A stretch of DNA of 64,000 nucleotides, from positions 36,297,302-36,361,301 of the forward strand of contig OY755251.1 in NCBI GenBank assembly GCA_963576725.1, given 5' to 3'. A model generated the notes under the pieces. It did no database searches. It was given only the letters and a program-made list of their open reading frames with translations, and was not told the origin of the DNA. The DNA is from Azorinus chamasolen (Eukaryota; Mollusca; Bivalvia; Cardiida; Solecurtidae). The translations under genes and the position numbers were made by a program. Below are positions 1-64,000 of this stretch, in pieces; position 1 is the stretch's first letter; every line of letters begins with the position of its first letter.

Positions 1-39
1 ATATCATTGCCAGGCTCAGTTAGCGTTCTCAGTACTAGA

Positions 40-530
40 GAGAAAGGGAGAGAGGGTGTGTGTGAGAGAGAGAGAAACAGACAGACATACAGACAGAGAG
101 ACAGAGAGACTTAGAGACAGAGAGATAGGAACAGAGAGAAAGAAACAGAGAGATATATAGAAACAGACAGACAGACACACACACACACACATACACCACA
201 CATACACACACATCATGAGGTATTGAAAGAGACAGTGAGAGAGACAGATAGAGAGACAGAAAGGGACCGACGGTGGTTCAACGAGAGGTACAGATAGGGA
301 GAGAGACATGGGGAGACAGAGCCAGAGAGGCAGAGACATAAACAATGGGGTGGTGAGAGAGGGGAGAGTGAGATACATACAGAGAGAGAAAGATGGACAG
401 TCAGGGAGAGACATACACAAAGATTGTGTGTGTAAGAGAAAGAGGAAGAGAGAAAGAGAGACGGAGAGAGAGAGAGAAAAAAGGAAAGAGAGAGAAAGAG
501 AGAGAAAGGACAGGGAGAGAGATGGGGCAA
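40..530. repeat. GA-rich microsatellite with a short CA tract
   Basis: Almost pure purine GAGA/GACA repeats run from about 40 to 530, with an ACAC tract at about 174-212. Open frames here on both strands are products of the low-complexity sequence and are not genes. Confidence 0.95.
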
Positions 531-954
531 TTATTCCCGTATTATTGATAGAAACAGATCATTTTTTATAATCCGTCACTTTTTCATACGGAAGGGGCAC
601 AACAAACAACACATTTGCTAGAATACGCTATTGCCATTAGTGGATTCATCAAAAAGTACAAAACCATGTTCAGAGGGCTCCATCGGGAGCCCTTTGATCT
701 GGGTCTACACTGTTTGTCTGACACAGATGGGTTAAGACAACTTACTTGTATGCAGACAATAGCGGCCACTTCCTCGTGACGGGGTGATAAACACCATTCT
801 CGTAAACCCAACCTACTCGAGTACCCATATGAGATACCATTCAGTTTTATTATTCGGTTTATATTGCTGTATGTGTGTTCGTACCAAGGACCAAGGACTT
901 TCAAGCTTACGAGTTTTCATTTCAGATAAAAATGTCATTATTTTTTCACGATCG
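531..954. other. Non-coding stretch with one hairpin
   Basis: No gene seen. A degenerate family-A-type hairpin lies at about 690-735 (GGGCTC ... GAGCCC followed by GATCTGGGTCTACACTG). Confidence 0.5.
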
Positions 955-1203
955 TTAACCCATTCCCTAATATAAACGAGTTTTCACGCATCTACAAACA
1001 GAGTAGACCCAGATCAGACGACTCCTAGAGGAACCGTCTGACCAGGGTCTGCTCTGTTTGCTGATGGAATTTGATAGATCTGTTTCTATACTTCTAAAAT
1101 GGCTACACTGTGCCACCTTCCATATTTCTTTATAACTATTTTGTAAATGAATATTTAGAAGGTAATGAGATGTGTAATAAACACAGAACAGGGAAAGGGT
1201 TAA
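955..1203. mobile_element. TTAA MITE, family A
   Basis: Begins TTAACCCATTCCC and ends GGGAAAGGGTTAA, so TTAA flanks an inverted CCC/GGG terminus as in piggyBac-type elements. The internal hairpin at about 1000-1060 has arms related to CAGACCCTGATCAGACGG / CCGTCTGATCTGGGTCTG. No coding capacity. Confidence 0.75.
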
Positions 1204-1423
1204 GCTAGTATATTTACAAGTAATTTATTCATTTTGTTTGGGTGCGTTGGTAGGTACGAATGATTTGCTCTTGACCTATATGAAACAAAGTCGCAAAAGT
1301 ACGGAATCAAAATACTCAGTTATATTAGACGTACTGGCAAATTTATCGAATAAACATAATGTCTTTTAACCACTTAACCTCTCCTGTGTCATGAAGACGG
1401 TTTGCTGATATCACACACAAGTC

Positions 1424-1489
1424 GTTTGGATCCAGATGAGACACCGAGTAACACGGCGTCTCATCTGGATCCAAACTGTTTGACACCCT
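1424..1489. mobile_element. Family C MITE hairpin
   Basis: Inverted repeat GTTTGGATCCAGATGAGAC ... GTCTCATCTGGATCCAAAC around a short loop. This arm recurs more than ten times in the window. Confidence 0.7.
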
Positions 1490-1691
1490 ATTTGTCTTTT
1501 TCACAAAGAAAACATTGAACACGCGTCCATTCTAAACCATTAGGGAGACACCAATGTTGGCAATGAAAGGCTTAATCCAGGACGAGCTCAAGCTGTTATA
1601 ACAGGAGCAGACTGATCCGAGGCACAAAGGCATAGAAAGGTACGAGGTCCAGATTAGATGCCTACATGAAACAAAATCAAGAATAATTTCT

Positions 1692-1794
1692 TTATTTCTC
1701 CACCAAACCCTGTATTGTAGCCACTCTTTAAAATCGTCTCAAAGAGACGAGTCTAAAGAGTGGTCACAATAAAGGGTTTGGTGAAGAAATGACG
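1692..1794. mobile_element. Family E hairpin MITE
   Basis: Arms of about 45 bp, from TTTCTCCACCAAACCCTGTA to the mirrored AAGGGTTTGGTGAAGAAAT, with an inner stem ACTCTTTAAAATCGTC / GACGAGTCTAAAGAGT. Related copies are at 10945 and 16938. Confidence 0.75.
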
Positions 1795-2057
1795 ATTTTA
1801 GTATATGTGTAAGCACCTTTATCTATAGCTCTGGTTATGGAGTGAAGGGTTACAGTAATATAATGTTAAACCCTGGTTAGATACTTAAACGCATGCCCAG
1901 AATTCAACACAGGGATATATTAAAAAATGGTTGCTTGTTAACCAGGGCTGAAGATGCCTGAACCCAATAGAATATTATAGACAACATGTTTTAGTTCTAT
2001 ATATGCGTCGGTTAATTTAGGCCAGTGATTGCATGCGTGTTGTACGTCGATGCGTTC

Positions 2058-2112
2058 GTGTGTGTGTGCGTGCGTGCGCGCGCGCGCGGGCGAGCGGGCG
2101 TTTGTGTGTCTC
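2058..2112. repeat. GT/GC alternating tract
   Basis: Alternating purine-pyrimidine run (GTGTGTGCGTGCGTGCGCGCGCG), the base pattern that favours Z-DNA. Confidence 0.8.
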
Positions 2113-2459
2113 AGTGGGTGGGTGGATGTGTGGGCCGGGGGTTGGGTGTAGGGGTTAGGTCTTAATCTATGATATTCTCTGTAAATTTCCTGCCGTCGGA
2201 AATGAATTCGAACAACCTGCCTTTCGATGGTAATCGACAGAAAGTAGAGCTAGAGCTAAGAAGAGGGCAATATTTCACATCAGTTATGAGCTAATAAAGA
2301 CCGTGTCTCGTTCAACCACTCCGCACTATATAGGAAACAATAATAATTCTGAAGGGTCCACTAAGAGTTCGAGCATGTTTCTTTTATTGGTTTTGTGGCA
2401 CGGCTGACACACGAGGACGACTATTAATTGTTTGCATGCTAGCGACCAATGGCTGGTAT

Positions 2460-2535
2460 CTTATGCAAACTGTGTAGATCTAGATCAGACGACGAATAAT
2501 TCGGTATCTCATCTTGATCTAAACTGTTTGACGCT
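2460..2535. mobile_element. Family C MITE hairpin (degenerate)
   Basis: AAACTGTGTAGATCTAGATCAGACG opposed by CATCTTGATCTAAACTGTTTG. A diverged copy of the GGATCCAGATGAGAC hairpin. Confidence 0.55.
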
Positions 2536-2779
2536 CTTAAATCAATTTGGAAGAGCAATAAATTACTAAAATTTGTTCAGAATGACATAACGGGACAATT
2601 GTTTGCATATACTTATTTCTGAGCGCGCAAAGCGTTATGGGTAATAAATCACTCATTGATACAGACGATTCAACCCTTATATTACTATGATAAAATGATG
2701 CCCGCTCACATTTTGATATAGTGCAAACTTACCTACTTATCTAATTCGATCAAACTATTAAGAATATATTGAGTGAGTG

Positions 2780-2855
2780 TTAAACGGACTGGATCCTGAT
2801 GAAACTCCGAGTGACTCAGCGTCTCATCTGATCCAATCCGTTTACAAATGCTAGT
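2780..2855. mobile_element. Family C MITE hairpin
   Basis: ACGGACTGGATCCTGATGAAAC ... GTCTCATCTGATCCAATCCGT forms a near-perfect stem around the loop TCCGAGTGACTCAGC. Confidence 0.7.
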
Positions 2856-2870
2856 CACGTGAGATAAGGT

Positions 2871-3082
2871 TTAACCCTTTCCTTGTCAAATTTTGTCGTC
2901 TGCGTACTTTGTCGTCTGCTACAAATTTTATGTTTTATTTTTCTTCATATTTGTTTCAAAAAGCCATCACAGTAACAAAGAGTGTGGATCCTGATGAGAC
3001 GCCGAGTGACTCGGCCTCTTATCTGGATCCAAACTGTTTGCATAGGTATTCACAGCTGGAACATTGGCAGCGAAAAAGTTAA
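2871..3082. mobile_element. TTAA MITE, family C (complete)
   Basis: Begins TTAACCCTTTCCTTGTCAAA and ends GCGAAAAAGTTAA. The central hairpin (2982-3042) is GGATCCTGATGAGACGCCGAG / CTCGG..TCTTATCTGGATCC. About 210 bp with no coding capacity. Confidence 0.75.
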
Positions 3083-3633
3083 CAACTTGCCTTCATTACG
3101 TGAAAATCTTTACCGACCAGAAGGTTCCTTCAGTCAGTATCATTGCTTTTATTTATTCACACTAGGTGATTGATAGTTGTGGTCAGTGACTGGACAGTTA
3201 TTAGATGTCGGTCAGTTTTGTTATTGATAACTTTGAGGTCACTTGGAATTTAGACGAACATTGCTTTGCTGACTCAACGTTTATTGCAAACTATTTACGT
3301 ATTTTAGTAAACGTAAACAAAGCAATAGATACGTTTTGAATACAAATGGATTGGATAATAGCTGAACCGGATTTAAAACTTACCAACACATCGAATAACA
3401 ATGGATTGAACAGTGGCAGAAAATACTGAATTAAAACAGACTGGAGATTCAAGTTTTTGTTGTGTTTGTTTCTATTCTGTGTAACTTATAAACACAAAGG
3501 AAACATCGTGGAATAGTAACTGTTCCGAGGTAAATAGAAGTACAACTTGGACAAGTCTTTGTATTACGTAATGTGAATAATACACGAGATAAGTTAGGCG
3601 TGTACATTGGCATATTCTTATTTGTAAACCATT

Positions 3634-3879
3634 CAACCCTTTCGGCGCCAAATTTCTAATTGTCGTCTGCGATCCGGTTGTTCTTAATTCATTCGATACA
3701 ATAAGTAAATGAGATGAATAAATGCAAATTTCAAAGGAATAAAGCAGAGATGAAGAAATAGAGATTGAGACAAAACGCGAAGTCCCTGATCAGACGCCGC
3801 CTTGAAAAGGCGGCGTCTGATCTGGGACTGCACTATTTGTCGTGGCGCATTTATGCGACATCGGCCGTGAAAGGGTTAA
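3634..3879. mobile_element. TTAA MITE, family B
   Basis: Left end CAACCCTTTCGGCGCCAAAT and right end GGCCGTGAAAGGGTTAA. The hairpin at 3782-3832 is AGTCCCTGATCAGACGCCGCC ... GGCGGCGTCTGATCTGGGACT. Other copies are at 8660, 11309, 21527 and 35671. Confidence 0.8.
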
Positions 3880-3995
3880 ACCCGATCTATTTGTGAAACT
3901 GTTCAAACATGTCATGAGAGTAGCTGAATCGAAATGTAAGGATCACTCCGTGGCTATAGGGCCCGGTGGGGGAGGGTGCTCCTCCAGGAAAATTT

Positions 3996-4110
3996 AGCAT
4001 TGTGTAGTTTTGAAACCATTATGATAAATAGAGCATTTGCTCCTATAGGAGCAAATGCTTTAATTATCACAATGGTTTCTAAGGTGACATTTACAGAGGC
4101 GTCAAAAATG
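3996..4110. mobile_element. Family D MITE (partial)
   Basis: Stem GAAACCATTATGATAAATAGAGCATTTGCTCC / GGAGCAAATGCTTTAATTATCACAATGGTTTC, followed by TTTACAGAGGCGTC. It lies just upstream of the GPCR gene, and a complete copy follows the gene at 5498. Confidence 0.75.
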
Positions 4111-4304
4111 CGTCAATATTAAAAAAGGATTTAAGCTTACATAACAAGACAGAATGTTTATCAAAGTCTACCCCATCCCCTTATCCTTCCATTTTTGTTC
4201 TTTTTAAGCCATAATAATATGTTCACATTTCAGATTGATGTTACGCATGTGCGTAAGAGCGTATCGCTAGCTACGCCCCTGCATGCTCAATACCTATCAC
4301 CAGT

Positions 4305-5423
4305 ATGGTGTCAACAGAAAACAACACACTGCTACCACTTGACAGTTTTCCACAGTACCGTGTCGGACAATGCATATGGATTTATGGATCTCCTGTCCTT
4401 CTTGTTATTGGAACGGTCGGAAACTTTCTGTCGATACTCGTCCTCCTTCGGAAAAGGATGAGGGGTTCCACGACTATGTTTTATCTCACGTGCCTGAGCT
4501 TCGGGGACCTCCTCTCGTTATACACCGGCTTGTTACGTCATTGGATACGTGCAGCATACGACGTTGACGTAAGAACGTTGTCAGATGCATCGTGTAAGGT
4601 CCACACGTTCCTCGTGTACGTTGCCCTAGACTTTACTGTGTGGACGTTGGTTGCGGTGACGTTTGACAGGTGTTTGTGCGTATCCATGCCTTTTCGCGCA
4701 AAACGAATTTGTACATTAAAGAGATCTAAGTATGTGGTATGCACTATGCTTTCATTAATAATACTGAAAAACATGCATTTCCTGTGGAATTTAGGACTTG
4801 TACATACATGGGAATTTAGGTGCGATGCTGTGTCAGAAGATGTTAATTATTTTTTGCGCTACATATGGCATTGGATAGATTTCTCTACCTTTTGTTTTAT
4901 TCCGTTTACCATTATGATAGTCTGTAATGTGAAAATTATCCATGAAATAGTCGCATCTAAGAGGAAATTGAAGTCGCACAATGGCTTGTATAAGTCGAAT
5001 TCACCAGAAAATATACACACAGAAATATCGGACCCGTCTAGAGTATCTACCATATCACGAGATACTAAATCAAATGGAAAACTTGTGACGTCAAATTCTC
5101 CAAAATCGCAACGTGGAAGGATTTCGTCAATTTCTGTTATGTTATTATTAATAAATGGGATTTTCTTACTGACTACGTCACCGGTGCAAGTGTTTCTGAT
5201 TGGCGAACAGCACTGGTTTTTAGACGATTCTCATTCTCGTGATCGCATTGCATGGCATAATTTCTGGTGGGCCATTGTGAACATGCTACAGTACTTGAAC
5301 AACGCCATACATCTCTTTTTATACTGTCTGACTGGTCCCCGGTTTCGTGACGAGTTGAAGTGCATGTTCAGAAAATTGAACAGGGTTTCAGCAGCGACTG
5401 AACAGTCACAAACAGAAATGTGA
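4305..5423 (+). CDS. Rhodopsin-class (class A) G-protein coupled receptor, peptide-receptor-like
   Basis: A 372-residue plasma-membrane receptor in a single uninterrupted exon. Seven hydrophobic segments lie at about residues 26-48, 58-80, 98-120, 142-163, 190-212, 274-299 and 320-342. Class A marks seen: GN at 39-40 in TM1, SFGDL with the TM2 Asp at 68, Cys97 before TM3 paired with Cys173 in loop 2, a DRC triplet (121-123) in place of DRY, Pro200 in TM5, and a TM7 end NNAIHLFLYC followed by GPRFRDEL of helix 8. The usual CWxP of TM6 is replaced by TTSP, and NPxxY is altered. N6 is a likely glycosylation site. The layout resembles molluscan FMRFamide-receptor-like proteins, but the ligand cannot be told. 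A TTTCAG acceptor-like site at about 4232 could belong to an intron in the 5' untranslated region. The gene converges on the minus-strand ADAMTS gene. Confidence 0.9.
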   Translation: MVSTENNTLLPLDSFPQYRVGQCIWIYGSPVLLVIGTVGNFLSILVLLRKRMRGSTTMFYLTCLSFGDLLSLYTGLLRHWIRAAYDVDVRTLSDASCKVHTFLVYVALDFTVWTLVAVTFDRCLCVSMPFRAKRICTLKRSKYVVCTMLSLIILKNMHFLWNLGLVHTWEFRCDAVSEDVNYFLRYIWHWIDFSTFCFIPFTIMIVCNVKIIHEIVASKRKLKSHNGLYKSNSPENIHTEISDPSRVSTISRDTKSNGKLVTSNSPKSQRGRISSISVMLLLINGIFLLTTSPVQVFLIGEQHWFLDDSHSRDRIAWHNFWWAIVNMLQYLNNAIHLFLYCLTGPRFRDELKCMFRKLNRVSAATEQSQTEM

Positions 5424-5497
5424 GAACAATCACCAAGTTTTATTCTTCAGTGCAATGATTATAATTCTGCTCTCTAAAATTGTGACTTCGCTTGTAT

Positions 5498-5714
5498 TTA
5501 ACCCATATCCTTATATTGACGCCTCTGTAAAGGCCACTTTTTGAAATCATTGTGATAAATAGAACATTTGCTCCATAGGAGCAAATGCTGTATTTATTAC
5601 AATGGTTTCAAAACTACACAATTCTAAAAGTGTCTTATTTTCTAGTAAACGTTCTTTTTCAGTAGATTAATTCAAACAGGCTGGATCTAAAATAGCTCAT
5701 GGGGTATGGGTTAA
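5498..5714. mobile_element. TTAA MITE, family D (complete)
   Basis: Starts TTAACCCATATCC and ends CATGGGGTATGGGTTAA. The hairpin is ATTGTGATAAATAGAACATT / GCTGTATTTATTACAATGG. It sits 75 bp past the GPCR stop codon and could supply 3' transcript sequence. Confidence 0.8.
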
Positions 5715-6289
5715 GAATATTAAGCTATAGATCTACTGTATTTTAGTATTTTCTAAGAATATTTTCAGAGCCTACTTTCCATACTTCTCATAAAAGCACC
5801 CGTTTAATATTCTCGTTTAGGCTACATTAAACCACATTTCCAAAGGATATGGCTTCCACATCGTGCTTTCAAAAACTCCTGAGGCGAGATAAAAAATGTG
5901 TGTTTTGTTTTCAATAATTGCTCTTTTATTTCTCTAAGAGAAAATTGTAAAAGAATGTTCATAACAGAATATTATTTTTATTTTCAGTAATTTATTTTTA
6001 TTTCTCTAAGAGACAATTCTAAAAAGAGTGTCAATAATACATTTATTGAGAAACTGCATGTATACTGTAGGGTTACGTCTCTTATCTACGGTCCGAACAA
6101 TAACTAGCATGTCAAACTACGAAATGCCAGTCGGATCACCACAACTGTTGTCCTATAAACATGCTAAATATCGCCTTTACTGATGCTCCTTTACTGATGT
6201 TCCATGGATAATAGATCGTGTGTTATATGTTTCCAAAGAAGAACAAGTACACTAAGAAACGATAAGGCTTACATTTCGAGTTAAACTTA
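5715..6289. other. AT-rich non-coding stretch
   Basis: No gene recognised. A short imperfect duplication, TTTATTTCTCTAAGAGA(A/C)AATT, occurs at about 5928 and 5998. Confidence 0.5.
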
Positions 6290-7500
6290 CCTTAGACAAA
6301 ACACAATTATTACAACTGATACAATGTTTATATAAGAGAGCATGTTCTAATTTGACAAAATACAATTGACAGAAGGCTTACATTTGACAAAAGGATTATA
6401 TTTGACAAAATGACAATTTCTGTTTTACTTTTAACAGGAGGATTACTGTTGACAAAATGATAATGTCTGCCTTACAATTAACAGAAAGATAACTGCTGAC
6501 ATGAGGATAATATCTGCCTTACATTTAACAGAAAGATTACTGCTGGCATGAGGGTAATCTGTATTAAATTGAACAGAAAGATTACTGTTGACAGGATGGT
6601 AATGTGTTATACCTTCTGATCCTTCGAGATCATGAATTTCAGTACTTCTTGTTCTGAAAATTGAATACCGCTTAAGCCGGTGCTAGGGGGGCGTGAGCAG
6701 TGTTGCACTTTCAATTACTGCTCATGAACAGACTCAATAAAACCGAGTCTGCAATTTTCTCTTTTTGTGTTGCAATTTTTGCTTTCGGGGGATCACCACC
6801 CTTCAGAATTTATATTAGACAGACTGATTACATTTTTCAAGATGCCAGCTTCTGTTTTACATTAGACAGAGGGATTACATTTGACAGAATGCTAACTTCT
6901 ATCTTATATTTAGCATAACAATAACACTTCACAGAAAGCTATTTTTTCTTTTGACAAGCGGATTTCATTTGACAGAATGCTACATTATGTGTATTAAGTT
7001 TGATTAAAGTTTTACAGTTGACTGAATTATTACTTTTGGTAGAACACTAACTGCTGTCTTATAACAGAAAGAATGATTTAGGAAAATGATGACAACTGAC
7101 ATGAGGTTTTTATTCGACAGAAGGCAGACAGACGTGTTACAAATAAAAGCAGTTTTACATTTGAAAATTGTTTTACATTTGACAGAACGCTTATTGTTGA
7201 CAAAAGGTTTACATTTGAATGTAAGCTTACATATGACAGGCGACTGACATTTAACAAAATGCTTGCATTGCATACTGCTTACAATTGACAGATGGTATAT
7301 ATTTGCATCAGATTTGCAGTTATCAGAAGGGTTTCATTAATTTTAATGTAGACTTACAGTTGACAGAAGGGTTACATTTGATCTAGGCTTACATTTGATA
7401 GCGTTTTTACAGTTGACAGAAGGTTTATATTTGACTGCAAGTTTACATTTTATGTAAGCTTACATTTGATAGAAGGCTTCATTTGACAGTTTTGAATGTC
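6290..7500. repeat. Degenerate tandem array of about 20-24 bp units (ACATTTGACAGAAGG-like)
   Basis: TTTGACAGAAGG, TTTACATTTGACA, TTACAGTTGACAGAAGG and variants recur dozens of times with drifting spacing. A short non-repetitive stretch (about 6610-6790) interrupts the array. Small open frames inside it only restate the repeat. Confidence 0.8.
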
Positions 7501-8182
7501 GTTTTACGAAAATCCATGTTTAGGCAAAGGTAGTAAAACGGTCAATATGGAGCAAAGAGTTAATAACGGTACATTGACAAACGTACACATTATACATAAT
7601 AGCCTTTAGTACGATGTTCACCTAGAGATAGACATTCCTACCTGGTACCAATTACAAATCTTAGAATATGCTTAAAACAACTTAAAATGTACCATTAGCG
7701 GAATGTGTGATACCTCAATAATGCCGTTTTCTGAAAGAAATGCTTATAAGTTTCAAGAATGGATATATCTACCTGTACACATATGTTATGTCGTATATAC
7801 AGAAGGAATAATAGGCATATAATTTAAGACATCGATTGGTTTCATTTCAAATTTTCGCTAGAATTCACATGATGCCCTGTCAGTGGAAATTATTATTTAT
7901 ATATTGTCTGTATTAAACATTGGGATAAGTGGATCCAGAATTAGATTACAAAAAGACAATTTGCACACGATTGTTGACTAATTCTATTTATTTCAAATAG
8001 TTACTTAATCAGTGTATATACAACATTTCAGTGTATTTAAAATAGATAAATTCTTTATCTAGTAAAGCATTCATAAAGTAACACCTTGCATATTAATTAG
8101 ATGATTTTATAACGGCATGTGAATAAAGTGCAGTCATATCAGAACTTTATATCAAAATCTTGATCTTGTCAAAATCAAATAA
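7500..8182. other. AT-rich non-coding stretch
   Basis: No exon, repeat array or complete MITE recognised on either strand. Confidence 0.5.
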
Positions 8183-8245
8183 AGAAGACTCTGATCAGAC
8201 GGCTCTTACAGTGACCGTCTGAGCTAGGTCTATTCTGTTTGTACA
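8183..8245. mobile_element. Family A MITE hairpin (fragment)
   Basis: AGACTCTGATCAGACGGCTC ... GACCGTCTGAGCTAGGTCTATTCTGTTTG, without recognisable TTAA ends. Confidence 0.6.
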
Positions 8246-8659
8246 TGCATAAAAAGGTGTCTTACTGTCTCTATAAAATGGTTGAAAACCAGGTCGATCA
8301 TTATTGAAACATACAAAGTATGCACGCCCTGTGCTTAATGTTTAATTAGTCCAAACACTTTAGTTTTAGACCACGCTCGATGGATTTACGAGATAGTTGT
8401 TTCATAAGACATTTCCTGTTTGTAAACAGCAATAAGAGTCACCGAAGGTTTCCAACTCCACAGTGCTATGTCCTAAAGAATATGTTAGCCTTGGTATTGG
8501 TGAATACAATGTAAGATAAGTAAAACTTGTATTAAGCTACTGTACCATTAATAGATAGAATATATATGTCTTAAATAGCAGGTGCTTAATGCAAGTCAAC
8601 GTAAGCTTTTCCCGTATTACTTCCCCCCTGCGTTAAGCTAATACCTGCATTAAAGACCC

Positions 8660-8950
8660 CAAAACAGACGACATTTCAATAGTTGCTTTCGAAACACATA
8701 ACTGTTTCGGTGCCAATGTCGCCTGTTGGCACCATTGAAAACAGTGCAGTCCCAGGTCAGATGCCGCCTTTTCAAGGCAGCATCTGACCTGGGACTTCTC
8801 TGTTTTCTGTATTATTTTAGCCCAAGCATACCGGTTTATACAAACAAATGTTTTACTAATATATCTTTATTATTTAATTAAGAATTATATTTAATATGAA
8901 ATTATTATTGCAGACGACACTTTTGAATTTGGCGCCAAAAGAGTTAACTG
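8660..8950. mobile_element. TTAA MITE, family B (reverse orientation)
   Basis: Right end TTTGGCGCCAAAAGAGTTAA is the mirror of the family B left end. The hairpin at about 8747-8798 is AGTCCCAGGTCAGATGCCGCC / GGCAGCATCTGACCTGGGACT. Confidence 0.7.
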
Positions 8951-9425
8951 TAATAACCTTCTTTCATGTTACCCAATGCCGTAGCTCACCTTCTATAATG
9001 CATAACAATATTTACATAATGCTTTATATCTACACAAAAAAAAATATTATAAAATGGACGGCTAAATTAATATGAAATATTCATTAAATATTAAAAAACA
9101 TGGCAAATCGTTCTAAAACTTTTGTTCACTGACTAAAAAAGTTCACTCATTGCTCCTGACACCTCAACGGTTTCGTTTCTCACGAAGAAAATTTGTAAAA
9201 TATAACAAATTGAACCTCGCATAAGAATATTAGGAAATCGAGTTATGAAATCTAAAACCAAAACAATAAAAAAGATCGGGAACTAAATCAAAATGTTAAA
9301 CTACTGTTAAAACGTGACCGGATTCATTTATATGACAGTCATTATCATATTTAGTTTCATGCACTCTAATTTGTACAATGATGCTCAATGGTCTATCAAC
9401 AATTCACATTCGACTTGACAGACAT
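8951..9425. other. Non-coding, AT-rich
   Basis: Nothing recognised beyond A-rich runs. Confidence 0.5.
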
Positions 9426-9429
9426 TTGT

Positions 9430-9500
9430 GAACAGATTGGATCTGGATGAGACACGTGAGAACACGGCCTCTCGTATGGATCCATGCTGTTTGACACTCG
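9430..9500. mobile_element. Family C MITE hairpin
   Basis: AACAGATTGGATCTGGATGAGAC opposed by CTCGTATGGATCCATGCTGTT. Confidence 0.6.
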
Positions 9501-9512
9501 GTCAATAGTTTC

Positions 9513-9763
9513 TTAACCCTTTTCTCCATAAATACGCTTTTATACGCCTTTGCAAACAGAGTAGACCCATATCAGACAGCTCCTATAGGAGCCGTCTGAT
9601 CTGGGTCTGCTCTGCTGGCTCATGGTATTAAATAGATATGATTATATAGTTTATGCCTTGAACAAATATGCATGTGTCCATGCGCTATTATAACAAATTA
9701 GTCTCATCAATATTCATGACATCATTATTTCTTGCATGAATATTCATGGAGGAAAAGGTTCAA
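9513..9763. mobile_element. TTAA MITE, family A
   Basis: TTAACCCTTTTCTCCATAAA at the left end, AATATTCATGGAGGAAAAGG at the right end, and a central hairpin TCAGACAGCTCCTATAGGAGCCGTCTGA. It lies 215 bp past the predicted stop of the ADAMTS gene. Confidence 0.75.
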
Positions 9764-9977
9764 AGAATCGGGTGAATATACAACGTGTAACAGATGAGAG
9801 TTTTCGCTTATTTTGTCACGCACCAAATTTAACACTAAACTTTGCAAACTTAGATCTGTTTACCATGGAAAAGGGTAAACAAAATTAAACTAGGTGTCAT
9901 TTCTCGTTCGTTCACTAAACGTTGTAACTTTACATATATTTTTTTCCGCAAGCAACAAACTGGTCATAGTTGAAAGT

Positions 9978-10060
9978 TTATAACAACACTACACGTTTCG
10001 ACATCAGGCAGATGATGGCGGCTAATAACGGGACCAGTAGACCAGACGAGACGTGCTGAG
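9978..10060 (-). CDS. ADAMTS-like exon 13: hydrophobic C-terminus and stop
   Basis: The acceptor is strong (TTTCTGTTACTTTCAG). The phase fits the single base left by the LDLa exon. The 27 codons end in TAA at 9978-9980. The peptide runs AQHVSSGLLVPLLAAIIC and then LMSKRVVLL: small residues (SSG), about 15 hydrophobic residues, a short basic patch and the end. This fits a short membrane span with a tiny tail, or less well a GPI-attachment signal. No AATAAA was seen close downstream. Confidence 0.62.
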
Positions 10061-13000
10061 CTGAAAGTAACAGAAAGAATGCTTGGATTACCAACAAGCC
10101 ATTGAGAATCTGAGTGACTAAGCCACCATGACACCAGAATGTGCATAATAATCATCGGTTTATTCTTGAGCGTATGTGGCCAAAACTTATGTCTGCCCAA
10201 AATCCGATCTGGTGCAATTGTGAATACTTCCGATGGGATAAAGCTTTTGAGAAACTGTTGACGGAATGTTAACCTTTAGCCTGCTGAGTAAATTATTTTT
10301 ACATATTTTTTTTTACCTACTACATTTTCAAAATTAAAGCTTTAATCAATTTGTCTACCAAAATACAATCAGGATGTCAAACAGTTTGCGTCCTGATGAG
10401 ACGCCGAATTACTCGGCGTCTCATCTGGATCCAAACTATTTGCATAGGTATTCACTCACCCGCCCAAAGCAGGCTAAAGGTTAAACAGTTAGATCCTGAT
10501 GTGACTTTGTGTCTCATCTGGATCCAAGATGTTTACAAATGCGACAGATGAGTTAAAACCATCCATATTCAATGAAAACTGATTATCACAGCCACCGTCA
10601 TGTATAGTAGAACCTGTCTTAAGCGGCCATAAACAAGAGGAGGTATAATTATTGATCTGTAAGGCAGGTGGTGACTTAATGCAGGTCAAACGTAAATATG
10701 AAAGCTCCTGTAGGAGCTTTTTGTCCTGTTTTAAGCCACCATCTGCTTTTTAAGATACCTATGTTCAATAAATGAATGGCGGCATAGGACAGATTCTTCC
10801 AAAATCTCCATTTGTGACAAGTAACACACGTTGAACATCTACACTAATTTGAGCTAAAAACGAACACGCAAAACAAGTATATTCTAAATCTTTAACAAGA
10901 TGCTTGCAGGGTCAACTATCAAGAGCATAATTCAAATATTAAACTCGTCATTTCTCCACCAAACCCTTCGCTCTGACCACTCTTTAGAATCGAGGTTAGA
11001 GACACTTCTAAATAATGATTGCAACATATGGCTTGATGAAGTAATAAATGCGCCATTGCGGATTTAAAAGAATCTATGCATCTTACCCATTCCTCTGTGT
11101 GACACCTTAATAAAAGACATATAGAATCTGTCACGATTTCACATTTGAGATAAACGTTTCTTAAACGAGTCCAGAAATCTAACGTTATTAAGCGATCATT
11201 TGGCGAGCTTAATAACGTTTTTCTGGCTAAGTTTAATGAAAGATTTTATTCAAATGACGAGTGTAAGATTCTATTTATCGCATTACTGATTCGCTCATCA
11301 TCGATATCTAACCCTTTCGGCGCTAAATTTCTATTTGTCGTCTGCAATCGAATTGTTAATTCATTCGGTACCATAAGGACATGAGATAAATAAATGCAAA
11401 ATGCAAAGGAATAAATCACATATATGGAAACAGAGATTGAGACAAAAAGTGAACTCCCTGATCAGATGCTGCCTTGAAAAGGCGGCGTCTGATCTGGGAC
11501 TCCACTATTTGTCGTGGTGCATTCATGCGACATCGGCGGTGAAAAGGTTAAGCAAACTTCATCTTTGCAATGCTGGCTAAATCCATGTCAACGTGGAATG
11601 GTTATCGAAAGTTTACTGTTCACGCAGACGCAGTGAAAATATAGTATGTACCAGTCTACATCTTATATATTACACATCTTGGATATATAAAATAAAGCGG
11701 TGGTTAGACAAGCAAAGTTATGTTAAACGTTTACATATTCGTTCTTCTGTATTACCTGCTGATTGACACAAGGCGGACGACTCGTCAGTCATGTCCCCAC
11801 AGTTGTCTATATTGTCACAGAGCTCTTCATACGAGAAACACGTATCCAGGGTTGTACAGTGGAAAGACCCAGGTGAACATCGATCCTGCAATAACAATCC
11901 GAACGTTCGTTTACTTAACACTTTGTCTGATAGTGGCGCATACTGACACACTCAAACAGAGTAGAACCAGGCCATAAGCTCCTGTAAGAGCCGTCTGACC
12001 AGAGTGTGCTATGTTCTGTTTATACCGGTAGGTTGTACAAGTGTTCAGTGGATGTACCAGGGTGTACACTGATCCTTCAGTAACAAAGAAGAAGTGCCCT
12101 GAACTAACCCTTTCCTCCATTAATACGCCTTTCTAAACCTCTGCAAACAAAACAGACCAAGATTAGACGGCCTGAAGATGCTGTCTGACCAGGGTCTCAT
12201 TCGTTTGCTTATGATATGATATAAATATGATTCTACAGTTTCTGCAATGGCCAAAAATATAAAGAGCCAAATTGGCCTAATGTGCTATTATAACTATTAA
12301 TCTAAGTAATAGTCATGCTATCGTTATTTCTTACATGCATATTCGTGGAATAATGGGTTAAATAACACGTAAATAATACGTAAATTCGATCCTGGTATTG
12401 TACGATTTATCCGAATGTGGACTTGGGCATATGTCACAGTGTGTAGGTTTATCATCGCCTGTACAGCAAGCGGGGCACATACAGTCACAGCCCGACGTTG
12501 GGCGCCAAATGTAACAGGACGTTCTGATAAAGAAGCATACCCGCTCAGACCCGGGATCGAACCCGGGTCACCAGGTTCGCAGTCATACACTCTATCGCGT
12601 CGTCATAAAAGCGCGTTTGTACAACAAGGCTGTACAAGTGATGATAAACCTACACACTGTGACACATACGTTTCAAGGCAACTTGGGGAAATTCAGCATA
12701 ACCACAGCCCTGTATGATGCTGCCACTTGTCTTACTGATTGGCGTTAATACCAGTGTGAAAGTCCACTTTAGAGAGGTTTTACGTAACCCTTTCCTCAAT
12801 AGGCTATTTTTAGACCCAACCTCTTTGAATGAATCTACCCAAAAGGAGTATTTACTAGAGAAAAGTAAAATTTTAGAATTTTGTAGTTTGAAACCATTGT
12901 GATAAATAGCACATTTGCTCCTACATGTATAGAAGCAAATGCTCTATTTGTCACAATGGTTTCAAGAAGTGGTTTTCACAGAGGTGTAGAAAGGCGTATT

Positions 13001-14003
13001 TATGGAGGAAAGGGTTAATTGATTTACTTGTATAAATCGTTTTAATCCTGGATGTGTCAGTGATTTGATAATATGTTTAACTACATTTTATAAATCGATC
13101 TTATTTTCATTTCAAGACGAGTTGCTGAGATGTCTTTTGCCGATAAGACCTTATATTTCTTAGGACAAAAAGGTTATGTCCTATACAATCCTGCGCAAAC
13201 GAACAAATTGATTGGACGTTTAACTCTAATTTCGCCAAATAAATTTCGTCTGCAAAGTGCATCGCTTGCTTTTTTCAGAGCGGATTTTTCTAAAAATAAC
13301 AACTCACGTGCATGCATGTATGTAGTATGTCAAACTGTTTAGATCCTGGTGGGGTGTCGACTTACCCGGCATCTGATCCGGATCCAAACTGTTTGCAAAG
13401 GGAATCACAGATTCGTTATTGTAGCAAGCCCTATGGGTCGCGTTAAAACGACTGTGGCGACGAAAGAATTAAAAGGGAAAGTAACTACTAAGTAAATTAC
13501 TTACGGCAGGTACACCCGTGCTAGTACCTCCTCCCGTACCAGTACCCGTTCCTCCTGTCCCAGTACCCGTACCTCCTGTGCCAGTGCCCGTACCTCCTGT
13601 GCCAGTGCCCGTGCCTCCTGTACCGGTGCCCGTGCCTCCTGTACCGGTGCCCGTACCTCCTGTCCCAGTGCTCGTGTCACCCGGGTCATCCTCGGTTCCA
13701 CTTATAAATGTTGGAATCGGTACATCTATACAAGGGAATGAAAAATACTTAAGAGAGTTGAGCAAGTTTAATTTGCAACCAAAACTCCGGTCAAACGTTC
13801 AACGTGCATGTTCATTGAAATAATATTAGTTTAGTTTAAACATATTTTATTTCCATATTAGAGGAAATTGGGTCGGGTCACAAGTTCTTACAACATTAGA
13901 TTTGACCCTCCCCATACAAAGCATTCATATATACATGTAATGGCAAACAAAATATGAAACTTAATACAATGTTTATGAAAGATATAGAGTGAGAGAGATA
14001 GTG

Positions 14004-14037
<34 letters not shown>

Positions 14038-17000
14038 AGCCATGTGGCGACAGATATCCTAACTATAGTAGTACGACCAGAGGACACTTAGACATCTTAG
14101 CATAAGAACATACCGTTATAAGTAATACATCTTAGCATAATCTTAGAAAAAGTATAATATTAAACTAAGAGTTAGTACATCGATAGTTGCACAATACGTG
14201 AGTCTAAAACCTCCGTGATTGCTTTATATAACAATGCACGGCAGTAAATATGATTTTATTGTCTTCATCATTTAGATTTTGTTTGCCAAACAGAAGCATT
14301 TCGGTATTTAGAGGATGGTACATTTGTGTTGTACGAAATAGGTTAAGTCTCTGATTTTGAAAAAGACTGCATTGAAAAAAGTAATGTTCGGCATTTTCAA
14401 TTTCATGTGAACATTCGCATAAAGGATTTTGATTAAGGTGGTTTTTAAAAAGATCACCATTCAGATTGCTACAGTTGTTCCTAATTCTGGCGTGTATAGT
14501 TGACAAATACCTATCTCCAAAATAGTAGTAAGATGGAACGTTATAATTGCTAATATTGTTCCGCAATGAGTTTTTAAATGAGCTTAATGTATTTAAGTTT
14601 CTGCTATCTGGGCTGATGTTGTTCCATAGTGCTATTGAAGACGGGATGCATGATTTCTTGGAGACTGACGTACGTGAGAAAGGCACTTCGATATCATTTC
14701 TATTTCTTAATGGATAGTGAGTTAGCTCCCTTACGTAGGGTGGTATCAAATCACTAATATATGATGGAACCATGTTATGAGAGGCCTTATAAACGAAACA
14801 GAGCTTTTGTAACTTTCGTCGACTGGCTAGTGATTCCCATCCACATTCCTGATATAGATTATCTAGCGATACCGATCTGGTTAAGCCAGTTACGATACGG
14901 GCTGCTTCGTTCTGTAGTTTTTCTAATGTATCTGCACCAGTTTCGGAACAACCATCCCAAACAATAGAAGCATACTCTAGTATTGGCCGTACGTAAGAAA
15001 TGTAAATTTGATTTAAGGCCCTTCTGTTTAAGGTGAATTTAATGTTTTTCATTATTCCAATTGTTTTGGAAGCAGATTTAAGTATGCTATCAATGTAATC
15101 ATTTCACTGACCATTTGAATTTAGGGTGACACCCAAGTGTTTATGAGAATTAACAAATTGTATAGCAGTGCCTTCAAAAAAAAGATTAGGCCGCATATAA
15201 TAATTTTATACTTATACGTTATATTATTCAAGTTTTATCTTAAAACTCTCTAAACTGGACTTTTATTAGAAATAGATATTTTAGGTTGGCGGCTGCTTAA
15301 TACAAGGAGATATTTACATCGAAAGCTCCGTCCACACTGTCTAAACCCTTTCCCTCATATAATCGCTATTTCATGCATTTGACCGAAATAGACCGAAATA
15401 AGACGGCTCCTATAGGGGCGGTCTGATCTGGGTCTGTTCTGTTTGCTAATGGAAATTGATAGATGTGTTTCTTTAGTTTCTAGAATAGCTACACTGTTAC
15501 ACTTTCCATATTTCATTATAACTATTTCATCCAAGAATACTTATGATGGTGAGTAGCATCGGCGCCATCGATATCTTAACCCTTTATTCCATGAATATTC
15601 ATGTATACAATAATGACATCATGAATATTAATTGGATAAATTGTTATAATAGCACATGTACATGGGACGTTTGGGTCATGATAGAAACTGTAGAATCATA
15701 TCTGTTATATAATAAGCAAACAAAGCAGACCCTATATGAGCCGTCTTATTTAGGTCTACTCTGTTTACAAAGGCGTAGAAAGGCGTAATTATGGAGTAAA
15801 GGGTTAATATCACATTTTAGCAACTTCAAAGAATTGTTCTCCGCATTTTTCTAATTTTCGTTAAACAAATGACAATTGTTTTGCATCCAAATAAACGATT
15901 TATTTTCAGACACATTGCCTTTAAGTTTGATTCAAGTTTGAAAGTCAGGTTTTGAGAGATTTTACTCTATTACACACAGGAAGGCTGTAACGGCTTGTCA
16001 CGGGCACACTTATAGCTACAAATGTATATACATGGACACGTTGATTGAAAAGAACAAGAAACCAGGTCTACTTTGAGACCATTCTTTCAGATGATTCTTC
16101 CTTAGCCAATTCTAGTCAAAATCCAGATTAGGTTCGGCAATTTCCATATCAAATCGGTTGTAAATAAGCACGTTGCATTGAAATCGTTTCAGAACCCGTT
16201 TCTCTAATAACCCATTTGAGACTAAATATGTTTCGTCAGCAAATGTTGGCGTTTGTTTTAAGTTCCAGGACAATTTCTAGTTTCAATTTCTTTTCAAAAG
16301 CTGAAGCGGGGTTTCAAAGAGTTCGGATCCTGATAAGACACCGAGTTTGTGAGAATCTCATCTGAATCGAAACTGTTTCCAAAGGTAATCCCAGTTTGAC
16401 CCATTGCAGCAAGTCCAGTTTGACCCATTGCAGTAAGTCCAGTTTGACCCATTGCAGCAAGTCCAGTTTGACCCATTGAAGCAAGTCCAGTTTGACCCAT
16501 TGCAGCAAGTCCTATGTGCAGCTTTTTTGCAATACTTAAAATTGAATAAATCAAATATCAGAGACCAAACAATTAAACAACACATGGTTATCCACCTTCA
16601 CAAAACAATATCTGATGAAGATATACACTTCTGTCACACTTAACCACCATGGAGCTGATTATTTAAAGTGCAGAGTTGAATTGCCCATCTGTGTTTATTG
16701 ATAGAGAACATTCAGTGTGGAAGGATAATATTTCCTAGCAATAGACTAAGAGGATTTTCAATGATACCTAGTACAGTTCGTGATCAGAGGCTCCCTTTGG
16801 GAATCTTCTTATACAGTGCTCCCTCCCTACAACGGCCCTCTCAATAACGATTCCCTCCTTACAACAACGCATGTCACTGTTTCCGAAACAACACGGCTCC
16901 AGAAACAACTTTTTCCATCGTATTATCTTTATGCCTAAATCAAACCCTATGCTGTGACCCCTCTTTAGAATCGTCACAAAGTGACGATTCTAAAGAGTGG

Positions 17001-20000
17001 TCACAACATAGGGTTTGATTGAGTCATAACGGTTTTAGTTCTCGAAATACACCCTATCTGGTGATCTGCAAACAAGCTAATTATGTTTGATTTTCCCTCC
17101 CTATAACAACTCCCTCTGAACAACACATACAATTTTCGTATCCCAAAGGGTGTCGTTGTAGAGAGGGAGCACTGTATTGGTATGCACTGTTTGCTCATTC
17201 CAGTACAATCGTCTCCAGCATTCAAAGTGTTAACCTATTCTCTCCTACAGACGCTTTATTGTGCCTCTGCAAAAGTCATTGCTGTAGCCATTGTGATAAA
17301 TATTTATCACAATGGCTTCAAACTACAAAATTCTGAAGATTTTCCTTTCCTCTAGTAAATGCTTCTTTTCAGTAGATTTATTCAACGAGTTTTGCTAGGA
17401 GATAATGATTTAACTAATTCACTGGATTATTAGAAACAGGCCGAAACTAAGTGTTTGGTGAAGTCACATACCTGGATTGTTAGATGCATGCATAAATAAG
17501 TCTTTGATGTAGTGTATTGCATGGGTTTCAGATACTGCCGAATGTAAGTCACCGGTGTAGTGATTTGCCTGGATTGTTAGATACTGGTCGAAAAATAGTC
17601 TCGGTGTAATGATTTGTCTAGCTAATTAGAGACTGGCCGAAAATAAATGTTGGGCTTAGTGACTTACCTAAATTGTTTGATACTGGCCGAAAATAAGTCT
17701 CTGATGTTATGACTTGCCTGAATTGTTAAAAACCTATAAAAATAAGTCTTTAGTGTAGTGACTTGCCTTAATTGTTCGACACTGAACTCAAATAAGATGT
17801 TATGACTTGCCTGAATTGTTAAACACCTATAAAAAATAAGTCTTTGGTGTACTGACTTGCCTTAATTGTTCAACACTGAACTCAAATAAGACTGGTGTAG
17901 TGACCTACCTAACTTGTTAGAAACTGGTCGAAAACCAGTCTCTGGTGCAGTGCCCTGTCGGTATCTTCACTAATGGCAAAGTCTAAAAACAATTAACATT
18001 GTAGCCAATATGTTCTATGGCTTATTATGTACGTACCAAGCGGCAAGGAAAAACCTACGTGAAGACATGTGTTTGTTCCCGCATCAGAGTTATAGTTGTA
18101 AAACTGAAACAAAATGAAGTATATCGGTAAAACAGATTAATGGTATGCTCCATTTTGCTTTATTAACCCATTTGGTCCCAGTGGATTCTTCTATGTTTAT
18201 ATATTGGATTTGTCCATTTTTTATCTAAGGGGTGCCTGGTTTACTTTTTTTCAATTTTGTTTTGTTTTATATAGAAATTCCTATTATTATTATTATTATT
18301 ATTATTATACCACATTTATATAGCGCTCTTTTCATACAGGATATGTGCGTTCAAAAGCGCTTCACAAAGATACAATTTATGTACAATAATGCATAAATTA
18401 TAGAACATTTAAAATAAAATATATTTAATACTTATATATAGAAAAGAATAATAATAAAATAGAATTTATTTAGGACATAGGTAAATCAACTACATCTTTC
18501 CCGTAAGTTTATCTGTCTGTGTCGTATTATGCTCTATTATATTGTGTCAACGCACTCAGATCATAAAAAACAAAAACTTGAATGCAGCATTCTATGTGCA
18601 GTGCCAGTACGTCACATAATTTTGACCCAGACTCAACAGGCTTGGGTACATTTGTTTTGGCATACAGCACTGCTCATAAAATATTGCCGGAAAATTGGGT
18701 AACAGAACAGATCAATTTGAAGTTCATGCATATAAACTAAGCAATACAAATAAACAACTGTTATATACTGCGCACTATGCAACCCGCTATGGCAATGAGG
18801 GAGTACACAGCGGATCATATTTTAATAGAGTTGTAATAGGGTATATCCAAAATTTAATTACAGAATAAAATGTCTTATTATGGGAACCCAAGAAGCCCAG
18901 CCAAAGTAGAGCTAAAGAAGGTATCCCGTATACTGTTCCTACAACATATCCCAACAGCTGCAATGGCAAAGGAATCACAACGGACAAATCGAGACTGATT
19001 GAGACACGCGATGCTGCATTAGACCGTACAGGCTTAATCTGCCCGCTGCCCATATATTACACGACCCAGTTCACTGGTAAGCACAAATAAGGAAACTGGG
19101 TTAGCTTAACAGGAATCCCTGGCACTGGTTAAGGGCAGGGTAGCAAGTCATGCCAGAAAGACTCCCAATGTACCAGCGCGGAATTATACCGTAGAGGGAT
19201 GCCCTGTTCCACTACGGTGCTCCCTCCGGCATTGGAACTGGAGTTACCTATCAGCAAACGGCGTAGACTCTGATCAGACGCCGCATTATGGACGTCTGAT
19301 CAGAGTCTACACTGTTTGTCCCATATATGGGATCGTGGGAGCAAATGGGTTAAACATACAGACCTGATACTGTAATTTATGTCACAGCCTTGAACAATCC
19401 TGTTTTGATATACCATTATAAAAATTCAGCTAATATATTTCCATAATATCGTATCATTATTTGGTACACAAATAGCTATGGGGGCAAAATGTTCAATACC
19501 ACTGGCGTGGTTTGAGATTTGAATACGTGGTCTACATGTTGTAGTTAGAAATTTTTGACTCAATGTTGATGCTCTTTATTTTCTGTGCGACATTTGGATC
19601 GGGTTGAGTTAAGACTTAACTTTGCCCTTGACCCTCAACTTACGCTTCACAAACATTTTTCATCACACCATCTCAATGGATAAAATGTTGTCTTGAGTTC
19701 CATTTACATCATCCGAGCTATATTGGTGACTTTCTTCAATTGCGATTTCGTTCTTAACCCATTACCTCATAGGCTATTCTTAGATCCAACCTCTTTGAAT
19801 AAATCTACCCAAAATGAGCATTTACTTAGAATTGTGTAGTATTGAAACCATTGTGATAAAAAGAGCATTTGCTCCTACGAAGCAAATGCTCTATTTATCA
19901 CAATGGTCTCACAGATAGGAGCAAATGCTTTATTTATCACAATGGTTTCACAAAATGACTTTTACAGAGGCGTAGAAAAGCGTATTTATGGAGGAAAGGG

Positions 20001-23000
20001 TTAAGCAATCTTGCAATATAAACGTTGCGCGTGATTCATTGAACATTAACCGTTACTTGTCTGTGAAAAAGAAAAATAACTTATGTCTGTTGAAATTTGG
20101 ATCTGGTCCAAGTTTGACTACTTTGGATTCGATCAATCTTTGTAAAAAGCTGTTGACCAATTGTTAAACTGTTTGGATTTACTCGTCGTCTCATCTTAAT
20201 CCAAGCTATTTGCAAATGCGAGTCAGGTTGCGAAATGAGGGACCAAGGGCTAATATTGACACAAATAAAGACTGTTATTCAAGCCAGTTTACGGATATTC
20301 AGTTGTCAGAAACTTTAAGACTTAAACCTATAAGACCACGACTTGTAAAGTTGCCCGGGTGACAATTTGATAAAGGTTTGGTGAGATGAAAAACTTTAAA
20401 AATGTTTGAGATCTTGGATTATTACCATTTTTGTGCTTGATTGATGGCAAGACGGTCGGACAGATGGAAAAAGAAATAAACAGCTCTTGTGACAACAAAT
20501 ACAGTAAAACCGCTCTAAACCGGACGATAAATATAAGTAAATATAACTGTTTAGGAAACAGGTGGTAGCTCAATGCAGGAACGCTTCTATAGGAGCTTTC
20601 TACATGATTTTTACCCTTCATTAAGCATTCACTTGCCCAAAAGGATCTTAATTCTTCTCTATCATAATTCCATTGTATGGTGTTTTTGCATCTCCTTATT
20701 GTTGTTCTTGGGTTAAAAACAATAAAGTTTCCCCCATCAAGGGTTATTGAATTCCAGTGTATATATTTGCAAATATATAGGCGCTATTCAAATAGCTGCA
20801 TAACATGTTGAGAGCATGTCTCATAGTGCCGTAACTCTATCATTTGTTTTCATTTGGTGAGTAGTCCTTCATCAAATTCCAGCACGTGGTTGTTGAGAAA
20901 TATAAAGGACAAACACTTCTAGATAAGGTACAGAGAATAGCCAAACATTACGTTCAATCATTCATTCAATCGGTGTATTTTTTAGATATACGAATACTAT
21001 TGAAACTAGTAATGAACTAGTCACTGGTATCCAACCAACATGCCTGTAAGAAAAATAATGGAGCATGTGTCATGAATGGACGTATGGGTAGACGAGCAAA
21101 ACAAAATACAGAGGCACTTCGAGATACAGAACTTCAATGGCTAGTCAAATTACTTCGAGATTATAAACGTTCGAGTCATCCCATTTCTAATCTGGACAAT
21201 TTCTCGGACAGTGTGGTATCAGTTTGACTTATTTCTTATTTGATTTCACAATTATCAACAATTATAACTTATATTCAAGTTGGAGAATAGACAAACCTTG
21301 AGAATGACGTCTTCAGTAATGGTTCCGAATGTATATAAGTGTTGTGTCGAATATAGGAAGTGCCAGTCGGCACCTGCCGCGGACACAGGTGTATTTCCTG
21401 TGTCTTCAACGCCCCTAAAATACGAGATTAGGGTTTTGTCGGACGCATCGAACAGTTCTGAAAGTGTAATTATCTAAGTATTATAAACACAACTATACGA
21501 CTTAAAAACAGAATGTAAATTCTTGCTAAACCCTTTCGGCGCCAAATTTCTAAATGTCGTCTGCAATCCAAGTTGGTTAAATCATTCATTAAAATAAGGA
21601 AATGAGATACATAAAGATACATTATTGCACATTTCAAAGGAATAAAGCACACATATAGAAATAGAGATTGCGACAAATAGTGAAGTCCCTGATCAGACGC
21701 AGCCTTGAAAAGGCGGCGCATAATCTAGGACTGCACTATTTGTCGTGGTGCATTTATGCGACTGCGGCGGTGAAATGGTTAACGTCCGTGACATGACTCG
21801 CATTTACAAACAGCGTCTCATCAGGACCAAAGCTATTTGACACTCAGTCAATAATTTCGTTAAAAGAATATTGATAGAATCAAAAGTAATACATGTAAAA
21901 ACTGCACATGACAAAACATATGTTTACACAGCGTATTAATCCATGCCCTCATAGGTTATGTTTATACCCAATCCCCACATAGGCTATGTTTATACCCATT
22001 CCCTCATAGGCTATGTTTATACCCATTCCCTCATAGGCTATGTTTATACCCATTCCCTCATAGGCTATGTTTATACCCATTCCCTCATAGGCTATGTTTA
22101 TACACATTCCCTCATAGGCTATGTTTATACCCATTCCCTCATAGGCTATGTTTATACCCAATCCCCACATAGGCTATGTTTATACCCATTCCCTCATAGG
22201 CTATGTTTATACCCATTCCCTCATAGGCTATGTTTATACCCATTCCCTCATAGGCTATGTTTATACCCATTCCCTCATAGGCTATGTTTATACACATTCC
22301 CTCATAGGACCCAACATTTTGTATAAATCTACTGAAAAGGAGTACATGTATTTACTAAAATAAAAAGAAATTTGTAGTTAAAGACTATTTTGATGAATGG
22401 AGCATTTGATATTCTAGTTAAAAAGGTGTTTTACGGAGTCGTCAAAAGACGTTAACATGGGGGAATGTGTTAACCCATTTTCTACCAGTGGGTTCTTCCT
22501 TGTTTATATATTGGATTAGTCCATTTTTTATCTAAGGTGAGCCTAGCCTAAATTTTCAATTTCGTTTGTTTTATATTGAAATTCCTATCAGCAAACAGTG
22601 TAGAATGATCAGTCCCCGCATTATTCGGCGTCTGATCAGAGTCTACACTGTTTGCCTACGTCTCATATATGGGCTCGTGGGAGCAAATTAAAGGATAATG
22701 GGAGCAAGTTAAGGATTAAAACATGTTTGTTTCGACAATTTGTACAGGTGATGCTCATGAGTTGTTCGCGCTGTTATTGACAGGTTTTAATATCATTTTT
22801 TTTCAGATCCAAAGTAAACAACAGTTACCGCATAACATCGCCACTTCAACGTTTGCATGCGTTGTGTGGGTCATTGTTGTTTATGAATACAATTGTTTAT
22901 TTTGCAAATGATAAGTAGTTTGTTTAGTTGTTTTGATTATATAAAATAAACGATGGCAGTGGCAAATGTTTCGTGTGCTGTTGTTGTTTTTTCTACAACA

Positions 23001-26000
23001 CAAGATTGTTTCGGACATTTGACATCTGTAGAGTCTATCAGGGACAGTTGTTGGCTTGACCCTTTTTGGCTATAAATGTACACCTCGCCCGGGACTGGGC
23101 AGCTGTTTGTATCAGATACACTGTGTATAAACCCTTACCCAGCTATGGAAACAATGTCATAGTCTAGATATGGGGTTACTTCGACTTCATGAATTTCCGA
23201 ATCGATCGCTTATAAAACAAAAGTGACCATGTGTCAAACAGTTTGGGACCGGGTGAGACACCGATGTACTTAGCGTCTCACTCGGTCTATATTTTCTCAA
23301 CAGTTTGTTCGAATTTGAAGTAATCAAAACTGCACACTATCCACATTGAGCGGATACTTGTTTCCGAAGCGGCGTATGGGTTAAAAGTAAAACATAACCG
23401 AAGAAATACAATAAAACCCCTTTATATTTGACGTTAAATTTAGAACTAATATCCGTCTTGGAGACAAGTGGCAGCTTAAAGCAGGGTGAAAAGCATGCAT
23501 CCTCTAGGAACTTTCTGCGTGACTTTCATTTTGTTTCAAGCAGCTCCATGTATACAAGTTATTTCGTTACTAGAACTTCGAGCTAGTGAGTTATAACTGT
23601 ATTTGTTAATCACCTCAAATATCATAAGCAATGCGTTATCAAATTAAAATGTTTTGTGCACAATAAACAACACTACGAGTAAAATTGACACGTGTATGAA
23701 AACACTGACCGATAAACCAAAATAACATTTGTCCATAGTTGAAATAGAACTGTAAACTTGAGGCTCCAGCCGGAATGGTCACAATAGACGCACGTTCTCC
23801 TGAAATAACACATAAACCATTTACTTCATTAATATTCATAGATGAAATAATAACGTCATGAATATTAATTAGATTAATTGTTATAATAGCACATGGGCAC
23901 ATGATATTTTGGCCTACACAGAAACTGTAGAATCATATCTATACAATGTATTATATCATAAGCAAACAGAGCAGACCCTGATCAGACGGCTCCTATAGGA
24001 GCCGTCTGATCTGAGTCTTCTCTGTTTGTAAAGGTATAAAAGGCGTATCTATGGAGTAAATGGTTAGGTAAACTCTTTCACTTTCAAATTTTGCCGTCTG
24101 CTACACTTTTCCTTTTTTCATCCATTCTTCATGTTTGTTTAAAAACAGCCACAGTGACAATCACTTGGTATCCTGGTGAGATACTGTACCGATATACTCG
24201 GCGAGATACACGGTGTCTCATCTGGATCCAAACTGTTGCATGGGTAATCACAGGTGCGACACTGGCAGCAAAAGCGTTCAACGTCAGAATTGTACGGTTG
24301 TTTATATGTAGTTAAACGAAGAATTGGTTGTCATTTGCCTGCTAAATGCGACCTAACGGAATCCAGCTCGAATCCTGATGAGACGCCGAATCAAAAGTTC
24401 TTAAAAACGAGGACGAGTCGGACATAAGTGCAATTTGTAGTAGAGCAGATTTGTGACAGGCCTGTGTGTGTCCGCGAGCTAAAGGTTTACTAATCTTCAG
24501 ATTAATATATTCATAAGAAAACATACCAACCAGCCACTAAACTAAATTGCAAGTTTCTATCTTTAAGGCATATTAGGTGTCAACCGTTTTTAACACTTTA
24601 CTCCATGGATATTCATGTAAGAAATAATGGCGTCGTGGCTATTCAATAGCTGATTTTTTATAAATTCATATGTACACTGGATGTTTTGGCTCAAGCAAAG
24701 ACTGTAGAATCAGATCTATATTATACCATAAGCAAACATTACAGACCCTAATCAGACGGCTCCTCTAGGAGCCGTCTAATTTGGGTCTATTCTGTTAGTA
24801 AAGGTGTAGAAATGCGTCTTAATTGAGTAAAGGGTTAAAGTATTGTGGATGCAATGTCCACAAAACGCTACATTTAGCATTGTTATACAAAACATTACCC
24901 CCAGGCACGGTTCCGCAGAAGATTTTGTCCACGGGTTGGCATGTAGAATGATCACCACCACAAACTCCGCACACATCAGCGAACAAAAGGCCGCTCTGGC
25001 CATCACATCCAAAAACCTAAAAAACAAACATCAATGAATACTGTATCTACGGAAGACCTGTTCAAATTTCAAACCTAATGATTAAATGCTTTTAAAATCT
25101 TAAAATAGAACGTTCATACTTCATAGTTCAAATTTCAGACATCACATTTCAAACTTCACACTTCGCACGTCACACTTCAAGCTTCACACTTCAAACTTCA
25201 CACTACAAACACTACTTTCACTAACTGTTCAAAGGTGGTACTTCCATGTTCCCCTATTGTTTTGTCTTTGTGCGTCTCTTTGTGTTTTAGTAGCTGTGTA
25301 CATTTACTGTTTTCTTGTTGCGGCTGTTTGTTTTGTATCTGGTGTTTCCTGCATGACTCATATCCGTACTTTCACAATTTCTCTATCACGTGGTTTGACG
25401 TCATCGACTAATCAATGTGACCGGAAAGCATATGACTGGCAACGTTTAACAGCGTAACAAGGGAGCCATGGCCAAGAATATGTCCATTCGAATATGTCCA
25501 TTCTGATGACTTTCAAATAGTGTAGACCCTGATCAGAGGGCTGCTTTATGAGTCTTCTGAGTATTTACGATTTGCATATAGGACAAGTGTACTCATCACC
25601 GGTACTTTGTTTGTAAATGATATGTATAATCGTCGCTATGGCTAATGGGTTATAGAAGAATAGTAATAATAGTAATACACAATTTTTCATTTATCTAACA
25701 ATTGCAGAAAACAAAAATAAAAAAGTGAATTTGGTGTGCGTGTTGAGACTTCAATTACTTTCAAATATATTGTATCTAGATGCTAAGCATTAAACACAGT
25801 GAAATAAATCCTCCAACTTTTCCAAACTCGGTCGCCTCTACAAAACAACGCGGGAAATATCATTCCGTCATTCGTGTGAAAAAAGTTTGAAGTGAGAAGT
25901 ATGAAATATGAAGTCTGAAGTTTGAAGTGTCAAGTGTGAAGTTTGAAGTTAGAAATTTGAAGTGTGAAGTATGAAGTATGAAGTGTGATGTATGAAGCCT

Positions 26001-28773
26001 GACGTTTGAAGTGTTAATTGTGAAGTCTAAAGTCACCACCTGGTCTTTCGTATTTAATTCAGACGATCGCTGCTTCTAAGACGGCTGGAAAATGAGCCAA
26101 AAGTCGGGGATCCTGCCTCCCCTTACTTGTGTCGGTGGGACACTTAGTATTAGTCACTTCCACTGATAAACTATTCGAACATTTGGAACCATTTAAGTAA
26201 ATGATTTGCACCCAATACCATCGACCATTGGAATACACAAAACCCATTTTGAAATAAACTTTTCTTCTCCAATATGAATTCTTAAATCAAAGATTAATTT
26301 ACACCTTATAAATATGTTATGTACTGTTTGTAACATGGTTACAAGCCTACACCACGACAATATACCATGCAGCGATGTCCATGTTACAAAAAGCATTGCT
26401 ATTGCTGTTATAAACATACCTCGCATTGACCTTTCACACACAAACTCTTAATACGACGGCCCCTTGGATATCCTTTTTTTTCTACTGACGTCATTATATC
26501 AGCGTTACATGTCACAGCGTCAGGCATCAGAGCAAAGCGATACGTCGACGAAGTTCTATGCCCGGATACTGGGGTGCAAGTCACCTCACATTGACCCAGC
26601 CCTGAAAATTACACACACAAAACCCTCATGAAACCAACCACTTAGTGAATTACATTCAGAACAAAAGCAATACAGCATTAATGCGGTGAGGTGTTAGGTT
26701 GGTAAAATAGAATTATACATATTTTGTATTACATAGGCGTGACAAAACCTGTCTGACACGCTGGATGTATTGTTTATATAGTAATTGAACTTTCCTTTTG
26801 GAAAATGCCACATGTGGTTACGAAATGAAATATTCGTCGCCATGCAAACAAAAAGGTTAATATAGTAGGACAGTGATCACTGTAGTAGGACAGTGATCAC
26901 TGTAGTAGGACAGTGATTGATGTAGTAGCACAGTGATTGGTGTAGTAGAAAATTGGTTAATTTTGCAGAGTTTGATTATGCATTACAAAACGGGTTAATA
27001 TTGCAAGAGAATGGTTAATGTTGCAAAAGAGTGATTAATGTAGCAGAAGAGAGATTAATCTGGTAGAAAAGCGGTTGATTTTGCAGGAGTGTAGTTTTGT
27101 AGTAGAAAATAGGTTCATGTTGCAAGAGAGTGGCTAATGTTGCAATATGTTGCAAGAGAGTGGCTGTTGCAAGAGTGGCTGTTGCAAGAGAGTGGTTGAT
27201 GTTGCAAGAGAATGGTTAATGTTGTAGGAAAGCGATTAATGATGCTAGAGAGTGGTTAAAGTTGCAACAGGTTGATTATGTAGTAGAAAAATGGTCATTG
27301 TTGCAGGAGAATGGTTATTGTTGCAAGAGAGTGATTCATGTAGTAGAAAAGTAGATACTGAAGCAGGAAATTGGTTAATGTTGAAGGAGAGTGGTGTACT
27401 TTATACTGAGCACAATTATCTGCAGTGCAGTAGCATATCGAAGGTTTAGAGCAAAACAATTGTTGTAATTCTTTAATAGCTATATACGCATCGTAAAACA
27501 CGTTATGTTTTCCGAAATCAATGTTTTCTTCCATTTCGCTCCAAATGCAATGCCAAAATTTGGTTTCGGACAAGATATCGAATAATTTTACACCCAACCC
27601 CCGATATTGGTTTTTGTTATTATTCGCAAGAACTAAATCCAAATGTCCATTGACGCGTGTGATATGCAGTTGTTTTCTCATATTGCAGGACATCGTGGTG
27701 TACCTGATGTAGTGCGCCTGTCTCCACTGGCCGTGTATTTGTCAGAAGGTATTAATCCATTATCAAGCAGCCTCTGGCAAACCGTCGATGCACGTGCCTT
27801 CCGCACTCCGGCCGTTGAGCTAGGGTCGTCAGCACATGGCTGTAAAAATCAAAGTAAGCGTATACAAGTCAATAATAAACAGATAACATATTTCGATGAG
27901 CTTGCTGATAGCTGTGAGAGGTGGCGTTTTGATATCTTAGTATGACATCATTGATCTGTTAATACTGATAGTGATATGCCTTCTCACGTGTTGTATAAGT
28001 CCATGAAGTTTTAGGACATGACTGTGACACGAATGGCCATAAAAGAAAACAATTGGGTAATGAAACAGACAGACGAGTACATTGCTTGCTTTTGGAATAA
28101 AAGGTGTATAATATAATTATTCATGTACATTATTTTCATGTAAAATTAAAACATATGACATTATATATTATCCCTTTTCTCTGTTCTTGTTAGAAATGGT
28201 GACATTGTGAATATTAATTTGTTTGGTTCTTACAGTGTGGCACATTAACAAATGAACATTTTACTGAAGGAGAAAATATAGTATCAGATCTACAGGGTGT
28301 CCCAAACAAACGGAATTAAATTAAATGTATATACATGTAGCTTAGTAGAGACAACATTTTGCCATATATTGGGACACCTTGTATATTTGCCATTAAGCAA
28401 ACTGAGCAGACACTGATCAGACGGTTCCTGTAGGAGCCGTCTGATCTGCGTCTACTCTGTTTGCAAATGCATAAAACGGCGTATACATGGAATAAAGACT
28501 GACATCACCATGTGAGTATATTTGGAAACGCTAAAATATACAGCGTACGAAAATATGCGATAGCATTCCATATATGGAAAAAAAGTCAAACAGGGAGAGC
28601 CACACACGAAATGGCATCGCACCAAACACTATCTAACAAGAAACGGTAAAGCCACAAGACAAAACATAACAGGACGCATATCAAGACGAAACACATTAAA
28701 CATTAAGCATATTAAACAACAAAATTGACCGTAGGCTGAAAGCAGGAGTGCCGCCTTGGAACGGCCAGCAGCC

Positions 28774-28804
<31 letters not shown>

Positions 28805-31800
28805 AAAAAAAGGCTACTGGGGGACTTAAACCTAGTTTACGGGTACCCAACCTCGTCCTTATCCCACTTTCACCAAAGTCAAAATGTAAATAAAATTCCC
28901 CCTCCAGACAACACCACAACATGCATAACGATGTCTGCCAAAATGAAAATGATTTGAAAATAAACGTTACAGGTAAACAAGCGACGTCATCATGTAAATG
29001 GCGTCATAAATTAAAGTACGGGAAAACTGTTTGAAACACTTCTACACCGACATTTAATAAAAGATAAATCGCAAGAAGATACAATTACTAGTGGATATTA
29101 AGCATACACAACTGTTTTGTTTGAAAAAGAATAAACTTGACATCGTAGCCATGTACTCGGTGACTATTCAGGTCAGAGCAGCTGTGGAGAAGTCATTTGG
29201 GGTACGACAGAACTGGCAAAATACAAATATCTAATTTCCTCCCCCCGTAAACGGGTTTCAGAGGGAATCTTCATAGAGTATTAAGACTTTTCCGTCGTCG
29301 CACATGCAAAGAGGAACGCATAATGACCAACTGTAAAGGGGTCGACCACCAAGCATGTAGTGTGCTGCAATATAGAGGGGTCATATCCTTTTTTAATGAA
29401 TTGTTTTATACGTTTGACAAACAAAGTATCAAAATATGTGTGTCCAATAATTTTTCGAAGTTTGTAAATGACATCACCGTAAAACTCCGGATGTGAAATA
29501 CCTAACTTTAGAAAAGTACGTAAATTACAATTGTATTTGCTGATGAGTAGAATATTACGGTGGTAAAATTTTGAAAATGTTTTACGAAGTTTGTCATATC
29601 TGTAGCCCTGTTTTGGTAGTTTTTCAGTGATAATAAGGTTACGATTGTTAAAATCATCAACAGAGGAACAAGCTCTAGCAAAACGAATAAGCTGAGAAAT
29701 GTATACACCGTAACATGTAGCTCGGGGAACATCCCCATCCAAATGAGGATAGTTAACTATTTTAAAATTAAAGTCATCCCTTTTGTCATAAATTCCAGAA
29801 GAAATTGTTCCATTGTTTATAGATAAATTTAAATCTAAAAAGGCTGCAGATATGTCAGAACTATTTGCTTTATTAAGCTTGAGCTCCCTAGGGTAAATTG
29901 AGGTTATCATAGAATCAAAGTATGGGTTATCAATATTAAAAATGTCGTCTAAATAACGTGCTGTATTGTTAAAGGCATTAATGACATCCGCCTGTGAATC
30001 GCTGTTAAGGTTAAGCATAAAATCCCGTTCATAACAAAACAAAAACAAGTCTGCAATTAAAGGAGCACAATTGGTTCCCATGGGAATACCAATGACCTGG
30101 CGATAAACAGAATTACCAAAACGAACAAATATATTGTCTAACAGAAACGTAATAGCGTCACAAAGATCTAAACATGTCCATGAGGTATATTTATTTGTAA
30201 CGTCATTGGTAAAGAACGCATGTCTAGAATTACAGGCAATAAATTATACTTTTTCTCTGGCAAATGTTTTATTTATAAGATTAGTAAGTTTGATCTTAAT
30301 TAGATCGTGTGGTAATGTGGTATAAAGTGTAGAAAAATCATAGGTGCTTATAGTGTTAGCTTGGTGTTGCTTGATTTTTAATTTAGTTAAAACCTCATTG
30401 GAGTTTTTTATAGACCAAAAAAGGTTAATTCCTGATTTCTCATAAGCTTTATCGCAGTAACGCTTGACATGTTCTTTGACCGCTGTTAGACACGATGTAA
30501 TTAGTTTGGATAGTGCAGTTGTTGTGCACGAGACAGAATTTGCTATGAAGCGTGATTTATATGGCGTTTTATGGAGTTTAGGTATCCAGTACATCGTTGG
30601 AAGTTTCTGATGTGTGATTAATATATCAGCATTGAACTGTTTACATTTATTAACATGTTCAGATATTATGTCGTTTCAGACTTAGAGACCACAATATATG
30701 ACTTTGTCTTTGTTAGTTCTTGTTCTAAAACATCCACATAATAAAGTCGTCAAACGATAATTACATTGTTTGACGCTTTATCAGCTGGGACAAACACGTA
30801 TTTAGAGTGAAATTATTGTATACTATTTTTTAATAAGCGAACTGAAGTCTTAGGTTTAGGCGGAAGAAGGTGAATGTTAGATTTGTAAAACGCGATACGT
30901 GTATCCATTATATTTGAAATTTGTTTTATCCATTTTGTAAGGGCACTATTGTCTGCATGTTCTCGGCGACACCATTTTACACTGAAGTCTAACAAAGATT
31001 CTATAATTTTGCTACGGCAGATTTCGAAATCTATCAAAGAAGGTAGTCTGTATTTAGGTCCCTTAGTTAGTAAAGTACGGAGACGTTTGTTTTCGATAAT
31101 GTCAAAATTGCCTGTAATAACATGACCAGCCTCGGCGTAACAGAACTTAGAAGAATTACAATTTCAACTAACAGGATTACTATTTACAATATTAAGGTCC
31201 GATACAATTTTATTGTAATTAAAAATAGTATTCCTGATAGGTATTTTGTACTTATAGCAGATAATTGGAGATTCTAAGTTTTTGAAATAGGCTGGGATGG
31301 TATTAATTACGTTTTTATCGCGAAATATAGATTGTAGATCGATAAAATCTATACCTTTATCAACAAAAGGAATTTTCAAAAAATATCTTTTATGGGCAGA
31401 CACTGAATCAACGTGTGGTCGAAGAACATGCCGAGTGTAGTTCTGAATGAAAGAAGCTGTATTATATAAAGGATCTGTTCGTAAGATCACTTTGTCTGCT
31501 TCTATGTCAATGTCTCTTATAGAAGAAATAACGTAAGTAACACCCTCTGTAAGGGGAGAAATAACAATATCGATTGTATGTACGGGGAGACGTTTTACGA
31601 CCGCCACACGGCACACACAACACTATTGTGCCATGCCTTACATTTGTAAACAGTTCGAATCCAGACACGAGTAAATCGGCGTCTCGTCAGGATCCAAACA
31701 ATTTGACACTCTATCAATATTTTATCAAAAGCTTGATCTAATCGGACGTAGTCAAAATGACAACCGAGCCAAATTTGTGCACATGTTTTGTTTTGTTTTT

Positions 31801-34800
31801 ACAGCGGGGTAAATATTAAAATAAAAAAAGATCCATGGACAGTTGACGAAGAGAAAGGTAATCACCAGACGTACTTACCGTTTCGTTACAAATTATTCCA
31901 TGATATGCGGACCCTTCACACGGTAGGGAATTAAGAGGCCTGGAAAAATGCATAGTTTCAGATTAATGTAAAATTATTGGAAAATATCATTTAAGAGATC
32001 GTGATAAATTTTCTGATTTTGGGTCCTGTTCGTGAAATATATTTGTGAAAATAATGCACGCAATATACACCAAAAATAAAGTGTATAATACATGTTTATA
32101 TATTCGTGAAACAATGCAAATGATGTCGACATAAATGTAAATGCATGGATATATTCGTGTAACAATGTAAACACTGTCACTCTGAACGCGACTAAAGGGA
32201 TATAATTGTGAACAATTGCAAACAATGTCAACATAAATGTAACTTTATGGATATATTCGAATAAACAATGCAATGTAAACCTGAATGAGATATTTGGATA
32301 TATTCGTAAAATAACTGAAAATTATCAATCTAAGTATGACACTGGATATGTTCGTGAAACAACGTAAACAGTATCAATTAAAATAAAAATGTATATGAAT
32401 GTATATTAAAAAAAAGGTATGAAACAATTCAAACATTGTCAACATAAATGAGACTGTAAAAATACATTCGTGAAAAAATGCAAATATTGTCAACCTAAAA
32501 GAGACTATGTAGGTATATTCGAGGAACGTTGAAAACAGTGTAAATCTCGATGAGACCCTACAGTAGAACCCCTCTAATGCGACCACTTCTTGAATAATCA
32601 TTTCTGCCTTTATAAGCAGGTGGTTGCTTAATGCAGGACGGAAGTTATGCATAACTTTCGTCCTGCATTAAGCTACCACCTGCCCCTCTCACTCAGAATT
32701 ATACCCGTGTTTGATGGTGGCATTAGAGGGGTTTCACTGTATTTGTGACGCAATGTAAAACACGTCAGTCAGAATTAGGTTGTAGGGATATATTCGTAAC
32801 ACTATGTAAACAATGTCAACTTGTGTGTTATTGTATGCATAAGCTCGGTAAACTATAATAGTGCAAACAATGTCAACCTAAATGAGAATATATGGGTATA
32901 TTCGTAAAAGATTGCAAGTGATGTCAAAATATATGAGACTGTGTAGATATATTCGCGATATAATGAAAACAATGGTAACCTAAATGCAACTGTATAGATA
33001 TATTTGGGATACAATGAAAACAATGTTAACCTACATATAACTGTATGGATATATTCGGGATACAATGAAAACAATGTTTACCTAAATGCAACTGTATATA
33101 TATATTTGGGATACAATGAAAACAATGTTAACCTACATATAACTGTATGGATTTATTTGGGATAAAATGTAAACCATGACAATCTAAAGTATTGGAATAA
33201 TGTAAACACTCGTATTGCCAACCTAAATGAGATATATTCGTGGAGGAATTCAAGATAGAAAACATTGTATCCGTAGTGCACGGGTGCTACTGAGAATAGT
33301 GTCTTTAAGTGAGGTATATCATACTACATGTTATACAGTAAATGACCACTTCGAGGTCCCATTAGCACTAGTAGACGCTGTTGCAGCTCTTTACGAGCAT
33401 CTTCACATCAGTATTGTTCATCTTTGAAAGTTTGAATTAAATCATCTCTTTGGTGTATGAGTAGTTATTAAACACAGAATATTAGTAGAACGTACGTATA
33501 GACGTACGTACGGACGTAGGGACAGACAAGAACAAGGATATATACCCCTAGCCTAGCGGAGGCACACAGCTAATGTAACACTGTATGCATCTATTCATGA
33601 AACAAGTCAAACACTGTCAACCTAGAAAAGAATTAGGGATATATTCGTGACATAATGCAGACAATGTAAACAAGTTAGACAATGTTAAACAGTGTTAACC
33701 TAAGAAAGACTATTGAACAATTCGTGGAAAACTTTAAACTATGTCAGCCTAATTAAGACTCGAAGTAACACGTGTTTATGAAAACAGAACATTCGGCTAC
33801 GAAAACTGAAGTAAAACAGTGTCAACCTAAATAAGAATTAGAGATATATTCGTGACATAATGCAAATCATGTAAACAAATCAAACAGTGTCAACCGAAGA
33901 AAGGCTTTATTCAACAATTCGTGGAAAACTGTACACAATGTCAACCTAATTAAGACTCGAAGTAACACGTGTTTATGAAAACATATTTTTCGGCTATGAA
34001 AATTGAAGCAAATGTGAGTTTTGCGATTGCTGAAAAAAGGTTACCACATTAGCCCATGACTACGCCTTTCTACGCTTTTACAAACATGGTAGATCCAGAG
34101 CATGCGTATCGTATAGGAACCGTCTGACCTGGATCTGCTCTATTTTAGAAAAATATAGATATGGTTCTACAGTTTCTGCTTTGGCAAACATTTTTTTTTT
34201 TGCGGTGATATGACATGTTAAAAATTGATCTCATTGCTATTCATGGTGTCATTAATTCTAGCATAAATATTCATGGAATAAAGTGTTAACCATTTCCCTT
34301 ATGTAAGCGCATTTTGACGCATCTGCAAACAGAGCAGACCCAGATCAGACGGATCCTATAGGAGCCGTCTGATCAGGGTCTGCTGTGTTTGCTTATGGTG
34401 CAATATAGATCTGATTCTACAGCTTCTGCCTGAGCCAAATTGTCCTGTGTTCATATGCCATTATGAAAAAATAATCTTATTAATATTAATGACGTCATTA
34501 TTTCCTACATGAATATTCACCAGGGAAAGTGTTAAGGGGGTTACGCATTTCTATTCCCTAATTACTTATTGATAAATTATCTTTACGCTGGATTGGTACA
34601 GGTTCGGGCCTTGAGCTCAAGTCCCGTGCCACATTCCCTAGAACAACTCGCGGTGGGTCCCCAATCACTCCAGTCGCCCGCTGTGAAAGTCATCTTTGAC
34701 CGAGAGATACCGCTCTCTTCAATTGTGATGCACGACTTCTCACAGACCTTCCCCTCTCCACAATACACCCCGTACATGGCGAGGTTGTATGTGGTCATGA

Positions 34801-37800
34801 TGCCGTAGTCGGGTCCTTCATTCATGTTGACACAGCTGTGCAAACCGCAGTAACTCTGCAAAAGAAGTGTTTGAGCTCATTATGAAATTTAATGTGCATT
34901 TCGATATCGACGATTCGTCGATTCAATCATCAGTCTGGCAGTTTCTTTCAATTTGCTGAGTGCGACATGACTGGTATTCCCAAACAACTTGGGTCCAGAT
35001 GAGACACCGAGTAACTCGGTATTCGGTCAATAGTTTCTCAAACACTTGAATGATTCGGATGTAAGTAGAATTGTAGTAGATCGGATATCATTTTTCCACG
35101 GGCTAAGGGTTAACTCTTTCCTCAATGAATATTCATGCATGAAATAATTATGTCAAGAATATTAATGAGATTAAATTGTTATAACAGCGCATCGTCACAT
35201 GAAAATTTGACCAAGGCGGAAGCTATATAATCATATCTGTATAATATCATAAGCAAACAAAGCAGAACCTGATCAGACGGCTCCCTTAGGAGCCGTCCGA
35301 TCTGGGTCTTCTCTGTTTGCAAAGTTGTAGAAAGACGTATTTATAGAATAAATGGTCAAAGATAGTGAATGATCCGGTAATGAACATTTGGTTACTGTCG
35401 CTTAGAGACATCCGGCGGGGCAGTACGCTGGTTATTCAGTATCCAGATAATGGCACATGGGCTAAGGAAAGGGTTGGCTTTGAAAGAAACCCTTTTTGAT
35501 CTATTTTTATACAGAGTAGATCAACATGTTTTTAAGTAAACATAAGAAGATTTATAAATTGATATTTTAAATGAGTGACGTCTATCATAAGCATTGCTTA
35601 GCATACCCCCGTTTAGGAAACAGGTGAGCCAAAGAAGTCTCATGTATTGGTTGTCATCCATCTCTGTGATTAACACTTTCGGCGCCAAATTTCTAATTGT
35701 CGTCTGCAAACCAATTTTGTTAAATCATTCGGTAAAATATATTAGGAAATAAGATAAATAAATGCAAAGTTCAAAGGAATAAAGCACATATATAGAAATA
35801 AAATTTGAGGCAAAAAGTGAAGTCCCTGATCAGACGCCGCTTTAAATAGGCGCTGTCTGATCTAGGACTGCTCTATTTGCCATGGTGCATTTTTGCGACA
35901 TTGGCAGTGAAAGGTTTTAACAAACAGAACATCAAACAAAATCATCCTTACTTGCGTTAGATGGAACTCCCTCCTCTGCCAGCCCGAGCCGTGTTTGCTT
36001 TCACAAATTTGGTCGTTATTCATCTCCATGCCTAAAACAGATCAGCAGACAGACCGTTGATGCCACATGAATGTCCATAGCAATCCACAGAAATGAATGT
36101 AAAATATCCGGTAAGTAAACCCCTACAACCGGAATAATACGGGTCTATTTAGGTAGATGGTTGCTTACTGTACAATGGAAGGTATGCTGCATTAAGCTGC
36201 TATCATTGTTACAGACCTGGTTTGATACTAAGTTTAACTGTTGATTGGAGAAGTTATACTACTGCATTTGTTCATTATTTTGCACCTGACTGTATTTACC
36301 TCCCTTCCCTTTGAGCAGACCAACGCTATACTATGTTATAATACATGTATGAGTCTCGTATTTTCAGGTTCGTTTGATAAGCAAATTTCATTTATAAATT
36401 TTTCATTATGATATGGAGACATTAGGCATTTTATACATCGAAATATTGTAAATATATGAAATAAAACAGTTCTCCTTTCAGTGAATTTGGGAGCAAACGT
36501 CATGCTATGGATTGGAACATTATTATCCAATTTTACCTCATGATCCCATTATTTCTGATTATTACGTTTCGGCAAAACATGTGCTTCATCGTTAACCACG
36601 GGTTCGTATGTACCTGACTTGACTGTCACAATAGTGACTAATTGTGTAAGAGATAATGACTTCGTGAATATTAATTACATGACATTTTATGTCATATTGA
36701 CGTAAGGAATGTTTGGTCTTAACACACATTGTAAAACCAGGTCTATATTATTCCATACGCAAACAGAGAATACCATGATCTTGGTCTAAACCGTTTGCAA
36801 AGCAGTTACAAGGCACAGCTATGGGGCAAAGGGGTTATGGGCCCTTATTAATACACATTAGTGATTGCCCTACTTTTCCATCCAATCAACGAGCCGCATT
36901 TGTGAAAATTTTCAGACTCTAATCCTCATAAATTTTATAACATCGACTCTAACTTTCGAAGACAAACCTTCCAGTGCGCATGCGCAACAAAACTCCGCCC
37001 ACGTCTAGACAAATCGAACGAGTTGCTATGTTATGACGTTATCGACACGCGAACGAGTATACACAAGTACACGTGAACGTGGAGAGGAAGACTATGTAAT
37101 TGCAAACAACTGAGAGGCAGAATTATAGATCAAATAGAAAATGAACAAATACATCACGAAACACCCCATCTGTTGAAGCAGAATTATATTGAAACAGGAC
37201 TAATGTAAATAAGCAAATAAATCGAGCAAACCTGTATTTGAAACCGTAATCCGTTCAACAAAACATAACAATCAAACCTGTAATCTTTTGTAATTATTCA
37301 TAATTTCATTATTCTGATCATAATATAACGAATGTTTAATATTAATAAGCTTTATTTTTTACATATGGGGTTTCGGTAGCAATGAAGATTTAAATCTGTG
37401 TAAACCGAGTAGACCCTGATCAGACAGCATAGGAGTTGTCTGATCTGGGTCTTCTCGGCTTACAAAGTGGTCAAAAGAGGTCACTTACTATAAGGTAAAG
37501 GGTTCACATCATTTAAATATCCATTGCGATTTTGCGTCCGTCTTTCACAACAATTTTTTTTTTCACAGTTTTGGGGGGTAAATATTGTCAGTGCATCGAC
37601 TTCTTCGCAATGCTCTGTGGCACTTAGAGCCGTCTCTGTCTTATTAATTGTTCTGACCGCTTGGAACAGAACGTGTCTCACACGGTGCCAGGGTGTGAGG
37701 TGAACCCAACGGGGAATATTTGATTACGTGACAAAGCCAAATATGGCAATGTTTACAAGAAAAAGGCGCGAAATCAGTTTCACTGTGTAGGATTTTCAAA

Positions 37801-40800
37801 ACATAAACACGTGAGAATATTAACAAAGACGACGTTTGTTTGATTGGTGGGTTTTCTGAGTATTTTGCATAAACGGATGTGGGTTTTAGATGTACCATAA
37901 TCACGTGACTATATACAAGTTTGTCATTGCTCAGTGGGCGGGGCTTATAAACTCAGCCTGTTTAAAAGTAGGGCAATCACTAAATCGGTTAGAGCTTATA
38001 AACCGCAGTCTTCGAAAATAAGACGGCCTAAAACGCTTCGCTTCGCTCGCGTTATCGGCCGTCTTATTTTCGAAGACAGCAGTTTATAAGCTCTAACCTA
38101 TACATAATAGCAGCATCGGTATTTAATTTGTTAAATTCATCCTTTGGGGGCATTGCAGTAATACTGTTGTGCCCCCACAGGCGTTATCTCAGTTTTCAAC
38201 ATTTGTCAGGATGCTGGACCTGAGGGACATCAACACACAATTATGCTAGATCAGGATCTAGCTTAAATAATAATTGTGGGCTCGCTCTGAGATCTTATTT
38301 CAGAGATTTAAGGCATGAAATAAAAGACAAAGTTTCAAATATCAGTCATATTAGTTTGTATTTGAATAATTCTTCAATAATCCTTAACTCTAATTAATAC
38401 AATTCTATAAAAACAACAATCTCATTAAAATACAGATCTAGATTCTACTGTGTCAATTGTATTTGTCATCTTTTCTATCCCAAACTATTGTTCTGACACC
38501 TTAACACATATTAAGAGCTGAAATTACTGTATTGAAGAGTTGACCGAATCTGGTAATATTTACCGGATCTGGTAAAATTACAATTTGACCGGATCTGGTA
38601 AAATATTAAAAATGACAATATTTATGATTTTACGCAACAGTTTTCATATGCAATTTAGTAAAAGGTGATATTTACTCATAAACACACATTTGGAAGCTGA
38701 ACTGACGGTATTAAAGTGTTTGACCGAATCTGGTGATATTTACCGGATCTGGTAAAATTACAATTTGACCGGATCTGGTAAAATATTCAAAATCACAATA
38801 AATAAGGTTTTATGTGACCTTTTGTATATGTAGCCTATTATAAACTAATATCTATTGAAAAGTATGTTCACCTGCAGTCTAGATTTGCTCTATAACAAAA
38901 TAGAGTGTTTTGGTAGTTTCACCGGATTGGGTAAAAGTACAAGAGTTTGACCGGATCCGGTAAAGGTGCTGATAACCGCTTTAAATGTAGAGTGAGTTTG
39001 TGATTCTGGATAAATTATGACTGGTTATATATTCCTATATCATTTTGGGTAAAAATACCCCAAGGTTCCTATTCATTGCGAACAGTTTTCAATTGACCGA
39101 ATCCGGTCGACCTTTCTCTAAGTGAGTCACTCGGAACACCTCGGCTATTTCTATCGAAATAATACCTCGGAGATAACACGGGGGGAAGAAGTAGTCCCGT
39201 CCAACATGGCGGACAGTGTAAACATCGTTAGCTATGTAACTGCACTTGATCCGACAATACATACAATACACAGGGGCAGGAGAAATATACAATCTGAAAC
39301 TGGTTAGTATAGGAAAAGATATTCTACAGAGCACAACGAAAGAAACAAACAAGTACGTGCTACATAGTAGTTCTTGTTTATTTACAGTCTGTAGCACAAA
39401 ACCAGACAACTCACCAAGTACTGATATACTGTACTTCATCAACAACATTAGGTTAGGCTCTGTGATGTGTCTTGATCTCAATTTCTCAACAGCTTGCGAA
39501 TAGCTAGAGTATGAAGAGTTTCTGTGTACTTTCCAGTCTTCATGTCTTCTAAGGTGACTGGCATACCATGGTTTCTTTTCTAATAAGTTATTTGCTGTTC
39601 TTTAATACTGCATACGGAATCCTGCATTCAAGCTGTCAAAAATGACAACACCCATTGCCTCCTCAACAGAAAAAAACTTTCTCTGAGGCATGACAGAAGA
39701 GACCGGTAAGGAATATGTCAACAATATCAAGTCCTTTGTATAAATGCCTCAAACTTCCTTTTGTTTCCTTTTCATCTCAAATGGAAACATCATTTGTTTC
39801 ACACACAAGTCAATTTCACTTTCGAAATCCACCATTTTGTTTGTTATGACAAGGAGCTATTTCTGCAAGCGATCACTTACACCTACAGTGGTAAATGGGT
39901 GTTTTTCTGAAGTATTCATACGCTACATACGAGCCTATATTCCGAACTCTGACGGAATACGGCGAGTAGTTACGATTGTAAGTGAGTAACAGACATACTG
40001 ACGCTCCGTCAGAATGGGCCGCCTTTTATACCCATCTTGACGTGACGTCATCAAAACAACAAGCAAAGTGCACGTAGCGTTGTCGAAAGAACATCAGCTT
40101 TTACATGGAAAATAGAGCGAGTTGAGACATTTCAAGTGAGTTATAGATTCTATGAGACTTATATAAACCATAACTATCGAATTCTCAACAACAAATAGCG
40201 AAATGACGCTAAAATATGACTTTGTAAAAACCGGAAGTCAAGATCGAAAATTACGGGAAAGTTTGCGTGGAGCGAACGATTCTACGTGACAGTTGCCGAA
40301 ATCTAGGTGGTACAGGATTCGATATCATTTAAAAGGTATATATATCGATACGATATGCAGTATGGAAAGCCGTAGCTGTCTTATATGGGCAGTTTTCGTA
40401 TTATCGAACCAACATGGTAATATATAGAATCATATTTTCAATATATGACTTCATTTTAGCAATATATGACACCAACTTACAATATATGTAACCAAACTAT
40501 GTATATATGAAACCACTATAGTAGTGTGTAGGTTCGAAATTACAATATATGAAACCAAACTACATATATATATAGAACGAGAACACTAATATATAGAACC
40601 AAAATGCAATATATAGATTCATAATGACATATATGGATCAGAAACTATGCTATATGGAACTAAAATGACAAAATAAAATATGAATTGGTTATGTGCTTAT
40701 ATGGAACCAATATAACAATGAATGACTTCACATTTAAATGTATGAACCCAAACAACATTCATATTTAACCACGTTAGCATTATATGGGTTCATACAGAAA

Positions 40801-43800
40801 TGAATATGCAGTATACGAAATATTTCCTATATCCTAGAAGATGGTAGCTTAGTTTCTATTTCTTAGCAGATGGTAGCTTAAAGCAGGCTGAAAATAAAGC
40901 AGAATGCCCCTAAAGGTACATTCTGCTTTACTTTCAACCTTAAGTGGTCACCTGTCTCCGTGACTCAAAACAGGCGTTTCTTATAACTCTTTATCAGGAA
41001 AAACATACTTAAATAAGTTAATCCTTTCACTTAGAGATTTCATGAACACATTTGAACCCTCAACATTGAAATGGACAATTCCAGTTTCTAATTAGTCAAG
41101 CTAGTCCATTTCAGATTCTTTGAATAGTACACTGCAAACTGACAAACATTGCATATACGGCTGATCAGAGGGTTCGTATATGTAAACATGGTGAGAAAAA
41201 TATGCAGCCAGACTGGGACTCGAACCCGGGACCCCTCGCTTACAGGGCGAGTGCTCTCCCGACTGAGCTACCAGACCGCTTACACAAATCTCTCACCATT
41301 TCATCATAAACTCAATCCGGCTACACAGACCACTTGTACACAAGCTACAATTTATCTTATTTAATCTCCTATAGGTTATTTACGTTTGGTGTAAAATGTC
41401 AACGGGTGTTCTTATAAAGAAACATACCCGCTAAGACCCAGGATCGAACCCGGGTCGCCAGGTTCGCAGTCATGCACTCTACCACGTCGCCATAAAACGC
41501 GCTTTGACAGCAAGCCGTACAAGTGATGATAAACCTACACAATATGACATACTCTCCCAGCAAGTTGAAATTCGTCCCGACTTTCTATGGGTATGAGGAC
41601 GACTGAAAATCGAATTCGGAGCACAAACAGGCGCAGTCAGATCTGGAATCGAACCCGGAACCTCTCGCTTACAGGGCGAGAGCTCTCCCGGTTGAACTAC
41701 CGGCACTCTGAGTACCTATATTGGCCAATGTAATGAAAGACGGATTGGGTAATATCATCTAATATGTGCGAACTTGAATTGCCCGACTGTCGAAATTACC
41801 CGGCTTTACTCTAGATCTAGTCTACATTGTCTGCATGGGACAAATATACTCTTCACATATAGATCTACACAGTTTGTAAATGGCATAGATCTATACACAA
41901 GTCACTAGACTGAAAGTAAAGCAGAATGCTCCTTTCGGAGCATTTTCTTCTGTATAGTCAGAGTCTGCTTGGCGCCTTTAAAATTGTTTAACGGTGCGTT
42001 AGTACATATATCCTAGGCAAAAGAGACCCACGTTCATTGAAAAAAAAAAGTGCGAAAATGCAACGGTTCATTTTCGCATTCTAATTTTCGGGGCTCCAAT
42101 GTATAAGCCGTAAATTATACAACGAAATCGGTTTAAAAAAGGCGAAATTACCAGTTAGTGCCAAATAAGATTTTCGCATTTTTTTCAACACATGTTCGAC
42201 TAAGGGCATCCAAAAAAAAAAGTACGAAAATGCAACATCGATTTTCGCATTCTAATTTCGAGGGTCAGCTGTAGGAAATCACATAGAATTGCGTTGGCGC
42301 TGGGGGTGCTCGGCACTAAAAAAAAGTGCGAAAATCGACATTGCATTTTCGTACTTTTTTTTCTCTGTTGAAAAAAGTCGAAAATCGAAGGTACTAACAG
42401 GATTCCGTAGTTTTCTTTACAGCAACCGTCAATTAAAAATCAGGCTAATGCCCACCACCCATAAATACGCCTCCCATAATTAGTCCTATCAGACGATATA
42501 ATGACGTTTTGCTTTCATATATTGACCGATTGGTTCCATACATAGACGAGTGGTTTCATACAAACATTTTATCGTTACATACATCGTACATATGGTCCCA
42601 TACACTGAAAGTTGGTTCAATATATTACCTTTTGGTTCAATATAAACACATTTTGCTTTCATATAAGCGTAAAATGAACATATATATTGGTAAAGTGGCT
42701 CCATATAAATATACTTTGGTTTCATATATTCAAAATCGGTAACATGCACTGTCCGTTTGGTTTTATATAAATACAGTACCATTTAATACCTTGCTGTTTC
42801 GGTTCAATATAACTGTATTTCCCTTCCATATATAGCAGTTTGGTTCAATATCAGTACATTTTCTAATCATATACTGTTAATATGAACCCATATAATGCTA
42901 ACGTGGTTAAATATGAATGTTGTTTGGTTTCATACATTTAAATGTGAAGTCATTCATTGTTATATTGGTACCATATAAGCACATAACCAATTCATATTTT
43001 ATCGGTATGAACCTATACATTGTCATTTTAGTTCCATATAGCATAGTTTCTGATCCATATATGTCATTATGAATCTATATATTGCATTTTGGTTCTATAT
43101 ATTAGTGTTCTCGTTCTATATATATGTAGTTTGGTTTCATATATTGTAATTTCGAACCTATACACTACTATAGTGGTTTCATATATACATAGATTGGTTA
43201 CATATATTGTAAGTTGGTGTCATATATTGCTAAAATGAAGTTATATATTGAAAATATGATTCTATATATTACCATGTTGGTTCGATAATACGAAAACTGC
43301 CCATATAAGACAGCTACGGCTTTCCATAATGCAGAATAATAAGTAGATTGTGACACGGCACAGCATTACCCCCGTCCCTCAGGAATTGGTCCCCAATTTG
43401 GCAAGATTCAAAAGCGAAAGTAGACATGTGATCGTTACCGGAAGTGAATTTTTAAACTGGGAAAAAGAGCATGGCCGTTGTCACAATTTACAATGTGAAC
43501 TGGTAATTTGCAATATATCATAGAACTGTTAAGATTTCATCTATCCTAGCATGACACACAGGTTAATGCATGTTCAGTCTTTCAATTTGCTTTGATTATG
43601 ATGACTGACAACAATTTAACGATGAGCACGGTGATAGAAAAATCACATTGATTGGCAAAACTTACTGCAGATAATTCAAATTTCGTCCTCTGTCTAAGTT
43701 TTGGAAACAAAATAATACATTAGCATTTAGTTTTACCTAAATGCAATTCTTAATATTACATCCAATCAAACTTATTTTGTTTTAACCATCTATCAGTTCA

Positions 43801-46800
43801 TAAGTTCTGATCCATTCTTCTTTCCATCATTAATTAGCCTACAATGCTAAAAAGATAAAGTCAGACAACTTATGTTAAACTTGTGCTCTGTACCTTAACA
43901 TGTTTTCAACAACTAATTTGTAAGAAACATCTCTTAAACAAAACAATAACAAGTTATTCAACTTGTCTTAGTCTTAACAATGCGATTTATCAAAATTCAT
44001 GAATTCAATAAAATATATACACATCAACACATATACTTGTTTGGCCTACAAACAACCTCTGTTTATCTTATTAATAAGAAAACAACATCTGTATATCTTA
44101 TTAAGAAGACACTGAAAAAGATTTTCTATCATCAATTTAACTCCATTGATATCCAAATCTTTTGAAAATTTAGTAGCTATAAGCTATATGGAGACAATGG
44201 TACTCCAAACCTCGGTATTATCTCTGTCACTAGGGCTTGTGCTACAGTTTCTGCTTCAATATTGGGTAAAGGTAAAGCTTCAACCCACTTTGTAAAATAG
44301 TCTACAACTACCATCAGATACTTATTTCCATTATCACTCTTTGGAAGTGGTCCTACTATATCTATAGCTATTCGCTCCCACCTGGCACCTACTTGATACT
44401 GTTTCATTGGAGCTTTCATCTTTTTCTTAGGAGATTTTTGAGCTGAACATTTACTACATTTTCTACACCATCTCTCTACATCACTCCTAAGCCTATACCA
44501 AAAGAATCTCTTCCTAATCTTGCTCAGAGTTTTCTAGGTCCTAGGTGACCACCTCCTACATTGTCATGAAGTTGTTGTAGAACAAAGTCTTTTAGGACTA
44601 CTGGTAATACTATTTGTAATTCTACACTATCTACACAGGCATTTTCCCATTTCCTGTATAAAACATCATTCTCTACCACAAGAGATTCCGACCTGTACCA
44701 ATAATACTTCACATCTGCACATAAATGTGAAACATCAGACCACTCTGGTCTGTGTCCTATGTCAAACCAACTTCTTACAATTCGAAGAACTGGGTCGTTC
44801 TTCTGCATTAGACCTAACTCTGTAAGGTCTAAATTCTCAATATCTATTGTACTGTCCAGGGTATGTGGTAAGTTGTTGTCCCTGTGCAAATCTACTGGTG
44901 TTTGAGAACAGTCTATAGATGTACTTGGTGTTTCAGTGTTATCTGTCATTGTCTGACCTGCGTAACAGTATTTTGAAGTTTCTAGTGAACTCTCATATGA
45001 AACAGAATTTATATCAAAGTTAGATTTGACCACAGTTAAACTCTGAATCTTAGGCTCTAAACTATTACTGTTAACACATGCAGTATCGAAACCTACTGAA
45101 ATAGTTTCTATATCATCTGTAGCCTCCTTCATATGTCTGGTTTTCTGATTATCAACTAAACTAGATTTGATCTAACCTCATTGAAATTCTGACCATTATC
45201 AATTTTCAATACAGATTTTCTGTCAGAGCTTATGGAACTGACCTCAGTGAATTTCTGCTTGGAAATTTTACCACAATCTAAAGTACTACATACAGATATT
45301 CTACTATTCCCTGACTCTACTGCTCTCTGATACAAGACATACAGTGAATATAGTAATGCTAATATAACAGGATATTTGAGTACAGTAATGAAACCGACCA
45401 ACATTATCAGCATGACTATTGCACTATCAGTATGTTTCTGTTTTCTTTTTCTTGTCTGATATTCAATTGAAATTGAATCTCTACTTAATTTGTCATCGTT
45501 TGGTTTGATAACCACCTTACTGTCTTTTTGCCTATCTGTTTTGTCATCATGTACTGAAACAGATGCAACATTCTCAACCTCAGAATTCATCTTTTCTGAG
45601 ACGAAGACTTTATCTCTGGGATAAGATGTCTGTTTATCAACATATCCGTTTTCATAACGAGTCTCTACTCGTTCACAATATGAACATTTTTTGTCATAAC
45701 ATGGTCTGCGACTCAAAGCGTCACAGTTTGAATGCAATCTGCCAGGTCTATGAACTATTTCAAAATCATAATTTGACAATATATTAATCCATCTACACAA
45801 CTGACCTTCAGCTATCTTGAAATTTGTTAACCACCTTAAGCTGGCGTGGCCTGTTTGAATTTTGAATTTTCTACCATACAGATAGTGATGAAAGTGCTGC
45901 ACAGACAACACTATAGCATTGAGTTCTTTTCTCGTCACACAATAGCCTCTCTCTGCCTTTGAAAAACACTTTGAAAAGTAAGCAATGACCTTTTCTTGAC
46001 CATTCTGTATCTGTGATAAAACACTATCACAAGCAACATCACTGGCATCAGTACTCAAAATAAAATCACCATCTTGAGTAGGGTATGCTAGAATTGGACT
46101 AGAAACTAATGCCTTTTTCAAAGCCTGAAAAGCCTTTTCACATTCGTCTGACCAGATGAACTAATCTGTGTCGTCTGTACAAGTACCCAGAAATATTTCT
46201 AATTTCTCTTCCCTTCAACCTTTTGTTCGTTTAAAACAACTTAATCTTCAGTCGGCATCATCTTCTCACATACCATCTCTTTCTATTAATAAATGTTTTT
46301 TCAATGGACCAAGAGTTGTACTTTCACCTTTAAAATCTGTTATCCAAATTGTTTCTTCTATTCATTCGTAAACGGTCCTTATGCAGGCGACACAGAGTGT
46401 ATCCAATTATCCAAAAGTGCTTTGCTAAGAGGTGCATATGTTCTTGTAATTCCACTATAAAATCTACAGTTAATGGTAGAACATTTAATGTCAAGATAAA
46501 CTCAGACGTTGATTGTACTACTACTAACGTTATTTATGTTTTAACTTGAAACGCGCCTAGTTGTGGTATACAGTACGTAGGACAAACAGGACGTGCTTTG
46601 AAAACTCGATTTCGTGAGCATGCATATCAGTGTCGAAATCGTAAACTAAACAATTTTTAATACCAACACTTTCGGAAATCTGGCCATTCTTTTAAAGATG
46701 TTTTAGTACAAATTGTTGAGCATATAACATATGATAAGGAGGCGACTAGCAGCTTTAAATCGAAAGCTAGATTTATATCTGAATTAAATTGGATCAAAAA

Positions 46801-49800
46801 ATTGATATCCGGTTCCGGTTAGTGGCGAGTGTCAGGGAGAAATGCTCTGGTAGGAAACTGCGTTTACATGTGTAGAAATTGAGAATTGGATTAATATTTT
46901 TGGATGTGGACTCTTAGTGAGGTACCGTTTTGATATCTGCAGATTTGGAAAATGGAAATTGTGTCTGCATAAAGAGATACTTGGTGGACTATACGTAAAC
47001 CATTGTCTTTTCTGTAAATATATGTAAGTGTGAGCTGTTTTTGCTAAGCGCAATTGTCGAAGTTAACACTAGCTGAACTGTTAACGGTACCCAAGGGTCA
47101 TACCCGATCTTTCCGGTAACCGCCTCAGGGCACAGACGGCGCTCAATTATCTTGGCGGTCGTGCTTGTATCCGCGGACATGCCGGGATATGCCGGAGAAT
47201 CTGCACGAAAGGATCCGAAATCTGTAGTGAACGACAAACTGCTACGGATGAAATCGGAGATGGGCGACTCTCTCTTTAACTGCGATGATGCTGACTCGTC
47301 CTTCCTGTCGGGAACTCAGGATTCGCAAATTCTTCCTGGGCAGCGGTTTTTTCAAGACCTGGACACGGACTTGAAGGGCTTGCTTAGGAACCTGTTCGTC
47401 AGAGAACTTCAGCAGTTGTGCAACTCTGACTGCAAAAGGTTGACACTGTACAGAGAGCATCTGCATTCAATCGCTTGCGGGATGCCCGATTATCCCAACC
47501 GGAAACTGTTGTGTAGGAAGAACTCGCAGAAAAGTAAAAAGGCAGAGAAATACGCACATGACTGTTATATAATACGCCAATTTATCCAAGGCAAGCGGTC
47601 GGGCGAAATTTACGATATTTTCTGCTCTGGTGGGGCTAACGACTCGGTAATTGAAATCCCGGATGATCTCCGATTAACGCAAGATAGTGGCAAGGATCAG
47701 AGGCTTGTCTCTCCCGATGGTTACGCAATGCTCACGCAGTTGAGTAAGGATGTTGCAGACATGAAAAGGAGATACTGATGATTCAAAGTGTGACATCGAA
47801 AATAGAGTCAATTGAGAGAACTCAGTCGCGTATCATGTCATCAGTGAATGGTTTGAGGGCTAACCAGCCAACGTGTGACGTTGAGGCAAAGCTGAACTCC
47901 ATCGAAATGAGTGTAAAGTCAGTTATTCCGGAATTAGACAACGTGCGCCGTACTACATTTGATATTTTGGAAGGATGTGGTACAAGAGGCAGACGGTCAG
48001 GAGAATCATTTCGTCATGACGGTGATATGCCCGAAAATCGGTGCTTAGGTTCACTAGACAAACGGTCAGAAGAGCCATTTCGTCATGACAGTGATATACC
48101 GAATAACCAGTGCTTGGTTACGGTATCGTTAGGGAAATCTGCTGGTGATCAGTCAAGTATATCGCAGGCGGTAGCTGGCGCCGCTATGGAGCACTGTATC
48201 CCCTCAGCAGGAAGTGGTGACGGGAAACCGGCTTCAGGCGGCACGCACGCAAATGGGAGTGCAAATTCCGGACATACTGGCAGCCGGTTTGAGAATGACG
48301 GCACAAGCAGTACCCGAAGCAGACCAGGCAATTTCAAAAGCTACGCTGAAGCTGCCATGTCACAGCAAGGCGGTCCGTCTGTGTGGAATGGCGGTCTTCA
48401 ACGCAGCAAGTCACCCTCTCCGGCGTCTCAGAGAATGTCATGTGATGTGAGCACCGACCCCGACGGGGACAGGGACGGGGACTTTGTTTCGGTCACCCAC
48501 AGGAGGCAGGCGGTTTATCATGTGAGCAATATAGACCCAGGCGTATCATATGACGACATTTATGGCTACCTAAACGACAGACATGTAAAATATAGGCAGA
48601 TAAGGATATTTTATCATAGTGTTAAATCAGCCTCTGCGAAAGTCGTGGTTCCAGCTAATCAGGCTGATGCGGTTGAACGGGAGGGGTTTTGGCCGCGTAA
48701 AATGGTAGTTCGGAAATGGAAGAGTAAGACAGAGTGGGTGAAAGAGATTAGCGAAAGGCGACCGGGGAATCAGGTAGACCATGTGAGCAATTTTAGGTCG
48801 TACGATGAGTCCGGTTATACCGGCGATATCCGAAACGGGTTTTAATAGACCGCACCGTCAGAACCGTCGAGGTTACGAGTACCGGCGCGAACGTTACAGG
48901 CCCCGCTATGGTGATAGAAATTCTCAGTACTCTCAGCACTTTGATTCGAGGCGCAAGGACCATGATGCTGACTGTAAGTCGGACGTTTGTCGCGAAAGTG
49001 GCAGGAACCTATCTGATCAGCCAAACGTTTGGGCGGACAGTAATGGGGATGATTGGGACAATACTGATATAGGGTTTTAGTTACTTATTATGAAAGTACG
49101 CGATCACTTTAAAATACCGCTGATTCCTCTTGAAATGGATACCTTGATAAAGCTAACGCTTTTATGTTGGAATGTGAGAGGCATAATGTCGTCTGCTTAC
49201 TCGCTGTCGAACTTATTAGACGACAAACGTGTTGATATTGCGCTGATAATGGAGCACAAGCTTTTTCCATGCTCGAGACAGTTTCTCAGCAGTATTCACT
49301 CGGAATTTGATTATGTTTCAGTCGAAAATTGCCCTGCAAATATATACCAAAGGTCAACCTGTGGTAAAGGCGGGGTGGCGATAATGTACCGTAAAGAGAC
49401 AGCCCCTTTTATCACTCCGGTTGACACTTTTGGGAACAAGAGGGTTGTAGGGGTCGAAATGCGCAATGTCACAAGCGTCCCTTTATTCATATGTGCTGCC
49501 TACATGCCGTCTGAAAATGATCTGGACTTGTATCGGGAAACCCTTAGCGAATTACAAGCATTCGTTAACTTTTATGGCAAGAATGGTCATGTAATTGTAG
49601 GGGGTGACTTTAACGGGAAGCTTCTTGAACGTGGAATCGCGGGCAACCGGAAATCGGAAGCACTGAAAGAGTTTGTTGAAGTGCTATCTCTTGTACCCAC
49701 ACATCTTATAGATGGGGCTAAAGGACCCGATTATACATTTATCCCATGCAAATCTAGACTTGACTATGTGTTTGCGAACATTGACTTAATGCCATACGTC

Positions 49801-52800
49801 ACCGACTTTGAAACGGTCTCCGATTCGGATATACACACATCGGATCATTTGCCACAGATAATATCGCTTGATCTCCCTGACGCCGGTGTATCTCCGAGCG
49901 TAGGAAATGGCGCGAATGTTCGAACAGTTGCTTGGAATAAAGCTACTGACGGACATAAAAGTAGGTACCAAACTGAACTGACACAGCGTCTTCCGGTCTT
50001 TGACGTCACGCAAGATGATCCGAATTGTATATCCGATATAATTACGTCCAGTATTCCGTATAGTAACTTTAACACGCACACAAAGCCGTATTGGAACGCC
50101 GAGATTAAGTTTAAGCATACACTCTCTAGACGTATGCGTCGCTTATGGATAAGCGAAGGACGTCCAAGAGGTCGAGAGTATGAGTCTTACGTCAACTACA
50201 AGGCGGCAAAATCGGAATTTCGTAAGATTCAAAGAATCGAATCTGATAGATATATTGACAAAATTAATCACGACTTAGATGAAGCCGCTGGACTTGATTA
50301 CCGGCTTTTCTGGAAATTGCTTAGAAATCGCAAATCGAAAGCATCAAGTAATATCTCTAGCTTAGTGTTTGATGATGAGGAATTTAAAGACGGTAAAGTC
50401 GCCGAAGGGTTTGCCGAATATTTTAAAGGTGTGTTTAATTTTAAAGGTAACGGACTAAATTCTAAATTTGAGAGTGAGGTGAGAAATTTCCTTCGAAAAT
50501 TCAGGACGGCTACGCCGAGTTCGAATGCCTTAGTCGATGATATACAGGAGATAGAAGTAGAGCAGTGCATAAAACGTCTGAAATGCCGGAAAGCACCCGG
50601 ACAAGACTCCGTGTTGGGTGAGCATATTATCTATGGTGGTCCCGCAATCGTTACTGCCATTACGACACTTTTCAATAGTATACTGTACCACGAGGTCATC
50701 CCTCATGTTTGGAAGACAAGCCTCGTTGTCCCTATTTATAAAAATCATGGCAAACCTAGAGATTGTCCTTCTAGTTATCGCCCCGTTTCGTTAATCCCCT
50801 GTCTTTCTAAAATGTTTGATCGCATTCTTGTCGATAGACTTAATAAGCATCTTTTGCTCACATCCCAAGTGTTTCCCAGCAGGCAGCAACAGGGTTTCCA
50901 GGAAAATTTGAGTTGCATTACCACGGCCTTCAGCCTACAGGAAACCATACATCATAACCTCGAGCAAAATAGCAATGTTTACGTGGCTCAGTTAGATATT
51001 AAAGGGGCATTTGATACGGTCTGGCACGACGCATTATTCTATAAATTAGGATTGCTAGGTGTTCGAGGTAAGCCATTAAGGATAATGCAAGAGTCGTACA
51101 GAAATCTGAAATGCAGGATTAAGGTCAATGGGGTGACGTCTAATGCGGTTGACGTCAACCGCGGCGTCCGTCAGGGCGGCTAGGCGTCGACTTTCCTGTA
51201 TATGGTCTTCATAAATGACCTTTTATGTCAGTTAACAGAAAGTAAAGAGGGTGCGTGCGTTGACAGTCTGAAATGCAGCTGTCCGACCCTGGCCGATGAT
51301 GTCACGCTTGTCGCTATCAGTCCAGAACATTTACAGTCATTACTGAACACTGTTTACGAATATGCCTCAAAGTTTAGGTTTGAAATAAACACATCAAAGT
51401 CTTGTGTGATGACATTTTCAAATAAAAGGAAAGACATCCCGCTTACGGCACGTTTGGTGAACAGTGTTTAGTGCATGTAAATACGGCAACACATCTTGGA
51501 ATGAAACTTTCAAGCAACCTTAAATGTGAATTGAAAATTGCAGCCCGATGTCAAAAGGGGAAAAAAACTCATTCCATGCTATGATTGGGCTTGGTATGCA
51601 TCCTAAGGGTTTAAATCCACTCACATCTGTAAGCTTGTATAAAAAGGTAGTATTGCCGTGCATTTTGTATGGTTCAGAGCTCTGGAATGATATGACACTG
51701 AAAGATCGGGACACACTTAGTCAAACCCAGCACTATATTACAAAGTGTATTCAAGGTTTTTCTAGACTCACGAGATCGGATATTGCCGAATCAATGCTAG
51801 GTGTTTATAGAATCATATCTGAAGTCGAGAAACGGAAACTCATGTTTTTGCATAAAATTATTTCTCTTCCCAAAGGTCACCTCGTGAAAGATATCTTCAT
51901 GAGACGATACTACAACTTTTTACAAGCCCCCGAAGTGGTTAAAAGGGGATTTGTTCCGGATATCATAAAGATTGTATCTAAATATAAGTTATCGGCAATT
52001 TTAAATGACTACGTCTTATATTCGGAGCTTCCTTCTAAAGGAGTATGGAAACACAGGTTAAATAAAGTAATCCGCGAGTCTGAACATCTGCTGTGGGTAG
52101 ATCGACTGAACAGAGACAGGGACTTTGACAGATTTAAGCATGTACATAAAAGTATACAGCCTGCTCATATATGGTAAATCCCGGCTAATCGAAGTGAATT
52201 GAGACTTGCGCATCTTATTTCTGACATTTGGGTGACACGCCCAAATAATATATTGACAGTATGTAGACATTGTGAGCAGATCTATACAGACACATACCGA
52301 CATATAACATCGGAATGCTTGCTCACGTATGGCAAAAGAGAAGAGTTCACCGGGTTTGCAGAAGTCTGTTTCGGGATCGAACTCGATAAGCTTAACTCTG
52401 AATCATTTCTGGAAACCATTGTTGGCGCGTCCTTAAACGAGATCCCAGCAGATGAAAATTGGTACAGCTTTGTAATCTGCGCATTTCATTTTGTCCAAGA
52501 CTGTATGGACATGCACTACAGAATGCTACTTGAAATGGATAAGTGACTGTTGTAAGTCCTATGTCGCCTTAATTCATTCCACAATGACATAAGTGTATGT
52601 GAAGTCCATATTGTAGAATGTACAGCATACATTTTTAATACGATGTGGTTATAAACAGATGGTGCATGTTACTAGTTCATGACTGGGTGAATGGAACACT
52701 ACATGCTTAATGTGTGAGTAACTGATTATTTATTTTTTTTCACCGAAAATGTTATTAAGCTGCATAATTATGTTAACAGTGATTCTAATTTGTACAGCAC

Positions 52801-55800
52801 CCATGGAACTGACGTCGGCTTACGCAAAATATGACACTTCTGCGGACGGCATATAGGATCGTCATGCACAATTTTATATTTAAGCTTTCCCATACAGCTA
52901 TCTGGACCGTTAAAACGAATGTTAAGACGAAATGTAAAAGCCGTCGTTGATTCTTTGTTAAAATGCTTATAAATGCGATAGTGCCAATTTCGGCCTGGTA
53001 TAGTGTCCAACGTAAAATACCCAGTACTCGTACTTACAATCTGGATAAGGTCCACGGATATATTGTTCTCCCGCTCTGTTTCGTTTCGAGAGTGGGTTAT
53101 ATAAATATATATATAAATATATAACTGTGGATCTATATATGAGGGTACAAGGTTTAGTGACTGTAGCTGACGATTTACATGTTTGCATTTACAGAATGAC
53201 TTATCTTTCTATGTTTTACACATTTCCAAACTCTTTCCTAAACATACCGATGGTTGTAGGCGAGACTGTGTGAGGTTCATATGAATATGCATATATGCAT
53301 TTCGTACAGTTTTGCATGCAGAGTTTGACGTCTGGAAAGACAAAGTGGAAGTGTAGGTTATATGTGTACGTTGTGACAACAGACGATAGAAAGAAAACTG
53401 TGCCGACCAATGCTAATAGCAAAATTAATATCGGTCTATGTGGCATGAATATTTAGTTATAGCTTGGCCTACACAAACTCTTAATTGTATATATATTGTG
53501 TATGTTTGTATTATTGTTCGTTACCTGAACGCTTTACTTCTATATTCCTTCATACTGTTCTGTTTGTATGTAATCTCCACTGGGAGGAAATAAAGATACT
53601 GAACTGAACTGAACTGATCACATGGCATTCGCAAAAATGGTAATATTAAACGAAAATCTCGTTTGAAAATGACTCTTCTTGATCTACATACTTTACGCCT
53701 AACTTCGGGTAAACATGCCATGCTTTCTAGACTTTCCTCCTTATCTATATGTTTATTAAAAGAAATTGACGAGCAAGCCGATAAAATTATTTTTAGATCA
53801 GATCCCCTCATAGGAACGGCTAGTTTGATACAAAGCTTTACTCTACATGTTCTCAGACCGCACATTGACAAATTATCTGAACACCAAAGATTCTTCTTGA
53901 ACATTCCTTTTATTAATAAAGGTATTGATTTTATTGACCTCCAAAGTATTTTTAGAGACAAAAATGTAATTGACACTATTCCTAAATACTTTAAAAATAC
54001 AGAACCACCTATCATCTGCTACAAATATAACAAACCCATCAGAAATACAATTTTCAACTATAATAAAATTGTGGCCGACCTTAATATTAATGATAATATT
54101 CCTGATAATTGAGATTGCGCCACCTCAAAATTGTGCTATTCTCCGGCTGGTCATGTGATTACTGGTAATTTTGAGATAATTAAAGATAAACGTCTACGAT
54201 CTCTTTTGAATAAAGGTCCCAAATATAGAATACCATCCTTGATAGATTTTAACTCTTGTCGAGTTCAGATTGCGGAGGCTTTACAAAATTTTAGTATCAA
54301 ATGGTGTCGAAGAGAACATGTTGAGTTTAATGCTCTTTCTTGTTGGAAAAAACTAATTTTTGATATAATTGATAAACGCATTTCCTTTTACAGCTCTAAT
54401 AAACTCCTTCTTCCACCTAAACCGAGAACTTCTTTTAGACATCTTAAAAAGGGTTTACAGGATTTCCATTCAAAATACGTTTTTGTTCCTGCTGATAAGG
54501 CATCAAATAATGTGATTATTATTTGACGATTACATTATATCGATGTCTTGAAGCAGGAAATTATTAATACCAAGTCATACATTTCAGTTACCACTGACGA
54601 AAAGACCATCATTTCAGACCATGTCAAAAAGTGTGAACAATTTGGAACCGATATTAAAATTACACAACATAAACTTCCTACAATGTATTGGTTACCAAAA
54701 CTACATAAAAAACATATAAAGCGCGTTTCATTGCAAATTCTAGTTCATGTACAACTACTAAATTGTCTATACTTTTGACTTCTTGTTTAACGAAGGTAAA
54801 GGAACATGTAAAATTCTACTGTGATAAGACTTATGAAAATTCTGGAATAAATCTCTTCTGGTCTATTAAGAACTCTTCAGAAGTCTTAAACAAACTTAAG
54901 AACAAAATGTATCTTGCATCCACTGTAAGCACGTACGATTTTTCTACTCTGTACACAACTCTTCCTCATATTTTAATTAAGGATAAGCTTACTAACTTGA
55001 TCCAGAAAGTATTTCCCCGGGAAAAAAAAACATCATTCTTGGCATGTAATGCTGAAAAAGCTTTCTTTACTGACGAGCAAATGAAATATTACACCAATTG
55101 GACTTGCTCAGAAGTTTGCGAAGCACTAACTTTTCTTTTGGATAACATATTTGTACGTTATGGGAATGCTATATACCGTCAGGTAATTGGTATTCCTATG
55201 GGTACGAATTGTGCACCACTTGTCGCAGATTTGTTTTTGTACTGCTATGAGAGAGATTTCATGTTGAGTTTGAATCCTCAATCACAAGAAGATGTTATAA
55301 AAGCCTTCAATGAAACTTGTCGATATTTGGATGATATTTTTAACTTAGATAACCCTTTCTTCGATGCTCTGATTCCTACAATTTATCCTAAAGAACTCAA
55401 ATTGAATAAAGCTAACCCGTCCGACAATTGTGCAGCGTTTCTTGACCTAGACCTTAAAATTAATAATGGAATGATTTCTTCTAAAATATATGACAAAAGA
55501 GATGATTTTGATTTTAATATTGTAAATTTTCCTCATCTTGACGGGGATGTTCCCCGTGCTCCATCTTACGGGGTTTATATATCTCAACTTATTCGTTTTG
55601 CTAGAGCTTGTTCATCTATTGACGATTTTAAAAGTCGAAATCTCATTTTAACTGAAAAACTGCTTAAGCAAGGATATAGATACCATAAACTAAGAACAAC
55701 TTTCTCTAAATTTTACTATCGAAATCTCTCGCTTATTGGCAAGTACAAATGTAATTTCAAGGTGCTTCTGCGACACGGTATTTCACATCCTGAATTTTAT

Positions 55801-58800
55801 GGTGATGTGATTTACAAACTTCGTAAAATTATTGGACATACCCATTTTCTCACTTTGTTCATCAAATATATAAAACAATTCATTAAAAAGGGATATGATC
55901 CTGTAGTACTACAACATACTGCATGTTTGGTTGTGAACCCTTTTACAGTTGGCAATCACGCTGGCCTCTTTGCATGTACGCCGACAAGAAAGGTTTAGTA
56001 CTCTATGAAGGCGACCTCTTAAATCCAGAAATGGAAGGAGAACGTCGGATATCTGTACTATTTCATTTTTGTCGTACCCTTTATTACTTTTCTACAGTTA
56101 CTCTGTTTGCAGCTCAATCATTGAGTACGCTAGCGATAGGTGGATACAGTATGTTCACTTAAATGTGTTTTTGTTATACATGCACTTTACCACTGTATTT
56201 GCTGTCGCGGTTGTTGTAGATTAGTCGGAGAGGGGATACGTTTATTTACATTGTTTGTCTTTTAGGATGGGGATGGAATAAGTGTGAGGTTGGGCGCCCA
56301 TAAACCGGTTTAACCCCCGGTGACTTCTGTCACTGACCGTTCCAAGGCGGTACTTCCATCTTCCTCCTATTGTATGTTTGTTTTGTCTTTGTGCGTCTCT
56401 TGTTGTTTTTTCTACTTATGTACATTTGCTGTTTCCTTGTGTTGCTGTTCGGGCGAGTGTTTGTTCTGTATGTGGTGTTTCCTGCATGACTCATTTTTGT
56501 ACTTTTGGTACCTTTTTCTGACAGTCGGTGCAACGGTTTGGCTATGGTTGCAAAATCTTTAATGTATTTTCGATAGAATGACAATAAACCAATAAAACTT
56601 CTAACATCCTTAACACGTCTAGGAGTAGGCCAATCTGTGACAGCTTGAATTTTCTCTGGACAAGTGGAAGTACCATTTTCACTAACGACATGACCTAAGA
56701 ATGTAACTTCTTTCTGCAAAAGATTACACTTTTTAGGGTGTAACTTTAAATTGGCTTCTTTCAACCTCTGAAACACAGTTTTCAAGTTTTCTATGGCTTC
56801 CTCAAAAGTTTTTCCTATGACAATAATTTCATCCAAATACAGAACAAGGGTTTTCCATATTAGACCAGAAAATACTAGTTGCATGAGTCTTGTGAAAACA
56901 GAGGGACTTGTACAAATTCCAAAGGGTAGCTTGCAAAACTGATAGTGTCTACCACCTGCTAAACTAAATGCAGTTTTGGGTCTGCTTGCTGGATCAACAT
57001 TTACTTGCCAAAAACCTGATCTTAAATCTAAATTTGAAAAAAACTTTGATCCAGATAATGCATCCAAATTATCATCTATTCTAGGTAAAGACTGGTATTC
57101 TTTTATTGACACTTGGTTAAGCTTACGGTAATCGCAACAAAATCTGACAGAACCATCTGGTTTTGTGACCAAAAGGACAGGTGATAACCATGGAGAACAT
57201 GCAGGCTCAATAATTCCTCCTTTTAACATTTCATCAATTTCTTTTTCTGCCACGTCTCTCTTTGCCAAGGGAATGCGATAAGGATATGTTTTAATGGGCG
57301 GATGATCTCCAGTGTCAATGGAATGTGAAACCAAATTTGTCCCAACCAATATCTAGCTTAGAAGAAGAAAAGACGCTCTGATTCTCGATTAACAAAGTTT
57401 TCAACTTCTGATTCTGGTCAGGTTCTAGATTTTCAGAGGCACGTCTGAATAAGTCTTGCATATGTTCTGGCAAATTATCTGTTTTGTCTGTTTTCATTTC
57501 TGTTTTGACTGAAGAAACAGGCTCAGATGTTGGTACTGATACACACTCATAGACAGCTGTAACTGTGTTTTCATATATTTTACAAGGTTCCTTCTTAAGA
57601 TTTGCAATTCTAATAGGAAATGTCCCACTGGTAGGATAGGAGTCCAGTTTTCTCTTCAAATTTTGAATTTGGTTCTAAAATTCCTAAGTAATCATTATCA
57701 ATAGGATCCATAGGTTTTCCAGGCACAATCATTTCTGATTCTGCAGGTATTATAACAGTTTCAGAAACAGCTATTCTACAACACGTGTACTCAGCATTGC
57801 TAGATTTGTGAAAGCATGGAATTCTTTCACCATGTAGAGCAATATAGCCTTTGCTCAACATAATATCACATTTATTTTGCATAAGAAAATCTAAGCCTAA
57901 TATTCCACCTTGATTTATATCTGCTATCAAAAACTCGTGGGTTATTTTCTGTCTACCTATACCAATTTCTATTTGTGTTTTCCCATCAAAAGGAGTTGAC
58001 TCTCCTGTAACTGTCACTAAAGATGATTGTACTGGAAAAATAGTTGGCCTACTTGAATATGGTAATTTTTTTACTGTTTCTCTATTTAGAATTGATACAT
58101 TTGCACCTGAGTCTACTAAAAATGTCACTTGATTTTGGAGAATGTTTGTTGATACAAAGTATCCATTTTCAGACCCTAGGTTGTTTAGTGCAATCTGGGA
58201 CCGACTTGATTTGTCAAACCCTGGTCCCTTTGGTTTGACCTTTGAAAGTTTCCCTGACTTATATTTCTATTTTGAGGCTCAGTTCTCTGATTGAACCTAT
58301 GCTGATAGTCTGGATGGTTCTGGTAATTATTGCGACCTAATCTTTGTACAGGTCTATAATTCTGTCTGCCCATAAACTGGTTTCTGTTTTGGTAATTATT
58401 TCCAAATGTTCTGTTATCAGACCTGTTTTCATAGTACCTATTTTCTCTTGGATTTCTGTTGTTTCTATGAAATTGGTGTTTGTTTTGTGTGAAGCCTTGT
58501 GGTGCAACATTTTGATTTTGTGTGTGTCTTGAAGTATCTTGTTCCTTATATGGACTCTCATTTCTCAAGTTCTGATCAATGTTAGTTACCTACTAATTTT
58601 GTTCTTTGTCTGTCAGCTAATCTGTGAGCTTCCATTTTCACAGCCATCTTTTCTGCTTCAAAGATGGTTTTGGGACCATTTTCTCTCAATCTAAGCCTAA
58701 TTTCTGAATCTGTCAATGCATCTATAAAATTATCAAGAGCCAGAGTTTCTACTACATCTTGAGTCCCAGTTGGATATGCCAATCTGGTCATTTTTCTAAT

Positions 58801-61800
58801 TGATTGTGCCAATTCAGGAATTGTCTCCCCTTTGTTTCTAACCCTAGTTTTTAACTGAATTCTGTATACCTCTGCTTTGTTTTCTGTACCAAATCTTGCT
58901 TTTAATTTCTCAACCAATGAATCAAAGTCACGCCTTTCTCTCTCATTTATTTCACTGAGCAGTGACCTTGCTTCATTTGTAAGTGAGCTGGCTAGGTACA
59001 ATGCTTTCTCTTTATATCCCCATCCATTAATTTCTGCTGTAATCTCGTATTGAGTTAAGAAATCATCTAAATCTTCATTTCCACTGTAAGACTGTGGTTT
59101 CATTTTCAATGAATTATGTTTATTTGAGTTTGCTGGATGCATAAAGTTTTGTGCCAAGCATGGCTCCATTTGCATGCATGTATTCTTGTTAAAGTTTGAA
59201 TCATTAATATCTATTGGGGTTTGACTACATTCCCCAGTTCTCAATTCACTATTTTCATTTCTGTTGAAGTTGAATTGAATTTCAGGATCAGGATTTTGAA
59301 TTTGACTTATTCGGGATTTTACTTTATGCATCTCTACCTCTAAATTTCCAATTTTCGTCTGAAATTGGGTATTTAAATCCAGAATTGTGTTTGATAACAC
59401 ATTCAAACTTTGTGTCATTTCCTTAATTTGTGTATTTGTACAACCATTTTCTTGATTTTTATTCAGATGATGATTTTGTGTACCATACTGATGGTCCATA
59501 TTTTCATTTTCTACCTCAATATTATTTCCCTCAATGGATGATGACTGATTTTCTCTAAGTTTACTATAGTTTTGCATATTACCATCCATGTTTCAATAAT
59601 GTACTATTTTCTTTCAATGAAAATTACTGTTTAAGAAAATTTAAACTTTGTTATAAAAAAAAATATTTTCTATTTTCAGATACAAGCCGTTACTTCAAGT
59701 AGATCTATATCTACTAACCCAGAATCACAGTGACCACTCTACAGCAGTTTCTATTTATATTTCTGTTAACATGTTAACAATTGTCTTTGTTAAATAAACA
59801 ATTATGTGATGTATTCTGCATTAAAAAGATATGATCTAGATCATCATTATCATCCCACTTCTGACACCATTATGTTGTGCCCCCACAGGCGTTATCTCAG
59901 TTTTCAACATTTGTCAGGATGCTGGACCTGAGGGACATCAACACACAATTATGCTAGATCAGGATCTAGCTTAAATAATAATTGTGGGCTCGCTCTGAGA
60001 TCTTATTTCAGAGATTTAAGGCATGAAATAAAAGACAAAGTTTCAAATATCAGTCATATTAGTTTGTATTTGAATAATTCTTCAATAATCCTAAACTCTA
60101 ATTATTACAATTCTATAAAAACAACAATCTCATTAAAATACAGATCTAGATTCTACTGTGTCAATTGTATTTGTCATCTTTTCTATCCCAAACTATTGTT
60201 CTGACACCTTAATACATATTAAGAGCTGAAATTACTGTATTGAAGAGTTGACCGAATCTGGTAATATTTACCGGATCTGGTAAAATTACAATTTGACCGG
60301 ATCTGGTAAAATATTAAAAATGACAATATTTATGATTTTACGCAACAGTTTTCATATGCAATTTAGTAAAAGGTGATATTTACTCATAAACACACATTTG
60401 GAAGCTGAACTGACGGTATTAAAGTGTTTGACCGAATCTGGTGATATTTACCGGATCTGGTAAAATTACAATTTGACCGGATCTGGTAAAATATTCAAAA
60501 TCACAATAAATAAGGTTTTATGTGACCTTTTGTATATGTAGCCTATTATAAACTAATATCTATTGAAAAGTATGTTCACCTGCAGTCTAGATTTGCTCTA
60601 TAACAAAATATAGTGTTTTGGTAGTTTCACCGGATTGGGTAAAAGTACAAGAGTTTGACCGGATCCGGTAAAGGTGCTGATAACCGCTTTAAATGTAGAG
60701 TGAGTTTGTGATTCTGGATAAATTATGACTGGTTATATATTCCTATATCATTTTGGGTAAAAATACCCCAAGGTTCCTATTCATTGCGAACAGTTTTCAA
60801 TTGACCGAATCCGGTCGACCTTTCTCTAAGTGAGTCACTCGGAACACCTCGGCTATTTCTATCGAAATAATACCTCGGATATAACACGGGGGGAAGAAGT
60901 AGTCCCGTCCAACATGGCGGACAGTGTAAACATCGTTAGCTATGTAACTGCACTTGATCCGACAATACATACAATACACAGGGGCAGGAGAAATATACAA
61001 TCTGAAACTGGTTAGTATAGGAAAAGATATTCTACAGAGCACAACGAAAGAAACAAACAAGTACGTGCTACATAGTAGTTCTTGTTTATTTACAGTCTGT
61101 AGCACAAAACCAGACAACTCACCAAGTACTGATATACTGTACTTCATCAACAACATTAGGTTAGGCTCTGTGATGTGTCTTGATCTCAATTTCTCAACAG
61201 CTTGCGAATAGCTAGAGTATGAAGAGTTTCTATATCATTTTGGGTAAAAATACCTCAAGGTTCCTATTCATTGCGAACAGTTTTCAATTGACCGAATCCG
61301 GTCGACCTTTCTCTAAGTGAGTAACAGACATACTAGTGACGTTCCGTCAGAATGGGCCGCCTTTTATACCCATCTTGACGTGACGTCATCAAAACAACAA
61401 GCAAAGTGCACGTAGCGTTGTCGAAAGAACATCAGCTTTTACATGGAAAATAGAGCGAGTTGAGACATTTCAAGTGAGTTATAGATTCTATGAGACTTAT
61501 ATAAACCATAACTATCGAATTCTCAACAACAAATAGCGAAATGACGCTAAAATATGACTTTGTAAAAACCGGAAGTCAAGATCGAAAATTACGGGAAAGT
61601 TTGCGTGGAGCGAACGATTCTACGTGACAGTTGCCGAAATCTAGGTGGTACAGGATTCGATATCATTTAAAAGGTATATATATCGATACGATATGCAGAA
61701 TAATAAGTAGATTGTGACACGGCACAGCAATACTATATTCTAATTTGTCATCACTAGTATTGTCTGTGTTGGTCTTATTCCTTGTTAATTATCATTCCTG

Positions 61801-63199: not shown

Positions 63200-63484
63200 C
63201 TATAATGAAACAACACCCCCTTCTTAAGTACAACTGATGTGACTCCAAACGGATGCTACATTGCAGATTGGTAAGGGAGGTAACTCTGAGATGCGTATGT
63301 AAGACTACCATTAACACTCGCAGTGTTTTATCGCCTTCTACAAGGTGAATATTTTATCACCTTCATGACGTCTGTATGTATTTATTCCTCTGTTGCATAA
63401 GCACGTAGAGGGACAGTCATGATCGACGCGTATCTCCTCTGGACCAAACGACGAATCGTCTGTTAGATCGTCTGCATTACCGTC

Positions 63485-63690
63485 GTTTTTAAACCGGTTA
63501 AAACCCACAGTGACACTTGTCACTGACCGTTCCAAGGACGTACTTTCATATTTGTCTTTGTCATGTCTTTTTGTGTCTCTTTTTGTCTTTTGATAGGCAT
63601 GTACATTTGCTGTTCTTATTTGTCATAGTGATGTACGGGCGACTGTGTGTTTTGTCGTGGTTCCTGTATGAATTTTGACGCGACTAATTT
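63485..63690 (+). mobile_element. Naiad 3'-tail fragment
   Basis: AAACCGGTTAAAACCCACAGTG, CACTGACCGTTCCAAGGACG and TGTACATTTGCTGTTC match the Naiad tail at 56310-56430. Strongly 5'-truncated copy. Confidence 0.75.
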
Positions 63691-64000
63691 ACATGTTTTG
63701 TTCGAGTAATGGACATCTGAATCGTTTGTGCTGCGGTTCGTAACGTAAGAAAGCCATTTACAAAAATGTCTTGTACTGATCAAAGTCGCCCTCGTAATCC
63801 GCCTTAGCGTTGTATTCATTGGGCGCAGATTGATCGAACCTATCGCGTTTAATTTCTGCCGCAGCTTCTTATCGTATTATTACAAAGTTCACACCCCGCT
63901 GCCTTAGACAATTTTGATCTCCTGTGCGTTTATTGCGTAATCCCTGCATCGTGATAATCGTATAGTTTTTTTGTGTTCGACATGAATCGTCAAGTTTAAG
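63691..64000. other. Unannotated end of window
   Basis: No further ADAMTS exon (in particular no HExxH motif) recognised on the minus strand here. Confidence 0.4.

What the first reader, a model, noticed from the sequence alone, without database searches (positions are those of the whole stretch)
46349..56055. Naiad retroelement that appears to encode a selenoprotein: three in-frame TGA codons at conserved cysteines plus a SECIS
In one frame (all positions equal modulo 3, even across the LINE) TGA occurs at 46547 (first Cys of the endonuclease CCHH finger), 54110 (first Cys of the CxC linker, TGA-D-C) and 54524 (Cys after NNVIII in the RT). Each is a position where the family has Cys. A SECIS-like fold follows the TAG stop by two bases. 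Established knowledge, from memory: the 2021 description of Naiads by Craig and colleagues reported selenoprotein Naiads in clams and spiders. The assignment of this copy is my inference.
Basis: partly seen in the sequence, partly recalled or inferred. Interest (0 to 1): 0.93.

Follow-up and report, generated by a model that had tools for sequence, protein, structure and literature searches.

The report
Dead jumping gene with selenocysteine codons
This is a broken copy of an animal jumping gene whose enzyme was apparently built with the rare amino acid selenocysteine, a kind already reported in 2021; a second, clearly diverged copy in the same stretch keeps two of the three special codons and the RNA signal that goes with them.

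Summary
TGA lies in frame at 46547, 54110 and 54524, where relatives have Cys, and a SECIS-like hairpin starts inside the TAG stop. The strongest test was not in the finding: a second Naiad-like copy on the minus strand (about 31.5-29.2 kb), 71% identical in DNA, keeps TGA at both RT sites and has a SECIS above Rfam's gathering score at the same place. The copies diverged under coding constraint, and four SECIS pairs changed on both sides. Of 143 listed relatives of the N-terminal RT half, 70 end exactly before the third TGA site and 12 before the second; others show Trp there, as a TGA=Trp gene caller would print. The endonuclease TGA rests on less, as copy B lacks that region. This copy is dead: one TAA, one frameshift, a LINE insertion. 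Equal frame across the LINE is no evidence. Selenoprotein Naiads were reported by Craig et al. 2021 (recalled, not readable here), so this is a new member of a known kind. Added: a map of four recoded sites and the lability of the linker site.

The parts
46161..56505 (+). Naiad-type element, copy A, with a nested LINE; inserted in a Gypsy-type pol gene that runs on the minus strand
   Evidence: Gypsy frames break at ...SEKGTK (right) and resume at FIWSDE (left); 3' end shared with another place up to 56505; ends approximate
46334..46819 (+). GIY-YIG endonuclease fragment with CCHH finger (U...C...H...H)
   Evidence: Pfam PF01541 E 1.7e-5; TAA at 46658 breaks it
46547..46549 (+). TGA at the first Cys of the CCHH finger (EN residue 72 in my numbering)
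   Evidence: C in 6 and W in 2 of 8 proteins aligned there
46810..53617 (+). LINE-type retrotransposon inserted in the Naiad; about 38 Naiad residues are missing around it; left edge approximate
   Evidence: RVT_1 and Exo_endo_phos matches at 49081-51180; comparison with P0123
53618..54711 (+). linker and N-terminal RT part, first reading frame
   Evidence: only stops are TGA 54110 and 54524
54110..54112 (+). TGA at the first Cys of the CxC linker (RT1 residue 165)
   Evidence: TGA also in copy B; 12 of 143 relatives end at residue 164; W at 165 in 34 of 123
54524..54526 (+). TGA at the RT Cys after NNVIII (RT1 residue 303)
   Evidence: TGA also in copy B; 70 of 143 relatives end at residue 302; W at 303 in 24 of 49
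54709..55998 (+). C-terminal RT part after the frameshift, with YLDD motif, ending in TAG 55996-55998
   Evidence: 4869 database relatives, 120 listed
55997..56059 (+). SECIS element of copy A
   Evidence: Rfam SECIS_1 26.0 bits, below gathering 35; fold z -2.36; covariation with copy B
29287..31519 (-). Naiad copy B: linker and RT, no endonuclease found
   Evidence: tblastn; 71% DNA identity to copy A
31164..31166 (-). TGA of copy B at the linker site
30750..30752 (-). TGA of copy B at the RT site
29220..29282 (-). SECIS element of copy B, starting inside its TAA stop (29281-29283)
   Evidence: Rfam SECIS_1 35.6 bits, gathering 35, E 0.0021 for 64 kb

Best explanation
It is a dead copy of a Naiad-type Penelope-like retrotransposon (N-terminal GIY-YIG endonuclease, CxC linker, telomerase-like RT) from a family whose ORF encodes a selenoprotein. 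UGA replaces Cys at the first Cys of the endonuclease CCHH finger, the first Cys of the linker CxC, and an RT Cys. A SECIS that begins inside the stop codon would recruit the host's Sec machinery (SBP2, eEFSec, tRNA-Sec; established knowledge) so that the UGAs upstream are read as selenocysteine, and the protein then acts in target-primed reverse transcription. Shown here: position, conservation and covariation. Inferred: decoding as Sec, and transposition. Why Sec: I think the SECIS allows UGA in place of Cys and selection keeps it at a few metal- or redox-sensitive Cys, since it is found at only a few of the conserved Cys; this last step is inference.
For: Two copies with 71% DNA identity share both RT TGAs and no other internal stop. 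They diverged mainly at third codon positions (161/97/384 differences over 732 codons). SECIS sits at the same place in both, one above the gathering score; 4 of 18 pairs changed on both sides, 91.7% of cells paired against 31-50% when slid. Of 143 listed N-terminal relatives, 70 end at residue 302 and 12 at 164, and no other end position has more than 4. Of 16 conserved Cys columns in linker and RT, Trp appears in 34 of 123 at 165 and 24 of 49 at 303, and in 0 to 2 at each of the other 14. Relatives with Cys at these sites exist (P0248 and P0249 at all three, P0242 at both RT sites), so Cys is the likely older state.
Against: No DNA of the database relatives was available, so their stops and Trp residues are taken as TGA by inference. 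Copy A's SECIS alone is below gathering (26.0 against 35). The fold of copy B's SECIS is hardly better than shuffles (z -0.78, 40 of 200 as good). The shuffle control for covariation is weak with two sequences (24 of 500 as high). At the linker most aligned relatives have Cys (78 of 123) and 11 of 123 have another residue (Ser, Arg, Leu or Glu), which a required Sec would not explain. The endonuclease site has no second DNA copy. No transcript, protein or host Sec machinery was seen. The genome-wide count of copies could not be made.
Confidence: 0.93

Rival explanations
1. Ordinary decay: the element once had Cys codons and the TGAs are random nonsense mutations in a dead copy.
For: The copy is dead: TAA 46658, a frameshift, a LINE insertion. 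TGC or TGT to TGA is a single change.
Against: The same two TGAs are in copy B with no other shared internal stop. Listed relatives break at the same sites, 70 and 12 of 143. A SECIS lies at both stops.
Confidence: 0.03
2. TGA is sense (Trp or Cys) throughout the host's genetic code, or read by simple readthrough without SECIS.
For: Many listed database relatives show Trp at these sites: 34 of 123 and 24 of 49.
Against: Trp is what a code-4 gene caller would print in place of a family Cys. A SECIS is present at both copies. A LINE frame of 700 codons and Gypsy frames of 334 and 340 codons in the same window are open without TGA as sense; this is weak, because those ORFs were chosen as open.
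Confidence: 0.03
3. The TGA at the endonuclease site alone is a chance mutation; only the linker and RT sites were selenocysteine in this lineage.
For: Copy B has no endonuclease match. The same fragment carries a decay stop, TAA 46658.
Against: P0205 and P0244 have Trp at this site. Of 44 database proteins with an endonuclease match, 18 start at EN residues 76-82, just after it, and two read across it, P0186 with Cys and P0205 with Trp; start sites chosen by gene callers are weak evidence.
Confidence: 0.15

Closest known systems
Naiad elements coding for selenoproteins in clams and spiders (Craig, Yushenova, Rodriguez and Arkhipova 2021, doi 10.1093/molbev/msab225)
   Same: Domain order, CCHH endonuclease, CxC linker, in-frame TGA at Cys sites and SECIS, by my recall of the abstract
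   Different: I could not read the paper, so whether this family, its SECIS position or its Sec sites are listed there is not known. Only its reference entry was seen.
Canonical Penelope-like elements (Penelope, Poseidon, Neptune)
   Same: GIY-YIG endonuclease plus telomerase-like RT
   Different: Endonuclease C-terminal in canonical ones (recalled); here it lies before the RT, as in the relatives P0248 and P0249
Telomerase reverse transcriptase
   Different: 12% identity; mobile element with its own endonuclease

Membership tests
Naiad (N-terminal EN+ Penelope-like elements) | GIY-YIG endonuclease before the RT | tested here: met
   GIY-YIG at 46334-46819, RT at 53618-55998 on the same strand inside one insertion; same order in P0248 and P0249
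Naiad (N-terminal EN+ Penelope-like elements) | CCHH motif in the endonuclease (recalled; absent in Chlamys) | tested here: met
   U...C...H...H read by eye in VLTUNAPSCGIQYVGQT...HFRKSGHSF; the first C is TGA
Naiad (N-terminal EN+ Penelope-like elements) | CxC linker between endonuclease and RT (recalled) | tested here: met
   TGA-D-C at 54110; relatives CDC, CEC, CNC
Naiad (N-terminal EN+ Penelope-like elements) | RT related to telomerase | tested here: met
   model of relative P0242: top matches are TERT chains; no window sequence was folded as protein
Naiad (N-terminal EN+ Penelope-like elements) | no hammerhead ribozyme (recalled) | tested here: met
   no hammerhead match among the 2 and 25 matches of the Rfam scans of the window
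Naiad (N-terminal EN+ Penelope-like elements) | place among named Naiads in an RT tree | not tested
   no named Naiad reference sequence was on hand
Naiad (N-terminal EN+ Penelope-like elements) | insertion-in-fingers domain and pseudo-LTRs (recalled) | not tested
   no call addressed them
Selenoprotein gene | in-frame TGA at conserved Cys positions, kept between diverged copies | tested here: met
   2 of 2 RT TGAs shared; the endonuclease site could not be compared because copy B lacks it
Selenoprotein gene | SECIS downstream | tested here: met
   35.6 bits in copy B, above gathering; 26.0 bits in copy A, below it
Selenoprotein gene | selenocysteine actually inserted | not testable with these tools
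   needs a reporter or mass spectrometry

The most novel reading that the evidence does not exclude
Within one Naiad lineage the RT selenocysteine is mostly kept (at least 4 changes among 115 labelled rows) while the linker position flips between Cys and Sec at least 11 times among 125 (tree), so a mobile family with very many copies is a natural replicate experiment on when selenocysteine is kept and when it reverts, run under one shared SECIS that begins inside the stop codon.
Probability: 0.45. Interest if true: 0.6.

Novelty: new member of a known kind. Interest (0 to 1): 0.42.

Why it matters
Selenoproteins are few in most animals (general knowledge); a mobile family whose enzyme needs several selenocysteines ties its spread to the host's selenium supply and machinery. 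Database gene calls appear to cut these proteins at UGA or print Trp, so the family is probably widely misannotated. The many copies with Cys or Sec at the same sites allow a direct test of why Sec is kept. The basic phenomenon is already published (recalled), which limits the surprise.

Tried and rejected
Searches for DNA copies elsewhere: viral contigs gave no relative. Genome contigs gave two short, distant pieces in contigs of bacterial symbiont-type assemblies (L001 and L002); by tblastn neither covers the TGA sites. The whole genome (genome search own) was never reached, eight tries of the same request. So the genome-wide TGA against TAA/TAG count that the finding asks for was not done. 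SECISearch3 was not available; Rfam models were used instead.

Literature: Naiad + selenoprotein + Penelope-like, and Penelope-like elements + selenocysteine, gave 0 papers in the held library. Further listings, none of which I opened for this question: Penelope-like elements + permuted 13 (one of them, PMC11167929, was searched for passages), selenoprotein + retrotransposon + SECIS 18, Naiad + Penelope 4, selenoprotein + transposable element + bivalve 3; one search was too broad (30,197 papers, 5 listed). Papers holding the title phrase of Craig 2021: 9 listed; of three I saw passages from a term search, with 0 occurrences of the selenium terms asked. The Craig paper is not held; its selenoprotein claim is recalled.

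Rejected as evidence: equal frame of the three TGAs across the LINE. Not counted as DNA evidence: Trp in database proteins, which I read as TGA under code 4 but could not check. Absence of internal TGA in neighbouring LINE and Gypsy ORFs is nearly circular, since they were picked stop to stop; I had first leaned on it and raised the rival 'TGA is sense everywhere' from 0.02 to 0.03. Sequence search of the PDB gave only two chance-level hits.

Trees and counts: a first tree used only rows P0121-P0263 with at least 200 residues (117 rows with the two window copies) and gave 7 and 3 changes at the two sites; 31 of its 114 inner branches were well supported. With rows of at least 100 residues out of all 263 proteins (146 rows) it is 11 and 4. 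Rows with a residue other than Cys, Trp or an end at a site were dropped from that site's count. Cys at the RT site is seen in P0001, P0096, P0100, P0101, P0104, P0115 of the first 120. In 4 of those 120 the upstream part did not align and could not be scored. Only listed proteins were used: 120 of 4869, 120 of 403, 30 of 30. Only proteins of 0.55 to 1.75 times the query's length are candidates, so favour split ORFs; one search was run to look for longer ones and found 30, among which P0242 was the only one with Cys at both RT sites and at least 50% identity. End positions are the last aligned residue plus any unaligned tail.
Full report
Observation. In the RT the first frame (53618 to about 54711) has just two stops, TGA 54110 and TGA 54524. 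The rest of the RT is open in another frame, 54709-55998, so there is one frameshift near 54711. The endonuclease piece 46334-46819 matches Pfam GIY-YIG (E 1.7e-5) and has, besides TGA 46547, a TAA at 46658. The LINE between them (RVT_1 and Exo_endo_phos) is a later insertion, and about 38 residues present in relative P0123 between the endonuclease and the RT are missing. The equal frame across it therefore means nothing.

Element and setting. A Gypsy-type pol gene on the minus strand is broken between ...SEKGTK (right, near 56506) and FIWSDE (left, 46160), so the Naiad with its LINE lies at about 46161-56505 inside the Gypsy. An ORF with a GPCR domain (7tm_1) at 4257-5420 fits an animal host. 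The host was not identified; one hit of the long-protein search is named Ruditapes philippinarum (P0255).

Second copy. tblastn of the window with its own RT found copy B on the minus strand, 62-76% identical in protein by segment and 71% in DNA. B has no endonuclease match. Codon by codon, 732 gap-free codons from 53780 on: 255 identical, 276 changed silently and 201 changed the residue or a stop. Differences at codon positions one, two, three are 161, 97, 384, the mark of coding constraint while the copies diverged. Both TGAs of A are TGA in B. The other stops in B (TAA at the codons aligned to 54461 and 55033) are not shared. Of 18 Cys kept in both copies, 9 use the same codon. A chance coincidence of two TGAs among 732 codons is about 4e-6 (a simple combinatorial figure).

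SECIS. In the whole window Rfam SECIS_1 matches twice at E up to 10: 29282-29220 minus, 35.6 bits, above gathering 35, E 0.0021; and 55997-56059 plus, 26.0 bits, below gathering, E 0.94 for 64 kb and 0.01 for 701 bases. Both begin inside the stop codons of the two Naiads. Both keep the AUGA core, an AAA apical stretch and the GA of the 3' core (read by eye). On Rfam's structure, 18 pairs, 4 pairs changed on both sides between the copies and 91.7% of cells pair, against 31 to 50% when the partners are slid. The shuffle control is weak with two rows, 24 of 500 as high. Free folding is better than shuffles for A (z -2.36, 5 of 200 as good) and hardly for B (z -0.78, 40 of 200).

Relatives in the protein database. 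The C-terminal RT query gave 4869 proteins (120 listed). Of those 120, 108 start after site 303; 8 cover it, of which 6 have Cys and 2 Trp; 4 have an unaligned upstream part. The N-terminal query (TGA as Cys) gave 403 (120 listed) and the long-protein search 30, 23 of them new. Over these 143 proteins, 70 end exactly at residue 302, the residue before TGA 54524, and 12 end at 164, before TGA 54110. No other end position is shared by more than 4. The commonest pairs of states at 165 and 303 are Cys/stop 63, Trp/Trp 22, stop/not reached 12, Cys/Cys 11. Proteins with Trp are what a gene caller using TGA=Trp would give. Over the proteins that align well enough, 16 Cys columns of linker and RT are conserved; Trp stands in 34 of 123 at 165 and 24 of 49 at 303, and in 0 to 2 at each of the other 14. 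At 165 another 11 of 123 have Ser, Arg, Leu or Glu. In the endonuclease, P0205 and P0244 have Trp at the site of TGA 46547 (Cys in 6 of 8) and also at a second Cys eleven residues before it (EN 61; Cys in 5 of 7), which is TGT in this window. So the family seems to use at least four recoded sites and this copy three of them.

History. On a quick tree of 146 rows (relatives covering at least 100 residues of the N-terminal RT, and both window copies; site 165 masked), the linker site needs at least 11 changes between Cys and TGA among 125 rows with a known state. The RT site needs at least 4 among 115 (95 TGA, 20 Cys). Five shuffles printed for each gave 35-42 and 19-20. In the smaller tree the nine most distant rows, P0248 and P0249 among them, have Cys at both sites, on a weakly supported branch (67). 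The trees are short searches with many weak branches, and the length limits of the searches favour split ORFs, so the numbers are rough.

Mechanism. Shown: TGA in place of Cys at fixed sites, retention of the two RT sites between diverged copies under coding constraint, and a covarying SECIS. Inferred from established knowledge: the SECIS recruits the host's selenocysteine machinery and the UGAs are decoded as selenocysteine. Inferred: Sec at the CCHH finger and CxC would serve as metal ligand or redox residue. The restriction to few of the conserved Cys argues against pure neutral exchange. The flipping at the linker argues that Sec is not required there.

Verdict. It is a dead member of a kind published in 2021 (recalled, not read). 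What is added is an independent second copy, the overlap of SECIS and stop, the four-site map and the different lability of the sites.

Noticed in passing
window 29174-31519 (minus): A second Naiad copy with both RT TGAs and a SECIS above the Rfam gathering score, not mentioned in the finding.
   Followed up: yes
window 38165-40363 and 59873-61701: Direct repeats 99.6% identical over 1359 bases and 98.7% over 388, with unlike stretches of different length between these two parts, beginning TGTTGTGCCC and ending ATATGCA: probably the two LTRs of the Gypsy element that holds the Naiad. Near-identical LTRs sit oddly with Gypsy, Naiad and LINE frames that are all broken; LTR conversion or movement of an already broken composite could explain it.
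   Followed up: partly
window 25211-25372 and 63490-63671: Stretches 72-77% alike to the last 200 bases of Naiad copy A (56301-56505): possible further Naiad 3' ends without coding parts.
   Followed up: no
window 31900-33200: Array of diverged tandem units of roughly 60-120 bases upstream of copy B, seen by eye in the sequence and in the self-comparison.
   Followed up: no
window 41204-41277 and 41628-41708 (minus): Two tRNA-Thr (TGT) predictions close together; the first passes Rfam's gathering score, the second does not.
   Followed up: no
window 4257-5420 (+): ORF of 388 aa with a rhodopsin-type GPCR domain (7tm_1, E 4e-22), probably a host gene.
   Followed up: no
database proteins P0095, P0103: RT fragments of this family filed under the bacterium Candidatus Thiodiazotropha, which I recall as a clam symbiont; probably host contamination of bacterial assemblies.
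   Followed up: no
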